Assembly (NCBI GenBank): GCA_017415515.1
Contig: JAFQGI010000028.1
Coordinates: forward strand, 1 to 44,665
DNA length: 44,665 nt
From: Clostridia bacterium
GTDB lineage: Bacteria; Bacillota; Clostridia; Oscillospirales; Acutalibacteraceae
Reading direction: 5' to 3'
How positions within the stretch are numbered: position 1 is the stretch's first letter; each line of letters begins with the position of its first letter. A program made the position numbers and the translations under genes. Positions 1 through 44,665 of the stretch are shown here, one piece after another. Below the pieces are notes generated by a model. The model searched no databases and was not told where the DNA came from. It worked only from the letters and a program-made list of their open reading frames with translations.

Positions 1-1473
1 ACCGTTCCCGCCTACTTCACCGACGCTCAGCGTCAGGCCACCAAGGATGCCGGTAAGATCGCCGGTCTGGAGGTCAAGCGTATCATCAACGAGCCCACCG
101 CCGCAGCTCTGGCTTACGGCATCGACAAGGAGACCGAGCAGAAGGTTATGGTTTACGATCTGGGCGGCGGTACCTTCGACGTGTCCATCATCGAGATGGG
201 CGACGGTGTGCAGGAGGTGCTGGCTACCGCCGGTAACAACCGTCTGGGCGGCGACGACTTCGACCAGAAGATCGTGGATTGGATGGTTGCTTCTTTCAAG
301 GCCGAGACCGGCGTGGACCTGTCCGCCGACAAGATGGCTGTCCAGCGTCTGCGCGAGGCGGCTGAAAAGGCCAAGATCGAGCTGTCCGGTTCCACCAGCA
401 GCAACATCAACCTGCCCTTCATCACCGCCGACGCCACCGGCCCCAAGCATCTGGATCTGACCCTGACTCGTGCTAAGTTCAACGAGCTGACCGCCTCTCT
501 GGTGGAGGCCACCATGGGTCCCGTCCGTCAGGCTCTGTCCGATTCCGGTCTGTCCGCCTCTCAGGTGGATAAGGTGCTGTTGGTGGGCGGTTCCACCCGT
601 ATTCCTGCGGTGCAGGAGGCCATCCAGAAGTTTATGGGCAAGGAGCCCTTCAAGGGCATCAACCCCGATGAGTGCGTGGCTATGGGCGCGGCTCTGCAGG
701 GCGGCGTGCTGGGCGGCGAGGTCAAGGGCCTGCTGCTGCTGGATGTTACCCCCCTGTCCTTGGGCGTGGAGACCATGGGCGGCGTGATGACCAAGGTCAT
801 CGACCGCAACACCACCATCCCCACCAAGAAGAGCCAGATCTTCTCCACCGCCGCCGACAACCAGCCCTCTGTTGAGGTCCACGTGTTGCAGGGCGAGCGT
901 GAGTTTGCCCGTGACAACAAGACCCTGGGTCTGTTCCATCTGGACGGCATCGCTCCCGCTCGTCGCGGTGTGCCCCAGATCGAGGTTACCTTCGATATCG
1001 ACGCCAACGGCATTGTGAACGTGTCCGCTAAGGATCTGGGCACCGGCCGTGAGCAGAAGATCACCATCACCTCCAACACCAATATGTCCAAGGAGGATGT
1101 GGAGAAGGCTGTCCGCGAGGCAGAGCAGTATGCCGCCGAGGATAAGGCTCGCCGTGAGGCGGTGGATACCCGCAACAACGCCGACCAGATGGTGTATCAG
1201 TCCGAGAAGACCATCGAGGAGATGGGCGACAAGATTTCCGCCGACGACAAGGCCGACCTGCAGGGCAAGATCGACGCTTTGAAAGAGGCTTTGAAGGGTG
1301 AGGACATCGAGGCCATCAAGGCGAAGCAGGAGGAGCTGACCAAGACCTTCTACGCCGTCAGCGAGAAGATCTATCAGGCCGCTGCTGCCGCGCAGGGCGC
1401 TGAGGGTGGCGTCGCCCCCGACGGCACTGCCGCCCCCGACAGCGAGGGCTACTACGACGGTAACGTAAACTAA
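1..1473 (+). CDS. dnaK: Molecular chaperone DnaK (Hsp70), 5'-truncated by window edge
   Basis: The frame is open from base 1 and runs to a TAA at 1471-1473, so the start lies outside the window. The product is the ATP-dependent cytosolic Hsp70 chaperone. Visible Hsp70 signatures are the segment [14 protein letters not shown] near the left edge, the phosphate-binding motif [10 protein letters not shown], the signature [13 protein letters not shown], and the linker/substrate-domain start [18 protein letters not shown]. The C-terminal lid ends in a Gly/Ala/Asp-rich tail (GYYDGNVN). The visible part is about 490 residues, so roughly the first 120 residues of the ATPase domain are missing. dnaJ follows 67 bp downstream on the same strand, the usual Firmicutes order. 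Identification is secure. Confidence 0.97.
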
Positions 1474-1486
1474 TTTACCGCACTGC

Positions 1487-1515
1487 CACCGCCCGACAGA
1501 TTTTGCCGGGCGGTG
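1487..1515 (+). terminator. Stem-loop between dnaK and dnaJ
   Basis: Perfect 9-bp inverted repeat CACCGCCCG / CGGGCGGTG with an 11-nt loop. No T-run follows on the plus strand. It is therefore more likely an mRNA-stabilising, processing or attenuating hairpin inside the dnaK-dnaJ transcript than a full terminator. Confidence 0.5.
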
Positions 1516-1540
1516 AATGGTGTTTCTAAGGAGAGTTCCT

Positions 1541-2692
1541 ATGGCGGATAAACGCGATTATTACGAGGTGCTGGGCGTCAGCAAGAACGCCTCGGACGAC
1601 GAGATCAAAAAAGCCTATCGCAAGATGGCGAAGGAATACCACCCCGACCTGCACCCCGGCGACAAAGAGGCGGAGGCCAAGTTCAAAGAGGTGGGCGAGG
1701 CCTACGAGGTGCTGTCCGACGCCCAAAAGAAGAGCCGTTACGACCAGTTCGGTCACGCAGGAGTCGACCCCAATTTCGGCGCCGGTGGCGGCGGCTGGGG
1801 CGGCGGTGGCGTCAATGTGGACTTCGGCGACATCGGCGACATTTTCTCCTCCTTCTTCGGTGGTGGCTTCGGCGGCGGTGGCGCACGGCGCAACCCCAAC
1901 GCCCCCCGACAGGGCAGCGACGCCGGCGTCAACATCTTCATCTCCTTTGAGGAGGCGGCCAAGGGCTGTAAGCAGAAGGTGTCGGTGCCTCGCATCGTCC
2001 CCTGCGAGGAGTGTGGCGGCAGCGGCGCCAAAAAGGGCACCAGCCCCACCACCTGCCCCGATTGCGGCGGCAGCGGTCAGGTGTCCCGCCAACAGCGCAC
2101 CCCCTTCGGCGTGATGCAGACCCAGACCGCCTGCCCTCGTTGTCAGGGACGCGGCCGTGTCATCGAGCATCCCTGTTCCGCCTGCGGTGGTCAGGGCCGT
2201 GTGCGTAAATCGGAGGAAATGGGCGTCAACATACCCGCCGGCATCGACGACGGTCAGGTGATCACCATCCCCGGCAAGGGCAACGCCGGTGTAAACGGCG
2301 GTCCCTTCGGTGATCTGAACGTGCAGGTGTCGGTGCGCCCCCACGCCCTGTTCGAGCGTGACGGCTACAACATTTGGTACGAGCTACCCATCACCTTTGC
2401 CCAGGCGGCATTGGGCGCCGAGGTGGAGATCCCCACCTTAGAGGGCAAGATGTCTTTCGACATCAAAGAGGGCACTCAGCCCGGCGACGTGCTGCGCATC
2501 CGCGGCAAGGGCATTCCCTATCTCCGTGGCCGCGGCGTGGGCGACCTGTTGCTGAAAATCGTGGTGGAGGTTCCCAAGAATCTTTCCAAAGAGCAGAAAA
2601 AGCTGCTCAAAGACTTTGAGGAAGCCACCGGCGATAAGCAGTACCAAAAGCGCAAGTCGTTCTTCGATAAACTGAAAAAAGGATTTAACTAA
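1541..2692 (+). CDS. dnaJ: Co-chaperone DnaJ (Hsp40)
   Basis: A 383-residue type I Hsp40 that delivers clients to DnaK and stimulates its ATPase. The start at 1541 is preferred because AAGGAG lies 7 nt upstream (1528-1533) and the protein then begins [13 protein letters not shown], the classical J-domain start. The HPD triad is present ([10 protein letters not shown]). A Gly/Phe-rich linker follows (about residues 75-115), then four CxxCxGxG-type zinc repeats ([32 protein letters not shown]), then the two C-terminal beta domains. Length is normal for the family. It is co-directional with dnaK and closed by a strong terminator. Confidence 0.97.
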
Positions 2693-2695
2693 TCA

Positions 2696-2731
2696 AACAG
2701 CCATCACCCACGGGGTGATGGCTGTTTTTTT
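2696..2731 (+). terminator. Rho-independent terminator after dnaJ
   Basis: Perfect 12-bp stem CAGCCATCACCC / GGGTGATGGCTG with a 3-nt loop, followed by seven T. It lies 3 bp after the dnaJ stop. Confidence 0.93.
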
Positions 2732-3012
2732 GGCGCCTTAAGGCGTGGGAATAAACCCCCGGATCTACCGGGGGAAGATAAAAGAGCGGAGCGATCCCTT
2801 GCCTCCCCTTGTCAGGGGAGGTGGATTTTTGCCGTAGGCAAAAAGACGGAGGGGTAGTTTCGTTATCTCTCCCTCAGCCTCGCATAGGCTCGGCAGCTCC
2901 CTCAGAGAGGGAGACTGTTTCAGAACACCCCCTTTAATAATAAGTTACCCAATTCTATAAACCCTCGTCGCCGACCAACTTAAAAATCCCCTAAAATTTT
3001 CTTTTTTAGGTC
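2732..3012. repeat. Non-coding region with hairpins and a palindromic intergenic element
   Basis: No gene is seen between the dnaJ terminator and the TetR promoter. The stretch holds a 7-bp hairpin (CCCCCGG 2756-2762 / CCGGGGG 2768-2774). At about 2799-2925 there is a composite of short inverted repeats (CTCCCCTTGTCAGGGGAG, TTTTTGCC/GGCAAAAA, CTCCCTC/GAGGGAG). Its plan resembles the repeats at 6.26-6.50 kb and 29.5 kb, short GGGGA-type palindromes at the ends and a small inner hairpin, but the bases differ. Confidence 0.5.
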
Positions 3013-3045
3013 TTGACAAGTTTTAGTACGCGCACTATAATAGTG
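3013..3045 (+). promoter_or_regulatory. Consensus sigma-A promoter with a palindrome over the -10 box
   Basis: TTGACA at 3013-3018, 17-bp spacer, TATAAT at 3036-3041, all at consensus. The -10 box sits inside a perfect 6-1-6 palindrome, CACTAT-A-ATAGTG (3033-3045). That position suits an autorepressor operator for the TetR-family gene starting 71 bp downstream. The promoter is clear. The operator role is inferred. Confidence 0.85.
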
Positions 3046-3115
3046 TAGGTTCAATGTTTAGGAAGTGTCAAAAGCCTGAACCGCACATCGAAGATCCATT
3101 GAGGAGGATGAAACG

Positions 3116-3811
3116 ATGGCACGCATTGATAAAAGCGCCCTGACCAAGACCGAGATCGTGCAGGAGGCTTCCAAACAATTCTTGGAAAAGGGCTATTCCC
3201 GCACCACCCTGTCGGCGATCAGCAAGGAACTGGAAATGAGTCCGGGCAACCTGACCTTCCACTTCCCCACCAAGGAGCATTTGCTCTCGGAGCTGGTGGA
3301 TCTGCTGTGTGCCTTCCAGTGGAAGCTGATGGAGGAAGAGGCCGACGAGGGCTTCAGCTCGATTATGGCTGTCTGTTTGGAGTTGACCAGTATGGCCAGC
3401 GCCAGCGAGGCCGACCCGGTGATCAAGGACCTTTTCCTCTCGGCCTATACCAGTCCCCTGTGCCTGCAGACCATCCGCCGCAACGACACCGCCCGCGCTA
3501 AGCAGGTGTTCGGCGGCTACCGCCCCGATTGGACGGATGAGCAGTTTGCCGAGGCGGAGATCCTCTGCTCCGGCATCGAATACGCCACCCTGATGACCGC
3601 CGACGACCCGGTGTCGCTGGAGGCTCGTATCACCGGCGCACTGACCAACATCTTAGGCATCTACGGCATTCCGGAGGAGACCCGCAAGATCAAGATACAA
3701 AAGGTTTTCGCCATGGACTACCACAATTTGGGTATTCGGGTGCTGCGGGAATTTAAGGAATACGTGGCACAGGCCAACGAACAAGCCTTTCACACCCTGC
3801 TTAAGCGATAA
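3116..3811 (+). CDS. TetR/AcrR-family transcriptional regulator
   Basis: A 231-residue protein starting MARIDKSALTKTEIVQEA after a GAGGAGG ribosome site. Residues about 12-58 form a typical TetR helix-turn-helix (FLEKGYSRTTLSAISKEL followed by SPGNLTFHFPTKEHLLSEL). The rest is the helical ligand/dimer domain, whose effector cannot be read from sequence. It lies 69 bp upstream of the secreted Cys-rich protein in the same direction. It may control itself through the palindrome in its promoter and perhaps the downstream gene. The family is certain and the target is inferred. Confidence 0.9.
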   Translation: MARIDKSALTKTEIVQEASKQFLEKGYSRTTLSAISKELEMSPGNLTFHFPTKEHLLSELVDLLCAFQWKLMEEEADEGFSSIMAVCLELTSMASASEADPVIKDLFLSAYTSPLCLQTIRRNDTARAKQVFGGYRPDWTDEQFAEAEILCSGIEYATLMTADDPVSLEARITGALTNILGIYGIPEETRKIKIQKVFAMDYHNLGIRVLREFKEYVAQANEQAFHTLLKR

Positions 3812-3880
3812 CTCCGCGGATATCAGCGGAACAAATCGTGTATATACTAAATCAGTTACATATATAAGGAGGACACCCCT

Positions 3881-6160
3881 ATGAAAAAACGCATCCTTTC
3901 CTTGCTGTTGACGGTGGCGTTGCTGCTGACCGTCACCCCCCTGACCGCCTTTGCGGAGGATTGCGCCCATAATTACCCCTACGCCTGCTCCACCCTCTGC
4001 ACCCTCTGTGGAGAGGTGCGCACCCCCGAGATGGAGCATACAAATTATCTGTCCGATTGCGACGAGACCTGCGGCCTCTGCAGTGAAGTGCGTGAGACCA
4101 CCGTGCCCCACGAAAGCGATGGCTTTCCCTGTGTGGAGAACGTTTGCAAGCACTGCTATGCGGTTGTTCCTGCCACTGCGGACCATACCGACGAGGACGG
4201 CGACTATTACTGTGATGTCTGCTGGACTTGGCTGGGGTGCGATCAAAGCGTTCACTCCCGTGACGGCCTGCCCTGTCAGGATACGGTGTGCTATTATTGC
4301 GGCATAGAGATGCCTGCCGAGGATCATGAGATCGGCGGCGCCGCCATTTGTGTAGACAACCAATGCATCTATTGCGGCACCTCTGTTCCTGCCTCTGCAG
4401 ATCACAATTATCAATGCTACTATGAGCAAGAGCTCACTTGCGTAAACGACGGCAAGCGGTATTATGAGTGCACCCAGTGCTACGATCGCTATACGGAAAC
4501 GATCCCCACCACCGGCGAGCACGAGGACAGTGACGGCGACTACCAGTGCGATTGGTGCGTGCTCTGGCTGGGCTGCGAGAGCGGTATTCATAATCGTATG
4601 CACACGACCCTTTGTGTGGATAGCATTTGCTCGGCGTGCGGGTTGGCGATGCCTGCCACCGAGGGGCACGTCAGCAACAACTTTGCTTGCCGTGACGGCT
4701 GGTGCGTCAATGGTTGCAACACCCGGATACCCGCCACCGCCGACCATACCTATGACGACGCCGCCGACCCCGATTGCAACGTCTGCGGCGACGAGCGCGA
4801 GATAGCGTGTGTCCACGAGTACGATTCCGACTGCGACACGGTCTGCAACCTTTGCAGTGAGGTGCGTGAGCCTCTGACCTCTCACACTCCTTGGTATCCT
4901 TGCTTAGACAGTGAGTGTTTGGCCTGCGGAGAGATGGTGCCCGCCGGCGTGGATCACGACGACGAGGACGGCGACTATCGCTGCAATCGGTGCTTCCTGT
5001 GGTTGGGCTGCGACAGCGGCGTTCACAATCGCACCAGTCCGTACGCCTGTATGGACACCACCTGCAAAGCCTGCGGCATCGATCTGCCCGCCACCGAGCC
5101 CCACGACAGCAACAATTTTGACTGCTGTGACGGTGTGTGCGTAAACGGCTGTCAGACCGAAATGCCTGCCATCACCGATCACACTTATGCTTACGGGTGC
5201 AGCACCAATTGCTACATCTGCGGCTTCCCCACCCGCCCCGAGGCAGCGTGTGTCAGCGATGACGGCACGGTCTACGACCAGAATAGTCAGCAGCACTCCA
5301 TCGCCTATTACTGCATGTATTGCAGCAGGTATCTGTCTGCCGTAGTGGAAGATCATATGGACGAGGACGGCGATGGTGCTTGCGACGTGTGCGGCGAGTC
5401 CCCCGCGTGGTTGAGTTGCACCCATCAGTACGATTACATTTGTTCCACCACTTGCAGCCTTTGCGGCTTCCCCACCCTCCCCGAGGCGGACCACCTGAGC
5501 GACGCCGGCACGGTCTATGACCGGGATGATACCCATCACGCGATCTACTACTCCTGTCAGCGTTGCGGTCAGATGATCGATTCCATCGTGGAAGAGCATG
5601 CCGACGAGGATGGCGACGGCGCCTGCGACGTGTGCGACTATATACCCTGTGAGGAGCACGTCTACGACAGCAACTTTGACTGGTACTGCAACGTCTGCGA
5701 CGAGTTCCGCAACGTCGACGTTCCGATGGATGTCCTTGGCGTTTCTATCTCTGAGGATGTGAACGGCTTGGCCATGATCTTCACGGCTCAGGTGGAGGGG
5801 CTCGCCTTTGAAGGCACTCGTATCATCTACGACAACGCCACCATCGGCGGTCATAAGCTGATCGGTCTGGGCGCTGTGGTGAGCAACAACTACGATGAGG
5901 TGGGGTATGCCCCCTCGTTGGAGGACGTGGACGGTGTCCGCGTGCTGGACGTTCCCATCGTGTATGCTTACGATTACGACGAGACCACCGGTACGCTGTA
6001 TTTTGCCGTCCGTGTCATCAACATCCCCGATGAGCACAAGGATACGATGCTGGTGTTCACCCCCTATTTCCTCTTTGAGAACAACTTAGGCGAGCAGGAA
6101 GCCTTTAGCTCCAGCGCCTGGGGCGATTCCTACAATCGCGTCGCCGGCACCGCTTCGTAA
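3881..6160 (+). CDS. Secreted cysteine-rich repeat protein with C-terminal shared domain
   Basis: A 759-residue protein with a clear Sec signal peptide (MKKRILSLLLTVALLLTVTP, cleavage probably after AFA at residue 25) and an AAGGAGG ribosome site. Residues about 26-605 consist of short repeats rich in CxxC pairs, His and Asp. Recurrent units are DEDGDYxCDxCxxWLGC, CxDxxCxxCGxxxPA and HxYxxxCxTxCxLCGFPTxPEA. Such units could bind metal ions or form disulfides. Residues about 612-759 form a Cys-free domain homologous to the end of the 1991-residue protein at 31084-37059 (shared GAVV, FAVRVI and IP stretches). No LPxTG, SLH or membrane anchor is visible. The function is unknown to me. Secretion is well supported. 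Confidence 0.88.
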   Translation: MKKRILSLLLTVALLLTVTPLTAFAEDCAHNYPYACSTLCTLCGEVRTPEMEHTNYLSDCDETCGLCSEVRETTVPHESDGFPCVENVCKHCYAVVPATADHTDEDGDYYCDVCWTWLGCDQSVHSRDGLPCQDTVCYYCGIEMPAEDHEIGGAAICVDNQCIYCGTSVPASADHNYQCYYEQELTCVNDGKRYYECTQCYDRYTETIPTTGEHEDSDGDYQCDWCVLWLGCESGIHNRMHTTLCVDSICSACGLAMPATEGHVSNNFACRDGWCVNGCNTRIPATADHTYDDAADPDCNVCGDEREIACVHEYDSDCDTVCNLCSEVREPLTSHTPWYPCLDSECLACGEMVPAGVDHDDEDGDYRCNRCFLWLGCDSGVHNRTSPYACMDTTCKACGIDLPATEPHDSNNFDCCDGVCVNGCQTEMPAITDHTYAYGCSTNCYICGFPTRPEAACVSDDGTVYDQNSQQHSIAYYCMYCSRYLSAVVEDHMDEDGDGACDVCGESPAWLSCTHQYDYICSTTCSLCGFPTLPEADHLSDAGTVYDRDDTHHAIYYSCQRCGQMIDSIVEEHADEDGDGACDVCDYIPCEEHVYDSNFDWYCNVCDEFRNVDVPMDVLGVSISEDVNGLAMIFTAQVEGLAFEGTRIIYDNATIGGHKLIGLGAVVSNNYDEVGYAPSLEDVDGVRVLDVPIVYAYDYDETTGTLYFAVRVINIPDEHKDTMLVFTPYFLFENNLGEQEAFSSSAWGDSYNRVAGTAS

Positions 6161-6203
6161 GAGCGACAAAGGCATAGATAGACGCATAGAATCCTTAACC
6201 AAC

Positions 6204-6239
6204 CCGAGCCTGCGGCATCTGCCGCAGGCTCGGTCTTTT
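6204..6239 (+). terminator. Terminator after the Cys-rich protein
   Basis: Perfect 13-bp stem CCGAGCCTGCGGC / GCCGCAGGCTCGG with a 4-nt loop, followed by TCTTTT. Confidence 0.9.
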
Positions 6240-6263
6240 GTGCGCACAAGCCACATAAGCCTT

Positions 6264-6455
6264 CCCCTTGAGGGGCGGGGCGACTGTTAGATAATACAGG
6301 CCGTCAATGCCGTTGTCGCCCCTCGAATATGGCTGACGCCATATTCCCGACCAAGCCCTCCCCTTGAGGGGCGGGGCGACTGTTAGATAATACAGGCCGT
6401 CAATGCCGTTGTCGCCCCTCGAATATGGCTGACGCCATATTCCCGACCAAGCCTT
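6264..6455. repeat. Two tandem copies of a 96-bp palindrome-rich repeat
   Basis: CCCCTTGAGGGGCGGGGCGAC starts at 6264 and again at 6360, and a third partial copy with CCCCTTGAGGGG begins at 6456, so the period is exactly 96 bp. The two full units look almost identical. Each contains GGGGCGAC ... GTCGCCCC and the hairpin AATATGGC-tgac-GCCATATT. Nothing in it looks coding. Confidence 0.9.
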
Positions 6456-6621
6456 CCCCTTGAGGGGAAGGGGGACCGCCGAACGGCGGTGGATGAGGTG
6501 GTCGCAGCGCGCATTTATGCATTCCGTTTGCGGAACGGATGAATCCGTTCCCTACAATCGCGCACCGACCTCGCGTTGTGCCGTTGGTGACGATGCCCAC
6601 ATCGTCCTGCGAAACCATCTA
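6456..6621. repeat. Further intergenic repeat elements, no gene
   Basis: 6451-6504 carries GCCTTCCCCTTGAGGGGAAG, a small hairpin (ACCGCC-gaac-GGCGGT) and GGATGAGGTGGTCG. This stretch recurs almost unchanged at 29512-29565. It is followed by an inverted repeat around 6530-6551 (CGGAACGGAT / ATCCGTTCC). I see no reading frame of note. Confidence 0.7.
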
Positions 6622-6650
6622 TTTACAAAGGAAACGCTTTGTGCTATTCT
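6622..6650 (+). promoter_or_regulatory. Promoter of the AT-rich lipoprotein gene
   Basis: TTTACA (6622-6627), 17-bp spacer, TATTCT (6645-6650). The lipoprotein start codon follows 33 bp downstream with GGAGG at 6671-6675. Confidence 0.7.
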
Positions 6651-6683
6651 ATACCTACGATCTCTGAATGGGAGGAAGCAAAA

Positions 6684-7625
6684 ATGAGAAAGATAGCCTT
6701 GCTTTTGGCAGTTGTATTCACGATAACTGTATGTTTGTCCGGTTGTGGAAAGCGTGACAATGCTCGCGAAAATGTTCACGACGATATGATTAAGAAAGCT
6801 ATCGTAGAATTGGAATCACGATGGTCAAATTTTTTTGCGGAATGGAGCGATGAAGAAAAGGTTTTAGAAATCAAAAACACACGAGTCATCACGTTGCATG
6901 ATAATGATTATTTGAATGGTATAGAATATGTTGTTGAATTCGCATTATATACTGCGGAGTCTTCCGAAAGCGGAACTATGCGGAGGGATATTTGTGAGGT
7001 GACCGTGGATCAAGATGAAACAATGACGGTGCGTCGAGGAGATTTTATTTTATCAAAAATAGCCTATTTATCTTATTTGGAAGAAGATGACGATATTGTC
7101 AAACACGTCGACGATTATGGCGATAAATATAATTGTAAAAAGACGTTGGATCCGAGTAAAGAAGAAGGATGGCAGACAGAGAAAGAAAATAGCGTTGCCT
7201 TGGGCAATGGTGATCACGAAGATATGATCAGCGATGCCGTTGTGGTATTGCAAGACTATTGGGTTGATGCCTATGACGAATTTGAGGAAAATGGAAATAA
7301 AGAGCGATATTTTGAAATCAAAAACACCCGTGTGTTCACGCTAACGAAGGCTGGCTATGAAGATTTGAAAGACGTTGAGTACGTTGTAGACTTTTTGTTG
7401 TATACAGATTGTTATGGAATTGATGAGTATTATACAGATTCTTGGGTAGCGCCCGCAGGGAAAGGCGGCGCGGTAGCTGTTTATCGAAATGGCGATATGG
7501 TAGTAGTGTCTAATAATTTTATTATATCAGCATGTTCGGATGCGTCAGGAATTAATCACGGTGAGGCTGTGAAATCCGTTGATGATTATGGCGACCAATA
7601 TAACTGCAAAACAACATTGAAATAA
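6684..7625 (+). CDS. Lipoprotein with two tandem copies of an unknown domain
   Basis: A 313-residue protein. The start at 6684 is chosen because GGAGG lies 8 nt upstream and the protein then begins with a lipoprotein signal peptide ending in lipobox LSGC (lipidated Cys21). After that come two homologous halves of about 140 residues. Shared elements are FEIKNTRVFTL / LEIKNTRVITL, EYVVDFLLYT / EYVVEFALYT and DDYGDQYNCKTTL / DDYGDKYNCKKTL. I do not recognise the family. The gene is visibly more AT-rich than its neighbours and is flanked by repeats, which suggests acquisition. It ends at a bidirectional terminator shared with serS. Confidence 0.85.
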   Translation: MRKIALLLAVVFTITVCLSGCGKRDNARENVHDDMIKKAIVELESRWSNFFAEWSDEEKVLEIKNTRVITLHDNDYLNGIEYVVEFALYTAESSESGTMRRDICEVTVDQDETMTVRRGDFILSKIAYLSYLEEDDDIVKHVDDYGDKYNCKKTLDPSKEEGWQTEKENSVALGNGDHEDMISDAVVVLQDYWVDAYDEFEENGNKERYFEIKNTRVFTLTKAGYEDLKDVEYVVDFLLYTDCYGIDEYYTDSWVAPAGKGGAVAVYRNGDMVVVSNNFIISACSDASGINHGEAVKSVDDYGDQYNCKTTLK

Positions 7626-7636
7626 ACAGAACGCAA

Positions 7637-7668
7637 AAAGCCCGCTGTCCGATTGGACAGCGGGCTTT
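7637..7668. terminator. Bidirectional terminator between the lipoprotein gene and serS
   Basis: Perfect 14-bp stem AAAGCCCGCTGTCC / GGACAGCGGGCTTT with a 4-nt loop, between two convergent genes. The A-run to the left provides a U-tract for the minus strand. Confidence 0.85.
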
Positions 7669-7679
7669 CGCTCTATCTC

Positions 7680-8975
7680 TTATTTCTCTTCAATAACCTC
7701 TTTGCCGCCCATATAGGGACGCAGAGCGGCGGGAATGCGCACACTGTATTTGCCGTCCACGTATTGCAGATTGTTCTCCAGGAAGGCGATCAGCATACGG
7801 GGGGGAGCCACCACGGTGTTGTTCAGCGTATGGGCCAGATACTTGCTGCCGTCGGCACCCTTGACGCGGATGCCCAAGCGGCGAGCCTGGGCGTCGCCCA
7901 GATTGGAGCAGGAGCAGACCTCGAAGAATTTGCCCTGCTTGGGAGACCAGGCCTCCACGTCGTAGGATTTCACCTTCAGGTCGGCCAGGTCACCGGAACA
8001 GCACTCCAAGGTGCGCACGGGGATGTCCAGCGAGCGGAACAGCTCCACGGAATAGCTCCACATCTTGTTGAACCACTCCATGCTTTCCTCCGGCTTGCAG
8101 ATGACGATCATCTCCTGCTTCTCGAATTGATGGATGCGGTAGATGCCGCGCTCCTCGATGCCGTGGGCGCCCTTCTCCTTGCGGAAGCAGGGGGAATAGC
8201 TGGTGAGGGTCAGAGGCAGGTCGGCTTCGGGCGTGAAAGTGTCGATGAACTTACCGATCATGGAGTGCTCGCTGGTGCCGATGAGGTACAGGTCCTCGCC
8301 CTCGATCTTGTACATCATGGCGTCCATCTCTTCAAAGCTCATGACGCCGGTCACCACGTTGGAGCGGATCATATAGGGGGGGATGCAATAGGTAAAACCC
8401 TTGTCGATCATAAAGTCGCGGGCGTAGGCCAGCACAGCAGAGTGCAGACGGGCGATGTCCCCCATCAGATAGTAGAAGCCCTCGCCGGCCACCTTGCCGG
8501 CGGCGGCCTTGTCGATGCCGTTGAATTTCGCCATAATGTCGGTGTGGTAGGGGATCTCGAAGTCGGCTTCCTTGGTATCGCCGTAGACCTCCACCTGCAC
8601 GTTGTCCTCGTCACTCTTGCCCACGGGAACAGAGGGGTCGATGATGTTGGGGATCTTCATCATCCGTTCGGTCAGCTCGCGGGCCAGCTCCGCCTCCTGC
8701 TGCTCCAGCTCGGCTAACTCCGCCGCCTGCTGACTCACCAGCTGCTTCTTCTGCTCGGCTTCCTCCCGCAGACCCTTCGCCATCAGGCCACCGATCTCCT
8801 TGGACACCTTGTTGCGGTTGGCACGCAGCTCGTTGGCGCGGGTGTTGACCTCGCGCTTTTTCGCGTCCAGCTCGATAACCTCATCCACCAGGGGCAGCTT
8901 GTGGTCTTTAAACTTTTTGCGGATGTTCTCTTTCACCAGTTCGGGGTTTTCCCGAATAAACTTCATATCCAACAT
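7680..8975 (-). CDS. serS: Seryl-tRNA synthetase
   Basis: A 431-residue class II aminoacyl-tRNA synthetase charging tRNA-Ser. The start at 8975 (MLDMKFIRENPELV) is supported by GGAGG at 8985-8989. An N-terminal tRNA-binding coiled coil (residues about 5-105) is followed by the catalytic core with motif 2 (FRKEKGAHGIEERGIYRIHQ). The motif 3 region reads HTLNNTVVAPPRMLIAFLEN and keeps the arginine, but differs from the common LNGTGLAVGR form. It is monocistronic with its own promoter, and the 5' leader is too short for a T-box. Confidence 0.96.
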   Translation of the reverse strand: MLDMKFIRENPELVKENIRKKFKDHKLPLVDEVIELDAKKREVNTRANELRANRNKVSKEIGGLMAKGLREEAEQKKQLVSQQAAELAELEQQEAELARELTERMMKIPNIIDPSVPVGKSDEDNVQVEVYGDTKEADFEIPYHTDIMAKFNGIDKAAAGKVAGEGFYYLMGDIARLHSAVLAYARDFMIDKGFTYCIPPYMIRSNVVTGVMSFEEMDAMMYKIEGEDLYLIGTSEHSMIGKFIDTFTPEADLPLTLTSYSPCFRKEKGAHGIEERGIYRIHQFEKQEMIVICKPEESMEWFNKMWSYSVELFRSLDIPVRTLECCSGDLADLKVKSYDVEAWSPKQGKFFEVCSCSNLGDAQARRLGIRVKGADGSKYLAHTLNNTVVAPPRMLIAFLENNLQYVDGKYSVRIPAALRPYMGGKEVIEEK

Positions 8976-9012
8976 AATACGATTCCTCCGTCTTTTTGGA
9001 CTACAACAAAGA

Positions 9013-9041
9013 ATTATACCACACCCATCCGCACATTTCAA
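9013..9041 (-). promoter_or_regulatory. serS promoter
   Basis: On the minus strand TTGAAA (9036-9041), 17-bp spacer, TATAAT (9013-9018), 37 bp before the serS start codon. Confidence 0.85.
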
Positions 9042-9052
9042 GATTATAATAC

Positions 9053-9082
9053 AAAAAAGAGGAACGGCATCTGCCGTTCCTC
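9053..9082 (-). terminator. Terminator of the apbE/DUF1622 unit
   Basis: Perfect 10-bp stem GAGGAACGGC / GCCGTTCCTC with a 4-nt loop. On the minus strand it is followed by six T. It lies just after the DUF1622 stop codon and upstream of the serS promoter. Confidence 0.9.
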
Positions 9083-9089
9083 CTTTGCG

Positions 9090-9443
9090 TTATTCTTCCT
9101 TTTTGTCCTTTTTCTCTGCCTTCATCTCCCAGTGGATGAGGAAGGCCAGCAGCGCACGGATGAGGATGACGATGCCCAGCACCGCCAGCTCGGTAAGATC
9201 GTGGACGATGACCGTCTTGATGATCTCGGCACCCATCTTGAATTCCAGCGCCAAGGCTAAGGTCTTGCCCAGCTCGATGACGATGTTGATGGCGCGGTGG
9301 CGGATCAGTCCGTTGGCCAGAGAAAACAGGGATTTGCCGGAGCCGACGATGATGATGAGCACGCCGATGAGCTCCAGCGTCAGTGCGGAAACCTCCGCGA
9401 TGTTATGCAGAATGTGCTCGTAATTGGTTAAAAAAGCATCCAT
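9090..9443 (-). CDS. DUF1622-like small membrane protein
   Basis: A 117-residue protein with about three hydrophobic helices (roughly residues 16-40, 75-102 and part of the middle). The pattern matches the DUF1622 family as I know it: early ELIGVLIIIVG, a central arginine-containing segment, LALEFKMGAEIIKTV, then VILIRALLAFLIHWEM. The tail is charged (KAEKKDKKEE). The function of the family is unknown. It follows apbE by 13 bp and shares its terminator, so it probably belongs to the flavin/electron-transfer transcript. Confidence 0.75.
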   Translation of the reverse strand: MDAFLTNYEHILHNIAEVSALTLELIGVLIIIVGSGKSLFSLANGLIRHRAINIVIELGKTLALALEFKMGAEIIKTVIVHDLTELAVLGIVILIRALLAFLIHWEMKAEKKDKKEE

Positions 9444-9456
9444 GTTGGAACACTCC

Positions 9457-10509
9457 TTATTGTTTCACATACTTGTTCCAGCCGTCTGTGACGGTCTGTA
9501 CCCCATCATCGGTGACCCACGATGCCTCCACGCCTTTCAGGCGGGAGATGAGTGCCTTTCCTTCCTCAATCGACATACAGAAGAGGGCGGTGGAGAGGGC
9601 GTCCCCCATCCCCGAATCGGGACAGATGATCGAAACGGACAGATACCCTTCGGCAGGCAGGAGGGTGTCGGGGTGGATGATGTGGTGATAGTTTTTGCCG
9701 TCCACGATATAGTATCGCTGGTAGGAGCCACTGGTCACCAGCGCCTCGTTGGTGAGCTGGAGATAGGCCAAATAGTCAGCCTCGGTGTCCTCGGGGTTTT
9801 CCAGCCCCGCCGTCCAGGGTGTGCCGTCCGGCTTTGCCCCTACGGCGCGGACGTTGCCGCCCACGTTGAGCAGCCAACCGCTGACGCCTTGTTCTTCCAA
9901 CCACTTTGCCACCTGCTCGGTGGCATAGCCCTTGGCGATGGCGCCCACGTCCAGCCGCATCTGGGGATCGGTAAGGGTGACGGTGCTTGCCTTTTCGTCA
10001 ATCACCATTTTGGTGATGTCGGTGTGCTGCGCCGCCTCCTGCAGCTTGTCCATGGGGGGCAGGGTGGCGTTTGCCGGATCGCTCATACCCACTGTGCGGT
10101 GGTCGTGCCAGAGTTTTAGCACGCTGCCCATGGCCACGTTCACCATGCCATCCGTTTGCTCGTGCATCTCTCTGGCATACAGCAGCAGGTCGATGATCCG
10201 CCGATCCACCGTCACGGTGCGGTGTGCGCCGTCGGTCAGGTCGTTGATGGTGCAGAGGTTTTCGAAGCCCTCGTAACGTTTGTAGATGTCGTACAGCCGA
10301 TGGTATTCCCCCAACCGTTCCAGCGCTTTGTTCGCCATCTCGTCAAAGGCCTTTTGGCTTTCGGCATAACCGACGATGGTGGTGGCGGTGTCGAAATAGT
10401 CAAAGGAATAGGCAGAAAATTTCTCCAAATTTTTATGCGATTCTTTTCCGCAGGCGGTGCAAGAGAAGAGCATACACACCGCCGTTAGAACCCAAACAAG
10501 TCGTTTCAT
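9457..10509 (-). CDS. apbE: FAD:protein FMN transferase ApbE, secreted
   Basis: A 350-residue flavin transferase that attaches FMN covalently to a Thr/Ser of FMN-binding domains in Rnf/Nqr-type and extracellular electron-transfer proteins. It has an N-terminal hydrophobic signal and a probable lipid-attached Cys around residues 17-20 (FSCTACGK). ApbE motifs seen are MRLDVGAIAKGYA, GWLLNVGGNVRAVG, ALVTSGSYQRYY and the His-rich HHIIHPDT. It lies 63 bp downstream of the two-repeat lipoprotein and 1.2 kb from the rnf operon. Its clients are probably RnfD, RnfG and the double-FMN lipoprotein encoded upstream. Confidence in the family is high. Confidence 0.95.
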   Translation of the reverse strand: MKRLVWVLTAVCMLFSCTACGKESHKNLEKFSAYSFDYFDTATTIVGYAESQKAFDEMANKALERLGEYHRLYDIYKRYEGFENLCTINDLTDGAHRTVTVDRRIIDLLLYAREMHEQTDGMVNVAMGSVLKLWHDHRTVGMSDPANATLPPMDKLQEAAQHTDITKMVIDEKASTVTLTDPQMRLDVGAIAKGYATEQVAKWLEEQGVSGWLLNVGGNVRAVGAKPDGTPWTAGLENPEDTEADYLAYLQLTNEALVTSGSYQRYYIVDGKNYHHIIHPDTLLPAEGYLSVSIICPDSGMGDALSTALFCMSIEEGKALISRLKGVEASWVTDDGVQTVTDGWNKYVKQ

Positions 10510-10572
10510 ACGCAGTCACTCACAGAGCAAAAAACGAGAGGGGAAACCCCTCCCGTTTCGGATTAGACAGAA

Positions 10573-11562
10573 TTAGATCTTGGAGGCGGCGGCCACGAAG
10601 CCGTCTACTTTGATGGTGCAGCCGGCGGATTTCAAGCTGTCCACACCATACGTGCTGTCCTCGGCCTGCAAGCCGGCGATCTCGGCGCCGGTCTTGCCTA
10701 CACAAGCGGCGTCAAAGGCGTCCGCCTGCTCGCTCCAAGTTTTGGTGTTCTCGCCCATGGAGGGGTAGAACTCACGCTTGGTCTGCACGGGCTTGGTGGC
10801 GTCAAAAGAAGACTTGCCGGCAACATCAAAGCCGAAGCTGACCTCGACGCAATCGCTGGAAGCAGCCACAAACTTGCCGTCTTTCTGGGCGGCGGCGCAG
10901 ATGTTGACCGTCACCTTGTTGCTGCCCGGCTGATCCTCGGTGGCGTCGGTGCAGGTCTGCACGGTGGCGATGGCGACCTTCAGGGAGGCGTCGGCAGCCA
11001 CCTCGGTCTTGGCGTTGGCAACCGCCTTTTCAATGGCGCCCACAAATTCGTTGATCTTGATGGTGCAACCGGCATCGGCCACCTCTTTGGAGCCCTTGTT
11101 GTCCTCCAGCACCAGAGCCTTCACCTGGGCGATGGTCTTGCCAACGATAACGGTCTCAAAAGCGTCGGCCTGCTCGTGCCAGGCCTTGACGTTCTCGCCC
11201 ATGGAGGGGTAGAATTCACGCTTGGTTTTAAACTCGTTCTTGGCAACCGCCTTACCCTCGAAGGTATAGGTCACCGCATTCTGCATGGTGTCCAGATCGC
11301 AGGCGACGATCTTGCCGTCCGCATCTACGATGACAGCGGCGACGGTGACGTCCACAGAGCCCTGACCGGCCTGATCCTCGGTGGCATCGGTAGCGGCGAT
11401 GTTGCTCAGATACGTGCCGGCACCGAACTTCACGGTGGCGGAAGCGTTGTCATCGGCGGGCTTGTCGGTCTTGTCGTCCTTTTTGTCGTTGCCGCAGCCG
11501 ACCAGAGCCAGCATGGAAACCAGCATCAGGGCGCACAGAGCAACAGAGAGAATCTTCTTCAT
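10573..11562 (-). CDS. Lipoprotein with duplicated flavin-cluster-associated domain
   Basis: A 329-residue lipoprotein with lipobox LVGC (Cys23) followed by an acidic/Lys linker. Two homologous halves share KTKREFYPSMGENVKAWHEQ / QTKREFYPSMGENTKTWSEQ, the segment ADAF...VGKT and DAGCTIKINEFVGA / SAGCTIKVDGFVAA. This pattern resembles lipoproteins found beside FMN-binding proteins in Clostridia. The canonical (S/G)GAT-x-T/S flavin attachment motif is absent, so covalent FMN is not expected. It has its own strong promoter with a Rex-like box and a GGAGG ribosome site, and heads the unit with apbE and DUF1622. The exact role in electron transfer is unproven. Confidence 0.8.
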   Translation of the reverse strand: MKKILSVALCALMLVSMLALVGCGNDKKDDKTDKPADDNASATVKFGAGTYLSNIAATDATEDQAGQGSVDVTVAAVIVDADGKIVACDLDTMQNAVTYTFEGKAVAKNEFKTKREFYPSMGENVKAWHEQADAFETVIVGKTIAQVKALVLEDNKGSKEVADAGCTIKINEFVGAIEKAVANAKTEVAADASLKVAIATVQTCTDATEDQPGSNKVTVNICAAAQKDGKFVAASSDCVEVSFGFDVAGKSSFDATKPVQTKREFYPSMGENTKTWSEQADAFDAACVGKTGAEIAGLQAEDSTYGVDSLKSAGCTIKVDGFVAAASKI

Positions 11563-11600
11563 GGTGTATTTCCTCCTAAATTATAATTTGACACAGTAAA

Positions 11601-11620
11601 TGTCCCACGATTTCGGGACA
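11601..11620 (-). promoter_or_regulatory. Inverted repeat at the predicted transcription start
   Basis: TGTCCC / GGGACA with an 8-bp spacer, starting 7 bp after the -10 box at the expected transcription start of the lipoprotein-apbE unit. It could be an operator or a 5' hairpin in the mRNA. Confidence 0.45.
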
Positions 11621-11626
11621 CTTTAT

Positions 11627-11655
11627 ATTATACCATATCAAAAGAGGGTTGTCAA
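11627..11655 (-). promoter_or_regulatory. Consensus promoter of the lipoprotein-apbE unit
   Basis: Minus strand: TTGACA (11650-11655), 17-bp spacer, TATAAT (11627-11632), both at consensus. The start codon of the lipoprotein lies 65 bp downstream. Confidence 0.92.
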
Positions 11656-11661
11656 CACTAA

Positions 11662-11679
11662 TTGTTAAAATATTAACAG
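11662..11679 (-). promoter_or_regulatory. Rex-like operator upstream of the lipoprotein-apbE promoter
   Basis: Reads CTGTTAA-TATT-TTAACAA on the minus strand. This matches the clostridial Rex consensus TTGTTAA-N4-TTAACAA at 13 of 14 fixed positions. It lies 6 bp upstream of the -35 box. Rex represses when NADH/NAD+ is low and releases when NADH is high. No rex gene is in the window, so the regulator is inferred from the site. Confidence 0.65.
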
Positions 11680-11683
11680 CTCA

Positions 11684-12184
11684 TTACCATTTGTTCGGGA
11701 TGCGTCGAATCAGCAGGGCACCGCACAGTCCGATGAGCAGTCCGGCGATGGTGCCGCTCACCGCCAACACGATGAGGTAATACCCCAATTCGGCGGTGTT
11801 CATCATCCACATAGCCATCAGGATCTGTCCCACGTTGTGGGTGACGCCTCCTGCTACGCTGACCCCTGCCACGGACAGGAAATTCAGCCGTTTCAGAAGC
11901 ACCATCACCGCCATGCTCAGCACACCGCCGGCCAGACTGTACAGAAAGGCCATCCAGTTACCGAACAGTAGGGTCACCAGCACCATGCGAAGCAGCGATA
12001 CGGTGGCCGCCGCAGGCAATCCGCGGCGATACAGCAAAAAAATGAGGATGATGTTGGGCAATCCCATCTTGATGCCCGGCACCGCCGCAATCAGCGGCGG
12101 CAACAGCACCTCGATATAGGCAAGCCCCAGCGCCAGAGATACACACAACCCTAAAAAGGCGGTGTCCTTGACTTTATTATGCAT
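11684..12184 (-). CDS. Gx-family / heptaprenyl-diphosphate-synthase-component-I-like membrane protein
   Basis: A 166-residue integral membrane protein with about five helices. The start at 12184 is chosen because AAGGAGGTG lies 7 nt upstream, while the earlier ATG at 12202 overlaps that ribosome site. GLAYIEVLLPPLIAAVPGIK, GLPNIILIFLLY and GGVTHNVGQILMA match the family annotated as heptaprenyl diphosphate synthase component I or Gx transporter. Together with the upstream NusG_II gene it is often found at the end of rnf operons and extracellular electron-transfer loci. A role in quinone or flavin supply is possible but not shown. Confidence 0.78.
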   Translation of the reverse strand: MHNKVKDTAFLGLCVSLALGLAYIEVLLPPLIAAVPGIKMGLPNIILIFLLYRRGLPAAATVSLLRMVLVTLLFGNWMAFLYSLAGGVLSMAVMVLLKRLNFLSVAGVSVAGGVTHNVGQILMAMWMMNTAELGYYLIVLAVSGTIAGLLIGLCGALLIRRIPNKW

Positions 12185-12207
12185 CGCGGACACCTCCTTC
12201 ATACCTG

Positions 12208-12588
12208 TTAGATCACAATGTCCGGTTCGTTGGTAGTATCTGCCGTTTGGACGGTAATAACCACCTTGTTGGGCAGACAGATGATGCTTTCGCCCTCACG
12301 ATGGATCGGCTTGTGGGCGGCGCAGATGCCGTCGGGGCAGGAGGCTTTTTCCACCCAAGCCTTGCCGTCCCTGATGATCAGGCGATTGAGCCCGTCGCCC
12401 TCGGTGTGGATGTCTTTGACCAAATCCTCGTCCAAGGGGTAGGTGGCAACCACCTTGCCGTCGATGGATACCGTGACGGTATCCCCCTCACCGCGTAAGA
12501 AATAGAGGCAAGCGCCGGCAATGGCGATCACGGCCAGCAATGCGACGATAAAGATCACGTCGTTACGGACGCGTTGCTTACTCTTCAC
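12208..12588 (-). CDS. NusG domain II-like membrane-anchored protein
   Basis: A 126-residue protein starting with GTG at 12588, inside the last 11 bp of rnfB, with AGGTG upstream. One N-terminal transmembrane helix (residues about 10-31) anchors an extracytoplasmic NusG_II-type beta domain. That domain carries the pair CPDGIC and a later Cys in ESIICLPNKVVI. The family recurs next to Rnf and Gx genes. The conserved cysteines and location suggest a redox or assembly role. This is inference. Confidence 0.8.
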   Translation of the reverse strand: MKSKQRVRNDVIFIVALLAVIAIAGACLYFLRGEGDTVTVSIDGKVVATYPLDEDLVKDIHTEGDGLNRLIIRDGKAWVEKASCPDGICAAHKPIHREGESIICLPNKVVITVQTADTTNEPDIVI

Positions 12589-13447
12589 CGTGAGGCACCT
12601 CGAACTGGGTGTTGATCAGATCTTCCGCGTCCACGCCCTCGGGCAGGTTGGGGAAGACCACCTTTTTCAGGCAGCCGGTGGGACAGCAATCCGCACAGGC
12701 GCCGCATCCGGTGCACTTGCTATAATCAATGACCGCCAGATTGTCCACCACGGTAATGGCGCCGTGGGGGCAGGTCTTTTCGCACTTTTTACAACCGATG
12801 CAGGCGTTCTGGCAGGCCTTGCGTGCGTCTGCGCCCTTATCCTTGCTGCTGCACATCACCACCACGGCGGTCTCCTGCGGCACCATTTGGATGATCTTCT
12901 TGGGGCAGATGGTGGCGCACAGACCGCAACCAAGGCAACGGCTGGTGTCCACGCGGGCGATGCCGTCGATCATGCAGATGGCCTCGGCGGGGCAGGCGTT
13001 GGCGCAGTCGCCGAGACCCAGACAGCCGTAGGTGCAGGTGCCGGGGCCGCCGTACAGCATGGCGGCACCCTTGCAGTTGGGCACACCCTCGTAATCGGCC
13101 TTTTTGCGGGTGGCCTCGCAGTGACCGTTGCAGGCCACGAAAGCCACCTTATCTTCAAAAGGCTCGGCCTCGACGCCCAGGATGGCGCCGATCTCGTCGG
13201 CCACAGCCTGTGCACCGGGGATGCAGAGGTTGGGCTTGACGCCGCCCTGTGCCAGTGCGGCGGCATAGTCGTCACAGCCCTTATAGCCGCAGGCGCCGCA
13301 GTTGATGCCGGGCAGGCAAGCACGGATTTTCACTTGGGTGGCGTCATCGGGGGTGGCAAAGAAGTGGCAAATGAGAGCCAACAAAATTCCCAGAACCAGC
13401 GCGATGGCACCCACCACCAGGAAAGCAATCAAAACATCCATTTTCAT
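12578..13447 (-). CDS. rnfB: Rnf complex subunit RnfB (iron-sulfur protein)
   Basis: A 289-residue subunit that takes electrons from reduced ferredoxin into the ion-pumping Rnf complex (ferredoxin:NAD+ oxidoreductase). The N-terminal helix (residues 5-28) anchors it to the membrane. The Fes domain follows with Cys44, Cys50, Cys53 and Cys58 (CLPGINCGACGYKGC). Ferredoxin-type motifs come next: CLGCGLCATICP, CIGCKKCEKTCP and CTGCGACADCCP, preceded by CLGLGDCANACP. Length is typical. AGGAGGT precedes the start, and the gene follows rnfA by 9 bp. Confidence 0.96.
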   Translation of the reverse strand: MKMDVLIAFLVVGAIALVLGILLALICHFFATPDDATQVKIRACLPGINCGACGYKGCDDYAAALAQGGVKPNLCIPGAQAVADEIGAILGVEAEPFEDKVAFVACNGHCEATRKKADYEGVPNCKGAAMLYGGPGTCTYGCLGLGDCANACPAEAICMIDGIARVDTSRCLGCGLCATICPKKIIQMVPQETAVVVMCSSKDKGADARKACQNACIGCKKCEKTCPHGAITVVDNLAVIDYSKCTGCGACADCCPTGCLKKVVFPNLPEGVDAEDLINTQFEVPHGEE

Positions 13448-13456
13448 TACCTCCTA

Positions 13457-14050
13457 TTACGCGAAAATGTTTTCAACGATGCCGCCGAAGCCCATAAAGG
13501 CCAACGAGAGGAAGGAGGCGGCAATGAGGGTGACGGGCAACCCACGGAAGGGAGCGGGGATGTTACTCTCGTCGATGCGGGAGCGCACGCCGGAGAACAG
13601 CACCATGGCCAGCAGGAAGCCCAGACCAACGCCCAGGGCGCTGACCATAGACTCCAAGAAGGTGTAGTCGTCGATGATATTCTGGATGGTGACACCCAGC
13701 ACCGCACAGTTGGTGGTGATCAGGGGCAGATATACGCCCAATCCCTTATGCAGGGAGGGGGAGAACTTTTTGAGCAGCAGTTCCAGCATCTGCACCAGCG
13801 CAGCGATGACCAAGATGAACACGATGTTCTGCATATAGCCCATCTCCAGCGGGTTGAGCACCCAATACTGGATGGGCCAGGTCACCGCAGAGGCGATCAG
13901 CATCACCGCCGTCACGGCGATGCCCATGCCGGTGGCCTGATCCAGCTTTTTGGATACACCCAGGAAGGGGCAGATACCCAAAAAGCGGGAAAGCACGTAG
14001 TTGTCCACCAACACGGAGGAAAGCAGAATGATAATCAACGTTTTAAACAT
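13457..14050 (-). CDS. rnfA: Rnf complex subunit RnfA
   Basis: A 197-residue six-helix membrane protein of the RnfA/NqrE family. Typical segments are SSVLVDNYVLSRFLGICPFL, LPLITTNCAVLGV and ALGVGLGFLLAMVLFSG. The two conserved Cys (GICPFL and TNCAVLG) belong to the iron-sulfur site held between RnfA and RnfE in the membrane. It shares one base with the rnfE stop (TAATG), so translation is coupled. Confidence 0.96.
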   Translation of the reverse strand: MFKTLIIILLSSVLVDNYVLSRFLGICPFLGVSKKLDQATGMGIAVTAVMLIASAVTWPIQYWVLNPLEMGYMQNIVFILVIAALVQMLELLLKKFSPSLHKGLGVYLPLITTNCAVLGVTIQNIIDDYTFLESMVSALGVGLGFLLAMVLFSGVRSRIDESNIPAPFRGLPVTLIAASFLSLAFMGFGGIVENIFA

Positions 14051-14739
14051 TATGCTTCATCTCCTTTCTCGGTGCAAGCGGTGTGGCAGTGGGCGGCGTT
14101 GGGGCAGCCGGCGCAGGAGAAACTCTTTTTCAGCGGCGCCTTACCCTTGGTGACGATATACACCAGCGCGATCAGCAGACCGTACACCAGCAGACCGCCG
14201 GGGGCCTGGGAGAGGAAGGAGATTTTGTAATTCTGCAAGAAGGGGATGGGCGTGCCCGCAAAGGTGGCGTTGCCCAGCACCTCGCGGATGACCGCCATCA
14301 TGGTCAGGGCGATGGTGAAGCCGATGCCCATACCCACGCCGTCCAGGGCGGATTTGACCACGGGGTTTTTGCCGGCGAACATCTCGGCGCGGCCGAGGAT
14401 GATGCAGTTGACCGTGATCAGGTCAAGATATACGCCCAAGGTGGTGTACAGATCGGGCATATAGGCCTGCACCAGCAGCTTGACGATGGTCACGAAGCCG
14501 GCGATGATGACGATATAGCAGGGGATGCGCATGGTATCGGGGATGATGTTGCGCAGCAGAGAAATGAACACGTTGGAGCAGATCAGCACCAGCATGGCGG
14601 CAATGCCCATGCCGAAGGCGCCGTCCACCGTTTTGGTGGTGGCCAGGGTGGGGCAGGTGCCGAGGATGAGCACCAGCGCGGGGTTTTCTTTCAAAACGCC
14701 TCTGGTCAATACGTCCAGATTGCTGCCTTTTTTCATCAT
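14050..14739 (-). CDS. rnfE: Rnf complex subunit RnfE
   Basis: A 229-residue RnfE/NqrD-family membrane protein, partner of RnfA. Conserved segments are NPALVLILGTCPTLATT and LDLITVNCIILGRAE, each with the cluster-liganding Cys. The C-terminus has an extra cysteine-rich tail (CAGCPNAAHCHTAC). Such tails occur in some Clostridia, and whether they bind metal is unknown. The start ATG overlaps the rnfG stop by 4 bp. Confidence 0.95.
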   Translation of the reverse strand: MMKKGSNLDVLTRGVLKENPALVLILGTCPTLATTKTVDGAFGMGIAAMLVLICSNVFISLLRNIIPDTMRIPCYIVIIAGFVTIVKLLVQAYMPDLYTTLGVYLDLITVNCIILGRAEMFAGKNPVVKSALDGVGMGIGFTIALTMMAVIREVLGNATFAGTPIPFLQNYKISFLSQAPGGLLVYGLLIALVYIVTKGKAPLKKSFSCAGCPNAAHCHTACTEKGDEA

Positions 14740-15908
14740 TCAGCACCTCCTTCCAAAATTTCCACCGCTTTGAAGCAGCGCTCGATGGCTTTCAGATAGC
14801 CGTTGTTACTGATGGTGGCGCCGCTGATGACATCCACGTCCTTGTAGGTGTCGATGGTGGTGCCGTCAAATTGACCGTAGTACTCCTCGGTGCCCCAAGC
14901 GGCGCCGTAGTCCTTGCTCTCCTCGTGTGCGACGGTGAGGCATTCCAGCATGTTGCCGTCGGGAGAAATCACGGTGCAGATTTGAATGGGGATGTTTTTG
15001 GCTTCTTGATATTCGTTGGGATTGCCGAACCAGCCGAAGCCCAAGCCGTTGATCTCGATGACGTAGTTGCCCTCGGCGTTTTTCTGCACCGAGGTGATGT
15101 TTTCGTTGATGCCGCTGTCGGTGGTGTCGACGGCGGTGTGGGCGGCGGCCAACGCCGCCTTGCTCTGCGCCAGGGTGCCGTTCTCGGCGCTGACGTCCTT
15201 GGTCACCACGTTGCCTTCGGCGTCCACGCCGATAAACTGCTCGCCGATGATATACACGTAGCCGGCGCCGTTCTTGGCGGCATAGATAAAGTCGATGGCG
15301 TTGGTCGCGTCGGCGATGGCCTGCTTCACGAAGTCGCCTTCGCCGGCGGGCAGAGCCGCTTTGAGGTTGTCGTTAAAGATCTCCTCGGGGCTGCGCAGGT
15401 CAGCCTCGCCGCCGCCCAGGATGGTGGCGGCATTCAAAGCGTCCTTCATGGCGGTGCGATAACCCTTGATGGTCTTGCTGGTGGCGCCGGCCTCCACGTC
15501 CGCCACGGTTTTGATGTTCTTGCCCTTCATTTGGTCGCCCAGGGTCTTTTCAAAGCCCCAGGTCTCGGAGGAAGACAGACACACGGAGCCGGTGATGATG
15601 CCGTCGGTGGAAACACCGCACATCAGCATCATATCCGGCTTATAGCCGGTGGCGTTGATCTTAAAGACGTAGCCTTTGCCGGAGGTCTCCTTATAGGCTT
15701 CCACGATGCTGTCGGGCAGCTTGGAAATGTCCTTCAACTCTTCAAATCCGGTGCCGTCCGGCATAACCTCTAACAACGCCTTATTGGCGGCGTCGCTTTC
15801 GCGCTTGGCGATGATGGGGGCGGTGATCTGGTTGGTGAGGGCCAGCAGCAGGGCAACCACCGTGCAGATGGCTACCAGCACGCCCACGGTTTTGATGTTT
15901 TTAAGCAT
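14736..15908 (-). CDS. rnfG: RnfG with two FMN-binding domains
   Basis: A 390-residue protein, roughly twice the usual RnfG length. An N-terminal helix (residues about 7-28) anchors it, and the rest faces outside. Two FMN-binding domains are seen, each with the flavin attachment signature: AGATSKT near residue 143 and SGATISN near residue 364. ApbE would flavinylate the Thr in each. The second domain ends NNGYLKAIERCFKAVEILEG, nearly identical to the end of the neighbouring lipoprotein. It shares a base with the upstream stop (TAATG). The role is electron transfer between the Rnf cofactors. The doubled architecture is seen directly. Confidence 0.93.
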   Translation of the reverse strand: MLKNIKTVGVLVAICTVVALLLALTNQITAPIIAKRESDAANKALLEVMPDGTGFEELKDISKLPDSIVEAYKETSGKGYVFKINATGYKPDMMLMCGVSTDGIITGSVCLSSSETWGFEKTLGDQMKGKNIKTVADVEAGATSKTIKGYRTAMKDALNAATILGGGEADLRSPEEIFNDNLKAALPAGEGDFVKQAIADATNAIDFIYAAKNGAGYVYIIGEQFIGVDAEGNVVTKDVSAENGTLAQSKAALAAAHTAVDTTDSGINENITSVQKNAEGNYVIEINGLGFGWFGNPNEYQEAKNIPIQICTVISPDGNMLECLTVAHEESKDYGAAWGTEEYYGQFDGTTIDTYKDVDVISGATISNNGYLKAIERCFKAVEILEGGAE

Positions 15909-17074
15909 TACTCAGCGCCTCCTTCCAAAATAGCAACTACTTCAAAGCAGCGCTCGATGGCTTTTAGATAGCCGTTGTTGGTGATGGTGGCACCACCGAT
16001 GGTGTCCACGTCTTTGTAGTTCTCGATGGTTTTGCCGTCAAACTGACCGTAATAGGACTCCTCGCCGCAGACGGCGCCGTAGCCCTTGCTCTCGGAGTGA
16101 GAAACGGTGAGGGTGTCGATGATCTTACCTTCGGGAGTGAGAGACACACGGATAACAATCGGAATGTTTTGGCCGGTGACATAGTGGGTTTCGTCACCGA
16201 AGTAGCCGAAGCCTAAACCGTTGACCTCAACGATATAGTTGCCACTGGCGGTCTTGGTTACTCTCTGTACGTTCTTGTCGATACCCTCATAGGCGGTCAG
16301 GTCCACGGCGGTGGGGTTGGATTCTGTCATAGCTTTGATGGCGTCCGCAATCGCGGGATAGGCAGTGGGAGCCCCTGCCTCTATACCAATAAACTCCTCG
16401 CCGATGACAGCCACGTAGCCGGCGTCGTTATGGGCGGAGTAGACGGCGTCCACGCCCTCTATCTTTTCGGTGAAGAACAGCTTGGTGAACTTGCCCTCGC
16501 CGGCAGGCAGAGCGGCAGCCAGATTGTCCTGCAGAATCTGATCGGGGGTACGGACGTCCACGTCGGCGCCGCCAAGAGTCAGCACGGCATTCAGAGCGTC
16601 CTTGACAGCGTTTTTGTAACCGTTAGTGGTTAAGGTGGCGCCCATAATGGTGTCCACTGACGCTACACCGTTGATGTCCTCGCCGATGAAACTTTCGCCG
16701 TATTCTTGTTCTTCACCTAATGCTTCGTTGGAGGAGAGACACTCGGCACCGGTGACCACACCATCGGCGGAAACGCCGCATAGAATAACCATGCCTTCAC
16801 CGTAGCCATTGACGGTCAGTTCCACAACGTAGCCCAGACCGTGTCCTTCTTCATATACGGCGGTGACGGAGTCGGGCAGCACAAACTCGGTTAAATCTAG
16901 CTTTTCAAAGTCACGGCCACCCTCCATAACCGCCGCTAGTTGTTTGTCCAACTTGGACGATTTCTCGGATTCCTCATCTTTGCTATTCTCATCTCCACAG
17001 CCCATCATCGTCAGAGCGAGAAGAGCGCAAACGCATAGCAGTGCGCCGATGTGGCGGATGGTTTTCGCCATCAT
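15908..17074 (-). CDS. Double-FMN-domain lipoprotein, RnfG paralogue
   Basis: A 388-residue secreted lipoprotein (signal helix then MMGC, lipidated Cys26, acidic Ser/Lys linker) with two FMN-binding domains. Their attachment motifs are MGATLTT and GGATITN. Its last domain is nearly identical in protein and DNA to that of RnfG, pointing to duplication or gene conversion. The start at 17074 overlaps the rnfD stop as ATGA, with GGAGGTGG upstream. Located between rnfD and rnfG, it may carry electrons from the Rnf complex to an extracytoplasmic acceptor, or substitute for RnfG. This is inference from architecture and position. Confidence 0.87.
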   Translation of the reverse strand: MMAKTIRHIGALLCVCALLALTMMGCGDENSKDEESEKSSKLDKQLAAVMEGGRDFEKLDLTEFVLPDSVTAVYEEGHGLGYVVELTVNGYGEGMVILCGVSADGVVTGAECLSSNEALGEEQEYGESFIGEDINGVASVDTIMGATLTTNGYKNAVKDALNAVLTLGGADVDVRTPDQILQDNLAAALPAGEGKFTKLFFTEKIEGVDAVYSAHNDAGYVAVIGEEFIGIEAGAPTAYPAIADAIKAMTESNPTAVDLTAYEGIDKNVQRVTKTASGNYIVEVNGLGFGYFGDETHYVTGQNIPIVIRVSLTPEGKIIDTLTVSHSESKGYGAVCGEESYYGQFDGKTIENYKDVDTIGGATITNNGYLKAIERCFEVVAILEGGAE

Positions 17075-17997
17075 TTGCCACCTCCCACTCCAAAGACTTT
17101 GTGACGGGTCCATTTGCTGATATAGGGGGTGAGAATGTTCATAAACAGGATGGCGAAAGATACGCCCTCGGGATAGCTGCCGAAATAGCGGATGAGACAG
17201 GTCATCAGACCGCAGCCGATACCGAAGATCACCTTACCCAAAGGGGTGGGGGGAGAGGTGGTGTAGTCGGTGGCCATGAAGATGGCACCGATGACGACAC
17301 CGCCGCACAGCACCATAGACAGCGCTTTGACGGGGTCAAAGCCCTCCATAAAGAGGGAGAACACAAACACGGTGCTCATAAAAGCTACGGGGTTATGCCA
17401 GGTGATGACGCGGCGGATCAGCAGATAGATGCCGCCCACCAGCAACGCAAAGGAGCAGGTTTCGCCAATGGCGCCGCCGTAATAGCCGGTGGCCAGGGTC
17501 AGCAGACCGGGCATGGCGGGCTTGGGGGTGACGTCAGCCAAGGGGGTGGCGCCGGCTACTGCGTCCACGTTGATGGGGAAGGCCGCCTGCGTCACAGAGG
17601 TGAAGGCCACCAGCATGAAGACGCGGGCAGCGATGGCGGGGTTGACCACGTTTCGACCCAAGCCACCGAAAAGGCTTTTGACCACGATGATGGCAAACAG
17701 CGAGCCGACCACACACTGCCACAGGGGGATGTTGGCGGGCAGGTTGAGAGCCAGCAACAGGCCGGTGACGGCGGCGGAAAGGTCTTTAACGGTTTGCGGC
17801 TTTTTGGTGATGAGGCAGAACAGCGCCTCAAAGGCCACACAGGCTACCACGCAGGTAAGGATCACCCACAGGGAGCGCAGCCCGAAGATGATCACGCCGG
17901 CGATGGAGGCAGGCAACAGGGCGATCAACACGTCCAGCATAATGCCGGCGGTGGACTGACCGCAGTGAATGTGAGGAGAAATGGCAAGCTTGCTCAT
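17071..17997 (-). CDS. rnfD: Rnf complex subunit RnfD
   Basis: A 308-residue RnfD/NqrB-family membrane protein. The start at 17997 (MSKLAISPHIHCGQS) overlaps the rnfC stop as ATGA and has AAAGGAGG upstream. Conserved segments include LALNLPANIPLWQCVVGSLF and GLGRNVVNPAIAARVF. VAGATPLADV holds the Thr that accepts covalent FMN. Later come HNPVAFMSTVFVFSLFME and MATDYTTSPPTPLGK. Length is normal. Confidence 0.96.
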   Translation of the reverse strand: MSKLAISPHIHCGQSTAGIMLDVLIALLPASIAGVIIFGLRSLWVILTCVVACVAFEALFCLITKKPQTVKDLSAAVTGLLLALNLPANIPLWQCVVGSLFAIIVVKSLFGGLGRNVVNPAIAARVFMLVAFTSVTQAAFPINVDAVAGATPLADVTPKPAMPGLLTLATGYYGGAIGETCSFALLVGGIYLLIRRVITWHNPVAFMSTVFVFSLFMEGFDPVKALSMVLCGGVVIGAIFMATDYTTSPPTPLGKVIFGIGCGLMTCLIRYFGSYPEGVSFAILFMNILTPYISKWTRHKVFGVGGGK

Positions 17998-19313
17998 ACT
18001 TTTTTGTCCTCCTTTGCACGGGTTTGTTTCAGCAATTCCTTGGACAGCTTGTTTCTCTGAACCAGAGGACGGTTGGCGGGGCAGACAAAGGAACAGCAAC
18101 CGCACAACATACAGGTGTCCACCGACAGCTTTTTGAGCGCCTCCACGTCGTTGTATTTATAGGCGTGGGAGATGGCGGCAGGAGCCAAACCGAAGGGGCA
18201 GTGGTTGGTGCAGGCACCGCAACGGATGCAGGCGGTGGTTTTGGGCAGCCACGCTTCTTTTTTGGTCAGGGCCAGGATGGCGTTGGTGTTGGTCATCACC
18301 GGCTCGTCGGCAGAGGGTACGGTGACGCCCATCATGGGGCCGCCGTAGATGATCTTGTCAGGGTCGCAGGTGAGGCCGCCGCAAGCAGCAAACAGATCGG
18401 ACAGTGCGGCGCCCACGGGGGCCAGCACGTTCTGGGGCTGAGCCACGGCGCTTCCCTCGACGGTCACGCATTTCTCCACCAGTGGCATACCGGTTTTGAG
18501 ATAGGTTCCGATGGTGGCAAGGGTGGTGCAGTTGATGACGATGCAGCCCGCATCGATGGGCAGCTTGCCCTCGGGTACGACACGGCCCACGGTGTGGTAG
18601 ATCAGCACCTTTTCACCGCCCTGGGGATAGACGGAGGGCAGCATCTTGACGCTGACCTGAGCCTCGGTGACGGAGGCGGCCATGTTACGCATGGCCACGG
18701 CGGCACGCTTTTTGTTGTTTTCGATGCCGACGATCACCTTTTGAATGCCCAGCAGGGGGCAGAGCACCCGCAGAGCGTCCCCCATGTCGTCGCTGCGCTC
18801 CATCATGGTGATGGTGTCGCTGGTGACGTAGGGCTCGCATTCGGCACCGTTGATGATGAGATAGTCGATGCGCTCAGGGTCCACGTTGAATTTCACGTGG
18901 GTGGGGAAGCCGGCGCCGCCCAGACCCACGATGCCGCTTTCTTTGAGGGCGGCCAGCAGCTCTTCGCGGGTGCTCACGGTGGGGGGAGTCACAGACTCGT
19001 CCACCGTTTGCAGACCGTCGGATTCGATGACGATGGCGGCGGTGGTGTTGCCGCCGGCGCCCAGCAGATCTTTGATCTTGGTCACCTTTCCGGATACGCT
19101 GCTGTATACGGGAACGGATACAAAGCCGCTTGCTTCGGCAATTTTCTGACCCACCTTTACCTCGTCGCCCACTTTAACGATGGGGGTGGAGGGGGCGCCG
19201 ATGTGCATCGCCATCGGGATGGTGACGGTCTTGGGAATGTCCATGCGCAGAACGGGCTTGTGTCGGGTTTTCTTTCTGTGGGGAGTGTGTACGCCGTGGA
19301 GATAAGAAGCCAT
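17994..19313 (-). CDS. rnfC: Rnf complex subunit RnfC (NADH/FMN and Fe-S subunit)
   Basis: A 439-residue peripheral subunit where NAD+ is reduced at a non-covalent flavin. An N-terminal beta-barrel segment (IPMAMHIGAPSTPIVKVGDE) is followed by the flavin/NADH domain with GLGGAGFPTHVKF and INGAECEPYVTSD. Two ferredoxin motifs come near the C-terminus (CIRCGACTNHCP and CMLCGCCSFVCP). It is the first gene of the rnf operon, with a promoter and a Rex-like box about 100 bp upstream. Confidence 0.97.
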   Translation of the reverse strand: MASYLHGVHTPHRKKTRHKPVLRMDIPKTVTIPMAMHIGAPSTPIVKVGDEVKVGQKIAEASGFVSVPVYSSVSGKVTKIKDLLGAGGNTTAAIVIESDGLQTVDESVTPPTVSTREELLAALKESGIVGLGGAGFPTHVKFNVDPERIDYLIINGAECEPYVTSDTITMMERSDDMGDALRVLCPLLGIQKVIVGIENNKKRAAVAMRNMAASVTEAQVSVKMLPSVYPQGGEKVLIYHTVGRVVPEGKLPIDAGCIVINCTTLATIGTYLKTGMPLVEKCVTVEGSAVAQPQNVLAPVGAALSDLFAACGGLTCDPDKIIYGGPMMGVTVPSADEPVMTNTNAILALTKKEAWLPKTTACIRCGACTNHCPFGLAPAAISHAYKYNDVEALKKLSVDTCMLCGCCSFVCPANRPLVQRNKLSKELLKQTRAKEDKKV

Positions 19314-19385
19314 AGTTCATACACCTTTCTGTTGAAGTAGCAGCGAGCCGAAAATCGCCCTGCTGCCCATAATACATCATTATAT

Positions 19386-19414
19386 ATAATAAAGGCAACC
19401 CAACGGATTGTCAA
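19386..19414 (-). promoter_or_regulatory. rnf operon promoter
   Basis: Minus strand: TTGACA (19409-19414), 17-bp spacer, TATTAT (19386-19391), 73 bp before the rnfC start. Confidence 0.85.
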
Positions 19415-19417
19415 CGA

Positions 19418-19435
19418 TTGTTCAACTTTTAACAA
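19418..19435 (-). promoter_or_regulatory. Rex-like operator of the rnf operon
   Basis: Minus strand reads TTGTTAA-AAGT-TGAACAA. This is 13 of 14 fixed positions of the clostridial Rex consensus, placed 3 bp upstream of the -35 box. The same arrangement occurs at 11662-11679, which makes chance unlikely. Confidence 0.7.
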
Positions 19436-19452
19436 GAAGTACCTCTGCTAAC

Positions 19453-19488
19453 AAAAAAAGGAGAGCAGAGGATTCTCTGCTCTCCTTT
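19453..19488 (-). terminator. Terminator after lysC
   Basis: Perfect 11-bp stem GGAGAGCAGAG / CTCTGCTCTCC with a 4-nt loop. On the minus strand it is followed by seven T, just beyond the lysC stop. Confidence 0.92.
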
Positions 19489-19503
19489 TGAACGTCGTTC
19501 GTT

Positions 19504-19977
19504 TTATTCGCCGAAGAAGTGGCGGTGTACGGCAGCCACGGCACGGTCGGCGTCCTTCTTGTCCACCAACACGGACACGCGGATTTCGCTGGAAGAAATC
19601 ATCTGGATGTTGATGCCGGCATCTGCCAGAGCTTCAAACATACCGGCGGCCACGTTTTCGTGGGTCTCCATGCCGGCGCCCACGATGGAGATCTTGGCCA
19701 CGTCCTGGTCGGCGCGCAACTCCTTGGTGCCCACCGCCTCGCAATAGTCGCGCAGGCTCTCTACGGCGGCGTCGGCGTCGCCGGCGGGCACGGTGAAGGC
19801 AATATCCTTGGTGCCGTCACGGCCCACGGATTGCAGGATGTTATCCACGCAGATGTGGGCCTTCGCCACGCGGGAGAACACCTTAAACGCAATACCGGGC
19901 TCATCGGGAACACCGATGAGAGCCACGCGAGCCACGCCGTCGTCCTTGGCGACACCCTTAATCAACATTTTCTCCAT
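19504..19977 (-). CDS. Putative aspartokinase beta subunit from an internal start
   Basis: In frame within lysC, an ATG at 19977 (MEKMLIKGV) is preceded at 8 nt by AAGGAGGTAAC (19982-19992), a far better ribosome site than that of the full gene. The product would be 157 residues covering both ACT domains. In Bacillus aspartokinase II the smaller subunit is made from an in-frame internal start at nearly the same residue (about 247), and the enzyme is alpha2beta2. Expression here is inferred. Confidence 0.7.
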   Translation of the reverse strand: MEKMLIKGVAKDDGVARVALIGVPDEPGIAFKVFSRVAKAHICVDNILQSVGRDGTKDIAFTVPAGDADAAVESLRDYCEAVGTKELRADQDVAKISIVGAGMETHENVAAGMFEALADAGINIQMISSSEIRVSVLVDKKDADRAVAAVHRHFFGE

Positions 19978-20709
19978 TTTCGTTACCTCCTTGACCTTGG
20001 TGCCTGTCGCCACGGTAATGCTGGACAGGACTTCCAGTTCCACGTTGTATTTTTTTGCCATTTCCACCGAGCGGTTGTTCAGTACCTGTGCACCGGAGGT
20101 GGCCAGTTCGAGCATTTCGTTATAGGTGATCTCATCCAGCTTTTTGGCGCCGGGGATCTTGCGGGGATCGGCGGTGTAGACGCCTTCCACGTCGGTGTAG
20201 ATCTGGCACAGATCCGCACGCATGGCGGCGGCGATGGCCACCGCGCTGGTGTCGGAGCCGCCGCGACCCAGGGTGGTCATATCGTCATAGCGGTTGAGGC
20301 CCTGGAAGCCGGCCACGATGACGATGCGGTTTTTGTCCAGCTCGGCGCGGATGCGCTCGGGATTCACCCGCTTGATGCGGGCGGCACCGTATTTGGTGTT
20401 GGTCTCAAAGCCGGCCTGCCACCCCAGCAGGGAAATGGCGGGATAGCCCAGAGAATCGATGGCCATTGCCAGCAGAGAAATGGAGATCTGCTCGCCGGCG
20501 GCCATCAGCATATCCATCTCGCGCTTGCTGGCGCGCTGGTTGACCTCTTTGGCTTTGGCGATCAGATCGTCGGTGGTATCGCCCTGGGCGGAAACCACCA
20601 CCACCACGTCGTTACCCTCTTTGTAAGTATCGGTGATGATTTTGGCGACACGCATCAGCTTGGCGGCATCTGCCACCGAGCTACCTCCGAATTTTTTTAC
20701 AACTAACAT
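19504..20709 (-). CDS. lysC: Aspartokinase, monofunctional
   Basis: A 401-residue kinase that phosphorylates aspartate in the first step of the lysine/threonine/methionine pathway. The N-terminal kinase domain carries [13 protein letters not shown] and [13 protein letters not shown]. Two C-terminal ACT domains (from about residue 255) are the usual allosteric sites ([20 protein letters not shown] and [20 protein letters not shown]). Methionine 245 is preceded by a strong internal ribosome site, so a separate ACT-only subunit may also be made (see 19504-19977). The main start has only GGGGTG upstream, which lies in the last copy of a 54-bp tandem repeat. hom lies upstream on the same strand. 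Confidence 0.95.
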
Positions 20710-20715
20710 TTTAAT

Positions 20716-20897
20716 GTTGCACCCCTTTGGTGAAAAAATAAACTTTGTAGATTGTGGTCCACCGAGGGTTTTGCACCCCTTTGGTAAAAAAATAAACTTT
20801 GTAGATTGTGGTCCACCGAGGGTTTTACACCCCTTTGGTGAGAAAAGACTTATCCATTTTATCCACCTTGCGGTTGAGCCGAGTCAAACCCCTTTGG
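20716..20897. repeat. 54-bp tandem repeat array upstream of lysC
   Basis: CCCCTTTGGT motifs start at about 20722, 20776, 20830 and 20889. The first three are spaced exactly 54 bp apart. The first two units are nearly identical over their full length, and the last two copies are degenerate outside the motif. The lysC-proximal copy supplies AAAGGGGTG as the lysC ribosome site. The array fills most of the 222 bp between hom and lysC. No lysine riboswitch fold was recognised. Confidence 0.85.
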
Positions 20898-20931
20898 TGA
20901 AAATAGACTGTATTGCTTGTGGAAACCTGGA

Positions 20932-22164
20932 TCAATACATCCGCAAACGGCGGACGAGGGTCATGCCGGTGAAGGAAGCGATCTTCTCTTCCAGCAGATA
21001 TTCGGGCATGGAGGGAGAAATAAACGCTACCTCGTTGTTGGGGGCATCGGGGATGGAGATCATCCGCACGTCGCCGAACACCTGACCGATCTGCACCAGC
21101 GCCTTGGCGTCCTCTTCGCAGGCGAAGCGGAGCAGCAGGCGGGCGGGAGCCAGGCGGTGGTCACGGACGTGACCGGGCTCGTTGCCCTCCCAGAATAAGT
21201 ATTTGCGGGCGTGGAGGTGTTTGACCTCGTCGATGACGTCCGCCACCACCGCGCTGGCGGTGGGGAGCTTTCCTGCGCCGCGGCCCACAAAGACCACGTC
21301 GCCCACGCTGTCACCGCGCACCATCACGGCGTTGAACACGTCGTTGACGTCGGCCAGCAGGTTATCCTTTGGCAGAATCATGGGGGACACCTGACAGAAC
21401 AGGTGGCCGTCCTCCACGCGGGTGGCACGCCCCACCAGCTTGATGACGCCACCGCAGGCGGCGGCGTATTTCACGTCCTCCTCGGTGAGGTCGGTGATGC
21501 CTTCGGTGTGCACCTCGTTGGGGTAGACGTGCTTGCCAAAGGCGAGGGAGGCCAAGATGCAGATCTTGCGGCAGGCATCGTGACCCTCCACGTCGGCGGA
21601 GGGGTCCCGCTCGGCATAGCCCAGCTTTTGCGCCAGCGCCAAGGCGCTGTCAAAGCTCATGCCCTCGCGGATCATCTTGGTGAGCATAAAGTTGGTGGTA
21701 CCGTTGAGGATACCCGCCACCTCGAACACCTCGTTGGCGGCCAGACACTGGTCCAGCGGGCGGAGAATGGGGATGCCGCCGCCCACGCTGGCCTCAAAGA
21801 GAAAGTTGAGGTTGTTTTCTTTGGCGATGGCCAACAGTTCGTCGCCCTTGGCGGCCACCAGCTCCTTGTTGGAGGTGACCACGCTCTTGCCCGCCAGCAG
21901 GCTGGCTTTGACAAAGTCATAGGCGGGGTGCAGACCGCCCATGGTCTCCACCACGATGCGGATCTCGTCATCCTCCAGGATGTCGTTGAAATCGGTGGTG
22001 AATGTATCGGCATAGGGCAGATCGGGGAAAGAGCGCAGATCCAAGATCCGTTTCACGCGGATGCTGTCTCCCGCTTTGGCAGCAATGCCTTTGGCGTTGT
22101 GGTCCAGCACTTCGGCTACGCCGCTGCCCACCACGCCATGACCTAAAATGGCAATGGAAATCAT
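20932..22164 (-). CDS. hom: Homoserine dehydrogenase
   Basis: A 410-residue NAD(P)-dependent enzyme reducing aspartate semialdehyde to homoserine. The start at 22164 gives MISIAILGHGVVGSGV, the Rossmann nucleotide-binding motif, with AAGGAAG upstream. Catalytic-domain segments are VVTSNKELVA, ILNGTTNFMLTKM, LGYAERDPSADVEGHDACRK and GRGAGKLPTASAVVADV. A C-terminal ACT-like part follows. The reading frame stays open upstream through the MITE, but that extension is repeat-encoded. hom and lysC carry out flanking steps of the threonine/methionine branch and were probably cotranscribed with the PBP gene before the MITE arrived. Confidence 0.95.
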   Translation of the reverse strand: MISIAILGHGVVGSGVAEVLDHNAKGIAAKAGDSIRVKRILDLRSFPDLPYADTFTTDFNDILEDDEIRIVVETMGGLHPAYDFVKASLLAGKSVVTSNKELVAAKGDELLAIAKENNLNFLFEASVGGGIPILRPLDQCLAANEVFEVAGILNGTTNFMLTKMIREGMSFDSALALAQKLGYAERDPSADVEGHDACRKICILASLAFGKHVYPNEVHTEGITDLTEEDVKYAAACGGVIKLVGRATRVEDGHLFCQVSPMILPKDNLLADVNDVFNAVMVRGDSVGDVVFVGRGAGKLPTASAVVADVIDEVKHLHARKYLFWEGNEPGHVRDHRLAPARLLLRFACEEDAKALVQIGQVFGDVRMISIPDAPNNEVAFISPSMPEYLLEEKIASFTGMTLVRRLRMY

Positions 22165-22186
22165 AGTGTTATCTTCCTTTTCTTTA

Positions 22187-22460
22187 GGGTGAAGAGTGAA
22201 ACCCGAACTCCGTTTTGGAAAGGCGGATTTTTGCTCATCCTTTGTTAAAATACTCGGAAATACATAGAGTATTTCCTGCGTTTTTGCCGCGGCTGAACAA
22301 AAATCCGCTCTTTTCAAAATCTTCGACCGCAAAGCGAGGAGATTTTGAGGGATTTTCGTTTCGTTCGGGCGAAGTAATGCTTGTGCCTTACGAGCACGAG
22401 CGAGGCGAAAAGCACCGAAATATCCCGCTTTGCGGCGAATTCGAGTTTCACTGTTCACCC
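22187..22460. mobile_element. MITE, copy 1, 274 bp with 16-bp terminal inverted repeats
   Basis: The left end GGGTGAAGAGTGAAAC (22187-22202) and right end GTTTCACTGTTCACCC (22445-22460) are inverse repeats with one mismatch. TA dinucleotides flank both ends (22185-22186 and 22461-22462), a target duplication typical of IS630/Tc1-mariner-type transposition. It has no transposase. A second copy in the opposite orientation begins at 44503. Removing the element and one TA leaves PBP ending CCG TAA, followed 20 bp later by the hom start. Confidence 0.88.
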
Positions 22461-24946
22461 TACGGGGTCGTGGTTTCTTCCGGTTTGGAGGGCAAAGCCG
22501 CCGTAGTGCCGGTGGAGGGGATGGCGGTGCTGCTGCCGGCAGAGCCGGTAGTGGAACCTGTGGTGGAGCCGGTAGTGGAACCGGCAGTCGAACCGGTGGT
22601 CGAACCGGTGGTGGAGCCGCCGGTGCCGCCGCAGGTGCACACGTCCGGCTTAAAGGTGGACTTATACACGCCGACCTCGGTTGATTTGCAGTTTTCGTTG
22701 GCGATCAGTCCGGTCTTGGTGCAATAGGTCAGTTCCTCCACGCCCTCCGGCATGACAAAGTCCTTGATTTGCAGATCTTCGTGGAGCACCTTCATGGCTT
22801 TGTTCCACAGAATTTTCGCATAGTAGGTTTGGCGAGGATTGGTCTTGGTGGAAAGCTCTTGGTTGTTGTCGTAACCAAACCAACTGGAGGCACAGTAATA
22901 GGCGGTGCCGCCGCAGAAATACACGTCCTTGTCGTCCTCGGAGGTACCGGTCTTGCCGTATACCTGCCAATCCTTCCAATCCTGACCCAAATAGAGCCAG
23001 CCGGTGCTGCCGCTGCGGTTTTCGGTGACGCGTTGCAGCAGACGGTTCATCACGTAGGCGGATTGGGGATCCAAGGCAACCTCGGTGTTGCAGCCGCCGT
23101 ATTCCAAACTGCCCTTATCCAGCAGATGGGGGGCGTTTTCGCCGTCGGCGGAGCGGGTGACGTAGTAATAGGTGTAAGGCTCGTTATAATAGCCGCCGTT
23201 TCCGAACACGGCATAGGCCGCCGCCATCTCGCGGGCGGTGACGCCGTCAGAGAAGGCGCCCAGCGACAGGGGGGCATAGTTCATATCGGACAGGACGTTG
23301 CCCCCCACCACCTTGTTGGTGACCAGGGTGGACAGGTGGTAGGTGTCCCGCAGGAAATCAAAGCTTTCCTCTTTGCCGATGTCCTGTATCAAGCGGACAA
23401 CGGTGGTGTTCAGGGATTTTTGCAGCGCCACGCCCAACAGCACGTTGCCGCGATCGGTAGGCTTGGATTGACCGTAGTTTTTGGGCCACGGTTTGTTGTT
23501 GGTTTCTTTTAGGGTGACGGGGGCATCCTTCAACACGGAGGAATAGTGAACCATGTTGTTTTTGATGGCATAGCTGTATGCCGACAACGGCTTGATGGAA
23601 GAGCCGGGGGAGCGCACCGAACCGGTGGAGCGGTTGAGCACACGGTTTTGGGTTTTCTCGCCTCGTCCGCCGATGGTGGCGATGACCTTGCCGTCATAGT
23701 CCACGCAGAAGAAAGCGGCCTGAGGTTCTTCCTCGTCCCCTTCGATGTGGGCGGGGAAGTTGGACTCGTCCTCATAGACGGCCTGGATTTTTTCTTGGAT
23801 GGCGGGATCTTCGGCAGAGTAGATGTTGAGGCCGCCGTAATACACCAGATTCTGTGCGTAGTTGTAGGTGTAGTCGTATTCCTGCATCAAATCGCTGATG
23901 ACGTCTTCGATGATCAGATCCACGTAGTAGTCCTGCACCTCTTGTTTGACGGCGCTGCTTTGATAGACCAGCTCTTCGTCCAGGGCGTTCAGATACTCGT
24001 CTTTGGTGATGAAGCCGACTTCGTACATCTTGGACAGCACCAGCTGCTGACGCTGACGGACGTTGTCGGGATGGTTATAGGGGTCGTACAGACTGGGGTT
24101 GTTGGTGATGCTGGCCAGCACCGCACATTCCGCCAAGGACAGCTCCTGCAGCTCCTTGCCGAAATAGGCACGGGCACCGATGCCCACGCCCACCAGGTCG
24201 CCGGTGAGGGGCACGTTGTTGAGATAACCCTCCAAAATTTCATCCTTGGTATATTTGGAGGATTCCATATAGGAAGCGGTCAAAATCTCGTTGACCTTAC
24301 GCTTGATGCTGTGGTCGTTTTCTTGGGTGGTGACCTTAATGAGCTGCTGGGTGATGGTGGAGCCGCCGTATTCGGTGGAGCCCAGGTGGAAAGCGCGGTT
24401 GAGCACCAGATTGACCATGGCGCCGGCGGTGCGCTTCCAGTCCACGCCCTCGTGGTCGCGGAAACGTTCGTCCTCGATGGCGATGACGGCGTTTTGCATA
24501 TTCAGGGGAATGTCCTCCAAGCCGACCCAAACGGAGTTGCCGCCTTCCAGATTGTGGTAGGGCACCCACTGTTCGTTTTCGTCCTGCACCCAAATGATGG
24601 AGCGCTTGCTTTGGGAGAGGGCGCTCAGGTCGGGGCAGTAGGCCTCGGCGTCAAAGTTGGTGACCCAGAAGACCACCAGTGCGCCCACCACCAGCGTGGC
24701 GGTGAGGATGCCCACCATCACGGTGCCGAACAGACAGGCGAAGAAGCCGCGGATGATCCGCACCCATAGGGGTTTGCCGCGCCGATTGGCTTTGCGCTGT
24801 TGGCGGCGTGCCTTGCGTTGCTTCTTTTGCTCGGGGGTGGGATGAAAAACCGAGGCAAACCACTGGCCGATACGCGTAGGTAGGGTGGAGAACCACTCGC
24901 CCACAGACATACGCTTTTTCTTATTTTTTTGCGTCTTGTTTGCCAT
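22460..24946 (-). CDS. Class A penicillin-binding protein (glycosyltransferase/transpeptidase)
   Basis: An 828-residue bifunctional peptidoglycan synthase. It has a basic cytoplasmic N-terminus (about 60 residues) and one membrane helix (about 63-95). The GT51 domain carries EDERFRDHEG (158-167, catalytic Glu158) and GGSTITQQ (194-201). The transpeptidase domain carries SSIK (Ser449 nucleophile, Lys452), SLN (511-513) and KTG (665-667). The C-terminus (about 772-828) is a Gly/Ser/Thr repeat tail (GSTTGSTTGS type) after a CxC pair. The stop TAG is formed by the TA target duplication plus the first G of the MITE. The start has AAAGGAG upstream. Confidence 0.95.
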   Translation of the reverse strand: MANKTQKNKKKRMSVGEWFSTLPTRIGQWFASVFHPTPEQKKQRKARRQQRKANRRGKPLWVRIIRGFFACLFGTVMVGILTATLVVGALVVFWVTNFDAEAYCPDLSALSQSKRSIIWVQDENEQWVPYHNLEGGNSVWVGLEDIPLNMQNAVIAIEDERFRDHEGVDWKRTAGAMVNLVLNRAFHLGSTEYGGSTITQQLIKVTTQENDHSIKRKVNEILTASYMESSKYTKDEILEGYLNNVPLTGDLVGVGIGARAYFGKELQELSLAECAVLASITNNPSLYDPYNHPDNVRQRQQLVLSKMYEVGFITKDEYLNALDEELVYQSSAVKQEVQDYYVDLIIEDVISDLMQEYDYTYNYAQNLVYYGGLNIYSAEDPAIQEKIQAVYEDESNFPAHIEGDEEEPQAAFFCVDYDGKVIATIGGRGEKTQNRVLNRSTGSVRSPGSSIKPLSAYSYAIKNNMVHYSSVLKDAPVTLKETNNKPWPKNYGQSKPTDRGNVLLGVALQKSLNTTVVRLIQDIGKEESFDFLRDTYHLSTLVTNKVVGGNVLSDMNYAPLSLGAFSDGVTAREMAAAYAVFGNGGYYNEPYTYYYVTRSADGENAPHLLDKGSLEYGGCNTEVALDPQSAYVMNRLLQRVTENRSGSTGWLYLGQDWKDWQVYGKTGTSEDDKDVYFCGGTAYYCASSWFGYDNNQELSTKTNPRQTYYAKILWNKAMKVLHEDLQIKDFVMPEGVEELTYCTKTGLIANENCKSTEVGVYKSTFKPDVCTCGGTGGSTTGSTTGSTAGSTTGSTTGSTTGSAGSSTAIPSTGTTAALPSKPEETTTP

Positions 24947-25030
24947 ATCGTGCTCCTTTCCGACACCGCGGTCCGAATGATGCAGTGGGTAACAAACATA
25001 TACCCATCTTAATTACAAATATACACCATA

Positions 25031-25059
25031 ATAGTATTGCAAAAATGCGAAAAAGTCAA
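25031..25059 (-). promoter_or_regulatory. Promoter of the PBP gene
   Basis: Minus strand: TTGACT (25054-25059), 17-bp spacer, TACTAT (25031-25036), about 85 bp before the PBP start. Confidence 0.6.
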
Positions 25060-25190
25060 ACCTTAATTCAAGAAAAGTCAGAAAAAGGTAAGATTTTTTA
25101 TGATTTTTCCCCACGGGAGGAAGAAAATTCCCTTTGTTTTCATAATTTCGTTGCCGCTGGACACACTGAGGGAGGAAAGGAGTGTGTTCC

Positions 25191-25505
25191 GTGGATACCA
25201 AGCGCCATCCCTTTTTGTGGATCTTATCGGCATCGTTGTTTTTGTCGGCGGTGGTGTTGTTTGTGCTGTTTCGGTTTGTGGTGACGCCCCCCGCCAAGGC
25301 GGACACGTCGCCTGACCCTATGTATACCGTGGGGGAATGGCAGGGACAGGTGGCGGTGTTTGAGGGGGAACAGACCTATCCCAAGCAGGTGTACGATATG
25401 CCGGTGAGCGGCCTGCCGCCGGAGTTGCAGCAACGGCTGCGGGAGGGGGTTCCCGTATACAGCGATATGGAGTTGTCCGTTTTGCTGGAAGATTATACGA
25501 GCTAA
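25191..25505 (+). CDS. Small membrane-anchored protein with BofC C-terminal-like domain
   Basis: A 104-residue protein. The GTG at 25191 is preferred (VDTKRHPFLWIL) because AAAGGAG lies 8 nt upstream. One N-terminal helix (about residues 8-31) is followed by an extracytoplasmic domain. Its pattern YTVGEWQGQVAVFEGE ... LPPELQQRLREGVPVYSD ... LLEDYTS matches the short clostridial proteins with a BofC C-terminal domain. BofC in Bacillus takes part in a sporulation checkpoint. The role of these stand-alone versions is not known to me. Confidence 0.75.
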   Translation: MDTKRHPFLWILSASLFLSAVVLFVLFRFVVTPPAKADTSPDPMYTVGEWQGQVAVFEGEQTYPKQVYDMPVSGLPPELQQRLREGVPVYSDMELSVLLEDYTS

Positions 25506-25506
25506 A

Positions 25507-25536
25507 AAAGCGCCGACCCGTTTGGGTCGGCGCTTT
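25507..25536. terminator. Bidirectional terminator
   Basis: Perfect 13-bp stem AAAGCGCCGACCC / GGGTCGGCGCTTT with a 4-nt loop, between the convergent BofC-like and PrsA-like genes. Confidence 0.88.
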
Positions 25537-25544
25537 CGCACAGA

Positions 25545-26918
25545 TTACAGATTTTCCATGATCTCCAGGAACTTCTCGGGCTTGCAGTCGGCATAGTTGA
25601 CAACCTTCTCGTTGAAGGTGATTTTCAGCGCGGCGACAGCCTCGGACACTTCCTTGTCAAACTCTTCGTATTTCTTGGTGTAGATGATGCTCTCTTTGGC
25701 ATCCTCGTATACGGCACCCTCTTTGCCCTCGTCGTCCTTGTCGATGCTCAGACGCTCGATGAGAGCCATGGTGGGGGTGGAGCCGCCGGCCTTGTATTCG
25801 ACGATCTTGCACTCGCCTTCCTTAATGCCTTCCTGCTCCACCTTGCCGTCTTTGTCGGTTTTGCCGATGATGGCGTCCTTCAAAGCCTCGTCAAAGTCCT
25901 TGCTGGCAGAGTCCACGTCCTGACGATGGTTGTGCTCGTGCTCGTGCTCCTCTTCCTCCTCAGCGCCGGTGGTGCCGGTGGTGGTGGAGGCATCGGAGCC
26001 GGTGCCGGAGGTGCTGCCGGTGGCAGTGGTGGTCGTGGTGGTGGGGGCAGCGGTGGTGGTCGTGGTGGCAGCAGAGGTGCCGGTGCCGGTGGCAGAAGCA
26101 TTGGTGCCGGTGCCGGTGGTGGTCGTGGTCTTGGTGGCCTCGGTCTTCTTCAGGTCGGTGATGGCCTCCTGATCCTTCTCATAGACCTCGTAGGCGGCGT
26201 CAAAGCCTTCCTTCTCATAGACCTCCATGTACTTGTTCATGTAGTCCATGATCTTCTTGTAGGCTTCGCCCTCTTTGTCCAGCTCTTTGCCGTTGCTGTC
26301 GGTCAAAGCGATGGAGATCGCCTTGTAGGAGAGATAATTCTCCTCAAAATATTTCTTCAGCTCGTCCTCGGCGACGGCACGCTTGCCGCCGGCGCCGTAC
26401 AGGCCGTAGAAAGCGGAACGCTCGTTGAGGTTGGCGTTCTTCAGCGCATAGGCATAGCTGTCGTTGTTGAAGCCCAGCTCAATGAAGGCGTCCTTCTCCA
26501 AGGAAGCCAAGCTCTTGTTGACCTCGCCCTCATCCTCGGCGATCCATTTGAGACCGTTGTCCTTCATCATCTGGGTCAGCACGATCTGACGCTTGATGTT
26601 GTCCTGAGCACAACGGATGATGTAGTCGGAAAGGGGGATCTTCTCACCGCTCTCGCCGTAGGGGAAGGTCTGCTCCCAAGGGTTCAGACCATAGGAAGCG
26701 TACTGATACAGGCCCTGGTTGAAGTACATATTTTCGAACTCCAAATACAGATAAGCCAAATACTGACCGGTGGTCAGCTCTTTGCCGTCGCCATAGGTGG
26801 CGGCGGTGTTGGGGATCTTGTTAAAGGTGACCTGAGGTCTTTTGCAGCCGGTCAGCATAACCGACAGCAGCAGCACCATGGCCAGCATGGCACAGAGAAT
26901 GCGTTTGGTGTTTTTCAT
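25545..26918 (-). CDS. SurA/PrsA-like lipoprotein with Thr-rich and His/Glu-rich insert
   Basis: A 457-residue lipoprotein. The start at 26918 has CAAGGAGG upstream, and the lipobox LTGC gives Cys25. Residues about 26-270 are a helical SurA_N/PrsA-type chaperone-like region with many Lys/Glu (NIKRQIVLTQMM, EDELKKYFEENYLSYKAISI). Then follows a low-complexity segment of about 80 residues made of Thr/Gly/Ala, ending EEEEEHEHEHNH, a possible metal-binding patch. The C-terminal part (from about 345) resembles the end of peptidyl-prolyl isomerase-like foldases. No clear parvulin motif was seen. A likely role is folding of exported proteins outside the membrane. This is inferred. Confidence 0.75.
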   Translation of the reverse strand: MKNTKRILCAMLAMVLLLSVMLTGCKRPQVTFNKIPNTAATYGDGKELTTGQYLAYLYLEFENMYFNQGLYQYASYGLNPWEQTFPYGESGEKIPLSDYIIRCAQDNIKRQIVLTQMMKDNGLKWIAEDEGEVNKSLASLEKDAFIELGFNNDSYAYALKNANLNERSAFYGLYGAGGKRAVAEDELKKYFEENYLSYKAISIALTDSNGKELDKEGEAYKKIMDYMNKYMEVYEKEGFDAAYEVYEKDQEAITDLKKTEATKTTTTTGTGTNASATGTGTSAATTTTTAAPTTTTTTATGSTSGTGSDASTTTGTTGAEEEEEHEHEHNHRQDVDSASKDFDEALKDAIIGKTDKDGKVEQEGIKEGECKIVEYKAGGSTPTMALIERLSIDKDDEGKEGAVYEDAKESIIYTKKYEEFDKEVSEAVAALKITFNEKVVNYADCKPEKFLEIMENL

Positions 26919-26957
26919 AGCGTTTGTTCCTCCTTGAAGACGCACTTAATCCCGACT

Positions 26958-26986
26958 ATTATACTCGCAAATTTTCGATTTGTCCA
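26958..26986 (-). promoter_or_regulatory. Promoter of the PrsA-like gene
   Basis: Minus strand: TGGACA (26981-26986), 17-bp spacer, TATAAT (26958-26963). Confidence 0.8.
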
Positions 26987-27111
26987 GTATTTTTCGAAAG
27001 AAAAGTCATTTTCTGCAAAGACTGCGCTTTTTTCTTCAAAAAATACGCAAAAAACCGATGCCTTTCGCGCCGAAAATTCCGTCTAATTTTCACAAAATGT
27101 AGTGTGTGTTA

Positions 27112-27140
27112 TTGACACAGACCACTATAAAAGGTATGAT
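27112..27140 (+). promoter_or_regulatory. Promoter of the cofE-like/guaA unit
   Basis: TTGACA (27112-27117), 17-bp spacer, TATGAT (27135-27140), 50 bp before the start codon. Confidence 0.85.
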
Positions 27141-27190
27141 GGTACGTGTGAAAAATGGTAAACCCCTTCATGTGTGAAAGGATGGTATGT

Positions 27191-28390
27191 ATGGCAGAAT
27201 CTGTTCGTTTGGTGGGTACCGTTTCCCGCGGCATCCGCTGTCCCATCATCCGTCAGGGTGATGACCTGGCCGCCATGGTGGCGGACAGCGTGCTGGCCGC
27301 CGCCGAGAGCGAGGGTTTCTCGCTGCGGGATCGCGACGTCGTCGCCCTCACCGAGTCCATCGTGGCTCGCGCTCAGGGCAACTACGCTTCGGTTGACGCC
27401 ATCGCCGCCGATGTGCGCGCCAAATTGGGCGGCGGCACGGTGGGCGTGATGTTCCCCATCCTGTCCCGCAACCGCTTCGCCATCTGCCTCAAGGGCATCG
27501 CCCGCGGCGCCGAGAAGATCGTGCTGATGCTCAGCTATCCCTCCGACGAGGTGGGCAACCACCTCATCACCCTCGACCAGCTGGACGAGGCCGGGGTCAA
27601 CCCCTATTCTGACGTCCTGACGTTGGAGCGCTACCGCGAGCTGTTCGGCGAGAACGTCCACGAGTTCACCGGCGTGGACTACGTGCAGTACTACGGCGAC
27701 CTGATTCGCGCCGAGGGCGCCGAGGTGGAGATCGTCTTCGCCAATCAGCCCCGCGCCATCCTGCAATACGCCGATTGCATCCTCACCTGTGACATCCACA
27801 CCCGCGCCCGCACCAAGCGCATCCTCCGCGAGGCAGGGGCCAAGGTGGTGTGCGGTCTGGACGATATTTTGACCGGCTCTGTTGACGGTAGCGGCTATAA
27901 CGAGCGCTACGGCCTGCTGGGCTCCAACAAAGCCACCGAGGACAGCATCAAGCTGTTCCCCCGTGAGTGCAAGGATCTGGTGCTGGACATCCAAAGCCGC
28001 ATCCTGGCCGCCACCGGTAAGCAGGTGGAGGTGATGGTCTACGGCGACGGCGCTTTCAAAGACCCTCAGGGCAAGATCTGGGAGCTGGCCGACCCCGTGG
28101 TGTCTCCCGCCTTTACCGATGGCCTCATCGGCACCCCCAATGAGTTAAAACTGAAATATTTGGCGGATAACGACTTCAAGGATCTGTCGGGTGACGCGTT
28201 AAAGGCCGCCATCGCCGAGAGCATCCGCCACAAGGACGACAATCTGGTGGGCAATATGGCCTCTCAGGGCACCACTCCCCGTCAGCTCACCGACCTCATC
28301 GGCTCCCTGTGCGACCTGACCTCCGGCTCGGGCGACAAGGGCACCCCCGTGGTGCTGGTGCAGGGCTATTTCGATAATTATACCAATTAA
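27191..28390 (+). CDS. CofE-like (F420-0:L-glutamate ligase family) protein
   Basis: A 399-residue protein. The start at 27191 (MAESVRLVGTVSRGIRCPII) follows AAAGGATGG. The region GDDLAAMVADSV ... RDRDVVALTESIVARAQGNY ... LSRNRFAICLKGIARGAEKI matches the CofE ligase fold, which adds glutamate to a phospho-compound in archaea and actinobacteria. These longer versions occur in many gut Clostridia that are not known to make F420, so the substrate is open. It lies 17 bp upstream of the GMP synthase subunit in one transcript. No other F420 gene is in the window. Confidence 0.75.
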   Translation: MAESVRLVGTVSRGIRCPIIRQGDDLAAMVADSVLAAAESEGFSLRDRDVVALTESIVARAQGNYASVDAIAADVRAKLGGGTVGVMFPILSRNRFAICLKGIARGAEKIVLMLSYPSDEVGNHLITLDQLDEAGVNPYSDVLTLERYRELFGENVHEFTGVDYVQYYGDLIRAEGAEVEIVFANQPRAILQYADCILTCDIHTRARTKRILREAGAKVVCGLDDILTGSVDGSGYNERYGLLGSNKATEDSIKLFPRECKDLVLDIQSRILAATGKQVEVMVYGDGAFKDPQGKIWELADPVVSPAFTDGLIGTPNELKLKYLADNDFKDLSGDALKAAIAESIRHKDDNLVGNMASQGTTPRQLTDLIGSLCDLTSGSGDKGTPVVLVQGYFDNYTN

Positions 28391-28407
28391 CAGGGGAGGT
28401 TTAACCG

Positions 28408-29418
28408 ATGATCGATTACAACGCTAACGTGCGTCCTGCCGAGATGGAGCGCATCACCGATTTTGATAAAGCCAATGCGTTCATTGACGCACAGGTGGAC
28501 GCCATCCGCGCACAGGTGGGGGATAAGAAAGTGTTGCTGGCTCTCTCCGGCGGCGTGGACTCCTCTGTGGTGGCCGCCCTGCTGATTAAGGCTATCGGCA
28601 AGCAGCTGGTTTGCGTCCACGTCAACCACGGCCTGATGCGTAAAAACGAGTCCGAGGGTGTTGTCGAGCTGTTCAAAAACGGCCTGGACGCCAACCTCAT
28701 CTACGTGGACGCCACAGATCGCTTCCTCGACCTGTTAGCGGGTGTTTCCGACCCCGAGAGCAAGCGCAAGATCATCGGCAAGGAGTTCATCGAGGTCTTC
28801 GCCGACGAAGCCCGCAAGTTAGAGGACGTGACCTATCTGGCACAGGGCACCATCTACCCCGACATTTTAGAGTCCATCAAGGCCGCCGAGGGCAAAAAGG
28901 CGGTCAAATCCCACCACAACGTGGGCGGTCTGCCGGAGGATCTGCAGTTCGAGCTGGTGGAGCCTATTAAATTATTGTTTAAGGACGAGGTGCGCGTGGT
29001 GGGCGAGGCGTTGGGTCTGCCCCACGGCATGGTGTATCGTCAGCCCTTCCCCGGCCCCGGTCTGGGGGTGCGTTGCCTGGGCGCCATCACCCGCGACCGT
29101 CTCCACGCCCTGCGTGAGGCGGATGCCATCCTGCGGGAGGAGTTCGACAAGAACGGTCTCGCCGGCAAGGTGTGGCAGTATTTCGTGGTCATCCCCGATA
29201 TTAAGTCGGTGGGCGTCCGCGACGAAAGCCGCTATGAGGGCTGGCCCGCCATCATCCGCGCGGTGAACACCACCGACGCCATGACCGCCACCATCGAGGA
29301 GATTCCGTATGCCATCCTGCACACCATCGTTGACCGCATCACCCACGAGGTGGAGGGTATCAACCGCGTGCTGATGGATCTCACCCCCAAGCCTGTCGGC
29401 ACCATCGAGTGGGAATAA
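28408..29418 (+). CDS. guaA: GMP synthase ATP-pyrophosphatase subunit, lacking the glutaminase domain
   Basis: A 336-residue protein matching the C-terminal two thirds of bacterial GuaA, which converts XMP to GMP. The PP-loop motif is LALSGGVDSSVVAALL. Further signatures are HVNHGLMRKNE, LAQGTIYPDILES, HHNVGGLPEDL, RQPFPGPGLGVRCLG and the C-terminal KPVGTIEWE. The usual N-terminal class I glutamine amidotransferase domain is absent and no such gene is adjacent. It must use ammonia directly or a partner encoded elsewhere, as in archaeal split GMP synthases. The start has GGGGAGG 8 nt upstream. Confidence 0.93.
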   Translation: MIDYNANVRPAEMERITDFDKANAFIDAQVDAIRAQVGDKKVLLALSGGVDSSVVAALLIKAIGKQLVCVHVNHGLMRKNESEGVVELFKNGLDANLIYVDATDRFLDLLAGVSDPESKRKIIGKEFIEVFADEARKLEDVTYLAQGTIYPDILESIKAAEGKKAVKSHHNVGGLPEDLQFELVEPIKLLFKDEVRVVGEALGLPHGMVYRQPFPGPGLGVRCLGAITRDRLHALREADAILREEFDKNGLAGKVWQYFVVIPDIKSVGVRDESRYEGWPAIIRAVNTTDAMTATIEEIPYAILHTIVDRITHEVEGINRVLMDLTPKPVGTIEWE

Positions 29419-29431
29419 CCGAAATGTCAAC

Positions 29432-29475
29432 AAAAAGAGCGATTGGATTTCAGCTGAAATCCAATCGCTTTTTTC
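29432..29475 (+). terminator. Terminator after guaA
   Basis: Perfect 16-bp palindromic stem (29438-29453 / 29454-29469, AGCGATTGGATTTCAG and its complement) followed by TTTTT. Confidence 0.93.
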
Positions 29476-29510
29476 TTTATTTCAATAAAGAAACCGGTTT
29501 TACCGGGGAA

Positions 29511-29665
29511 AGCCTTCCCCTCGAGGGGAAGGGGGACCGCCGAACGGCGGTGGATGAGGTGGTCGTGAAAGGACAACCACCAGCGATGACAGGCGTGGGC
29601 CGTCTGCGACGGCTACACCTCATCAGTCAGCCTAACGGCTGACAGCTTCCCCTCAAGGGGAAGCC
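29511..29665. repeat. MITE-like palindromic intergenic element
   Basis: The left end GCCTTCCCCTCGAGGGGAAG and right end CTTCCCCTCAAGGGGAAGCC are inverse repeats. GGATGAGGTGG near the left and CACCTCATCAG near the right extend the symmetry. The first 55 bp recur at 6451-6505. No reading frame of note is present. Confidence 0.8.
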
Positions 29666-29704
29666 TTTTGCCATATTTGGGTGGCGGAGCGCCGGTGATC
29701 ATTA

Positions 29705-29935
29705 TCAATCCTCTTCCAGCAACTTAGCAGGAGATATTTTTAACACTTCTGCCATCTTAAATAAAGTTTCGAGAGAAACACCACGAACGGTTCCGGTGCC
29801 TTCAACCTGTCCTACAAAATTTACGCTTTTATCAATCAGTTCTGCAAATGTCTCTTGCGTATAACCTGCTTTTTTGCGATAGTAGGCAATTTTCAAGCCC
29901 AATGTAATATACTTTTCAGCAAATTCTGTTTTCAT
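29705..29935 (-). CDS. XRE-family HTH regulator, first XRE/SLOG pair
   Basis: A 76-residue single-domain DNA-binding protein. The start at 29935 has GGAGG 8 nt upstream. The lambda-repressor-type helix-turn-helix is seen as GLKIAYYRKKAGYTQETFAELI ... VNFVGQVEGTG ... SLETLFKMAEVLKISPAKLL. It is more AT-rich than its neighbours and divergent from a SLOG-like gene 136 bp away. The palindrome over the divergent promoter at 30008-30024 is a candidate operator. Confidence 0.88.
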   Translation of the reverse strand: MKTEFAEKYITLGLKIAYYRKKAGYTQETFAELIDKSVNFVGQVEGTGTVRGVSLETLFKMAEVLKISPAKLLEED

Positions 29936-30007
29936 CACAATTCCTCCCTCACACTGATAGTTTACAAGGAGGCGTGCAACTTTATAACTTTTTCAAAGTA
30001 AAAGATT

Positions 30008-30037
30008 ATTTACAACAAGTAAATTATAATATATAAT
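30008..30037 (+). promoter_or_regulatory. SLOG-gene promoter with palindrome over the -35 box
   Basis: TTTACA (30009-30014), 17-bp spacer, TATAAT (30032-30037). The -35 lies within the perfect palindrome ATTTAC-N5-GTAAAT (30008-30024). Further TTTAC copies lie at about 29964 and 30051. Confidence 0.8.
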
Positions 30038-30071
30038 GACTGGTGAAAACTTTACTTGAGGTGATGTGAAA

Positions 30072-30539
30072 ATGGAAACAAATTCTTGTTGTTTTTTCGG
30101 TCATAGAACCATAAACGTAACCGCAGAATTGACCTTGAGCCTTAATGGGATTATCAGAAAATTGATTACGGAAGATAGGGTTGACACCTTTCTTTTCGGC
30201 AGTCGGAGCCAATTTAACGACCTTTGTTATGAACAAGTGACGAAATTAAAAGAGGCGTATCCCCACATACAAAGAATTTATGTGAGAGCCGAATTTCCGG
30301 ACATCACCGAAAACTATGAAGCCTATCTATTGGAGCGTTACGAAGGCACCGATTACCCCGAAACGATCAAGGGCGCGGGAAAAGCGGTGTATGTGGAGCG
30401 TAACCGCACTATGATTGAAAAAAGCCGCTTCTGCGTGGTGTATTGTCGGGAGTGCGGTTTGCCGCCCAACCGCAAAAGCGGAACGTTGCAGGCGTTGGAT
30501 TATGCCGTGAAGAAAGGCAGGGTAGTCATTAAAGTGTAA
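30072..30539 (+). CDS. SLOG-like (Rossmann-type nucleotide/ligand-sensing) protein
   Basis: A 155-residue protein starting METNSCCFFGHRTI after GAGGTGAT. The N-terminal CCFFGHR, the middle FLFGSRSQFNDLC, VERNRTMIEKSRFCVVYCRE and the final KSGTLQALDYAVKKGRVVIK fit the SLOG/DUF1273-type Rossmann fold. That superfamily is predicted to bind nucleotides or related ligands, and members occur in bacterial conflict systems. It is divergent from an XRE regulator. A related gene in the same arrangement lies at 44157. The function is unknown. Confidence 0.78.
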   Translation: METNSCCFFGHRTINVTAELTLSLNGIIRKLITEDRVDTFLFGSRSQFNDLCYEQVTKLKEAYPHIQRIYVRAEFPDITENYEAYLLERYEGTDYPETIKGAGKAVYVERNRTMIEKSRFCVVYCRECGLPPNRKSGTLQALDYAVKKGRVVIKV

Positions 30540-30558
30540 GAAAGTCCCCCAACGCGCA

Positions 30559-30592
30559 AAAACCGCGTACCGAACATTCGGTACGCGGTTTT
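30559..30592. terminator. Bidirectional terminator after the SLOG gene
   Basis: 15-bp stem AAAACCGCGTACCGA / TCGGTACGCGGTTTT with a 4-nt loop. It separates the convergent SLOG-like and small-protein genes. Confidence 0.88.
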
Positions 30593-30606
30593 CATTGTAT
30601 CTACGA

Positions 30607-30843
30607 TTAGATGTTGTGCTCGGCCTTCCAAGCGTTCACCTTGTCCTTGGCCAGACGCTTGATGTCCTCTTTGGCATAGATGGACTCGGCGCCGCCGTTG
30701 ACGTAGAGGAAGAACTTGCCGTCAGCGGTCTCGTACAGGCTCTCCTCGTAGCCGGCGGGATCGCCGAACTCACCGGAGGTGAACTTGCCGATCAGCTGGG
30801 AGGCTTCGGTATCGTACTCAACCTTGCAGATGATCTTCTTCAT
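30607..30843 (-). CDS. Small hypothetical protein (78 residues)
   Basis: Starts MKKIICKVEYDTEASQLIGK after AAAGGAG. A soluble alpha/beta protein without a signal peptide. The pattern YEESLYETADGKFFLYVNGG ... AKEDIKRLAKDKVNAWKAEH resembles small proteins I have seen unannotated in Clostridia. I know no function. It has its own consensus-like promoter and is monocistronic. Codon use is like the GC-rich neighbours. Confidence 0.8.
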   Translation of the reverse strand: MKKIICKVEYDTEASQLIGKFTSGEFGDPAGYEESLYETADGKFFLYVNGGAESIYAKEDIKRLAKDKVNAWKAEHNI

Positions 30844-30898
30844 GGCAGAAAACTCCTTTCGTCAGAATGGATCAAAAGATACTTCTTTTGTCCCACTA

Positions 30899-30927
30899 AT
30901 TGTAGCACACTTTTCACCGTTTTTCAA
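30899..30927 (-). promoter_or_regulatory. Promoter of the small protein
   Basis: Minus strand: TTGAAA (30922-30927), 17-bp spacer, TACAAT (30899-30904). Confidence 0.8.
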
Positions 30928-31018
30928 TGGATAGCGTGTTACAATCGGTTTTTGACGCGTGGCAGTCTTTTGTATCTATTGCACAAAAGAAAGTCCGTCT
31001 TTTGTACATTTCCGTTGG

Positions 31019-31048
31019 TTGCCTTTGCCTGATGTTTTGTGCTATAAT
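31019..31048 (+). promoter_or_regulatory. Promoter of the giant secreted protein
   Basis: TTGCCT (31019-31024), 18-bp spacer, TATAAT (31043-31048). AAGGAGG lies 10 nt before the start codon. Confidence 0.7.
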
Positions 31049-31083
31049 TACCCTGTATTTTTATGTAAGGAGGAAATACCCCT

Positions 31084-34000
31084 ATGAAAATCCGCAAGCT
31101 GATTGCCCTTTTGGCGACCCTGCTGCTGGTGGTCACCCCCATGACCGCTATCGTGCCGGCATCTGTGTCTGCTGAGATGGGCGGCGACTTCCCCTGGACC
31201 GACGCGTCCGAGAAGATGCTCATCGAAGAGATCCTCGAGCGCGATGGCCTCATTGATGGTATCTGGTTCCCTTGGTTTAACGGTGGCCAGACCGGCCACA
31301 ACCTAACCGGCAACGACCTGATGGCCGATTATTACAATTCCAGTTCCACCAAGAACTGGGATCGGGTTGAGATGGATTATTACGGTGCCGATAAGATCTA
31401 CCGTGAGATCTACAACCTGAAGGCCATGGGCTATAACATTATGGCCTACGGCGGCTCCATCTTCGGCGAAGGCGTCATCTTTGACGAAAACGGTGACGTG
31501 CTGGGCATCAAAGAGGAGTACCTCAACAATGCCCGTCGCCTGCTGAACATGTGCCGTGAGATCGGTATGCCTGTGATGTGGAACGTCTATTTCCACGATT
31601 CCTCTATGCCTTCTTACTATGGTATGGAGGGCTGGCACGTGATCTGCCAGATGCTGGGCAACAACGAGATTGCCGATCATTACGCCGAGCGCTTTGTCCG
31701 TCCCCTGTGTGAGATGCTGGCTGAATACCCCGACGTGGTGGCGATCGTTTCCATCGCCGATGAGCCGGAGAACCAGATCAACGATTTGGGCAAGGGCGAC
31801 CATTTTGACACTAAGGGTCGCGAGATGTACGGCGTTAACCAGGACGATATGATCTACTTTATGCAGCAGATCAACGAGGTGGTTCGTGAGGAACTGCCCA
31901 ATGTGGCCCGCACTGTTGCCTCTAACAACGGCAACAAGACCATCTACCGTGATTTCGATCTGGATCTGATGGGTCACAACCAGTACACCGACGGCGACTC
32001 TTTCAAGAGCATCGAGAGCTTGATCACCGATGGCGACGTCATCCTGTCTGAGTACAACGTGGGCTCTGTGATGACCGATGACACCGCCTACGCCAATAAG
32101 CTCATTCAGTTCCGTCAGTGGATGATCGACAACGGTTATAAGGGTGGCTTCCAGTGGTGCTGGATGCCCAATTCCAACCGTTATTCTTCCTATGCTTTGC
32201 AGTCCTCCACCACCGATCCCACGGCGTTCCGTAAGACGGTGGCTCTGCTGAAGTACTTTATGGATGAGTATCGCGCCGAGTATCGCGGCGAGACGTTGGG
32301 CTTGGTGGCTCCCGTGCTGTACGCCAACGCCGGTGACGGCCAGGTGAAATTCCTGCCGTCTAAGCTGGCCACCAAGATCACCGTTCAGCGCTCGGATGAC
32401 GGCGGCTCCACCTGGAAGACGCTGGCCTCCAACGTCAATCAGGCGGATTACGTCAACAGCGATTTGGTGGGCTGCTACACCGACAGCACCACCCGCCCCG
32501 ACAGCGGCTATTGCTACCGCATCATCGCCAGCGATGACAACGGCAACACCGTCACCTCCGAGCCCAACGACCTGGCGGGTACGGACCAGACCTTTAAGAA
32601 AACCTATACTGCCCCCACTTACACCAAAGGTAAGTATTATATCACCTCCACCATGACTGAGAGTCAGGCCAAGCTGACCTCCTTTGGCGTGGAGAAGAAC
32701 CGCCCCTTGAGCGACGCCGTCAACCTGATCCAGAACGGCAGCTTTGAGTCCACCGGCGGCCAGTGGAACAACAGCTCCTTCCTGCAATACGCGCAGGTGG
32801 TGGAGGATGCCACCACCCCCGACGGCAGCAAGAGCCTGTACTTCGACACCTCCGCCCAGAGCAGCGAGGGTTGGTACACCTTCACCGTTACCGGTCTGAA
32901 GGCGAATACCGAGTACACCTTCTCCTCCTTCATTAAGGGTGCCTACCTGTCCGACAGCAACAAGGGTCAGGCTTCCATCGGTGTCATCGACCCCGACACC
33001 GGTAAGTATATGTTCTATTGGGAGTATTTCCGCTCCTATCCTCGCGCCTCCCGCGAGACCAAGCAGATGTACCCCACCGCCTACGATGACGAGTGGCACA
33101 TCCGCTCGGTGACCTTCAACACCGGCTCCCTGACCACCGCCACCATCGCTCTGTACGGCTATTCCTCCCAGATTTGGGTGGACGGTCTGGCGCTGTTCGA
33201 GACCGCCAACGGTATGAAGTACGAGAACGGTGAGTCCTCCAAGGCCATCGTCTCTACCGAGTACAGCCCCGCCTCCGGCGCCACCAACGCCGTGTCCGAT
33301 CCTCTTGTGAACGATGCTTCCTATTGGAACACCGGCGCCGGCTACAAGCAGGGCTTTATGAGCATTGCCTCCGGCAAGCTGACCTACACCGCTTCCTCCG
33401 ACCCCGTGGGTGTGCGCTACACCAAGTGGATCGACGTGAAGCCCGGCACCGATTACTATTATTCCTACACCGTGAATGTCACCTCTGCCGGCAACGGCCG
33501 CGTGGCCCTTTTGGACAACGCCATGCTGCTGCCCAACGAGGTGGTGACCACCGCCTTCTCCTCCACCGGCACCAAGACGGTCACCGGCCGCATCAGCACC
33601 GGCAAGTACGACAAGCTGGGCCTGTGTGTGGTGGACCTGGGCGGCGTGGCCACTATCGACAACATCTATCTGTATGAGGGTGACGCCAGCGTGGTGCTGC
33701 CTACCACCCCCTCTTTCGATGGCTACATCATCAACGGCGACTTCGAGATCGGCTCTTCCAACAACTGGGAGAACCTGTGGAATAACAACACTGTGGCGAT
33801 CGTGGCCGGTCGCGACAGCGCCTTTGCTATCGAGGGCACGGCCAACAGCCAGTACGCTCAGGTGCGTCAGAAGATCACCGTGGAGCCCGACACCGATTAT
33901 ATCATCGAGGTGTGGGCCAAGAACGTGTCTAGTACTAACCTGATTGTCAAGGATATGGCCGACGCCAACCTGAAGCAGGTCTCTCTGCAGGGCAGCGGCG

Positions 34001-37000
34001 ACACCTGGACCAAGACCACGCTGGAGTTCAATTCCGGCTCCAATACTTGGATCCATTTGGGCTTTATGGGCACCGTCGCCGGTGCCACTTGGACCGTGGA
34101 CGACGTGAAGATGTATGTGAAGCCCACCGAGTCTAACGACGGCTACATCATCAACGGCGACTTTGAGATCGGCACTACCAGCGGCTGGGAGAATGTGTGG
34201 GGCTCCAACACCGTCACCGTCGTGACCGGTCACGACAGCAACTACGGTATGAAGGTCAACGCTAACCTGTATACCGTGGTGCGTGAGGCCGTCACTGTGG
34301 AGGCCAATACCACCTACGTTATTGAGGCATGGGTGAAGGATTGCTCCAACGCCGTCCTGTTGGTTAAGGACAGCGCTGACTCTGTGAACATTCTGAACTA
34401 TTCCCTGCCCACCGGTTCTACTTGGACCAAGGTGACGGCTGAGTTCAACTCCGGCTCCAACACCACTGTTTACGTCGGCTTTATGGGCGGTGCCACCGGC
34501 GCCACCTACACCGTGGATGACGTGAAGATGTATAAGAAGGAAGAGCCCGTGGGCGTGCAGAACGGCGACTTCGAGAACGGTGACGCCGACTGGACCTACG
34601 GCTCCGGCTCTTACGCCATCGTGTCCGATGCCCACGGCGGCAACGGCGCTCTGCAGCTGACCAACCCCGGCCAGTGGGGCTCTGCGGCGGAGCAGACCAT
34701 CAAGGTGGAGCCCAACACCAGCTACACCATCACCTGGTGGTATAAGGCGACCCCCGGCACCGGCGTGTTCAATCTGTATACCATGAACGCCTCCGGTTAT
34801 GCCAACCTGACTGCCGAGGGCGGTCAGAACTATATGAACAACTACACCGGCGACTGGCAGCAGGGCACCTATGTGGTGAACTCCGGCTCCGCCGCCGAGA
34901 TGATTCTGAAATGGTCTACCGAGGCCTCCAACCCCGGCACCATCCTCATTGACGACATCGTGGTGACCAAGACCGAGGATTACGAGTGTACCCACGCCTA
35001 CACCGCTGCGGTGACTCAGCAGCCCACCTGCGGCACCACCGGTGTGCGCACCTACACCTGCTCTTTGTGCGGCGACAGTTACACCGAGACCATCCCCGCC
35101 ACCGGCGCTCACAAGTATGACAACGATTGCGATACCTCCTGTAATGTTTGCGGTACCACCCGCACCGTGACTCACACTTACAGTGGCTCCTGCGACACCT
35201 CTTGTAATGTTTGCGGCGCTCTGCGTCTGCTGATCAACGCCAATCACACCTATTCTTACGATTGCGATGCCACCTGTGACGTGTGCGGCTTCACCCGTAC
35301 CGGCGTGGAACACTATTACGTGGGCACGGTGACCAAGCAGCCCACCTGCACCGAGCCCGGCGTCAAGACCTACACCTGCTACTGGGGTTGCGGCGACAGC
35401 TACACCGAGGCTATCGAGCCCACCGGCGAGCACGCCTATAAGGCTGTGGTGACCGAGCCCGACTGTGTCAACGGCGGCTACACCACCTATACCTGCTCCG
35501 CTTGCGGCGACAGCTATGTGGGCGATTATACCGCCGCTCTGGGTCACTCCTGGATTGCCGCCGACTGCGACACCGCCAAGACCTGTTCCGTCTGCGGTGC
35601 CACCGAGGGCGAGGCTCTGGGTCACAGCTACAAGGCTGTGGTGACCGAGCCCGACTGTGTCAACGGCGGCTACACCACCTACACCTGCACCGCTTGCGGC
35701 GACAGCTATGTGGGCAACTGCACCGACGCTCTGGGTCACTCCTGGATTGCCGCCGACTGCGACACTCCCAAGACCTGCTCTGTCTGCGGCGAGGTCGATG
35801 GCGACGCTCTGGGTCATACGTATGACAACGATTGCGACGCCGATTGTAACACTTGCGGCGCCACCCGTACCCCTGCTGACCACAAGTATGTGGAGAGCAT
35901 TGTTGCTAATGCCAACTGCGGTTACGACGGCATGGCTAAGCACACCTGCTCTGTCTGCGGCGATTCTTACATCACCGCTATCCCCGCCACCGGTGCGCAT
36001 AAGTACAGCAACGATTGCGACAACCGTTGTAACGTGTGTAACAAGATCCGTGAGGTGGGCGATCACCGCTATGTGGGCGTTCAGACCACGGCTCCCACCT
36101 GCACCGAGACCGGTGTGATGACCTACACCTGCTCCTCCTGCGGTGTCAGCTACACCGAGACCATCCCGGTCATCGCCCACAGCTACAATGCCGTGGTGAC
36201 CGAGCCTGACTGTGTCAACGGCGGCTACACCACCTACACCTGCACCGCTTGCGGTGACAGCTACAAGGGCGATTACACCGCCGCTCTGGGTCACACCGCC
36301 GGCGCTGAGGCCGATTGCGAGAACGATCAGGTCTGTACCGTTTGCGGCGAGGTTCTGAAGGAAGCTCTGGGTCACTCCTGGATCGCCGCCGACTGCTATG
36401 CTCCCAAGCACTGCGAGGTTTGCGGCGAGACCGAGGGTGACGTTGCCCACGGCAACATCATCCATGTGGAGGCTTTGGCTCCCACCTGCACCGCTTTGGG
36501 TAACATCGAATACTGGTATTGCGAGACCTGCGGTCAGGCTTGGCTGGACGAAGCCCACACCATGAACACCAACCTGATGGCTGTCAAGCTGCCTATGGCT
36601 GACCACACCTACGATAACGAGTACGATGCCGACTGTAACGTGTGCGGCGCTGTTCGCGAGGCGACTCAGGCCCCCATCACCTTCTCCGGCAACTCCGTGA
36701 CCGAGGAGATTAAGACCGGCGCCGGCTTGGCCTTCAAGTTTGACGTGGCGGTTAACGGTATGCAGACCAACGGTACCACCGCTATCTACGAGGGCGCCAC
36801 CGTGAACGGCTACAAGCTGATCTCTATGGGTGCTGTGGTCACCAACGGTGTGTCCACTCTGGACATTCCCGCTGTGTATTTGTGCGATCTGGAGGCGGAT
36901 TCCGCTTCCTTCGCCGTGCGCGTCATTAAGATTCCCGCTGATAAGCTGGATGTGGAGATCACCGCTACTCCCTACATTGTTGTGGAGATTGACGGCGTCC

Positions 37001-37059
37001 AGACCACCATTTATGGTGAGGCACAGACTTCTTCCTACAATGAGACTTTGAACGGCTAA
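31084..37059 (+). CDS. Giant secreted glycoside-hydrolase-like protein with CBM-like modules, Cys-rich repeats and shared C-terminal domain
   Basis: A 1991-residue protein with a Sec signal peptide (cleavage after VSA, residue 31). Residues about 33-396 form a TIM-barrel resembling clan GH-A enzymes. The candidate acid/base is Glu227 (IADEPEN) and the candidate nucleophile Glu323 (LSEYNVG). A fibronectin-III-like domain follows (about 403-500). Five jelly-roll, CBM4/9-like modules come next (about 547-716, 736-870, 879-1018, 1019-1155, 1157-1299), the third and fourth being close duplicates (YIINGDFEIG). Cys-rich CxxC/His repeats span about 1301-1860, including a 64-residue tandem duplication. 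The last domain (about 1863-1991) is homologous to the end of the 3881-6160 product. No LPxTG or SLH anchor is visible. The likely role is attack on complex glycans outside the cell. The substrate is unknown. Confidence 0.88.
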   Translation: MKIRKLIALLATLLLVVTPMTAIVPASVSAEMGGDFPWTDASEKMLIEEILERDGLIDGIWFPWFNGGQTGHNLTGNDLMADYYNSSSTKNWDRVEMDYYGADKIYREIYNLKAMGYNIMAYGGSIFGEGVIFDENGDVLGIKEEYLNNARRLLNMCREIGMPVMWNVYFHDSSMPSYYGMEGWHVICQMLGNNEIADHYAERFVRPLCEMLAEYPDVVAIVSIADEPENQINDLGKGDHFDTKGREMYGVNQDDMIYFMQQINEVVREELPNVARTVASNNGNKTIYRDFDLDLMGHNQYTDGDSFKSIESLITDGDVILSEYNVGSVMTDDTAYANKLIQFRQWMIDNGYKGGFQWCWMPNSNRYSSYALQSSTTDPTAFRKTVALLKYFMDEYRAEYRGETLGLVAPVLYANAGDGQVKFLPSKLATKITVQRSDDGGSTWKTLASNVNQADYVNSDLVGCYTDSTTRPDSGYCYRIIASDDNGNTVTSEPNDLAGTDQTFKKTYTAPTYTKGKYYITSTMTESQAKLTSFGVEKNRPLSDAVNLIQNGSFESTGGQWNNSSFLQYAQVVEDATTPDGSKSLYFDTSAQSSEGWYTFTVTGLKANTEYTFSSFIKGAYLSDSNKGQASIGVIDPDTGKYMFYWEYFRSYPRASRETKQMYPTAYDDEWHIRSVTFNTGSLTTATIALYGYSSQIWVDGLALFETANGMKYENGESSKAIVSTEYSPASGATNAVSDPLVNDASYWNTGAGYKQGFMSIASGKLTYTASSDPVGVRYTKWIDVKPGTDYYYSYTVNVTSAGNGRVALLDNAMLLPNEVVTTAFSSTGTKTVTGRISTGKYDKLGLCVVDLGGVATIDNIYLYEGDASVVLPTTPSFDGYIINGDFEIGSSNNWENLWNNNTVAIVAGRDSAFAIEGTANSQYAQVRQKITVEPDTDYIIEVWAKNVSSTNLIVKDMADANLKQVSLQGSGDTWTKTTLEFNSGSNTWIHLGFMGTVAGATWTVDDVKMYVKPTESNDGYIINGDFEIGTTSGWENVWGSNTVTVVTGHDSNYGMKVNANLYTVVREAVTVEANTTYVIEAWVKDCSNAVLLVKDSADSVNILNYSLPTGSTWTKVTAEFNSGSNTTVYVGFMGGATGATYTVDDVKMYKKEEPVGVQNGDFENGDADWTYGSGSYAIVSDAHGGNGALQLTNPGQWGSAAEQTIKVEPNTSYTITWWYKATPGTGVFNLYTMNASGYANLTAEGGQNYMNNYTGDWQQGTYVVNSGSAAEMILKWSTEASNPGTILIDDIVVTKTEDYECTHAYTAAVTQQPTCGTTGVRTYTCSLCGDSYTETIPATGAHKYDNDCDTSCNVCGTTRTVTHTYSGSCDTSCNVCGALRLLINANHTYSYDCDATCDVCGFTRTGVEHYYVGTVTKQPTCTEPGVKTYTCYWGCGDSYTEAIEPTGEHAYKAVVTEPDCVNGGYTTYTCSACGDSYVGDYTAALGHSWIAADCDTAKTCSVCGATEGEALGHSYKAVVTEPDCVNGGYTTYTCTACGDSYVGNCTDALGHSWIAADCDTPKTCSVCGEVDGDALGHTYDNDCDADCNTCGATRTPADHKYVESIVANANCGYDGMAKHTCSVCGDSYITAIPATGAHKYSNDCDNRCNVCNKIREVGDHRYVGVQTTAPTCTETGVMTYTCSSCGVSYTETIPVIAHSYNAVVTEPDCVNGGYTTYTCTACGDSYKGDYTAALGHTAGAEADCENDQVCTVCGEVLKEALGHSWIAADCYAPKHCEVCGETEGDVAHGNIIHVEALAPTCTALGNIEYWYCETCGQAWLDEAHTMNTNLMAVKLPMADHTYDNEYDADCNVCGAVREATQAPITFSGNSVTEEIKTGAGLAFKFDVAVNGMQTNGTTAIYEGATVNGYKLISMGAVVTNGVSTLDIPAVYLCDLEADSASFAVRVIKIPADKLDVEITATPYIVVEIDGVQTTIYGEAQTSSYNETLNG
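33718..34557 (+). repeat. 420-bp tandem duplication encoding two CBM-like modules
   Basis: GGCTACATCATCAACGGCGA starts at 33721 and again at 34141, a period of 420 bp (140 codons). The modules share YIINGDFEIG, ENxWxxNTV, EFNSGSNT and a common end VDDVKMY. Confidence 0.85.
35437..35820 (+). repeat. 192-bp tandem repeat within the Cys-rich region
   Basis: The units starting TATAAGGCTGTGGTGACC (35437) and TACAAGGCTGTGGTGACC (35629) are nearly identical for 192 bp (64 codons). A third related copy begins at about 36183. Confidence 0.85.
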
Positions 37060-37070
37060 TTTGCCCACAA

Positions 37071-37105
37071 AACGCCCCCATCGTCGGTCGATGGGGGCGT
37101 TTTTA
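37071..37105 (+). terminator. Terminator after the giant protein
   Basis: Perfect 13-bp stem AACGCCCCCATCG / CGATGGGGGCGTT with a 5-nt loop, followed by TTTT. Confidence 0.92.
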
Positions 37106-37146
37106 TATTCAACGCTGCGCTTTTTTATAAAAATTCGTGAAAAGTC

Positions 37147-37175
37147 TTGACAAATGCTCAATAATAGCGGATGAT
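37147..37175 (+). promoter_or_regulatory. Promoter of the NhaC-like antiporter gene
   Basis: TTGACA (37147-37152), 17-bp spacer, GATGAT (37170-37175). The -35 is at consensus and the -10 matches 4 of 6. Confidence 0.6.
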
Positions 37176-37184
37176 AGTAAACAG

Positions 37185-37216
37185 CAAAAACGCTTTACAG
37201 CGTTAAAGTGTTTTTG
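37185..37216 (+). promoter_or_regulatory. 13-bp hairpin in the antiporter leader
   Basis: CAAAAACGCTTTA / TAAAGTGTTTTTG with a 6-nt loop and one G.U pair, ending 10 bp before the ribosome site (37226-37232). It could modulate translation or termination. Confidence 0.5.
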
Positions 37217-37243
37217 GTGCATTTTAGAGAGGTTGTGAAACGA

Positions 37244-38854
37244 GTGAAAATCAAAAATATCCTTACGATTGTGGCGATCGTCGCTGTGCTGTGCTTGGCC
37301 GTCGGCGTAGCCGCCAGTGGCGTGAAGGTTACCGGCACGTATTGGGCGTTGGTGCCTCCTGTTATTGCCATCGGTTTGGCATTGATTACCAAGGAGGTGT
37401 ATTCCTCCCTGTTCCTGGGTGTCACCACCGCGGCCATTTTTGCGTGCGGCGGTTCGGTAACCGCAGCGGTGGACCACGTCACCAACACCGGCTTCATCGC
37501 CGCCATCAGCGGCACCGCCGGCATCTTCCTGTTCCTGGTGGTGCTGGGCATCATCGTGGCGCTGATCAATAAAGCCGGTGCCGCCGCGGCCTTTGGCCGT
37601 TGGGCAGAAACCCATATCAAATCCCGCGTGGGCGCACAGCTGGCCACCTTTGCGTTGGGTGTGCTCATTTTCATCGATGACTATTTTAACTGCCTAACGG
37701 TCGGCTCGGTGATGTCCCCCGTGGCGGATAATCACAGGATTTCCCGTGCCAAGTTGTCTTATATCATCGATGCTACGGCGGCACCCATCTGTATGATCGC
37801 TCCCATCAGCTCTTGGGCGGCGGCGGTGTCGGATTATGCCAAGGGTACCGGTGTGTCCGGCTTTGATTTGTTCATTAAGGCGATTCCCTACAACTTCTAT
37901 TCTCTGTTGACCATTGTGTTTGTGGTGGCTGTTGTGGTGATGAAGGCGGACTATGGTCCTATGCGTTTGCATGAGCGCAACGCCATCCTGTATGGTGACG
38001 TTCACTCTACCGATGAGCGTGTGGACGCGCTGGAAACCGAGTCGAACCCTCGCGGCCGTGTGATCGATTTGCTGTTGCCGGTGGTGACGCTGATTGCGAT
38101 TTCGGTGGTGGGTATGTTGTATGTGGGCGGTCTGTGGACTGCCGGCGAGACCAAGGGCGATCTGATTGGTGCGTTCGGTAATACCGATGCCACCGTAGCT
38201 TTGCCTTGGGGCGGCTTGATTGCCTTGGCGGTGGTCGTTCTGTGGATGCTGTGCCGCAAGCTGGTCACTTTCAAAGAGGCGATGGACTGTGTGCCTAAGG
38301 GCTTTGTGGCGATGGTGCCTGCCATTATCATTCTGACTATGGCTACCTCCCTCAAGAATATTTCCAACGATGTGTTGCACGCCGATACGTATGTGGAGTG
38401 GCTGATGCATAGCGAAGTTGCTCAAAACCTGCAGAATTTCTTACCTGCGGTGATTTTTGTGGTGGCTTGCTTGCTGGCCTTTGCCACCGGCACCAGCTGG
38501 GGCACCTTCGGCATTTTGATTCCCATTGTCATCAGTATGTTTGATGTGAGCGATCCTTTGCGTATTATCGGTATGTCTGCTTGCCTGGCCGGTGCGGTGT
38601 GCGGCGACCATTGCTCTCCCATCTCTGACACCACCATTATGTCCTCCGCCGGTGCTCGCTGTGTCCACGTCAACCACGTGTCCACCCAGTTGCCCTATGC
38701 GGTGACGGTGGCGGTCATCAGCATGATCTGCTTCCTGTTGGCCGGATTTGTGCAGAACGCCTGGATCTGCCTGGCGGTGGGTGCGGCTATGGTGATCGGC
38801 TTCCTGTTCCTCATGCGTATGCGCGGCAAAAAGCTGGACGCCAAAGCGGAATAA
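37244..38854 (+). CDS. NhaC-family Na+/H+ antiporter-like transporter
   Basis: A 536-residue polytopic membrane protein with about 11-12 helices. The GTG at 37244 (VKIKNILTIVAIV) is chosen because AGAGAGG ends 11 nt upstream. The in-frame GTG at 37235 lies too close to that site, and 37208 falls in a hairpin. Conserved NhaC segments are LGVLIFIDDYFNCLTVGSVM (paired acidic residues in the membrane), DATAAPICMIAPISSWAA, FATGTSWGTFGILIPIV and AGAVCGDHCSPISDTT. Likely substrates are Na+/H+ or a coupled organic anion, as the family also includes malate/lactate exchangers. Convergent with the DedA-like gene. Confidence 0.88.
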   Translation: MKIKNILTIVAIVAVLCLAVGVAASGVKVTGTYWALVPPVIAIGLALITKEVYSSLFLGVTTAAIFACGGSVTAAVDHVTNTGFIAAISGTAGIFLFLVVLGIIVALINKAGAAAAFGRWAETHIKSRVGAQLATFALGVLIFIDDYFNCLTVGSVMSPVADNHRISRAKLSYIIDATAAPICMIAPISSWAAAVSDYAKGTGVSGFDLFIKAIPYNFYSLLTIVFVVAVVVMKADYGPMRLHERNAILYGDVHSTDERVDALETESNPRGRVIDLLLPVVTLIAISVVGMLYVGGLWTAGETKGDLIGAFGNTDATVALPWGGLIALAVVVLWMLCRKLVTFKEAMDCVPKGFVAMVPAIIILTMATSLKNISNDVLHADTYVEWLMHSEVAQNLQNFLPAVIFVVACLLAFATGTSWGTFGILIPIVISMFDVSDPLRIIGMSACLAGAVCGDHCSPISDTTIMSSAGARCVHVNHVSTQLPYAVTVAVISMICFLLAGFVQNAWICLAVGAAMVIGFLFLMRMRGKKLDAKAE

Positions 38855-38863
38855 TGAATAAAA

Positions 38864-38895
38864 AAACGGCTGACCGTTTCGGTCAGCCGTTTTTT
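38864..38895. terminator. Bidirectional terminator
   Basis: 12-bp stem AAACGGCTGACC / GGTCAGCCGTTT with a 5-nt loop, T-run on the plus strand and A-run before it for the minus strand. It overlaps the stop of the DedA-like gene. Confidence 0.9.
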
Positions 38896-39554
38896 CGTTT
38901 TTGCCACTGCCAATACATCCAAAAGGACACCGCCGACAGGGCGGCGGTCAGCCCCAGCGACAGCCAGAACAGGGGGGAGGAGGGGTCGGCGATGCTCATT
39001 CCCAACAAAGTTGCGGGAATGACCCCCGGAATGGTGCCGAGGAAGCTGCCCCACAGATAGGTGCCGAAGGGCATGCGGATGGCACCGAAATAGAGACTCA
39101 CCGCATCCCCCGGCAGGCAGGAGATGAGCCGCAGGAAGAAGGAAGAGAAAAAGGGGTTGCCTGCCGTTTGACTGGCAAGGGCATCCACGCGGGGGTGCTT
39201 TTCGCACAAACGGTCGGCAAATTTCGCCCCCGAAAACCGTCCGATCCAATAGGGGATGGCCAGTTCGATGAGCACCCCCGCACTGTTGATGAGCAGGGCG
39301 GGGATCGGGTCAAACAAAAACCCTCCCAGCACGTTGAGCACGATGATGGGGAAGACCATGGTCAGCGACTTGACGGCGTACAGCAGCAGCAAAAAACCCG
39401 CCGCTATCAGAGGACGCTTAGGAGCTATGTGCAACAGTCCCTCCGCCGTGGGGGTGCCCTCCCCCAGCAGATAGAAACCCATAAGCGCCAGGCACACCAA
39501 AAGCGGCAGCAGGCGCAGCACCTCACTGAGGATGTTTTTGACGGTCTGTTTCAC
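38883..39554 (-). CDS. DedA/VTT-domain (TVP38/TMEM64-like) membrane protein
   Basis: A 223-residue membrane protein. The GTG at 39554 (VKQTVKNILSEVLRLL) is chosen because AAAGGAGG precedes it. An ATG at 39611 would put the start inside the operator array and has no ribosome site. The VTT domain is seen as VFPIIVLNVLGGFLF, INSAGVLIELAIPYWIGR and FFLRLISCLPGDAVSLYFGA, followed by GSFLGTIPGVIPATLLG. Members of this superfamily move or scramble lipids, including undecaprenyl phosphate and phospholipids. Divergent from the two-component genes, with a shared operator array in between. Confidence 0.88.
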   Translation of the reverse strand: MKQTVKNILSEVLRLLPLLVCLALMGFYLLGEGTPTAEGLLHIAPKRPLIAAGFLLLLYAVKSLTMVFPIIVLNVLGGFLFDPIPALLINSAGVLIELAIPYWIGRFSGAKFADRLCEKHPRVDALASQTAGNPFFSSFFLRLISCLPGDAVSLYFGAIRMPFGTYLWGSFLGTIPGVIPATLLGMSIADPSSPLFWLSLGLTAALSAVSFWMYWQWQKRKNG

Positions 39555-39590
39555 AGCACCCCTCCTTTCTGCCTGTCGAACTATGTCGCT

Positions 39591-39682
39591 ATTATGTAGG
39601 GTGAATGTCAACTGCGTGTCAACGGAATGTCAACAAATGTTGAGAAAACGTTGAGGTTTGGTTGAGGTTGACAGCCTATGTT
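39591..39682. promoter_or_regulatory. Divergent operator array with 11-bp periodic hexamers
   Basis: On the minus strand TTGACA occurs three times (plus coordinates 39606, 39617, 39628, exactly 11 bp apart). On the plus strand TTGAGA, TTGAGG, TTGAGG start at 39640, 39651, 39662, again 11 bp apart. The two arms meet in GTCAAC-aaat-GTTGAG. In each arm the last hexamer is followed by 9 bp and then a -10-like hexamer (CATAAT at 39591-39596 minus, TATGTT at 39677-39682 plus). No standard -35 exists. This is the layout of OmpR/PhoP-family direct-repeat sites. Confidence 0.75.
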
Positions 39683-39721
39683 ATGATGAAAAAGAGAGAA
39701 AAATGCCAAGGAGATGAGCGA

Positions 39722-40396
39722 ATGCTGAAAATTTTGATTGCAGAGGATGACCGAGAATTGCGGCGTTTGTTCGCCCACGTTCTGATCAAAAACGGGTATG
39801 CGGTCAAGGAGGTGTCGGACGGACAGGAGGCGCTGGACGCATTGGACGCCGAATATTTTGACCTTCTGATTTCAGACGTTATGATGCCACGGGTGGATGG
39901 GTATGCCTTGGTGCGGCTGCTGCGGGACGCGGGCAACACCACCCCCGTGATGATGATCACCGCCAAGGACGCCTTTGACGATATGCGGCTGGGCTTTTTA
40001 TCCGGCACCGACGATTATATGGTCAAGCCGGTGAACGTCAATGAGATGGTGCTGCGGGTGGGGGCGTTGCTGCGCCGCGCCCAGATGATCCACGACCGTC
40101 GCCAGACCATCGGCTCTACCGTGATGGAGTGCGATACCTTCACCGTGACGGTGGGGAATGGGCAAGGATTCACCCTGCCGCAAAAGGAGTTTATGCTGCT
40201 GTATAAAATGGCTTCCTATCCCGGACGCATTTTCACCCGACAGCAGTTGATGGATGACGTGTGGGGGTACGATTCCGACAGCGACACCCACACGGTGGAC
40301 GTGCACATCGGCCGTCTACGTGACCGCTTTCGGGACAATCCCGATTTCAAGATCGTCACCATGCGGGGCGTGGGCTATAAGGTGGTCAAGCTATGA
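39722..40396 (+). CDS. OmpR/PhoB-family response regulator
   Basis: A 224-residue regulator. The start at 39722 (MLKILIAEDDRELRR) has AAGGAG 7 nt upstream. The receiver domain has the acidic pair Glu8-Asp9, phospho-acceptor Asp52 (SDVMMPRVDG) and the conserved Thr/Lys region (MITAKD). The C-terminal winged helix (about 125-224) ends RLRDRFRDNPDFKIVTMRGV. It overlaps the kinase gene by 4 bp (ATGA). The array at 39591-39682 and the one at 41523-41576 are its candidate binding sites. Confidence 0.95.
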   Translation: MLKILIAEDDRELRRLFAHVLIKNGYAVKEVSDGQEALDALDAEYFDLLISDVMMPRVDGYALVRLLRDAGNTTPVMMITAKDAFDDMRLGFLSGTDDYMVKPVNVNEMVLRVGALLRRAQMIHDRRQTIGSTVMECDTFTVTVGNGQGFTLPQKEFMLLYKMASYPGRIFTRQQLMDDVWGYDSDSDTHTVDVHIGRLRDRFRDNPDFKIVTMRGVGYKVVKL

Positions 40397-41457
40397 GCCG
40401 GCGGGAATGGGATCGCTTTCAGGATCTGCGGCGAAAAAAGGTAAAGCTCAGTCTGCCCACCCGCATGACCTTGTTGGTGGGCGCGGTGCTGTTGGTGAGC
40501 GTTTTGACGGCCTTTGGCATCACGGCCTTGCTCAACTGGGTGTTTCCTTTCACAACGCACATTCCAATGCTCATTCAGCTCAACGTCTTTGCTTTGCTGG
40601 TGGCGATGCTGGCCACCCGCTTTCTCTCCAAGATCTTCTTTGACCCCATCCGCGATCTGCGGGTAGGTATGCAGGAGATTGCCGACGGCCGTTTCGATAC
40701 CCGGTTGGAGACCAACTCTTCCTCGTTGGAGATCCAAGAGCTGGTGGCGGGCTTTAATATGATGGCGCAGGAGCTGGAATCCACCGAGATCTTGCAGACG
40801 GATTTCGTATCCAACGTTTCGCACGAATTCAAGACCCCCATCAACGCCATCGAGGGATACACCACCTTGTTGCAAAGCACCGAAAACATCGACGAGGTGG
40901 AGGGGGAATACATCGACAAGATCCTGGCCAACACCCATCGCCTTTCCTCTCTGGTGAGTCACATACTGCTCTTGTCCAAGATCGAAAATCAATCCATCCA
41001 GCCGGTGCGGGAGACGTATCGCCTGGACGAGCAGATCCGTGAAGCGGTGGTGGCGCTGGAATCTGCGTGGGAGCCAAAAGATATCGAGTGGGACGTGGAG
41101 CTGGACGCGGTGACCTATGTGGGTAACAAAAATACGATGCATCACGTGTGGAGTAACCTGTTGGGCAACGCCGTCAAATTCAGCCCCTCCGGCGGCTGTG
41201 TTTCTCTGCGCCTGCGACAGGAAGCCGGCGTGGTGCGTTTTACCGTGGAGGACGAAGGGCCCGGGCTTTCCCCGGAGGCCGAAAAACACCTGTTTGATAA
41301 GTTCTACCAAGCCGATACCTCCCACAAGGGGGAGGGCAACGGGCTGGGGTTGGCGCTGGTCAAGCGGATCCTCGCCGTTGAAGGCGGCACCGTCGTTGCC
41401 GCCAATCGCCCCGAGGGTGGTTGTTGCTTTACGGTCACCCTGCCTTTGAAACAATAA
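40393..41457 (+). CDS. Sensor histidine kinase with short extracytoplasmic loop
   Basis: A 354-residue kinase. Two membrane helices (about 24-50 and 57-79) are separated by only some 8-10 residues, so it has no real outside sensor domain and is probably of the intramembrane-sensing type. A HAMP domain (about 80-131) is followed by the H box with His144 (NVSHEFKTPI), N box (NLLGNAVKF), G1 (DEGPGLS), F box (LFDKFYQAD) and G2 (GNGLGLAL). It is the partner of the preceding response regulator, with which it overlaps by 4 bp. The signal may be membrane or lipid status. This is inferred. Confidence 0.94.
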   Translation: MSRREWDRFQDLRRKKVKLSLPTRMTLLVGAVLLVSVLTAFGITALLNWVFPFTTHIPMLIQLNVFALLVAMLATRFLSKIFFDPIRDLRVGMQEIADGRFDTRLETNSSSLEIQELVAGFNMMAQELESTEILQTDFVSNVSHEFKTPINAIEGYTTLLQSTENIDEVEGEYIDKILANTHRLSSLVSHILLLSKIENQSIQPVRETYRLDEQIREAVVALESAWEPKDIEWDVELDAVTYVGNKNTMHHVWSNLLGNAVKFSPSGGCVSLRLRQEAGVVRFTVEDEGPGLSPEAEKHLFDKFYQADTSHKGEGNGLGLALVKRILAVEGGTVVAANRPEGGCCFTVTLPLKQ

Positions 41458-41465
41458 GAAAAAAC

Positions 41466-41505
41466 AAAAAAAGCCTTTTCGCTTTTCCGCGAAAAGGCTT
41501 TTTTT
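41466..41505 (+). terminator. Terminator after the histidine kinase gene
   Basis: Perfect 12-bp stem AAGCCTTTTCGC / GCGAAAAGGCTT with a 6-nt loop, followed by TTTTT. Confidence 0.92.
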
Positions 41506-41522
41506 GACGTTTGTCTCCTTTT

Positions 41523-41576
41523 TTCAACAAATATTGAGGTTCAGTTGAAGTTTTGTTGCACATAGCGGGGTATCTT
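41523..41576 (+). promoter_or_regulatory. Second 11-bp periodic hexamer array, before the lipid operon
   Basis: TTGAGG (41534), TTGAAG (41545) and TTGCAC (41556) are exactly 11 bp apart. They are preceded 11 bp upstream by the inverted half TTCAAC (41523). The last hexamer is followed by 9 bp and TATCTT (41571-41576). The core CAACAAATRTTGAG is shared with 39631-39644. Confidence 0.72.
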
Positions 41577-41608
41577 TCACTCATACTATGAGAAAAAGGA
41601 GACGCTCT

Positions 41609-42163
41609 GTGAAACAGCAAAAGGATTACAAAAACAAGATCGTGACGATCCCCAATTTGCTTTCTCTTTTTCGGTTGTGTCTGATTCCCCTCATCGTGTG
41701 GCTGTACGTGGTGCGGGAAAACCCTCGCCTGACCCTGCTGGTGTTGGTGCTGTCGGGGCTGACGGATGTGGCAGACGGCATCATTGCCCGCCGTTGCGGT
41801 ATGGTGAGCGATTTCGGCAAAGCCTTTGATCCGGTGGCGGACAAACTCACCCAAATGGCGATGCTGTATTGTCTGGTGTCACGGTTTCCCCACATGCTGA
41901 TCTCTTTGGTGATGCTGGTGGTGAAAGAGGTCTTTTCCGGCGTGACGGCCCTTTTGACCATTCGCCGCACCGGTGAGGTGCAGGGGGCGGATTGGCACGG
42001 CAAGCTGACCACGGTGTTGCTGTATACGATGATGGGTGTGCATTTGTTGTGGTACAACATCCCCCACGGCCTGTCGGTGGCGATGACGGTGGTGTGTGAG
42101 GCGGCGATGGTGCTGTCACTGGTGTTGTATACCCTGCGCCATTGGCGCGCTATGAAAAAATAG
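41609..42163 (+). CDS. CDP-alcohol phosphatidyltransferase (PgsA/cardiolipin-synthase-like)
   Basis: A 184-residue membrane enzyme joining a CDP-activated lipid to an alcohol. The GTG at 41609 (VKQQKDYKNKIVTIPNLL) is preferred because AAGGAG lies 7 nt upstream. The family motif D-x2-DG-x2-AR-x8-G-x3-D-x3-D is complete (DVADGIIARR ... GKAFDPVADK), and NLLSLFRLCLIP is the usual start of PgsA-type proteins. Four to six membrane helices are expected. The product could be phosphatidylglycerophosphate or another phospholipid. It heads a three-gene lipid/membrane unit behind the hexamer array. Confidence 0.9.
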   Translation: MKQQKDYKNKIVTIPNLLSLFRLCLIPLIVWLYVVRENPRLTLLVLVLSGLTDVADGIIARRCGMVSDFGKAFDPVADKLTQMAMLYCLVSRFPHMLISLVMLVVKEVFSGVTALLTIRRTGEVQGADWHGKLTTVLLYTMMGVHLLWYNIPHGLSVAMTVVCEAAMVLSLVLYTLRHWRAMKK

Positions 42164-42174
42164 GGGGTTATCGA

Positions 42175-42885
42175 ATGGGACGAGGAGAAAAGGTGGCTCG
42201 CGTCGTCAGTCTGACGGCGGGGCTGTTGTTTGCAGTGTTTACCATAGGGATGCTGCTGGTGAGCGGGCGGTACGCAAGGCTGCCCATGGCGGTGCTGACG
42301 CCGCTGTTGCTGGCGGCGCCCCTTATTGTGGAGCGGTTGTTCCGTTGCCACGTGGCTTTGCCGGTGTATTTGTTCACCCTTTTTTATGCGGTGGGGCCGA
42401 TGTTGGGGCATTGCTATAATTTCTATTACCACATTCCGTGGTGGGATAAGATGCTGCACGTGTTCGGCGGCGTGACGTTTGCCCTGTTGGGGTTGTTTGT
42501 GTTCCAAAAGTTTGTGGATCCCGCCGGCAAAAAGCGGGTGATGGCGGCGGTGTTTGCCCTGTGCCTTTCCATGGCGGTGGCGGTGGCGTGGGAGTTCTGT
42601 GAATACGGCGCCGACACTTTTTTGGGCATGGATATGCAGGACGACACCGTGGTCACCCACATCACCTCCTATTTGCTGGACGGCGCCCCCGGAGAGGCCG
42701 GCACCATCGAGGAGATCACTGCCGTGACGGTCAACGGCAAGCCCCTGCCCGTGAAGGGGTATATCGACATCGGGCTCAACGACACCATGTGGGATATGCT
42801 GCTGGAAACCCTGGGCACGCTGGCGGTGGTGGGCTGGTTTGTGTGGGATAAAGGAAAACACGCTCCCTTTCGGAGTGTAGAATGA
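42175..42885 (+). CDS. YjdF/DUF2238-like membrane protein
   Basis: A 236-residue polytopic membrane protein. The start at 42175 is preceded by GGGGG, 7 nt away, and the gene lies 11 bp after the phosphatidyltransferase. The pattern YYHIPWWDKMLHVFGGV ... VAWEFCEYGADTFLGMDMQD ... LNDTMWDMLLETLGTLAVV resembles the YjdF/DUF2238 family, with conserved Asp, His and Glu in the membrane. The function of the family is unknown. Its place between two lipid enzymes suggests a lipid-related role. This is inferred. Confidence 0.72.
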   Translation: MGRGEKVARVVSLTAGLLFAVFTIGMLLVSGRYARLPMAVLTPLLLAAPLIVERLFRCHVALPVYLFTLFYAVGPMLGHCYNFYYHIPWWDKMLHVFGGVTFALLGLFVFQKFVDPAGKKRVMAAVFALCLSMAVAVAWEFCEYGADTFLGMDMQDDTVVTHITSYLLDGAPGEAGTIEEITAVTVNGKPLPVKGYIDIGLNDTMWDMLLETLGTLAVVGWFVWDKGKHAPFRSVE

Positions 42886-42911
42886 CAAGCAAGAAAAAAG
42901 GAGTGTTTCAA

Positions 42912-43784
42912 ATGGCGACGGGTTATGTGCTGTATAATCCACAGGCCGGCCACGACAACAGCAAGGAAGATCTTCAGTTGTTGGAGCTGGTGTTCCAAGA
43001 AGAGCTGGTTTTTATAGATGTGCATGACATGAAGGATTATCGGGTGTTTATACAGGGCTTGGCAGCGGAGGATTTTCTCGTTTTGGCCGGCGGCGACGGT
43101 ACCCTGAACCATTTTGCCAATGCCATCGACGGCATCGCGTTCGACAACGAGATCCTCTATTATCCCAGCGGAACGGGCAACGATTTTGCCTACGATCTGG
43201 GCTATGAACGGGAGTGTGCGCCCTTTTCGGCGGGACGCTATCTAAAAAACCTGCCCTCGGTGCAGGTGAGCGGAAAAACCTATCGCTTTGTCAACGGCGT
43301 GGGCTATGGCATTGACGGTTATTGCTGTCAGGAAGGGGATAAACGCAAGGCGTTGGGTAAAAAGGTGAATTATACCGCCATTGCCATAAAAGGTCTGCTG
43401 TTCCACTATAAGCCCACGGCGGCGACGGTGACGGTGGATGGGGTTTCTCACAGCTACGATAGGGTGTGGCTGGCCCCCACCATGAACGGTCGCTGCTATG
43501 GCGGCGGGATGATGCCCGCCCCCCACCAAGACCGCCTGGGGGAGGAGCGAACGCTGTCCACCCTGGTGTTTCACGGCAGCGGTAAGCTGAAAACGCTGCT
43601 GATGTTCCCCTCGCTGTTCAAGGGGGAACATCTTCGTTACATAAAACACGCCGAGGTGCTGACGGGGCACACCGTTACGGTGGCTTTTGATCGCCCTGTG
43701 GCTCTGCAGATCGATGGGGAGACCATCCCCAACGTGACGGCGTATACGGCCTGCTCCCCCGCGGTAGAGCGTGTGGCAGTGTGA
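42912..43784 (+). CDS. Diacylglycerol/lipid kinase (DAGK catalytic family, YegS/DgkB-like)
   Basis: A 290-residue soluble kinase that would phosphorylate diacylglycerol or a related lipid. The start at 42912 (MATGYVLYNPQAGHDN) has AAAAAGGAG upstream. An earlier ATG overlapping the previous stop lacks a ribosome site. The nucleotide-binding motif LAGGDGTLNHFANAI and the segment YYPSGTGNDFAYDLG are diagnostic. The C-terminal beta domain has NGVGYGIDGYC and the substrate-side GGGMMPAP. It recycles diacylglycerol to phosphatidate, feeding CDP-lipid synthesis by the first gene of the unit. Confidence 0.92.
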   Translation: MATGYVLYNPQAGHDNSKEDLQLLELVFQEELVFIDVHDMKDYRVFIQGLAAEDFLVLAGGDGTLNHFANAIDGIAFDNEILYYPSGTGNDFAYDLGYERECAPFSAGRYLKNLPSVQVSGKTYRFVNGVGYGIDGYCCQEGDKRKALGKKVNYTAIAIKGLLFHYKPTAATVTVDGVSHSYDRVWLAPTMNGRCYGGGMMPAPHQDRLGEERTLSTLVFHGSGKLKTLLMFPSLFKGEHLRYIKHAEVLTGHTVTVAFDRPVALQIDGETIPNVTAYTACSPAVERVAV

Positions 43785-43788
43785 ATGG

Positions 43789-43824
43789 AAAACGGTCTGT
43801 CCGATGGGACAGACCGTTTTTTAT
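43789..43824. terminator. Bidirectional terminator
   Basis: 14-bp stem AAAACGGTCTGTCC / GGACAGACCGTTTT with a 4-nt loop and T-run on the plus strand. It lies between the lipid kinase and the convergent XRE gene. Confidence 0.9.
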
Positions 43825-44066
43825 TAATGTATTTCCTGTTCCAGACCGCGAAACAGAGGGCTGTGAAAAAACGTTTCAATGGTGATGCCCAAACCATCGC
43901 ACAACTTTTGAATGGTGGAGACGGTGGTGCTGTGATTGCGCCCGCTGATGATGTTGTTGACGGTGGATTGCGTCACACCGCTCAATGTGCTCAATTTGTT
44001 AACGGAGATGTTTTCGGATTCGCACAGCTCCAATATGCGCAGTCGAACCGCTTCGCCAATGGTCAT
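43824..44066 (-). CDS. XRE-family HTH regulator, second XRE/SLOG pair
   Basis: An 80-residue single-domain regulator. The start at 44066 (MTIGEAVRLRILELC) has AAGGTGAT upstream. The earlier GTG lies within that ribosome site. The helix-turn-helix is ENISVNKLSTLSGVTQSTVNNIISG, followed by STIQKLCDGLGITIETFF. Divergent from a SLOG-like gene whose start is 91 bp away, the same arrangement as at 29.7-30.5 kb. Its sequence is only distantly related to the first XRE protein. Confidence 0.88.
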   Translation of the reverse strand: MTIGEAVRLRILELCESENISVNKLSTLSGVTQSTVNNIISGRNHSTTVSTIQKLCDGLGITIETFFHSPLFRGLEQEIH

Positions 44067-44106
44067 AGGGATCACCTTCTTTCCCTTCCATACTGACAGA
44101 AAAGCC

Positions 44107-44136
44107 TTGCAATAGTTACCTCTTTTGAGTTAAAAT
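44107..44136 (+). promoter_or_regulatory. Promoter of the second SLOG-like gene
   Basis: TTGCAA (44107-44112), 18-bp spacer, TAAAAT (44131-44136), with AAGGGGTG before the start codon at 44157. Confidence 0.65.
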
Positions 44137-44156
44137 AACCCAAAAGGGGTGATTTT

Positions 44157-44501
44157 ATGTCGGTGTGTTTTATGACGGGTCATGCAGAGGCGTCAAAAGA
44201 GTTATTGCCGCAGATTATGGAATTGGCACAACGATTGATTGAAAAATGGAATGTCACACAGTTTGTGGTAGGACACTATGGAAATTTTGATTGCTTAGCG
44301 GCACATGCAATTAAGCAGCTAAAACAAGATTATCCGCGTATTCAACTTATTTTGCTTTTGCCGTATTATTCTGCAGACCGAAGTCTGGAAATATCCAACG
44401 GATTTGACGGCTCTGTGTACCCAGAGGGATTGGAAAACGTTCCGTATCGATACGCCATTGTGAAAGCCAATCGGTTGGCGATAGACGGAGCTGATCACGT
44501 T
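44157..44501 (+). pseudogene. SLOG-like gene interrupted by a MITE
   Basis: Starts MSVCFMTGHAEASKELLPQ after AAGGGGTG. 115 native codons are followed by the MITE at 44503. The remaining frame encodes only repeat sequence and is open to the window edge. QFVVGHYGNFDCLAAHAI, a LILLLPYYSADRS strand and YAIVKANRLAIDGADHV parallel the 30072-30539 protein, where VERNRTMIEKSRFCVVYCRE and a further C-terminal strand follow. The last nucleotide-fold elements are therefore missing. Whether the fused protein is stable is unknown. AT-rich compared with its neighbours. Confidence 0.8.
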
Positions 44502-44502
44502 A

Positions 44503-44665
44503 GGGTGAGCAATCAAACCCGAATCCGCCGCAAAGCGGGATATTTCGGCGCTTTTTGCCTCGCTCGTGCTCGCAAGGCGCCAGCATTACTTCGCCCGATC
44601 GAAACAAAAATCCCTCGAAATCTCCTCGCTTTGCGGTCGGAGATTTTGAAAAGAGCAGATTTTTG
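44503..44665. mobile_element. MITE, copy 2, truncated by window edge
   Basis: Begins GGGTGAGCAATCAAAC right after TA (44501-44502). Its 163 visible bases match copy 1 (22460 downwards to about 22298) in opposite orientation with few differences, including CGCCGCAAAGCGGGATATTT and the later CTCCTCGCTTTGCGGTCG. About 110 bp should lie beyond the window. Confidence 0.88.

Follow-up and report, generated by a model that had tools for sequence, protein, structure and literature searches.

The stretch of DNA analyzed here (44,665 nucleotides, referred to as the window) carries short half-sites repeated in 11-bp steps, both between a dedA-like gene and a two-component system and upstream of the adjoining phosphatidyltransferase (pgsA) operon, raising the question of which protein these arrays serve and what the genes behind them have in common. 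Our analysis points, at a rough probability of 80%, to a two-component system that governs how membrane glycerolipids are supplied and composed, acting via these operator arrays. The system is of a known kind (OmpR family); we found no description of its operator and regulon.

Features of the window locus and the basis of each assignment
Feature	Position	Strand	Basis
dedA: DedA-family (VTT domain) membrane protein, candidate array target	38883..39554	-	Pfam VTT_dom E 5.7e-20, scored on longer ORF 38883-39611
-10-like CATAAT, dedA promoter, 9 bp past last half-site	39591..39596	-	one-mismatch promoter-pattern match
dedA-facing array, three GTTGA half-sites in 11-bp steps (minus-facing TCAAC at 39608, 39619, 39630)	39608..39634	-	PWM 41.6
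Regulator-facing array, three GTTGA half-sites in 11-bp steps (at 39639, 39650, 39661)	39639..39665	+	PWM 49.5
-10-like TATGTT, regulator promoter	39677..39682	+	exact promoter-pattern match 39640-39682
Response regulator, receiver and winged helix (OmpR/PhoB type)	39722..40396	+	Pfam Response_reg, Trans_reg_C
Histidine kinase: hydrophobic hairpin, HAMP, HisKA, HATPase_c	40393..41457	+	Pfam; hairpin from hydropathy only
Intrinsic terminator, boundary of two-component and lipid operons	41465..41506	+	18-pair stem; -26.4 kcal/mol, z -5.6
Inverted half-site TCAAC, pgsA promoter	41524..41528	-	sequence
pgsA array in 11-bp steps (ATTGA 41533, GTTGA 41544, GTTGC 41555)	41533..41559	+	PWM 55.1
-10-like TATCTT, pgsA promoter, 9 bp past last half-site	41571..41576	+	exact promoter-pattern match 41534-41576
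CDP-alcohol phosphatidyltransferase (PgsA/Cls-like)	41609..42163	+	Pfam CDP-OH_P_transf E 1.6e-32; under NCBIfam pgsA and ClsA cut-offs
Hydrophobic protein, at best distant DUF2238 (YjdF) resemblance	42175..42885	+	sequence comparison
YegS/DAGK-type lipid kinase	42912..43784	+	Pfam DAGK_cat, YegS_C
Intrinsic terminator past lipid operon	43784..43825	+	folded as 43785-43826, z -8.1

The sequence positions bear out the preliminary description of hexamers in 11-bp steps, three facing each way between dedA (whose start, a GTG with a Shine-Dalgarno sequence, is our choice from the sequence) and the regulator gene. These two perfect triple-GTTGA copies sit back to back and share their innermost half-sites: the one at 39630-39634 also serves the plus array, and the one at 39639-39643 the minus array, as inverted half-site. 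An inverted half-site had also been claimed for the pgsA array and is present there; its placement 11 bp upstream is corrected to the geometry TCAAC-N4-GTTGA. The reported 9-bp distance to a -10-like hexamer is found at all three starts, and, as had been stated for a normal -35, the dedA, regulator and pgsA starts have, in the direction of transcription, no listed sigma-70 promoter whose -35 lies at 16–18 bp. The protein encoded downstream of pgsA has no match in a Pfam search, and its homologues at the matching operon position in two related loci (L232 and L233, 57 and 60% identity) have sub-cut-off DUF2238 matches.

Chance repetition in AT-rich promoters is a negligible explanation for these arrays. 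Its one argument is a further window array on the minus strand upstream of rnfC (19400-19426), which matches 14 of 15 positions and is not conserved, and therefore illustrates that single arrays can mislead: none of 29 other RnfC loci has an array within the 450 bp scanned upstream (the comparison matched 27 of 31 genomes, G000 included, some homologues being distant at 30–33% identity). With a PWM score of 6.5 and without an inverted half-site, this array did not qualify Rnf as a regulon member; another one with two mismatches (G000:C24), in surroundings that look phage-like by eye and without a PWM match, was set aside as chance. Against chance as the origin of the window arrays stand the genome counts, the reversed-pattern controls and the independent prediction of each operator part. 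Triple GTTGA with up to two mismatches occurs at five places in the organism's own genome (1.5 Mb, 68% complete), four of them in the window, vs. two for the reversed pattern.

Across related loci, the arrays obey a common grammar: TCAAC-N4-GTTGA-N6-GTTGA-N6-GTTG-N12-TANNNT in 35 of 50 related regulator loci, i.e., one inverted half-site at a constant position plus three direct half-sites. TANNNT lies at exactly 9 bp in 26 of 27 non-redundant sites retrieved independently of the -10, and among the non-redundant sites retrieved independently of the third TTG, 24 of 27 have it at +22. Scored on 1.35 million reversed position-strands, the PWM gives a single match above 15. The preliminary observation is confirmed, and the evidence for it is stronger than first described. 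The PHO box occupies the place of the -35. Like it, the arrays appear to be direct-repeat operators with an approximately 11-bp period around the -35, as is characteristic of OmpR/PhoB-family regulators; unlike it, they combine a GTTGA half-site, three direct units with one inverted, 9 bp to the -10 and mainly lipid targets. A scheme of direct repeats only fails here, the inverted TCAAC occupying its constant place in 24 of 30 sites that were collected without regard to it, those of the window among them. Since each of two divergent arrays uses its counterpart's first direct half-site as its own inverted one, a central palindrome, from which direct repeats would grow outward one or both ways, would explain both forms.

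By sequence count, the half-sites occupy promoter positions from about -59 to -22, where a bound protein could also block polymerase, and the operator might accordingly be imagined as a repressor site at which the regulator shuts off lipid genes. We regard this as improbable, because no -35 is listed and the 9-bp spacing is rigid, as expected of a -35-replacing activator. Measured from the -10, the position of a -35 falls between the second and third direct half-sites, and the bound regulator therefore most likely replaces this element.

The check proposed in the preliminary description, i.e., whether arrays and regulator co-occur, was run across 394 genomes of the order, and the exact three-repeat promoter (P3) was found in 27 of 43 genomes encoding the regulator (threshold E 1e-80) vs. 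15 of 351 others, with a Fisher p of 3e-20 that is overstated because the genomes are related. Exact promoters occupy 57 places, vs. 6 for the reversed pattern, and arrays frequently adjoin the regulator gene. Nor is array loss in close relatives the rule: of 34 regulators with at least 64% identity, 30 have a site of PWM at least 20, two have a two-repeat form and the remaining two, L037 (Ruminococcus bromii) and L216, lack a site altogether. Among more distant regulator rows, arrays occur in 7 of 37, one of the seven (L242) having been added because of its arrays.

Some of the 15 genomes counted as lacking the regulator do encode one, either barely over the threshold (G193, 1.1e-80, 60% identity) or at 53% with its own divergent arrays (G393) or 52% (G259). 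A true exception is G133 (97% complete), with two exact sites and a best regulator of 36% identity. The PWM scores of exact P3 sites in five of the 15 genomes were 40–54 (G133, G193, G393), 28 (G194) and nothing above 15 (G140); P4 matches in five non-regulator genomes scored -8.1, -6.6, -1.6, 8.2 and 29.6. The G133 sites would suit a scenario in which the arrays belong to a different DNA-binding protein, with the two-component genes as mere targets of it. This is quite unlikely, as the arrays follow the regulator group (30 of 34 close loci vs. 7 of 37 distant rows) and 11-nt direct repeats are the binding mode of the regulator's DNA-binding family, as described in part of PMC4415409.

Nearer to home, nine same-genus genomes (66–94% complete) yielded no regulator, for which reason contig misbinning was considered. 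Over residues 84–508, the homoserine dehydrogenase encoded in the window shares 93% identity with a same-genus genome, and genus DNA matches run up to ~38.8 kb (NhaC-like gene) and resume at ~43.2 kb with none between among the matches listed, the matching pieces lying on different contigs and so not demonstrating synteny. This pattern fits a module gained or widely lost; a local assembly join is possible.

The partner genes behind the operators form a changing set of lipid genes rather than the single composition of the preliminary description. Of the 101 genes in operons with an array, 45 are lipid genes (mainly pgsA, plsY, MGDG-synthase-like, DegV, lipid kinase and PAP2, families picked after the targets were seen), vs. 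7 of 410 others, and a lipid gene is nearby at 23 of 36 array loci vs. 1 of 15 regulator loci lacking a site that reaches PWM 20. The target count covers 69 loci, 18 of them fetched for holding the pattern, and classification sought 17 families, with phosphate-uptake genes outside these 17 and some genes remaining unclassified. Within this scope, no class outnumbers the lipid genes; 30 of 55 non-autoregulatory sites lead to such a gene, and the operons of the other 25 contain no recognized one. Recurrence of pgsA, plsY and DegV extends over several families of the order; a matching promoter precedes pgsA plus a DUF2238-like gene in G133 and G218, three arrays serve dedA, pgsA and a lipid kinase in G233, and MGDG-synthase-like genes lie near some relatives' systems. 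Together with the 27 of 43 vs. 15 of 351 genomes and the 26 of 27 spacings, these lipid targets support the earlier proposal of a regulator that acts on its own gene, on dedA and on the pgsA unit via -35-replacing arrays.

Non-lipid targets (FtsH, P-type ATPase, ABC transporter, DnaK-like, zinc peptidase) invite a broader interpretation, namely, a general envelope-stress or antimicrobial-peptide response with lipid genes as one arm and a drug or peptide as signal. FtsH (L208, L232, L240), a MacB-like ABC protein by eye (L038, L224), P-type ATPase (L193, L239) and zinc peptidase (L247; Pfam for L232, L239 and L247) speak for it, and intramembrane kinases are known from antimicrobial-peptide systems. 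We consider this a serious but less favored possibility, given the leading share of lipid genes and the recurrence of pgsA, plsY and DegV across families.

By hydropathy, the kinase is a membrane hairpin without a sensor loop in the window and in 50 relatives, also at loci without an array. In the window kinase, HAMP, HisKA and HATPase_c score above Pfam cut-offs and no extracytoplasmic sensor domain was recognized by Pfam or hydropathy, so that, with two membrane helices joined by a minimal loop and without a further sensor domain, it ranks with the intramembrane-sensing kinases. Response_reg and Trans_reg_C, also above cut-off, give the regulator the OmpR/PhoB-family architecture; the equivalog cut-offs of PhoB (regulator, 155.8 of 296.2 bits, TIGR02154) and PhoR (161 of 334.2 bits, TIGR02966) are not reached. 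In our model, the kinase, with the hairpin as its sole recognizable input part, may read a bilayer property and would, judging from its domains, phosphorylate the regulator, which, as co-occurrence suggests, would bind the one inverted and three direct half-sites, most likely stand in for the -35 and recruit RNA polymerase, like PhoB. Besides its own genes, the system would mainly target lipid genes, many of them adjacent. Points against this model are the non-lipid targets, the exact sites of G133, the siteless close regulators L037 and L216, the hairpin kinases at loci without arrays and the missing regulator in the nine same-genus genomes. Membrane stress as signal, direct binding and activation are what we infer.

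The DesK-DesR pair has a desaturase target and a NarL-type regulator, in contrast to the OmpR-type regulator and glycerolipid assembly genes here. The likeness lies in the kinase: membrane helices of Bacillus subtilis DesK sense membrane state for lipid remodelling, according to part of PMC6879721, and the kinase proposed here would likewise sense it within the membrane. For PhoB/PhoP, 11-nt direct repeat units, tandem head-to-tail binding and a sigma contact are described in passages of PMC4415409, and both the repeats and the regulator's domain architecture are matched. Other Bacillota two-component systems tied to membrane-lipid genes are HexRK-hexSDF of Clostridioides difficile and YrkPQ of B. 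subtilis, with small glycolipid/membrane-biogenesis regulons, hexS being a predicted monogalactosyldiacylglycerol synthase (PMC10128005, in part). By that account, some 120 residues of HexK lie beyond the membrane, whereas the hairpin here is loopless; pgsA, plsY and DegV are frequent here, whereas 'DegV' and 'PlsY' are absent from the main text of PMC10128005, and 'direct repeat' from the text of it available to us. LiaFSR/SapRS of Enterococcus faecalis controls glycolipid and anionic lipid composition, though through lipoteichoic-acid synthesis with accessory LiaF (PMC13123819, in part); no LiaF-like gene adjoins the window system by Pfam within the window.

Overall, we hold it somewhat probable that this is an undescribed order-wide regulon linking intramembrane bilayer reading to glycerophospholipid and glycolipid synthesis, in which a palindromic half-site pair nucleates binding and direct repeats extend one or both ways, setting one or two promoters. 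To our knowledge, the balance of phospholipids and glycolipids in anaerobic gut Bacillota is a largely open subject. The constant inverted half-site poses a structural puzzle for a family described, in part of PMC4415409, as binding head to tail. The promoter signature is precise enough to tie DUF2238-like, CrtO-like and CmpB genes, whose role is unknown, to lipid biology by association. A small membrane-embedded sensor with its DNA-binding partner appears to switch on lipid genes in some Clostridia, many from animal guts, by way of a strictly spaced repeat that recurs next to this system in many relatives, and the regulon offers a testable membrane-homeostasis circuit whose targets vary by species and are mostly steps of glycerolipid assembly.

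Two arrays of GTTGA-type half-sites lie back to back between dedA (minus strand) and the gene of the OmpR/PhoB-type response regulator (plus strand), and a third, with an inverted half-site, precedes pgsA (see the table). All three have a -10-like hexamer 9 bp past the array end, and no -35 element at 16–18 bp was found for them among the promoters listed on the strand of transcription. The geometry noted in the preliminary description (11-bp arrays, 9 bp to the -10, no normal -35) is recovered from both the window sequence and the promoter listing. Because strong terminators follow both gene groups, the regulator-kinase pair and the pgsA-DUF2238-like-lipid kinase genes look like separate transcription units. 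Pfam domains are VTT (dedA), receiver and winged helix (regulator), HAMP, HisKA and HATPase (kinase), CDP-OH_P_transf (pgsA), and DAGK_cat with YegS_C (lipid kinase).

Features of the window discussed in the text
Feature	Position	Strand	Basis
Rnf-type operon	14050-19313	minus	
1991-aa protein	31084-37059		
Array facing dedA: three GTTGA half-sites, 11-bp steps	39608-39634	minus	sequence
Array facing response-regulator gene: three GTTGA half-sites, 11-bp steps	39639-39665	plus	sequence
Strong terminator after two-component genes	41465-41506		
Inverted half-site TCAAC of pgsA array	41524		sequence
Array before pgsA: ATTGA/GTTGA/GTTGC	41533-41559		sequence
Strong terminator after lipid genes	43784-43825		
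Gene with weak YpsA/SLOG similarity	44157-44663		
Stretch of ~165 bp	44500-44665		

Regulator relatives came from three sets: 60 relatives searched (14 matching at E 1e-50), the best 80 of 573 matches in a public-genome scan, and 394 genomes from the same order, of which 43, counting the window's own, have a match at E 1e-80. A weight matrix (PWM) trained on 33 exact promoter sites (29 non-redundant) from 51 regulator loci (the window, 10 and 40 others) has the consensus AA-NN-TCAAC-N4-GTTGA-N6-GTTGA-N6-GTTG-N12-TATAAT, with the inverted TCAAC at one fixed place in 23/29 non-redundant sites, though it was outside the search pattern. The operator parts predict one another: when sites were collected from the same 51 loci by TCAAC-N5-TTGA-N7-TTGA alone (27 non-redundant), TTG was found at +22 in 24 and TANNNT at +37 (9 bp past TTGNNN) in 26, all other offsets reaching at most 4, and when the search used the three repeats plus the -10 hexamer, TCAAC stood at offset -10 in 24/30. 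Addition of pattern-selected loci gave 34/37, 36/37 and 34/50 for TTG, TANNNT and TCAAC, respectively, and a second inverted half-site at -21 in 5/50. Leave-one-out scores of the training sites range from 28.8 to 54.7; the reversed-sequence control yielded one match above 15 in 1.35 million position-strands. Sites scoring at least 20 are present at 36/51 regulator loci. We found no description of this operator or regulon in the titles and abstract beginnings of openly available literature on HexRK, lipid genes and two-component systems, and PhoP boxes.

The scan of related genomes for arrays accompanying the regulator, called for in the preliminary description, bore out the association. The exact three-repeat promoter pattern occurs in 42/394 genomes (57 places vs. 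6 for the reversed pattern), namely in 27/43 regulator genomes vs. 15/351 others (p 3e-20), and the pattern with the inverted half-site in 60/394 (23/43 vs. 37/351, p 3e-10; 12 places reversed), both p-values being overstated because the genomes are related, some belonging to one genus. By regulator identity, the three-repeat pattern is found in 21/27 genomes at ≥64% and 6/16 at 55–63%. When 71 regulators (the 51 loci, 19 more distant ones from the best 80 of 573, and locus L242, put in because of its arrays) were placed on a quick tree, the arrays clustered (13 changes vs. 24.1 shuffled). Among the 34 tree rows at ≥64% identity, 27 score ≥20 within the stretch scanned, some with a degenerate third repeat (L032, L194, L198, L207; scores 22–31); L196 and L202 have a site just beyond that stretch, L035/L249 probably has one on the contig continuing its broken kinase gene, L033 and L034 carry a two-repeat form with unchanged spacing, and L037 (Ruminococcus bromii) and L216 have none. 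Below 64%, 7 of 37 rows have a site, L242 among them. Genome G133 (97% complete) has exact sites, yet lacks a close regulator. Exact sites number one to three per genome, many adjoining the regulator, so that "global" lipid control is unsupported.

In nine same-genus genomes (66–94% complete), we found no regulator at E 1e-50 and, among the matches listed, no DNA match to about 38.8–43.2 kb of the window, a segment that appears to be a module either acquired or lost in many genomes. Sequence flanking it on both sides matches some of these genomes. DNA relatives of the 1991-aa protein, which has cysteine-pair repeats toward its C-terminus, occur at several places in own and same-genus genomes (contigs G000:C29, G008:C17, G006:C21). 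The YpsA/SLOG-like gene (below the Pfam cut-off) runs into the ~165-bp stretch. This stretch matches several places in the window's genome, at identities reaching 100%, as well as in same-genus genomes; it is a dispersed repeat and probably ends the contig. The Rnf-type operon, including two FMN_bind proteins, has a 14-of-15 GTTGA array in its promoter; this array is absent from 29/29 other RnfC loci compared, and we reject the Rnf operon as a regulon member.

Targets were counted over 69 loci (the 51 plus 18 fetched for holding the three-repeat pattern), which contain 66 sites scoring ≥20. The regulator is the first gene reached from 11; a lipid gene lies downstream of 30 of the 55 others and a recognised lipid or envelope gene of 44. 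Of the same 55, 25 have no recognised lipid gene, and 5 received no gene from the simple caller (L023 included, whose plsY went uncalled). At loci with a site, lipid families, picked after the targets were seen, make up 45/101 genes within array operons (regulator and kinase excluded) vs. 7/410 other genes; DegV and CrtO-like proteins are counted among these families for their lipid role. From 4 kb before to 5 kb after, a lipid gene is found at 23/36 regulator loci with a site vs. 1/15 without, the sole exception being L034 with its two-repeat array. Targets were named by Pfam on representatives and otherwise by phmmer to them (ABC and DnaK-like genes by eye), yielding CDP-OH_P_transf, G3P_acyltransf (PlsY), Acyltransferase (PlsC-like), MGDG_synth, CrtO, DegV, PAP2 (over the PF01569 cut-off in L242 and under it in L236), PLD-like, ABC_trans_CmpB, Glyco_transf_8, FtsH_ext, Zn_peptidase_2 and P-type ATPase. 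In G233 (regulator 86% identical), divergent arrays face dedA-GT8-pgsA and the regulator, and a third faces a lipid kinase; G133 and G218 have an array followed by pgsA, a gene homologous to the DUF2238-like one of the window and a CrtO-like gene, with an MGDG-synthase-like gene also present in G133; G063 has kinase-array-pgsA-CmpB, and G293 a site scoring 49.5, away from the regulator, before a gene reading as DegV by eye. The G133 and G218 operons (L232, L233) are very alike across two genera. ABC_trans_CmpB-type membrane proteins recur in array operons (Pfam: L234, L248, L249; phmmer: L202, L204, L209). In L208, L232 and L240 (three genomes), an FtsH-like gene is preceded by an array promoter of its own, suggesting that proteolysis belongs to the regulon.

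By hydropathy, the window's kinase, like those of 50 relatives, has an N-terminal hydrophobic hairpin with no loop of note, a type also seen in relatives without arrays. Divergent promoters (window, L192, L193, L210, L240, L242) contain a central palindrome of inverted half-sites common to both arrays, and in promoters that face one way a single inverted half-site is mostly retained; this arrangement suggests that four regulator protomers may occupy the operator, two of them paired back to back and the others added in head-to-tail order. If the -10 is numbered -12 to -7, hexamers two and three cover -38 to -33 and -27 to -22, respectively, around the usual -35 site, as in PHO boxes. PHO boxes are described as having 11-nt direct repeat units, with tandem binding and sigma contact (PMC4415409). 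Given this placement, the bound regulator would likely stand in for the -35 element and thereby activate its target promoters.
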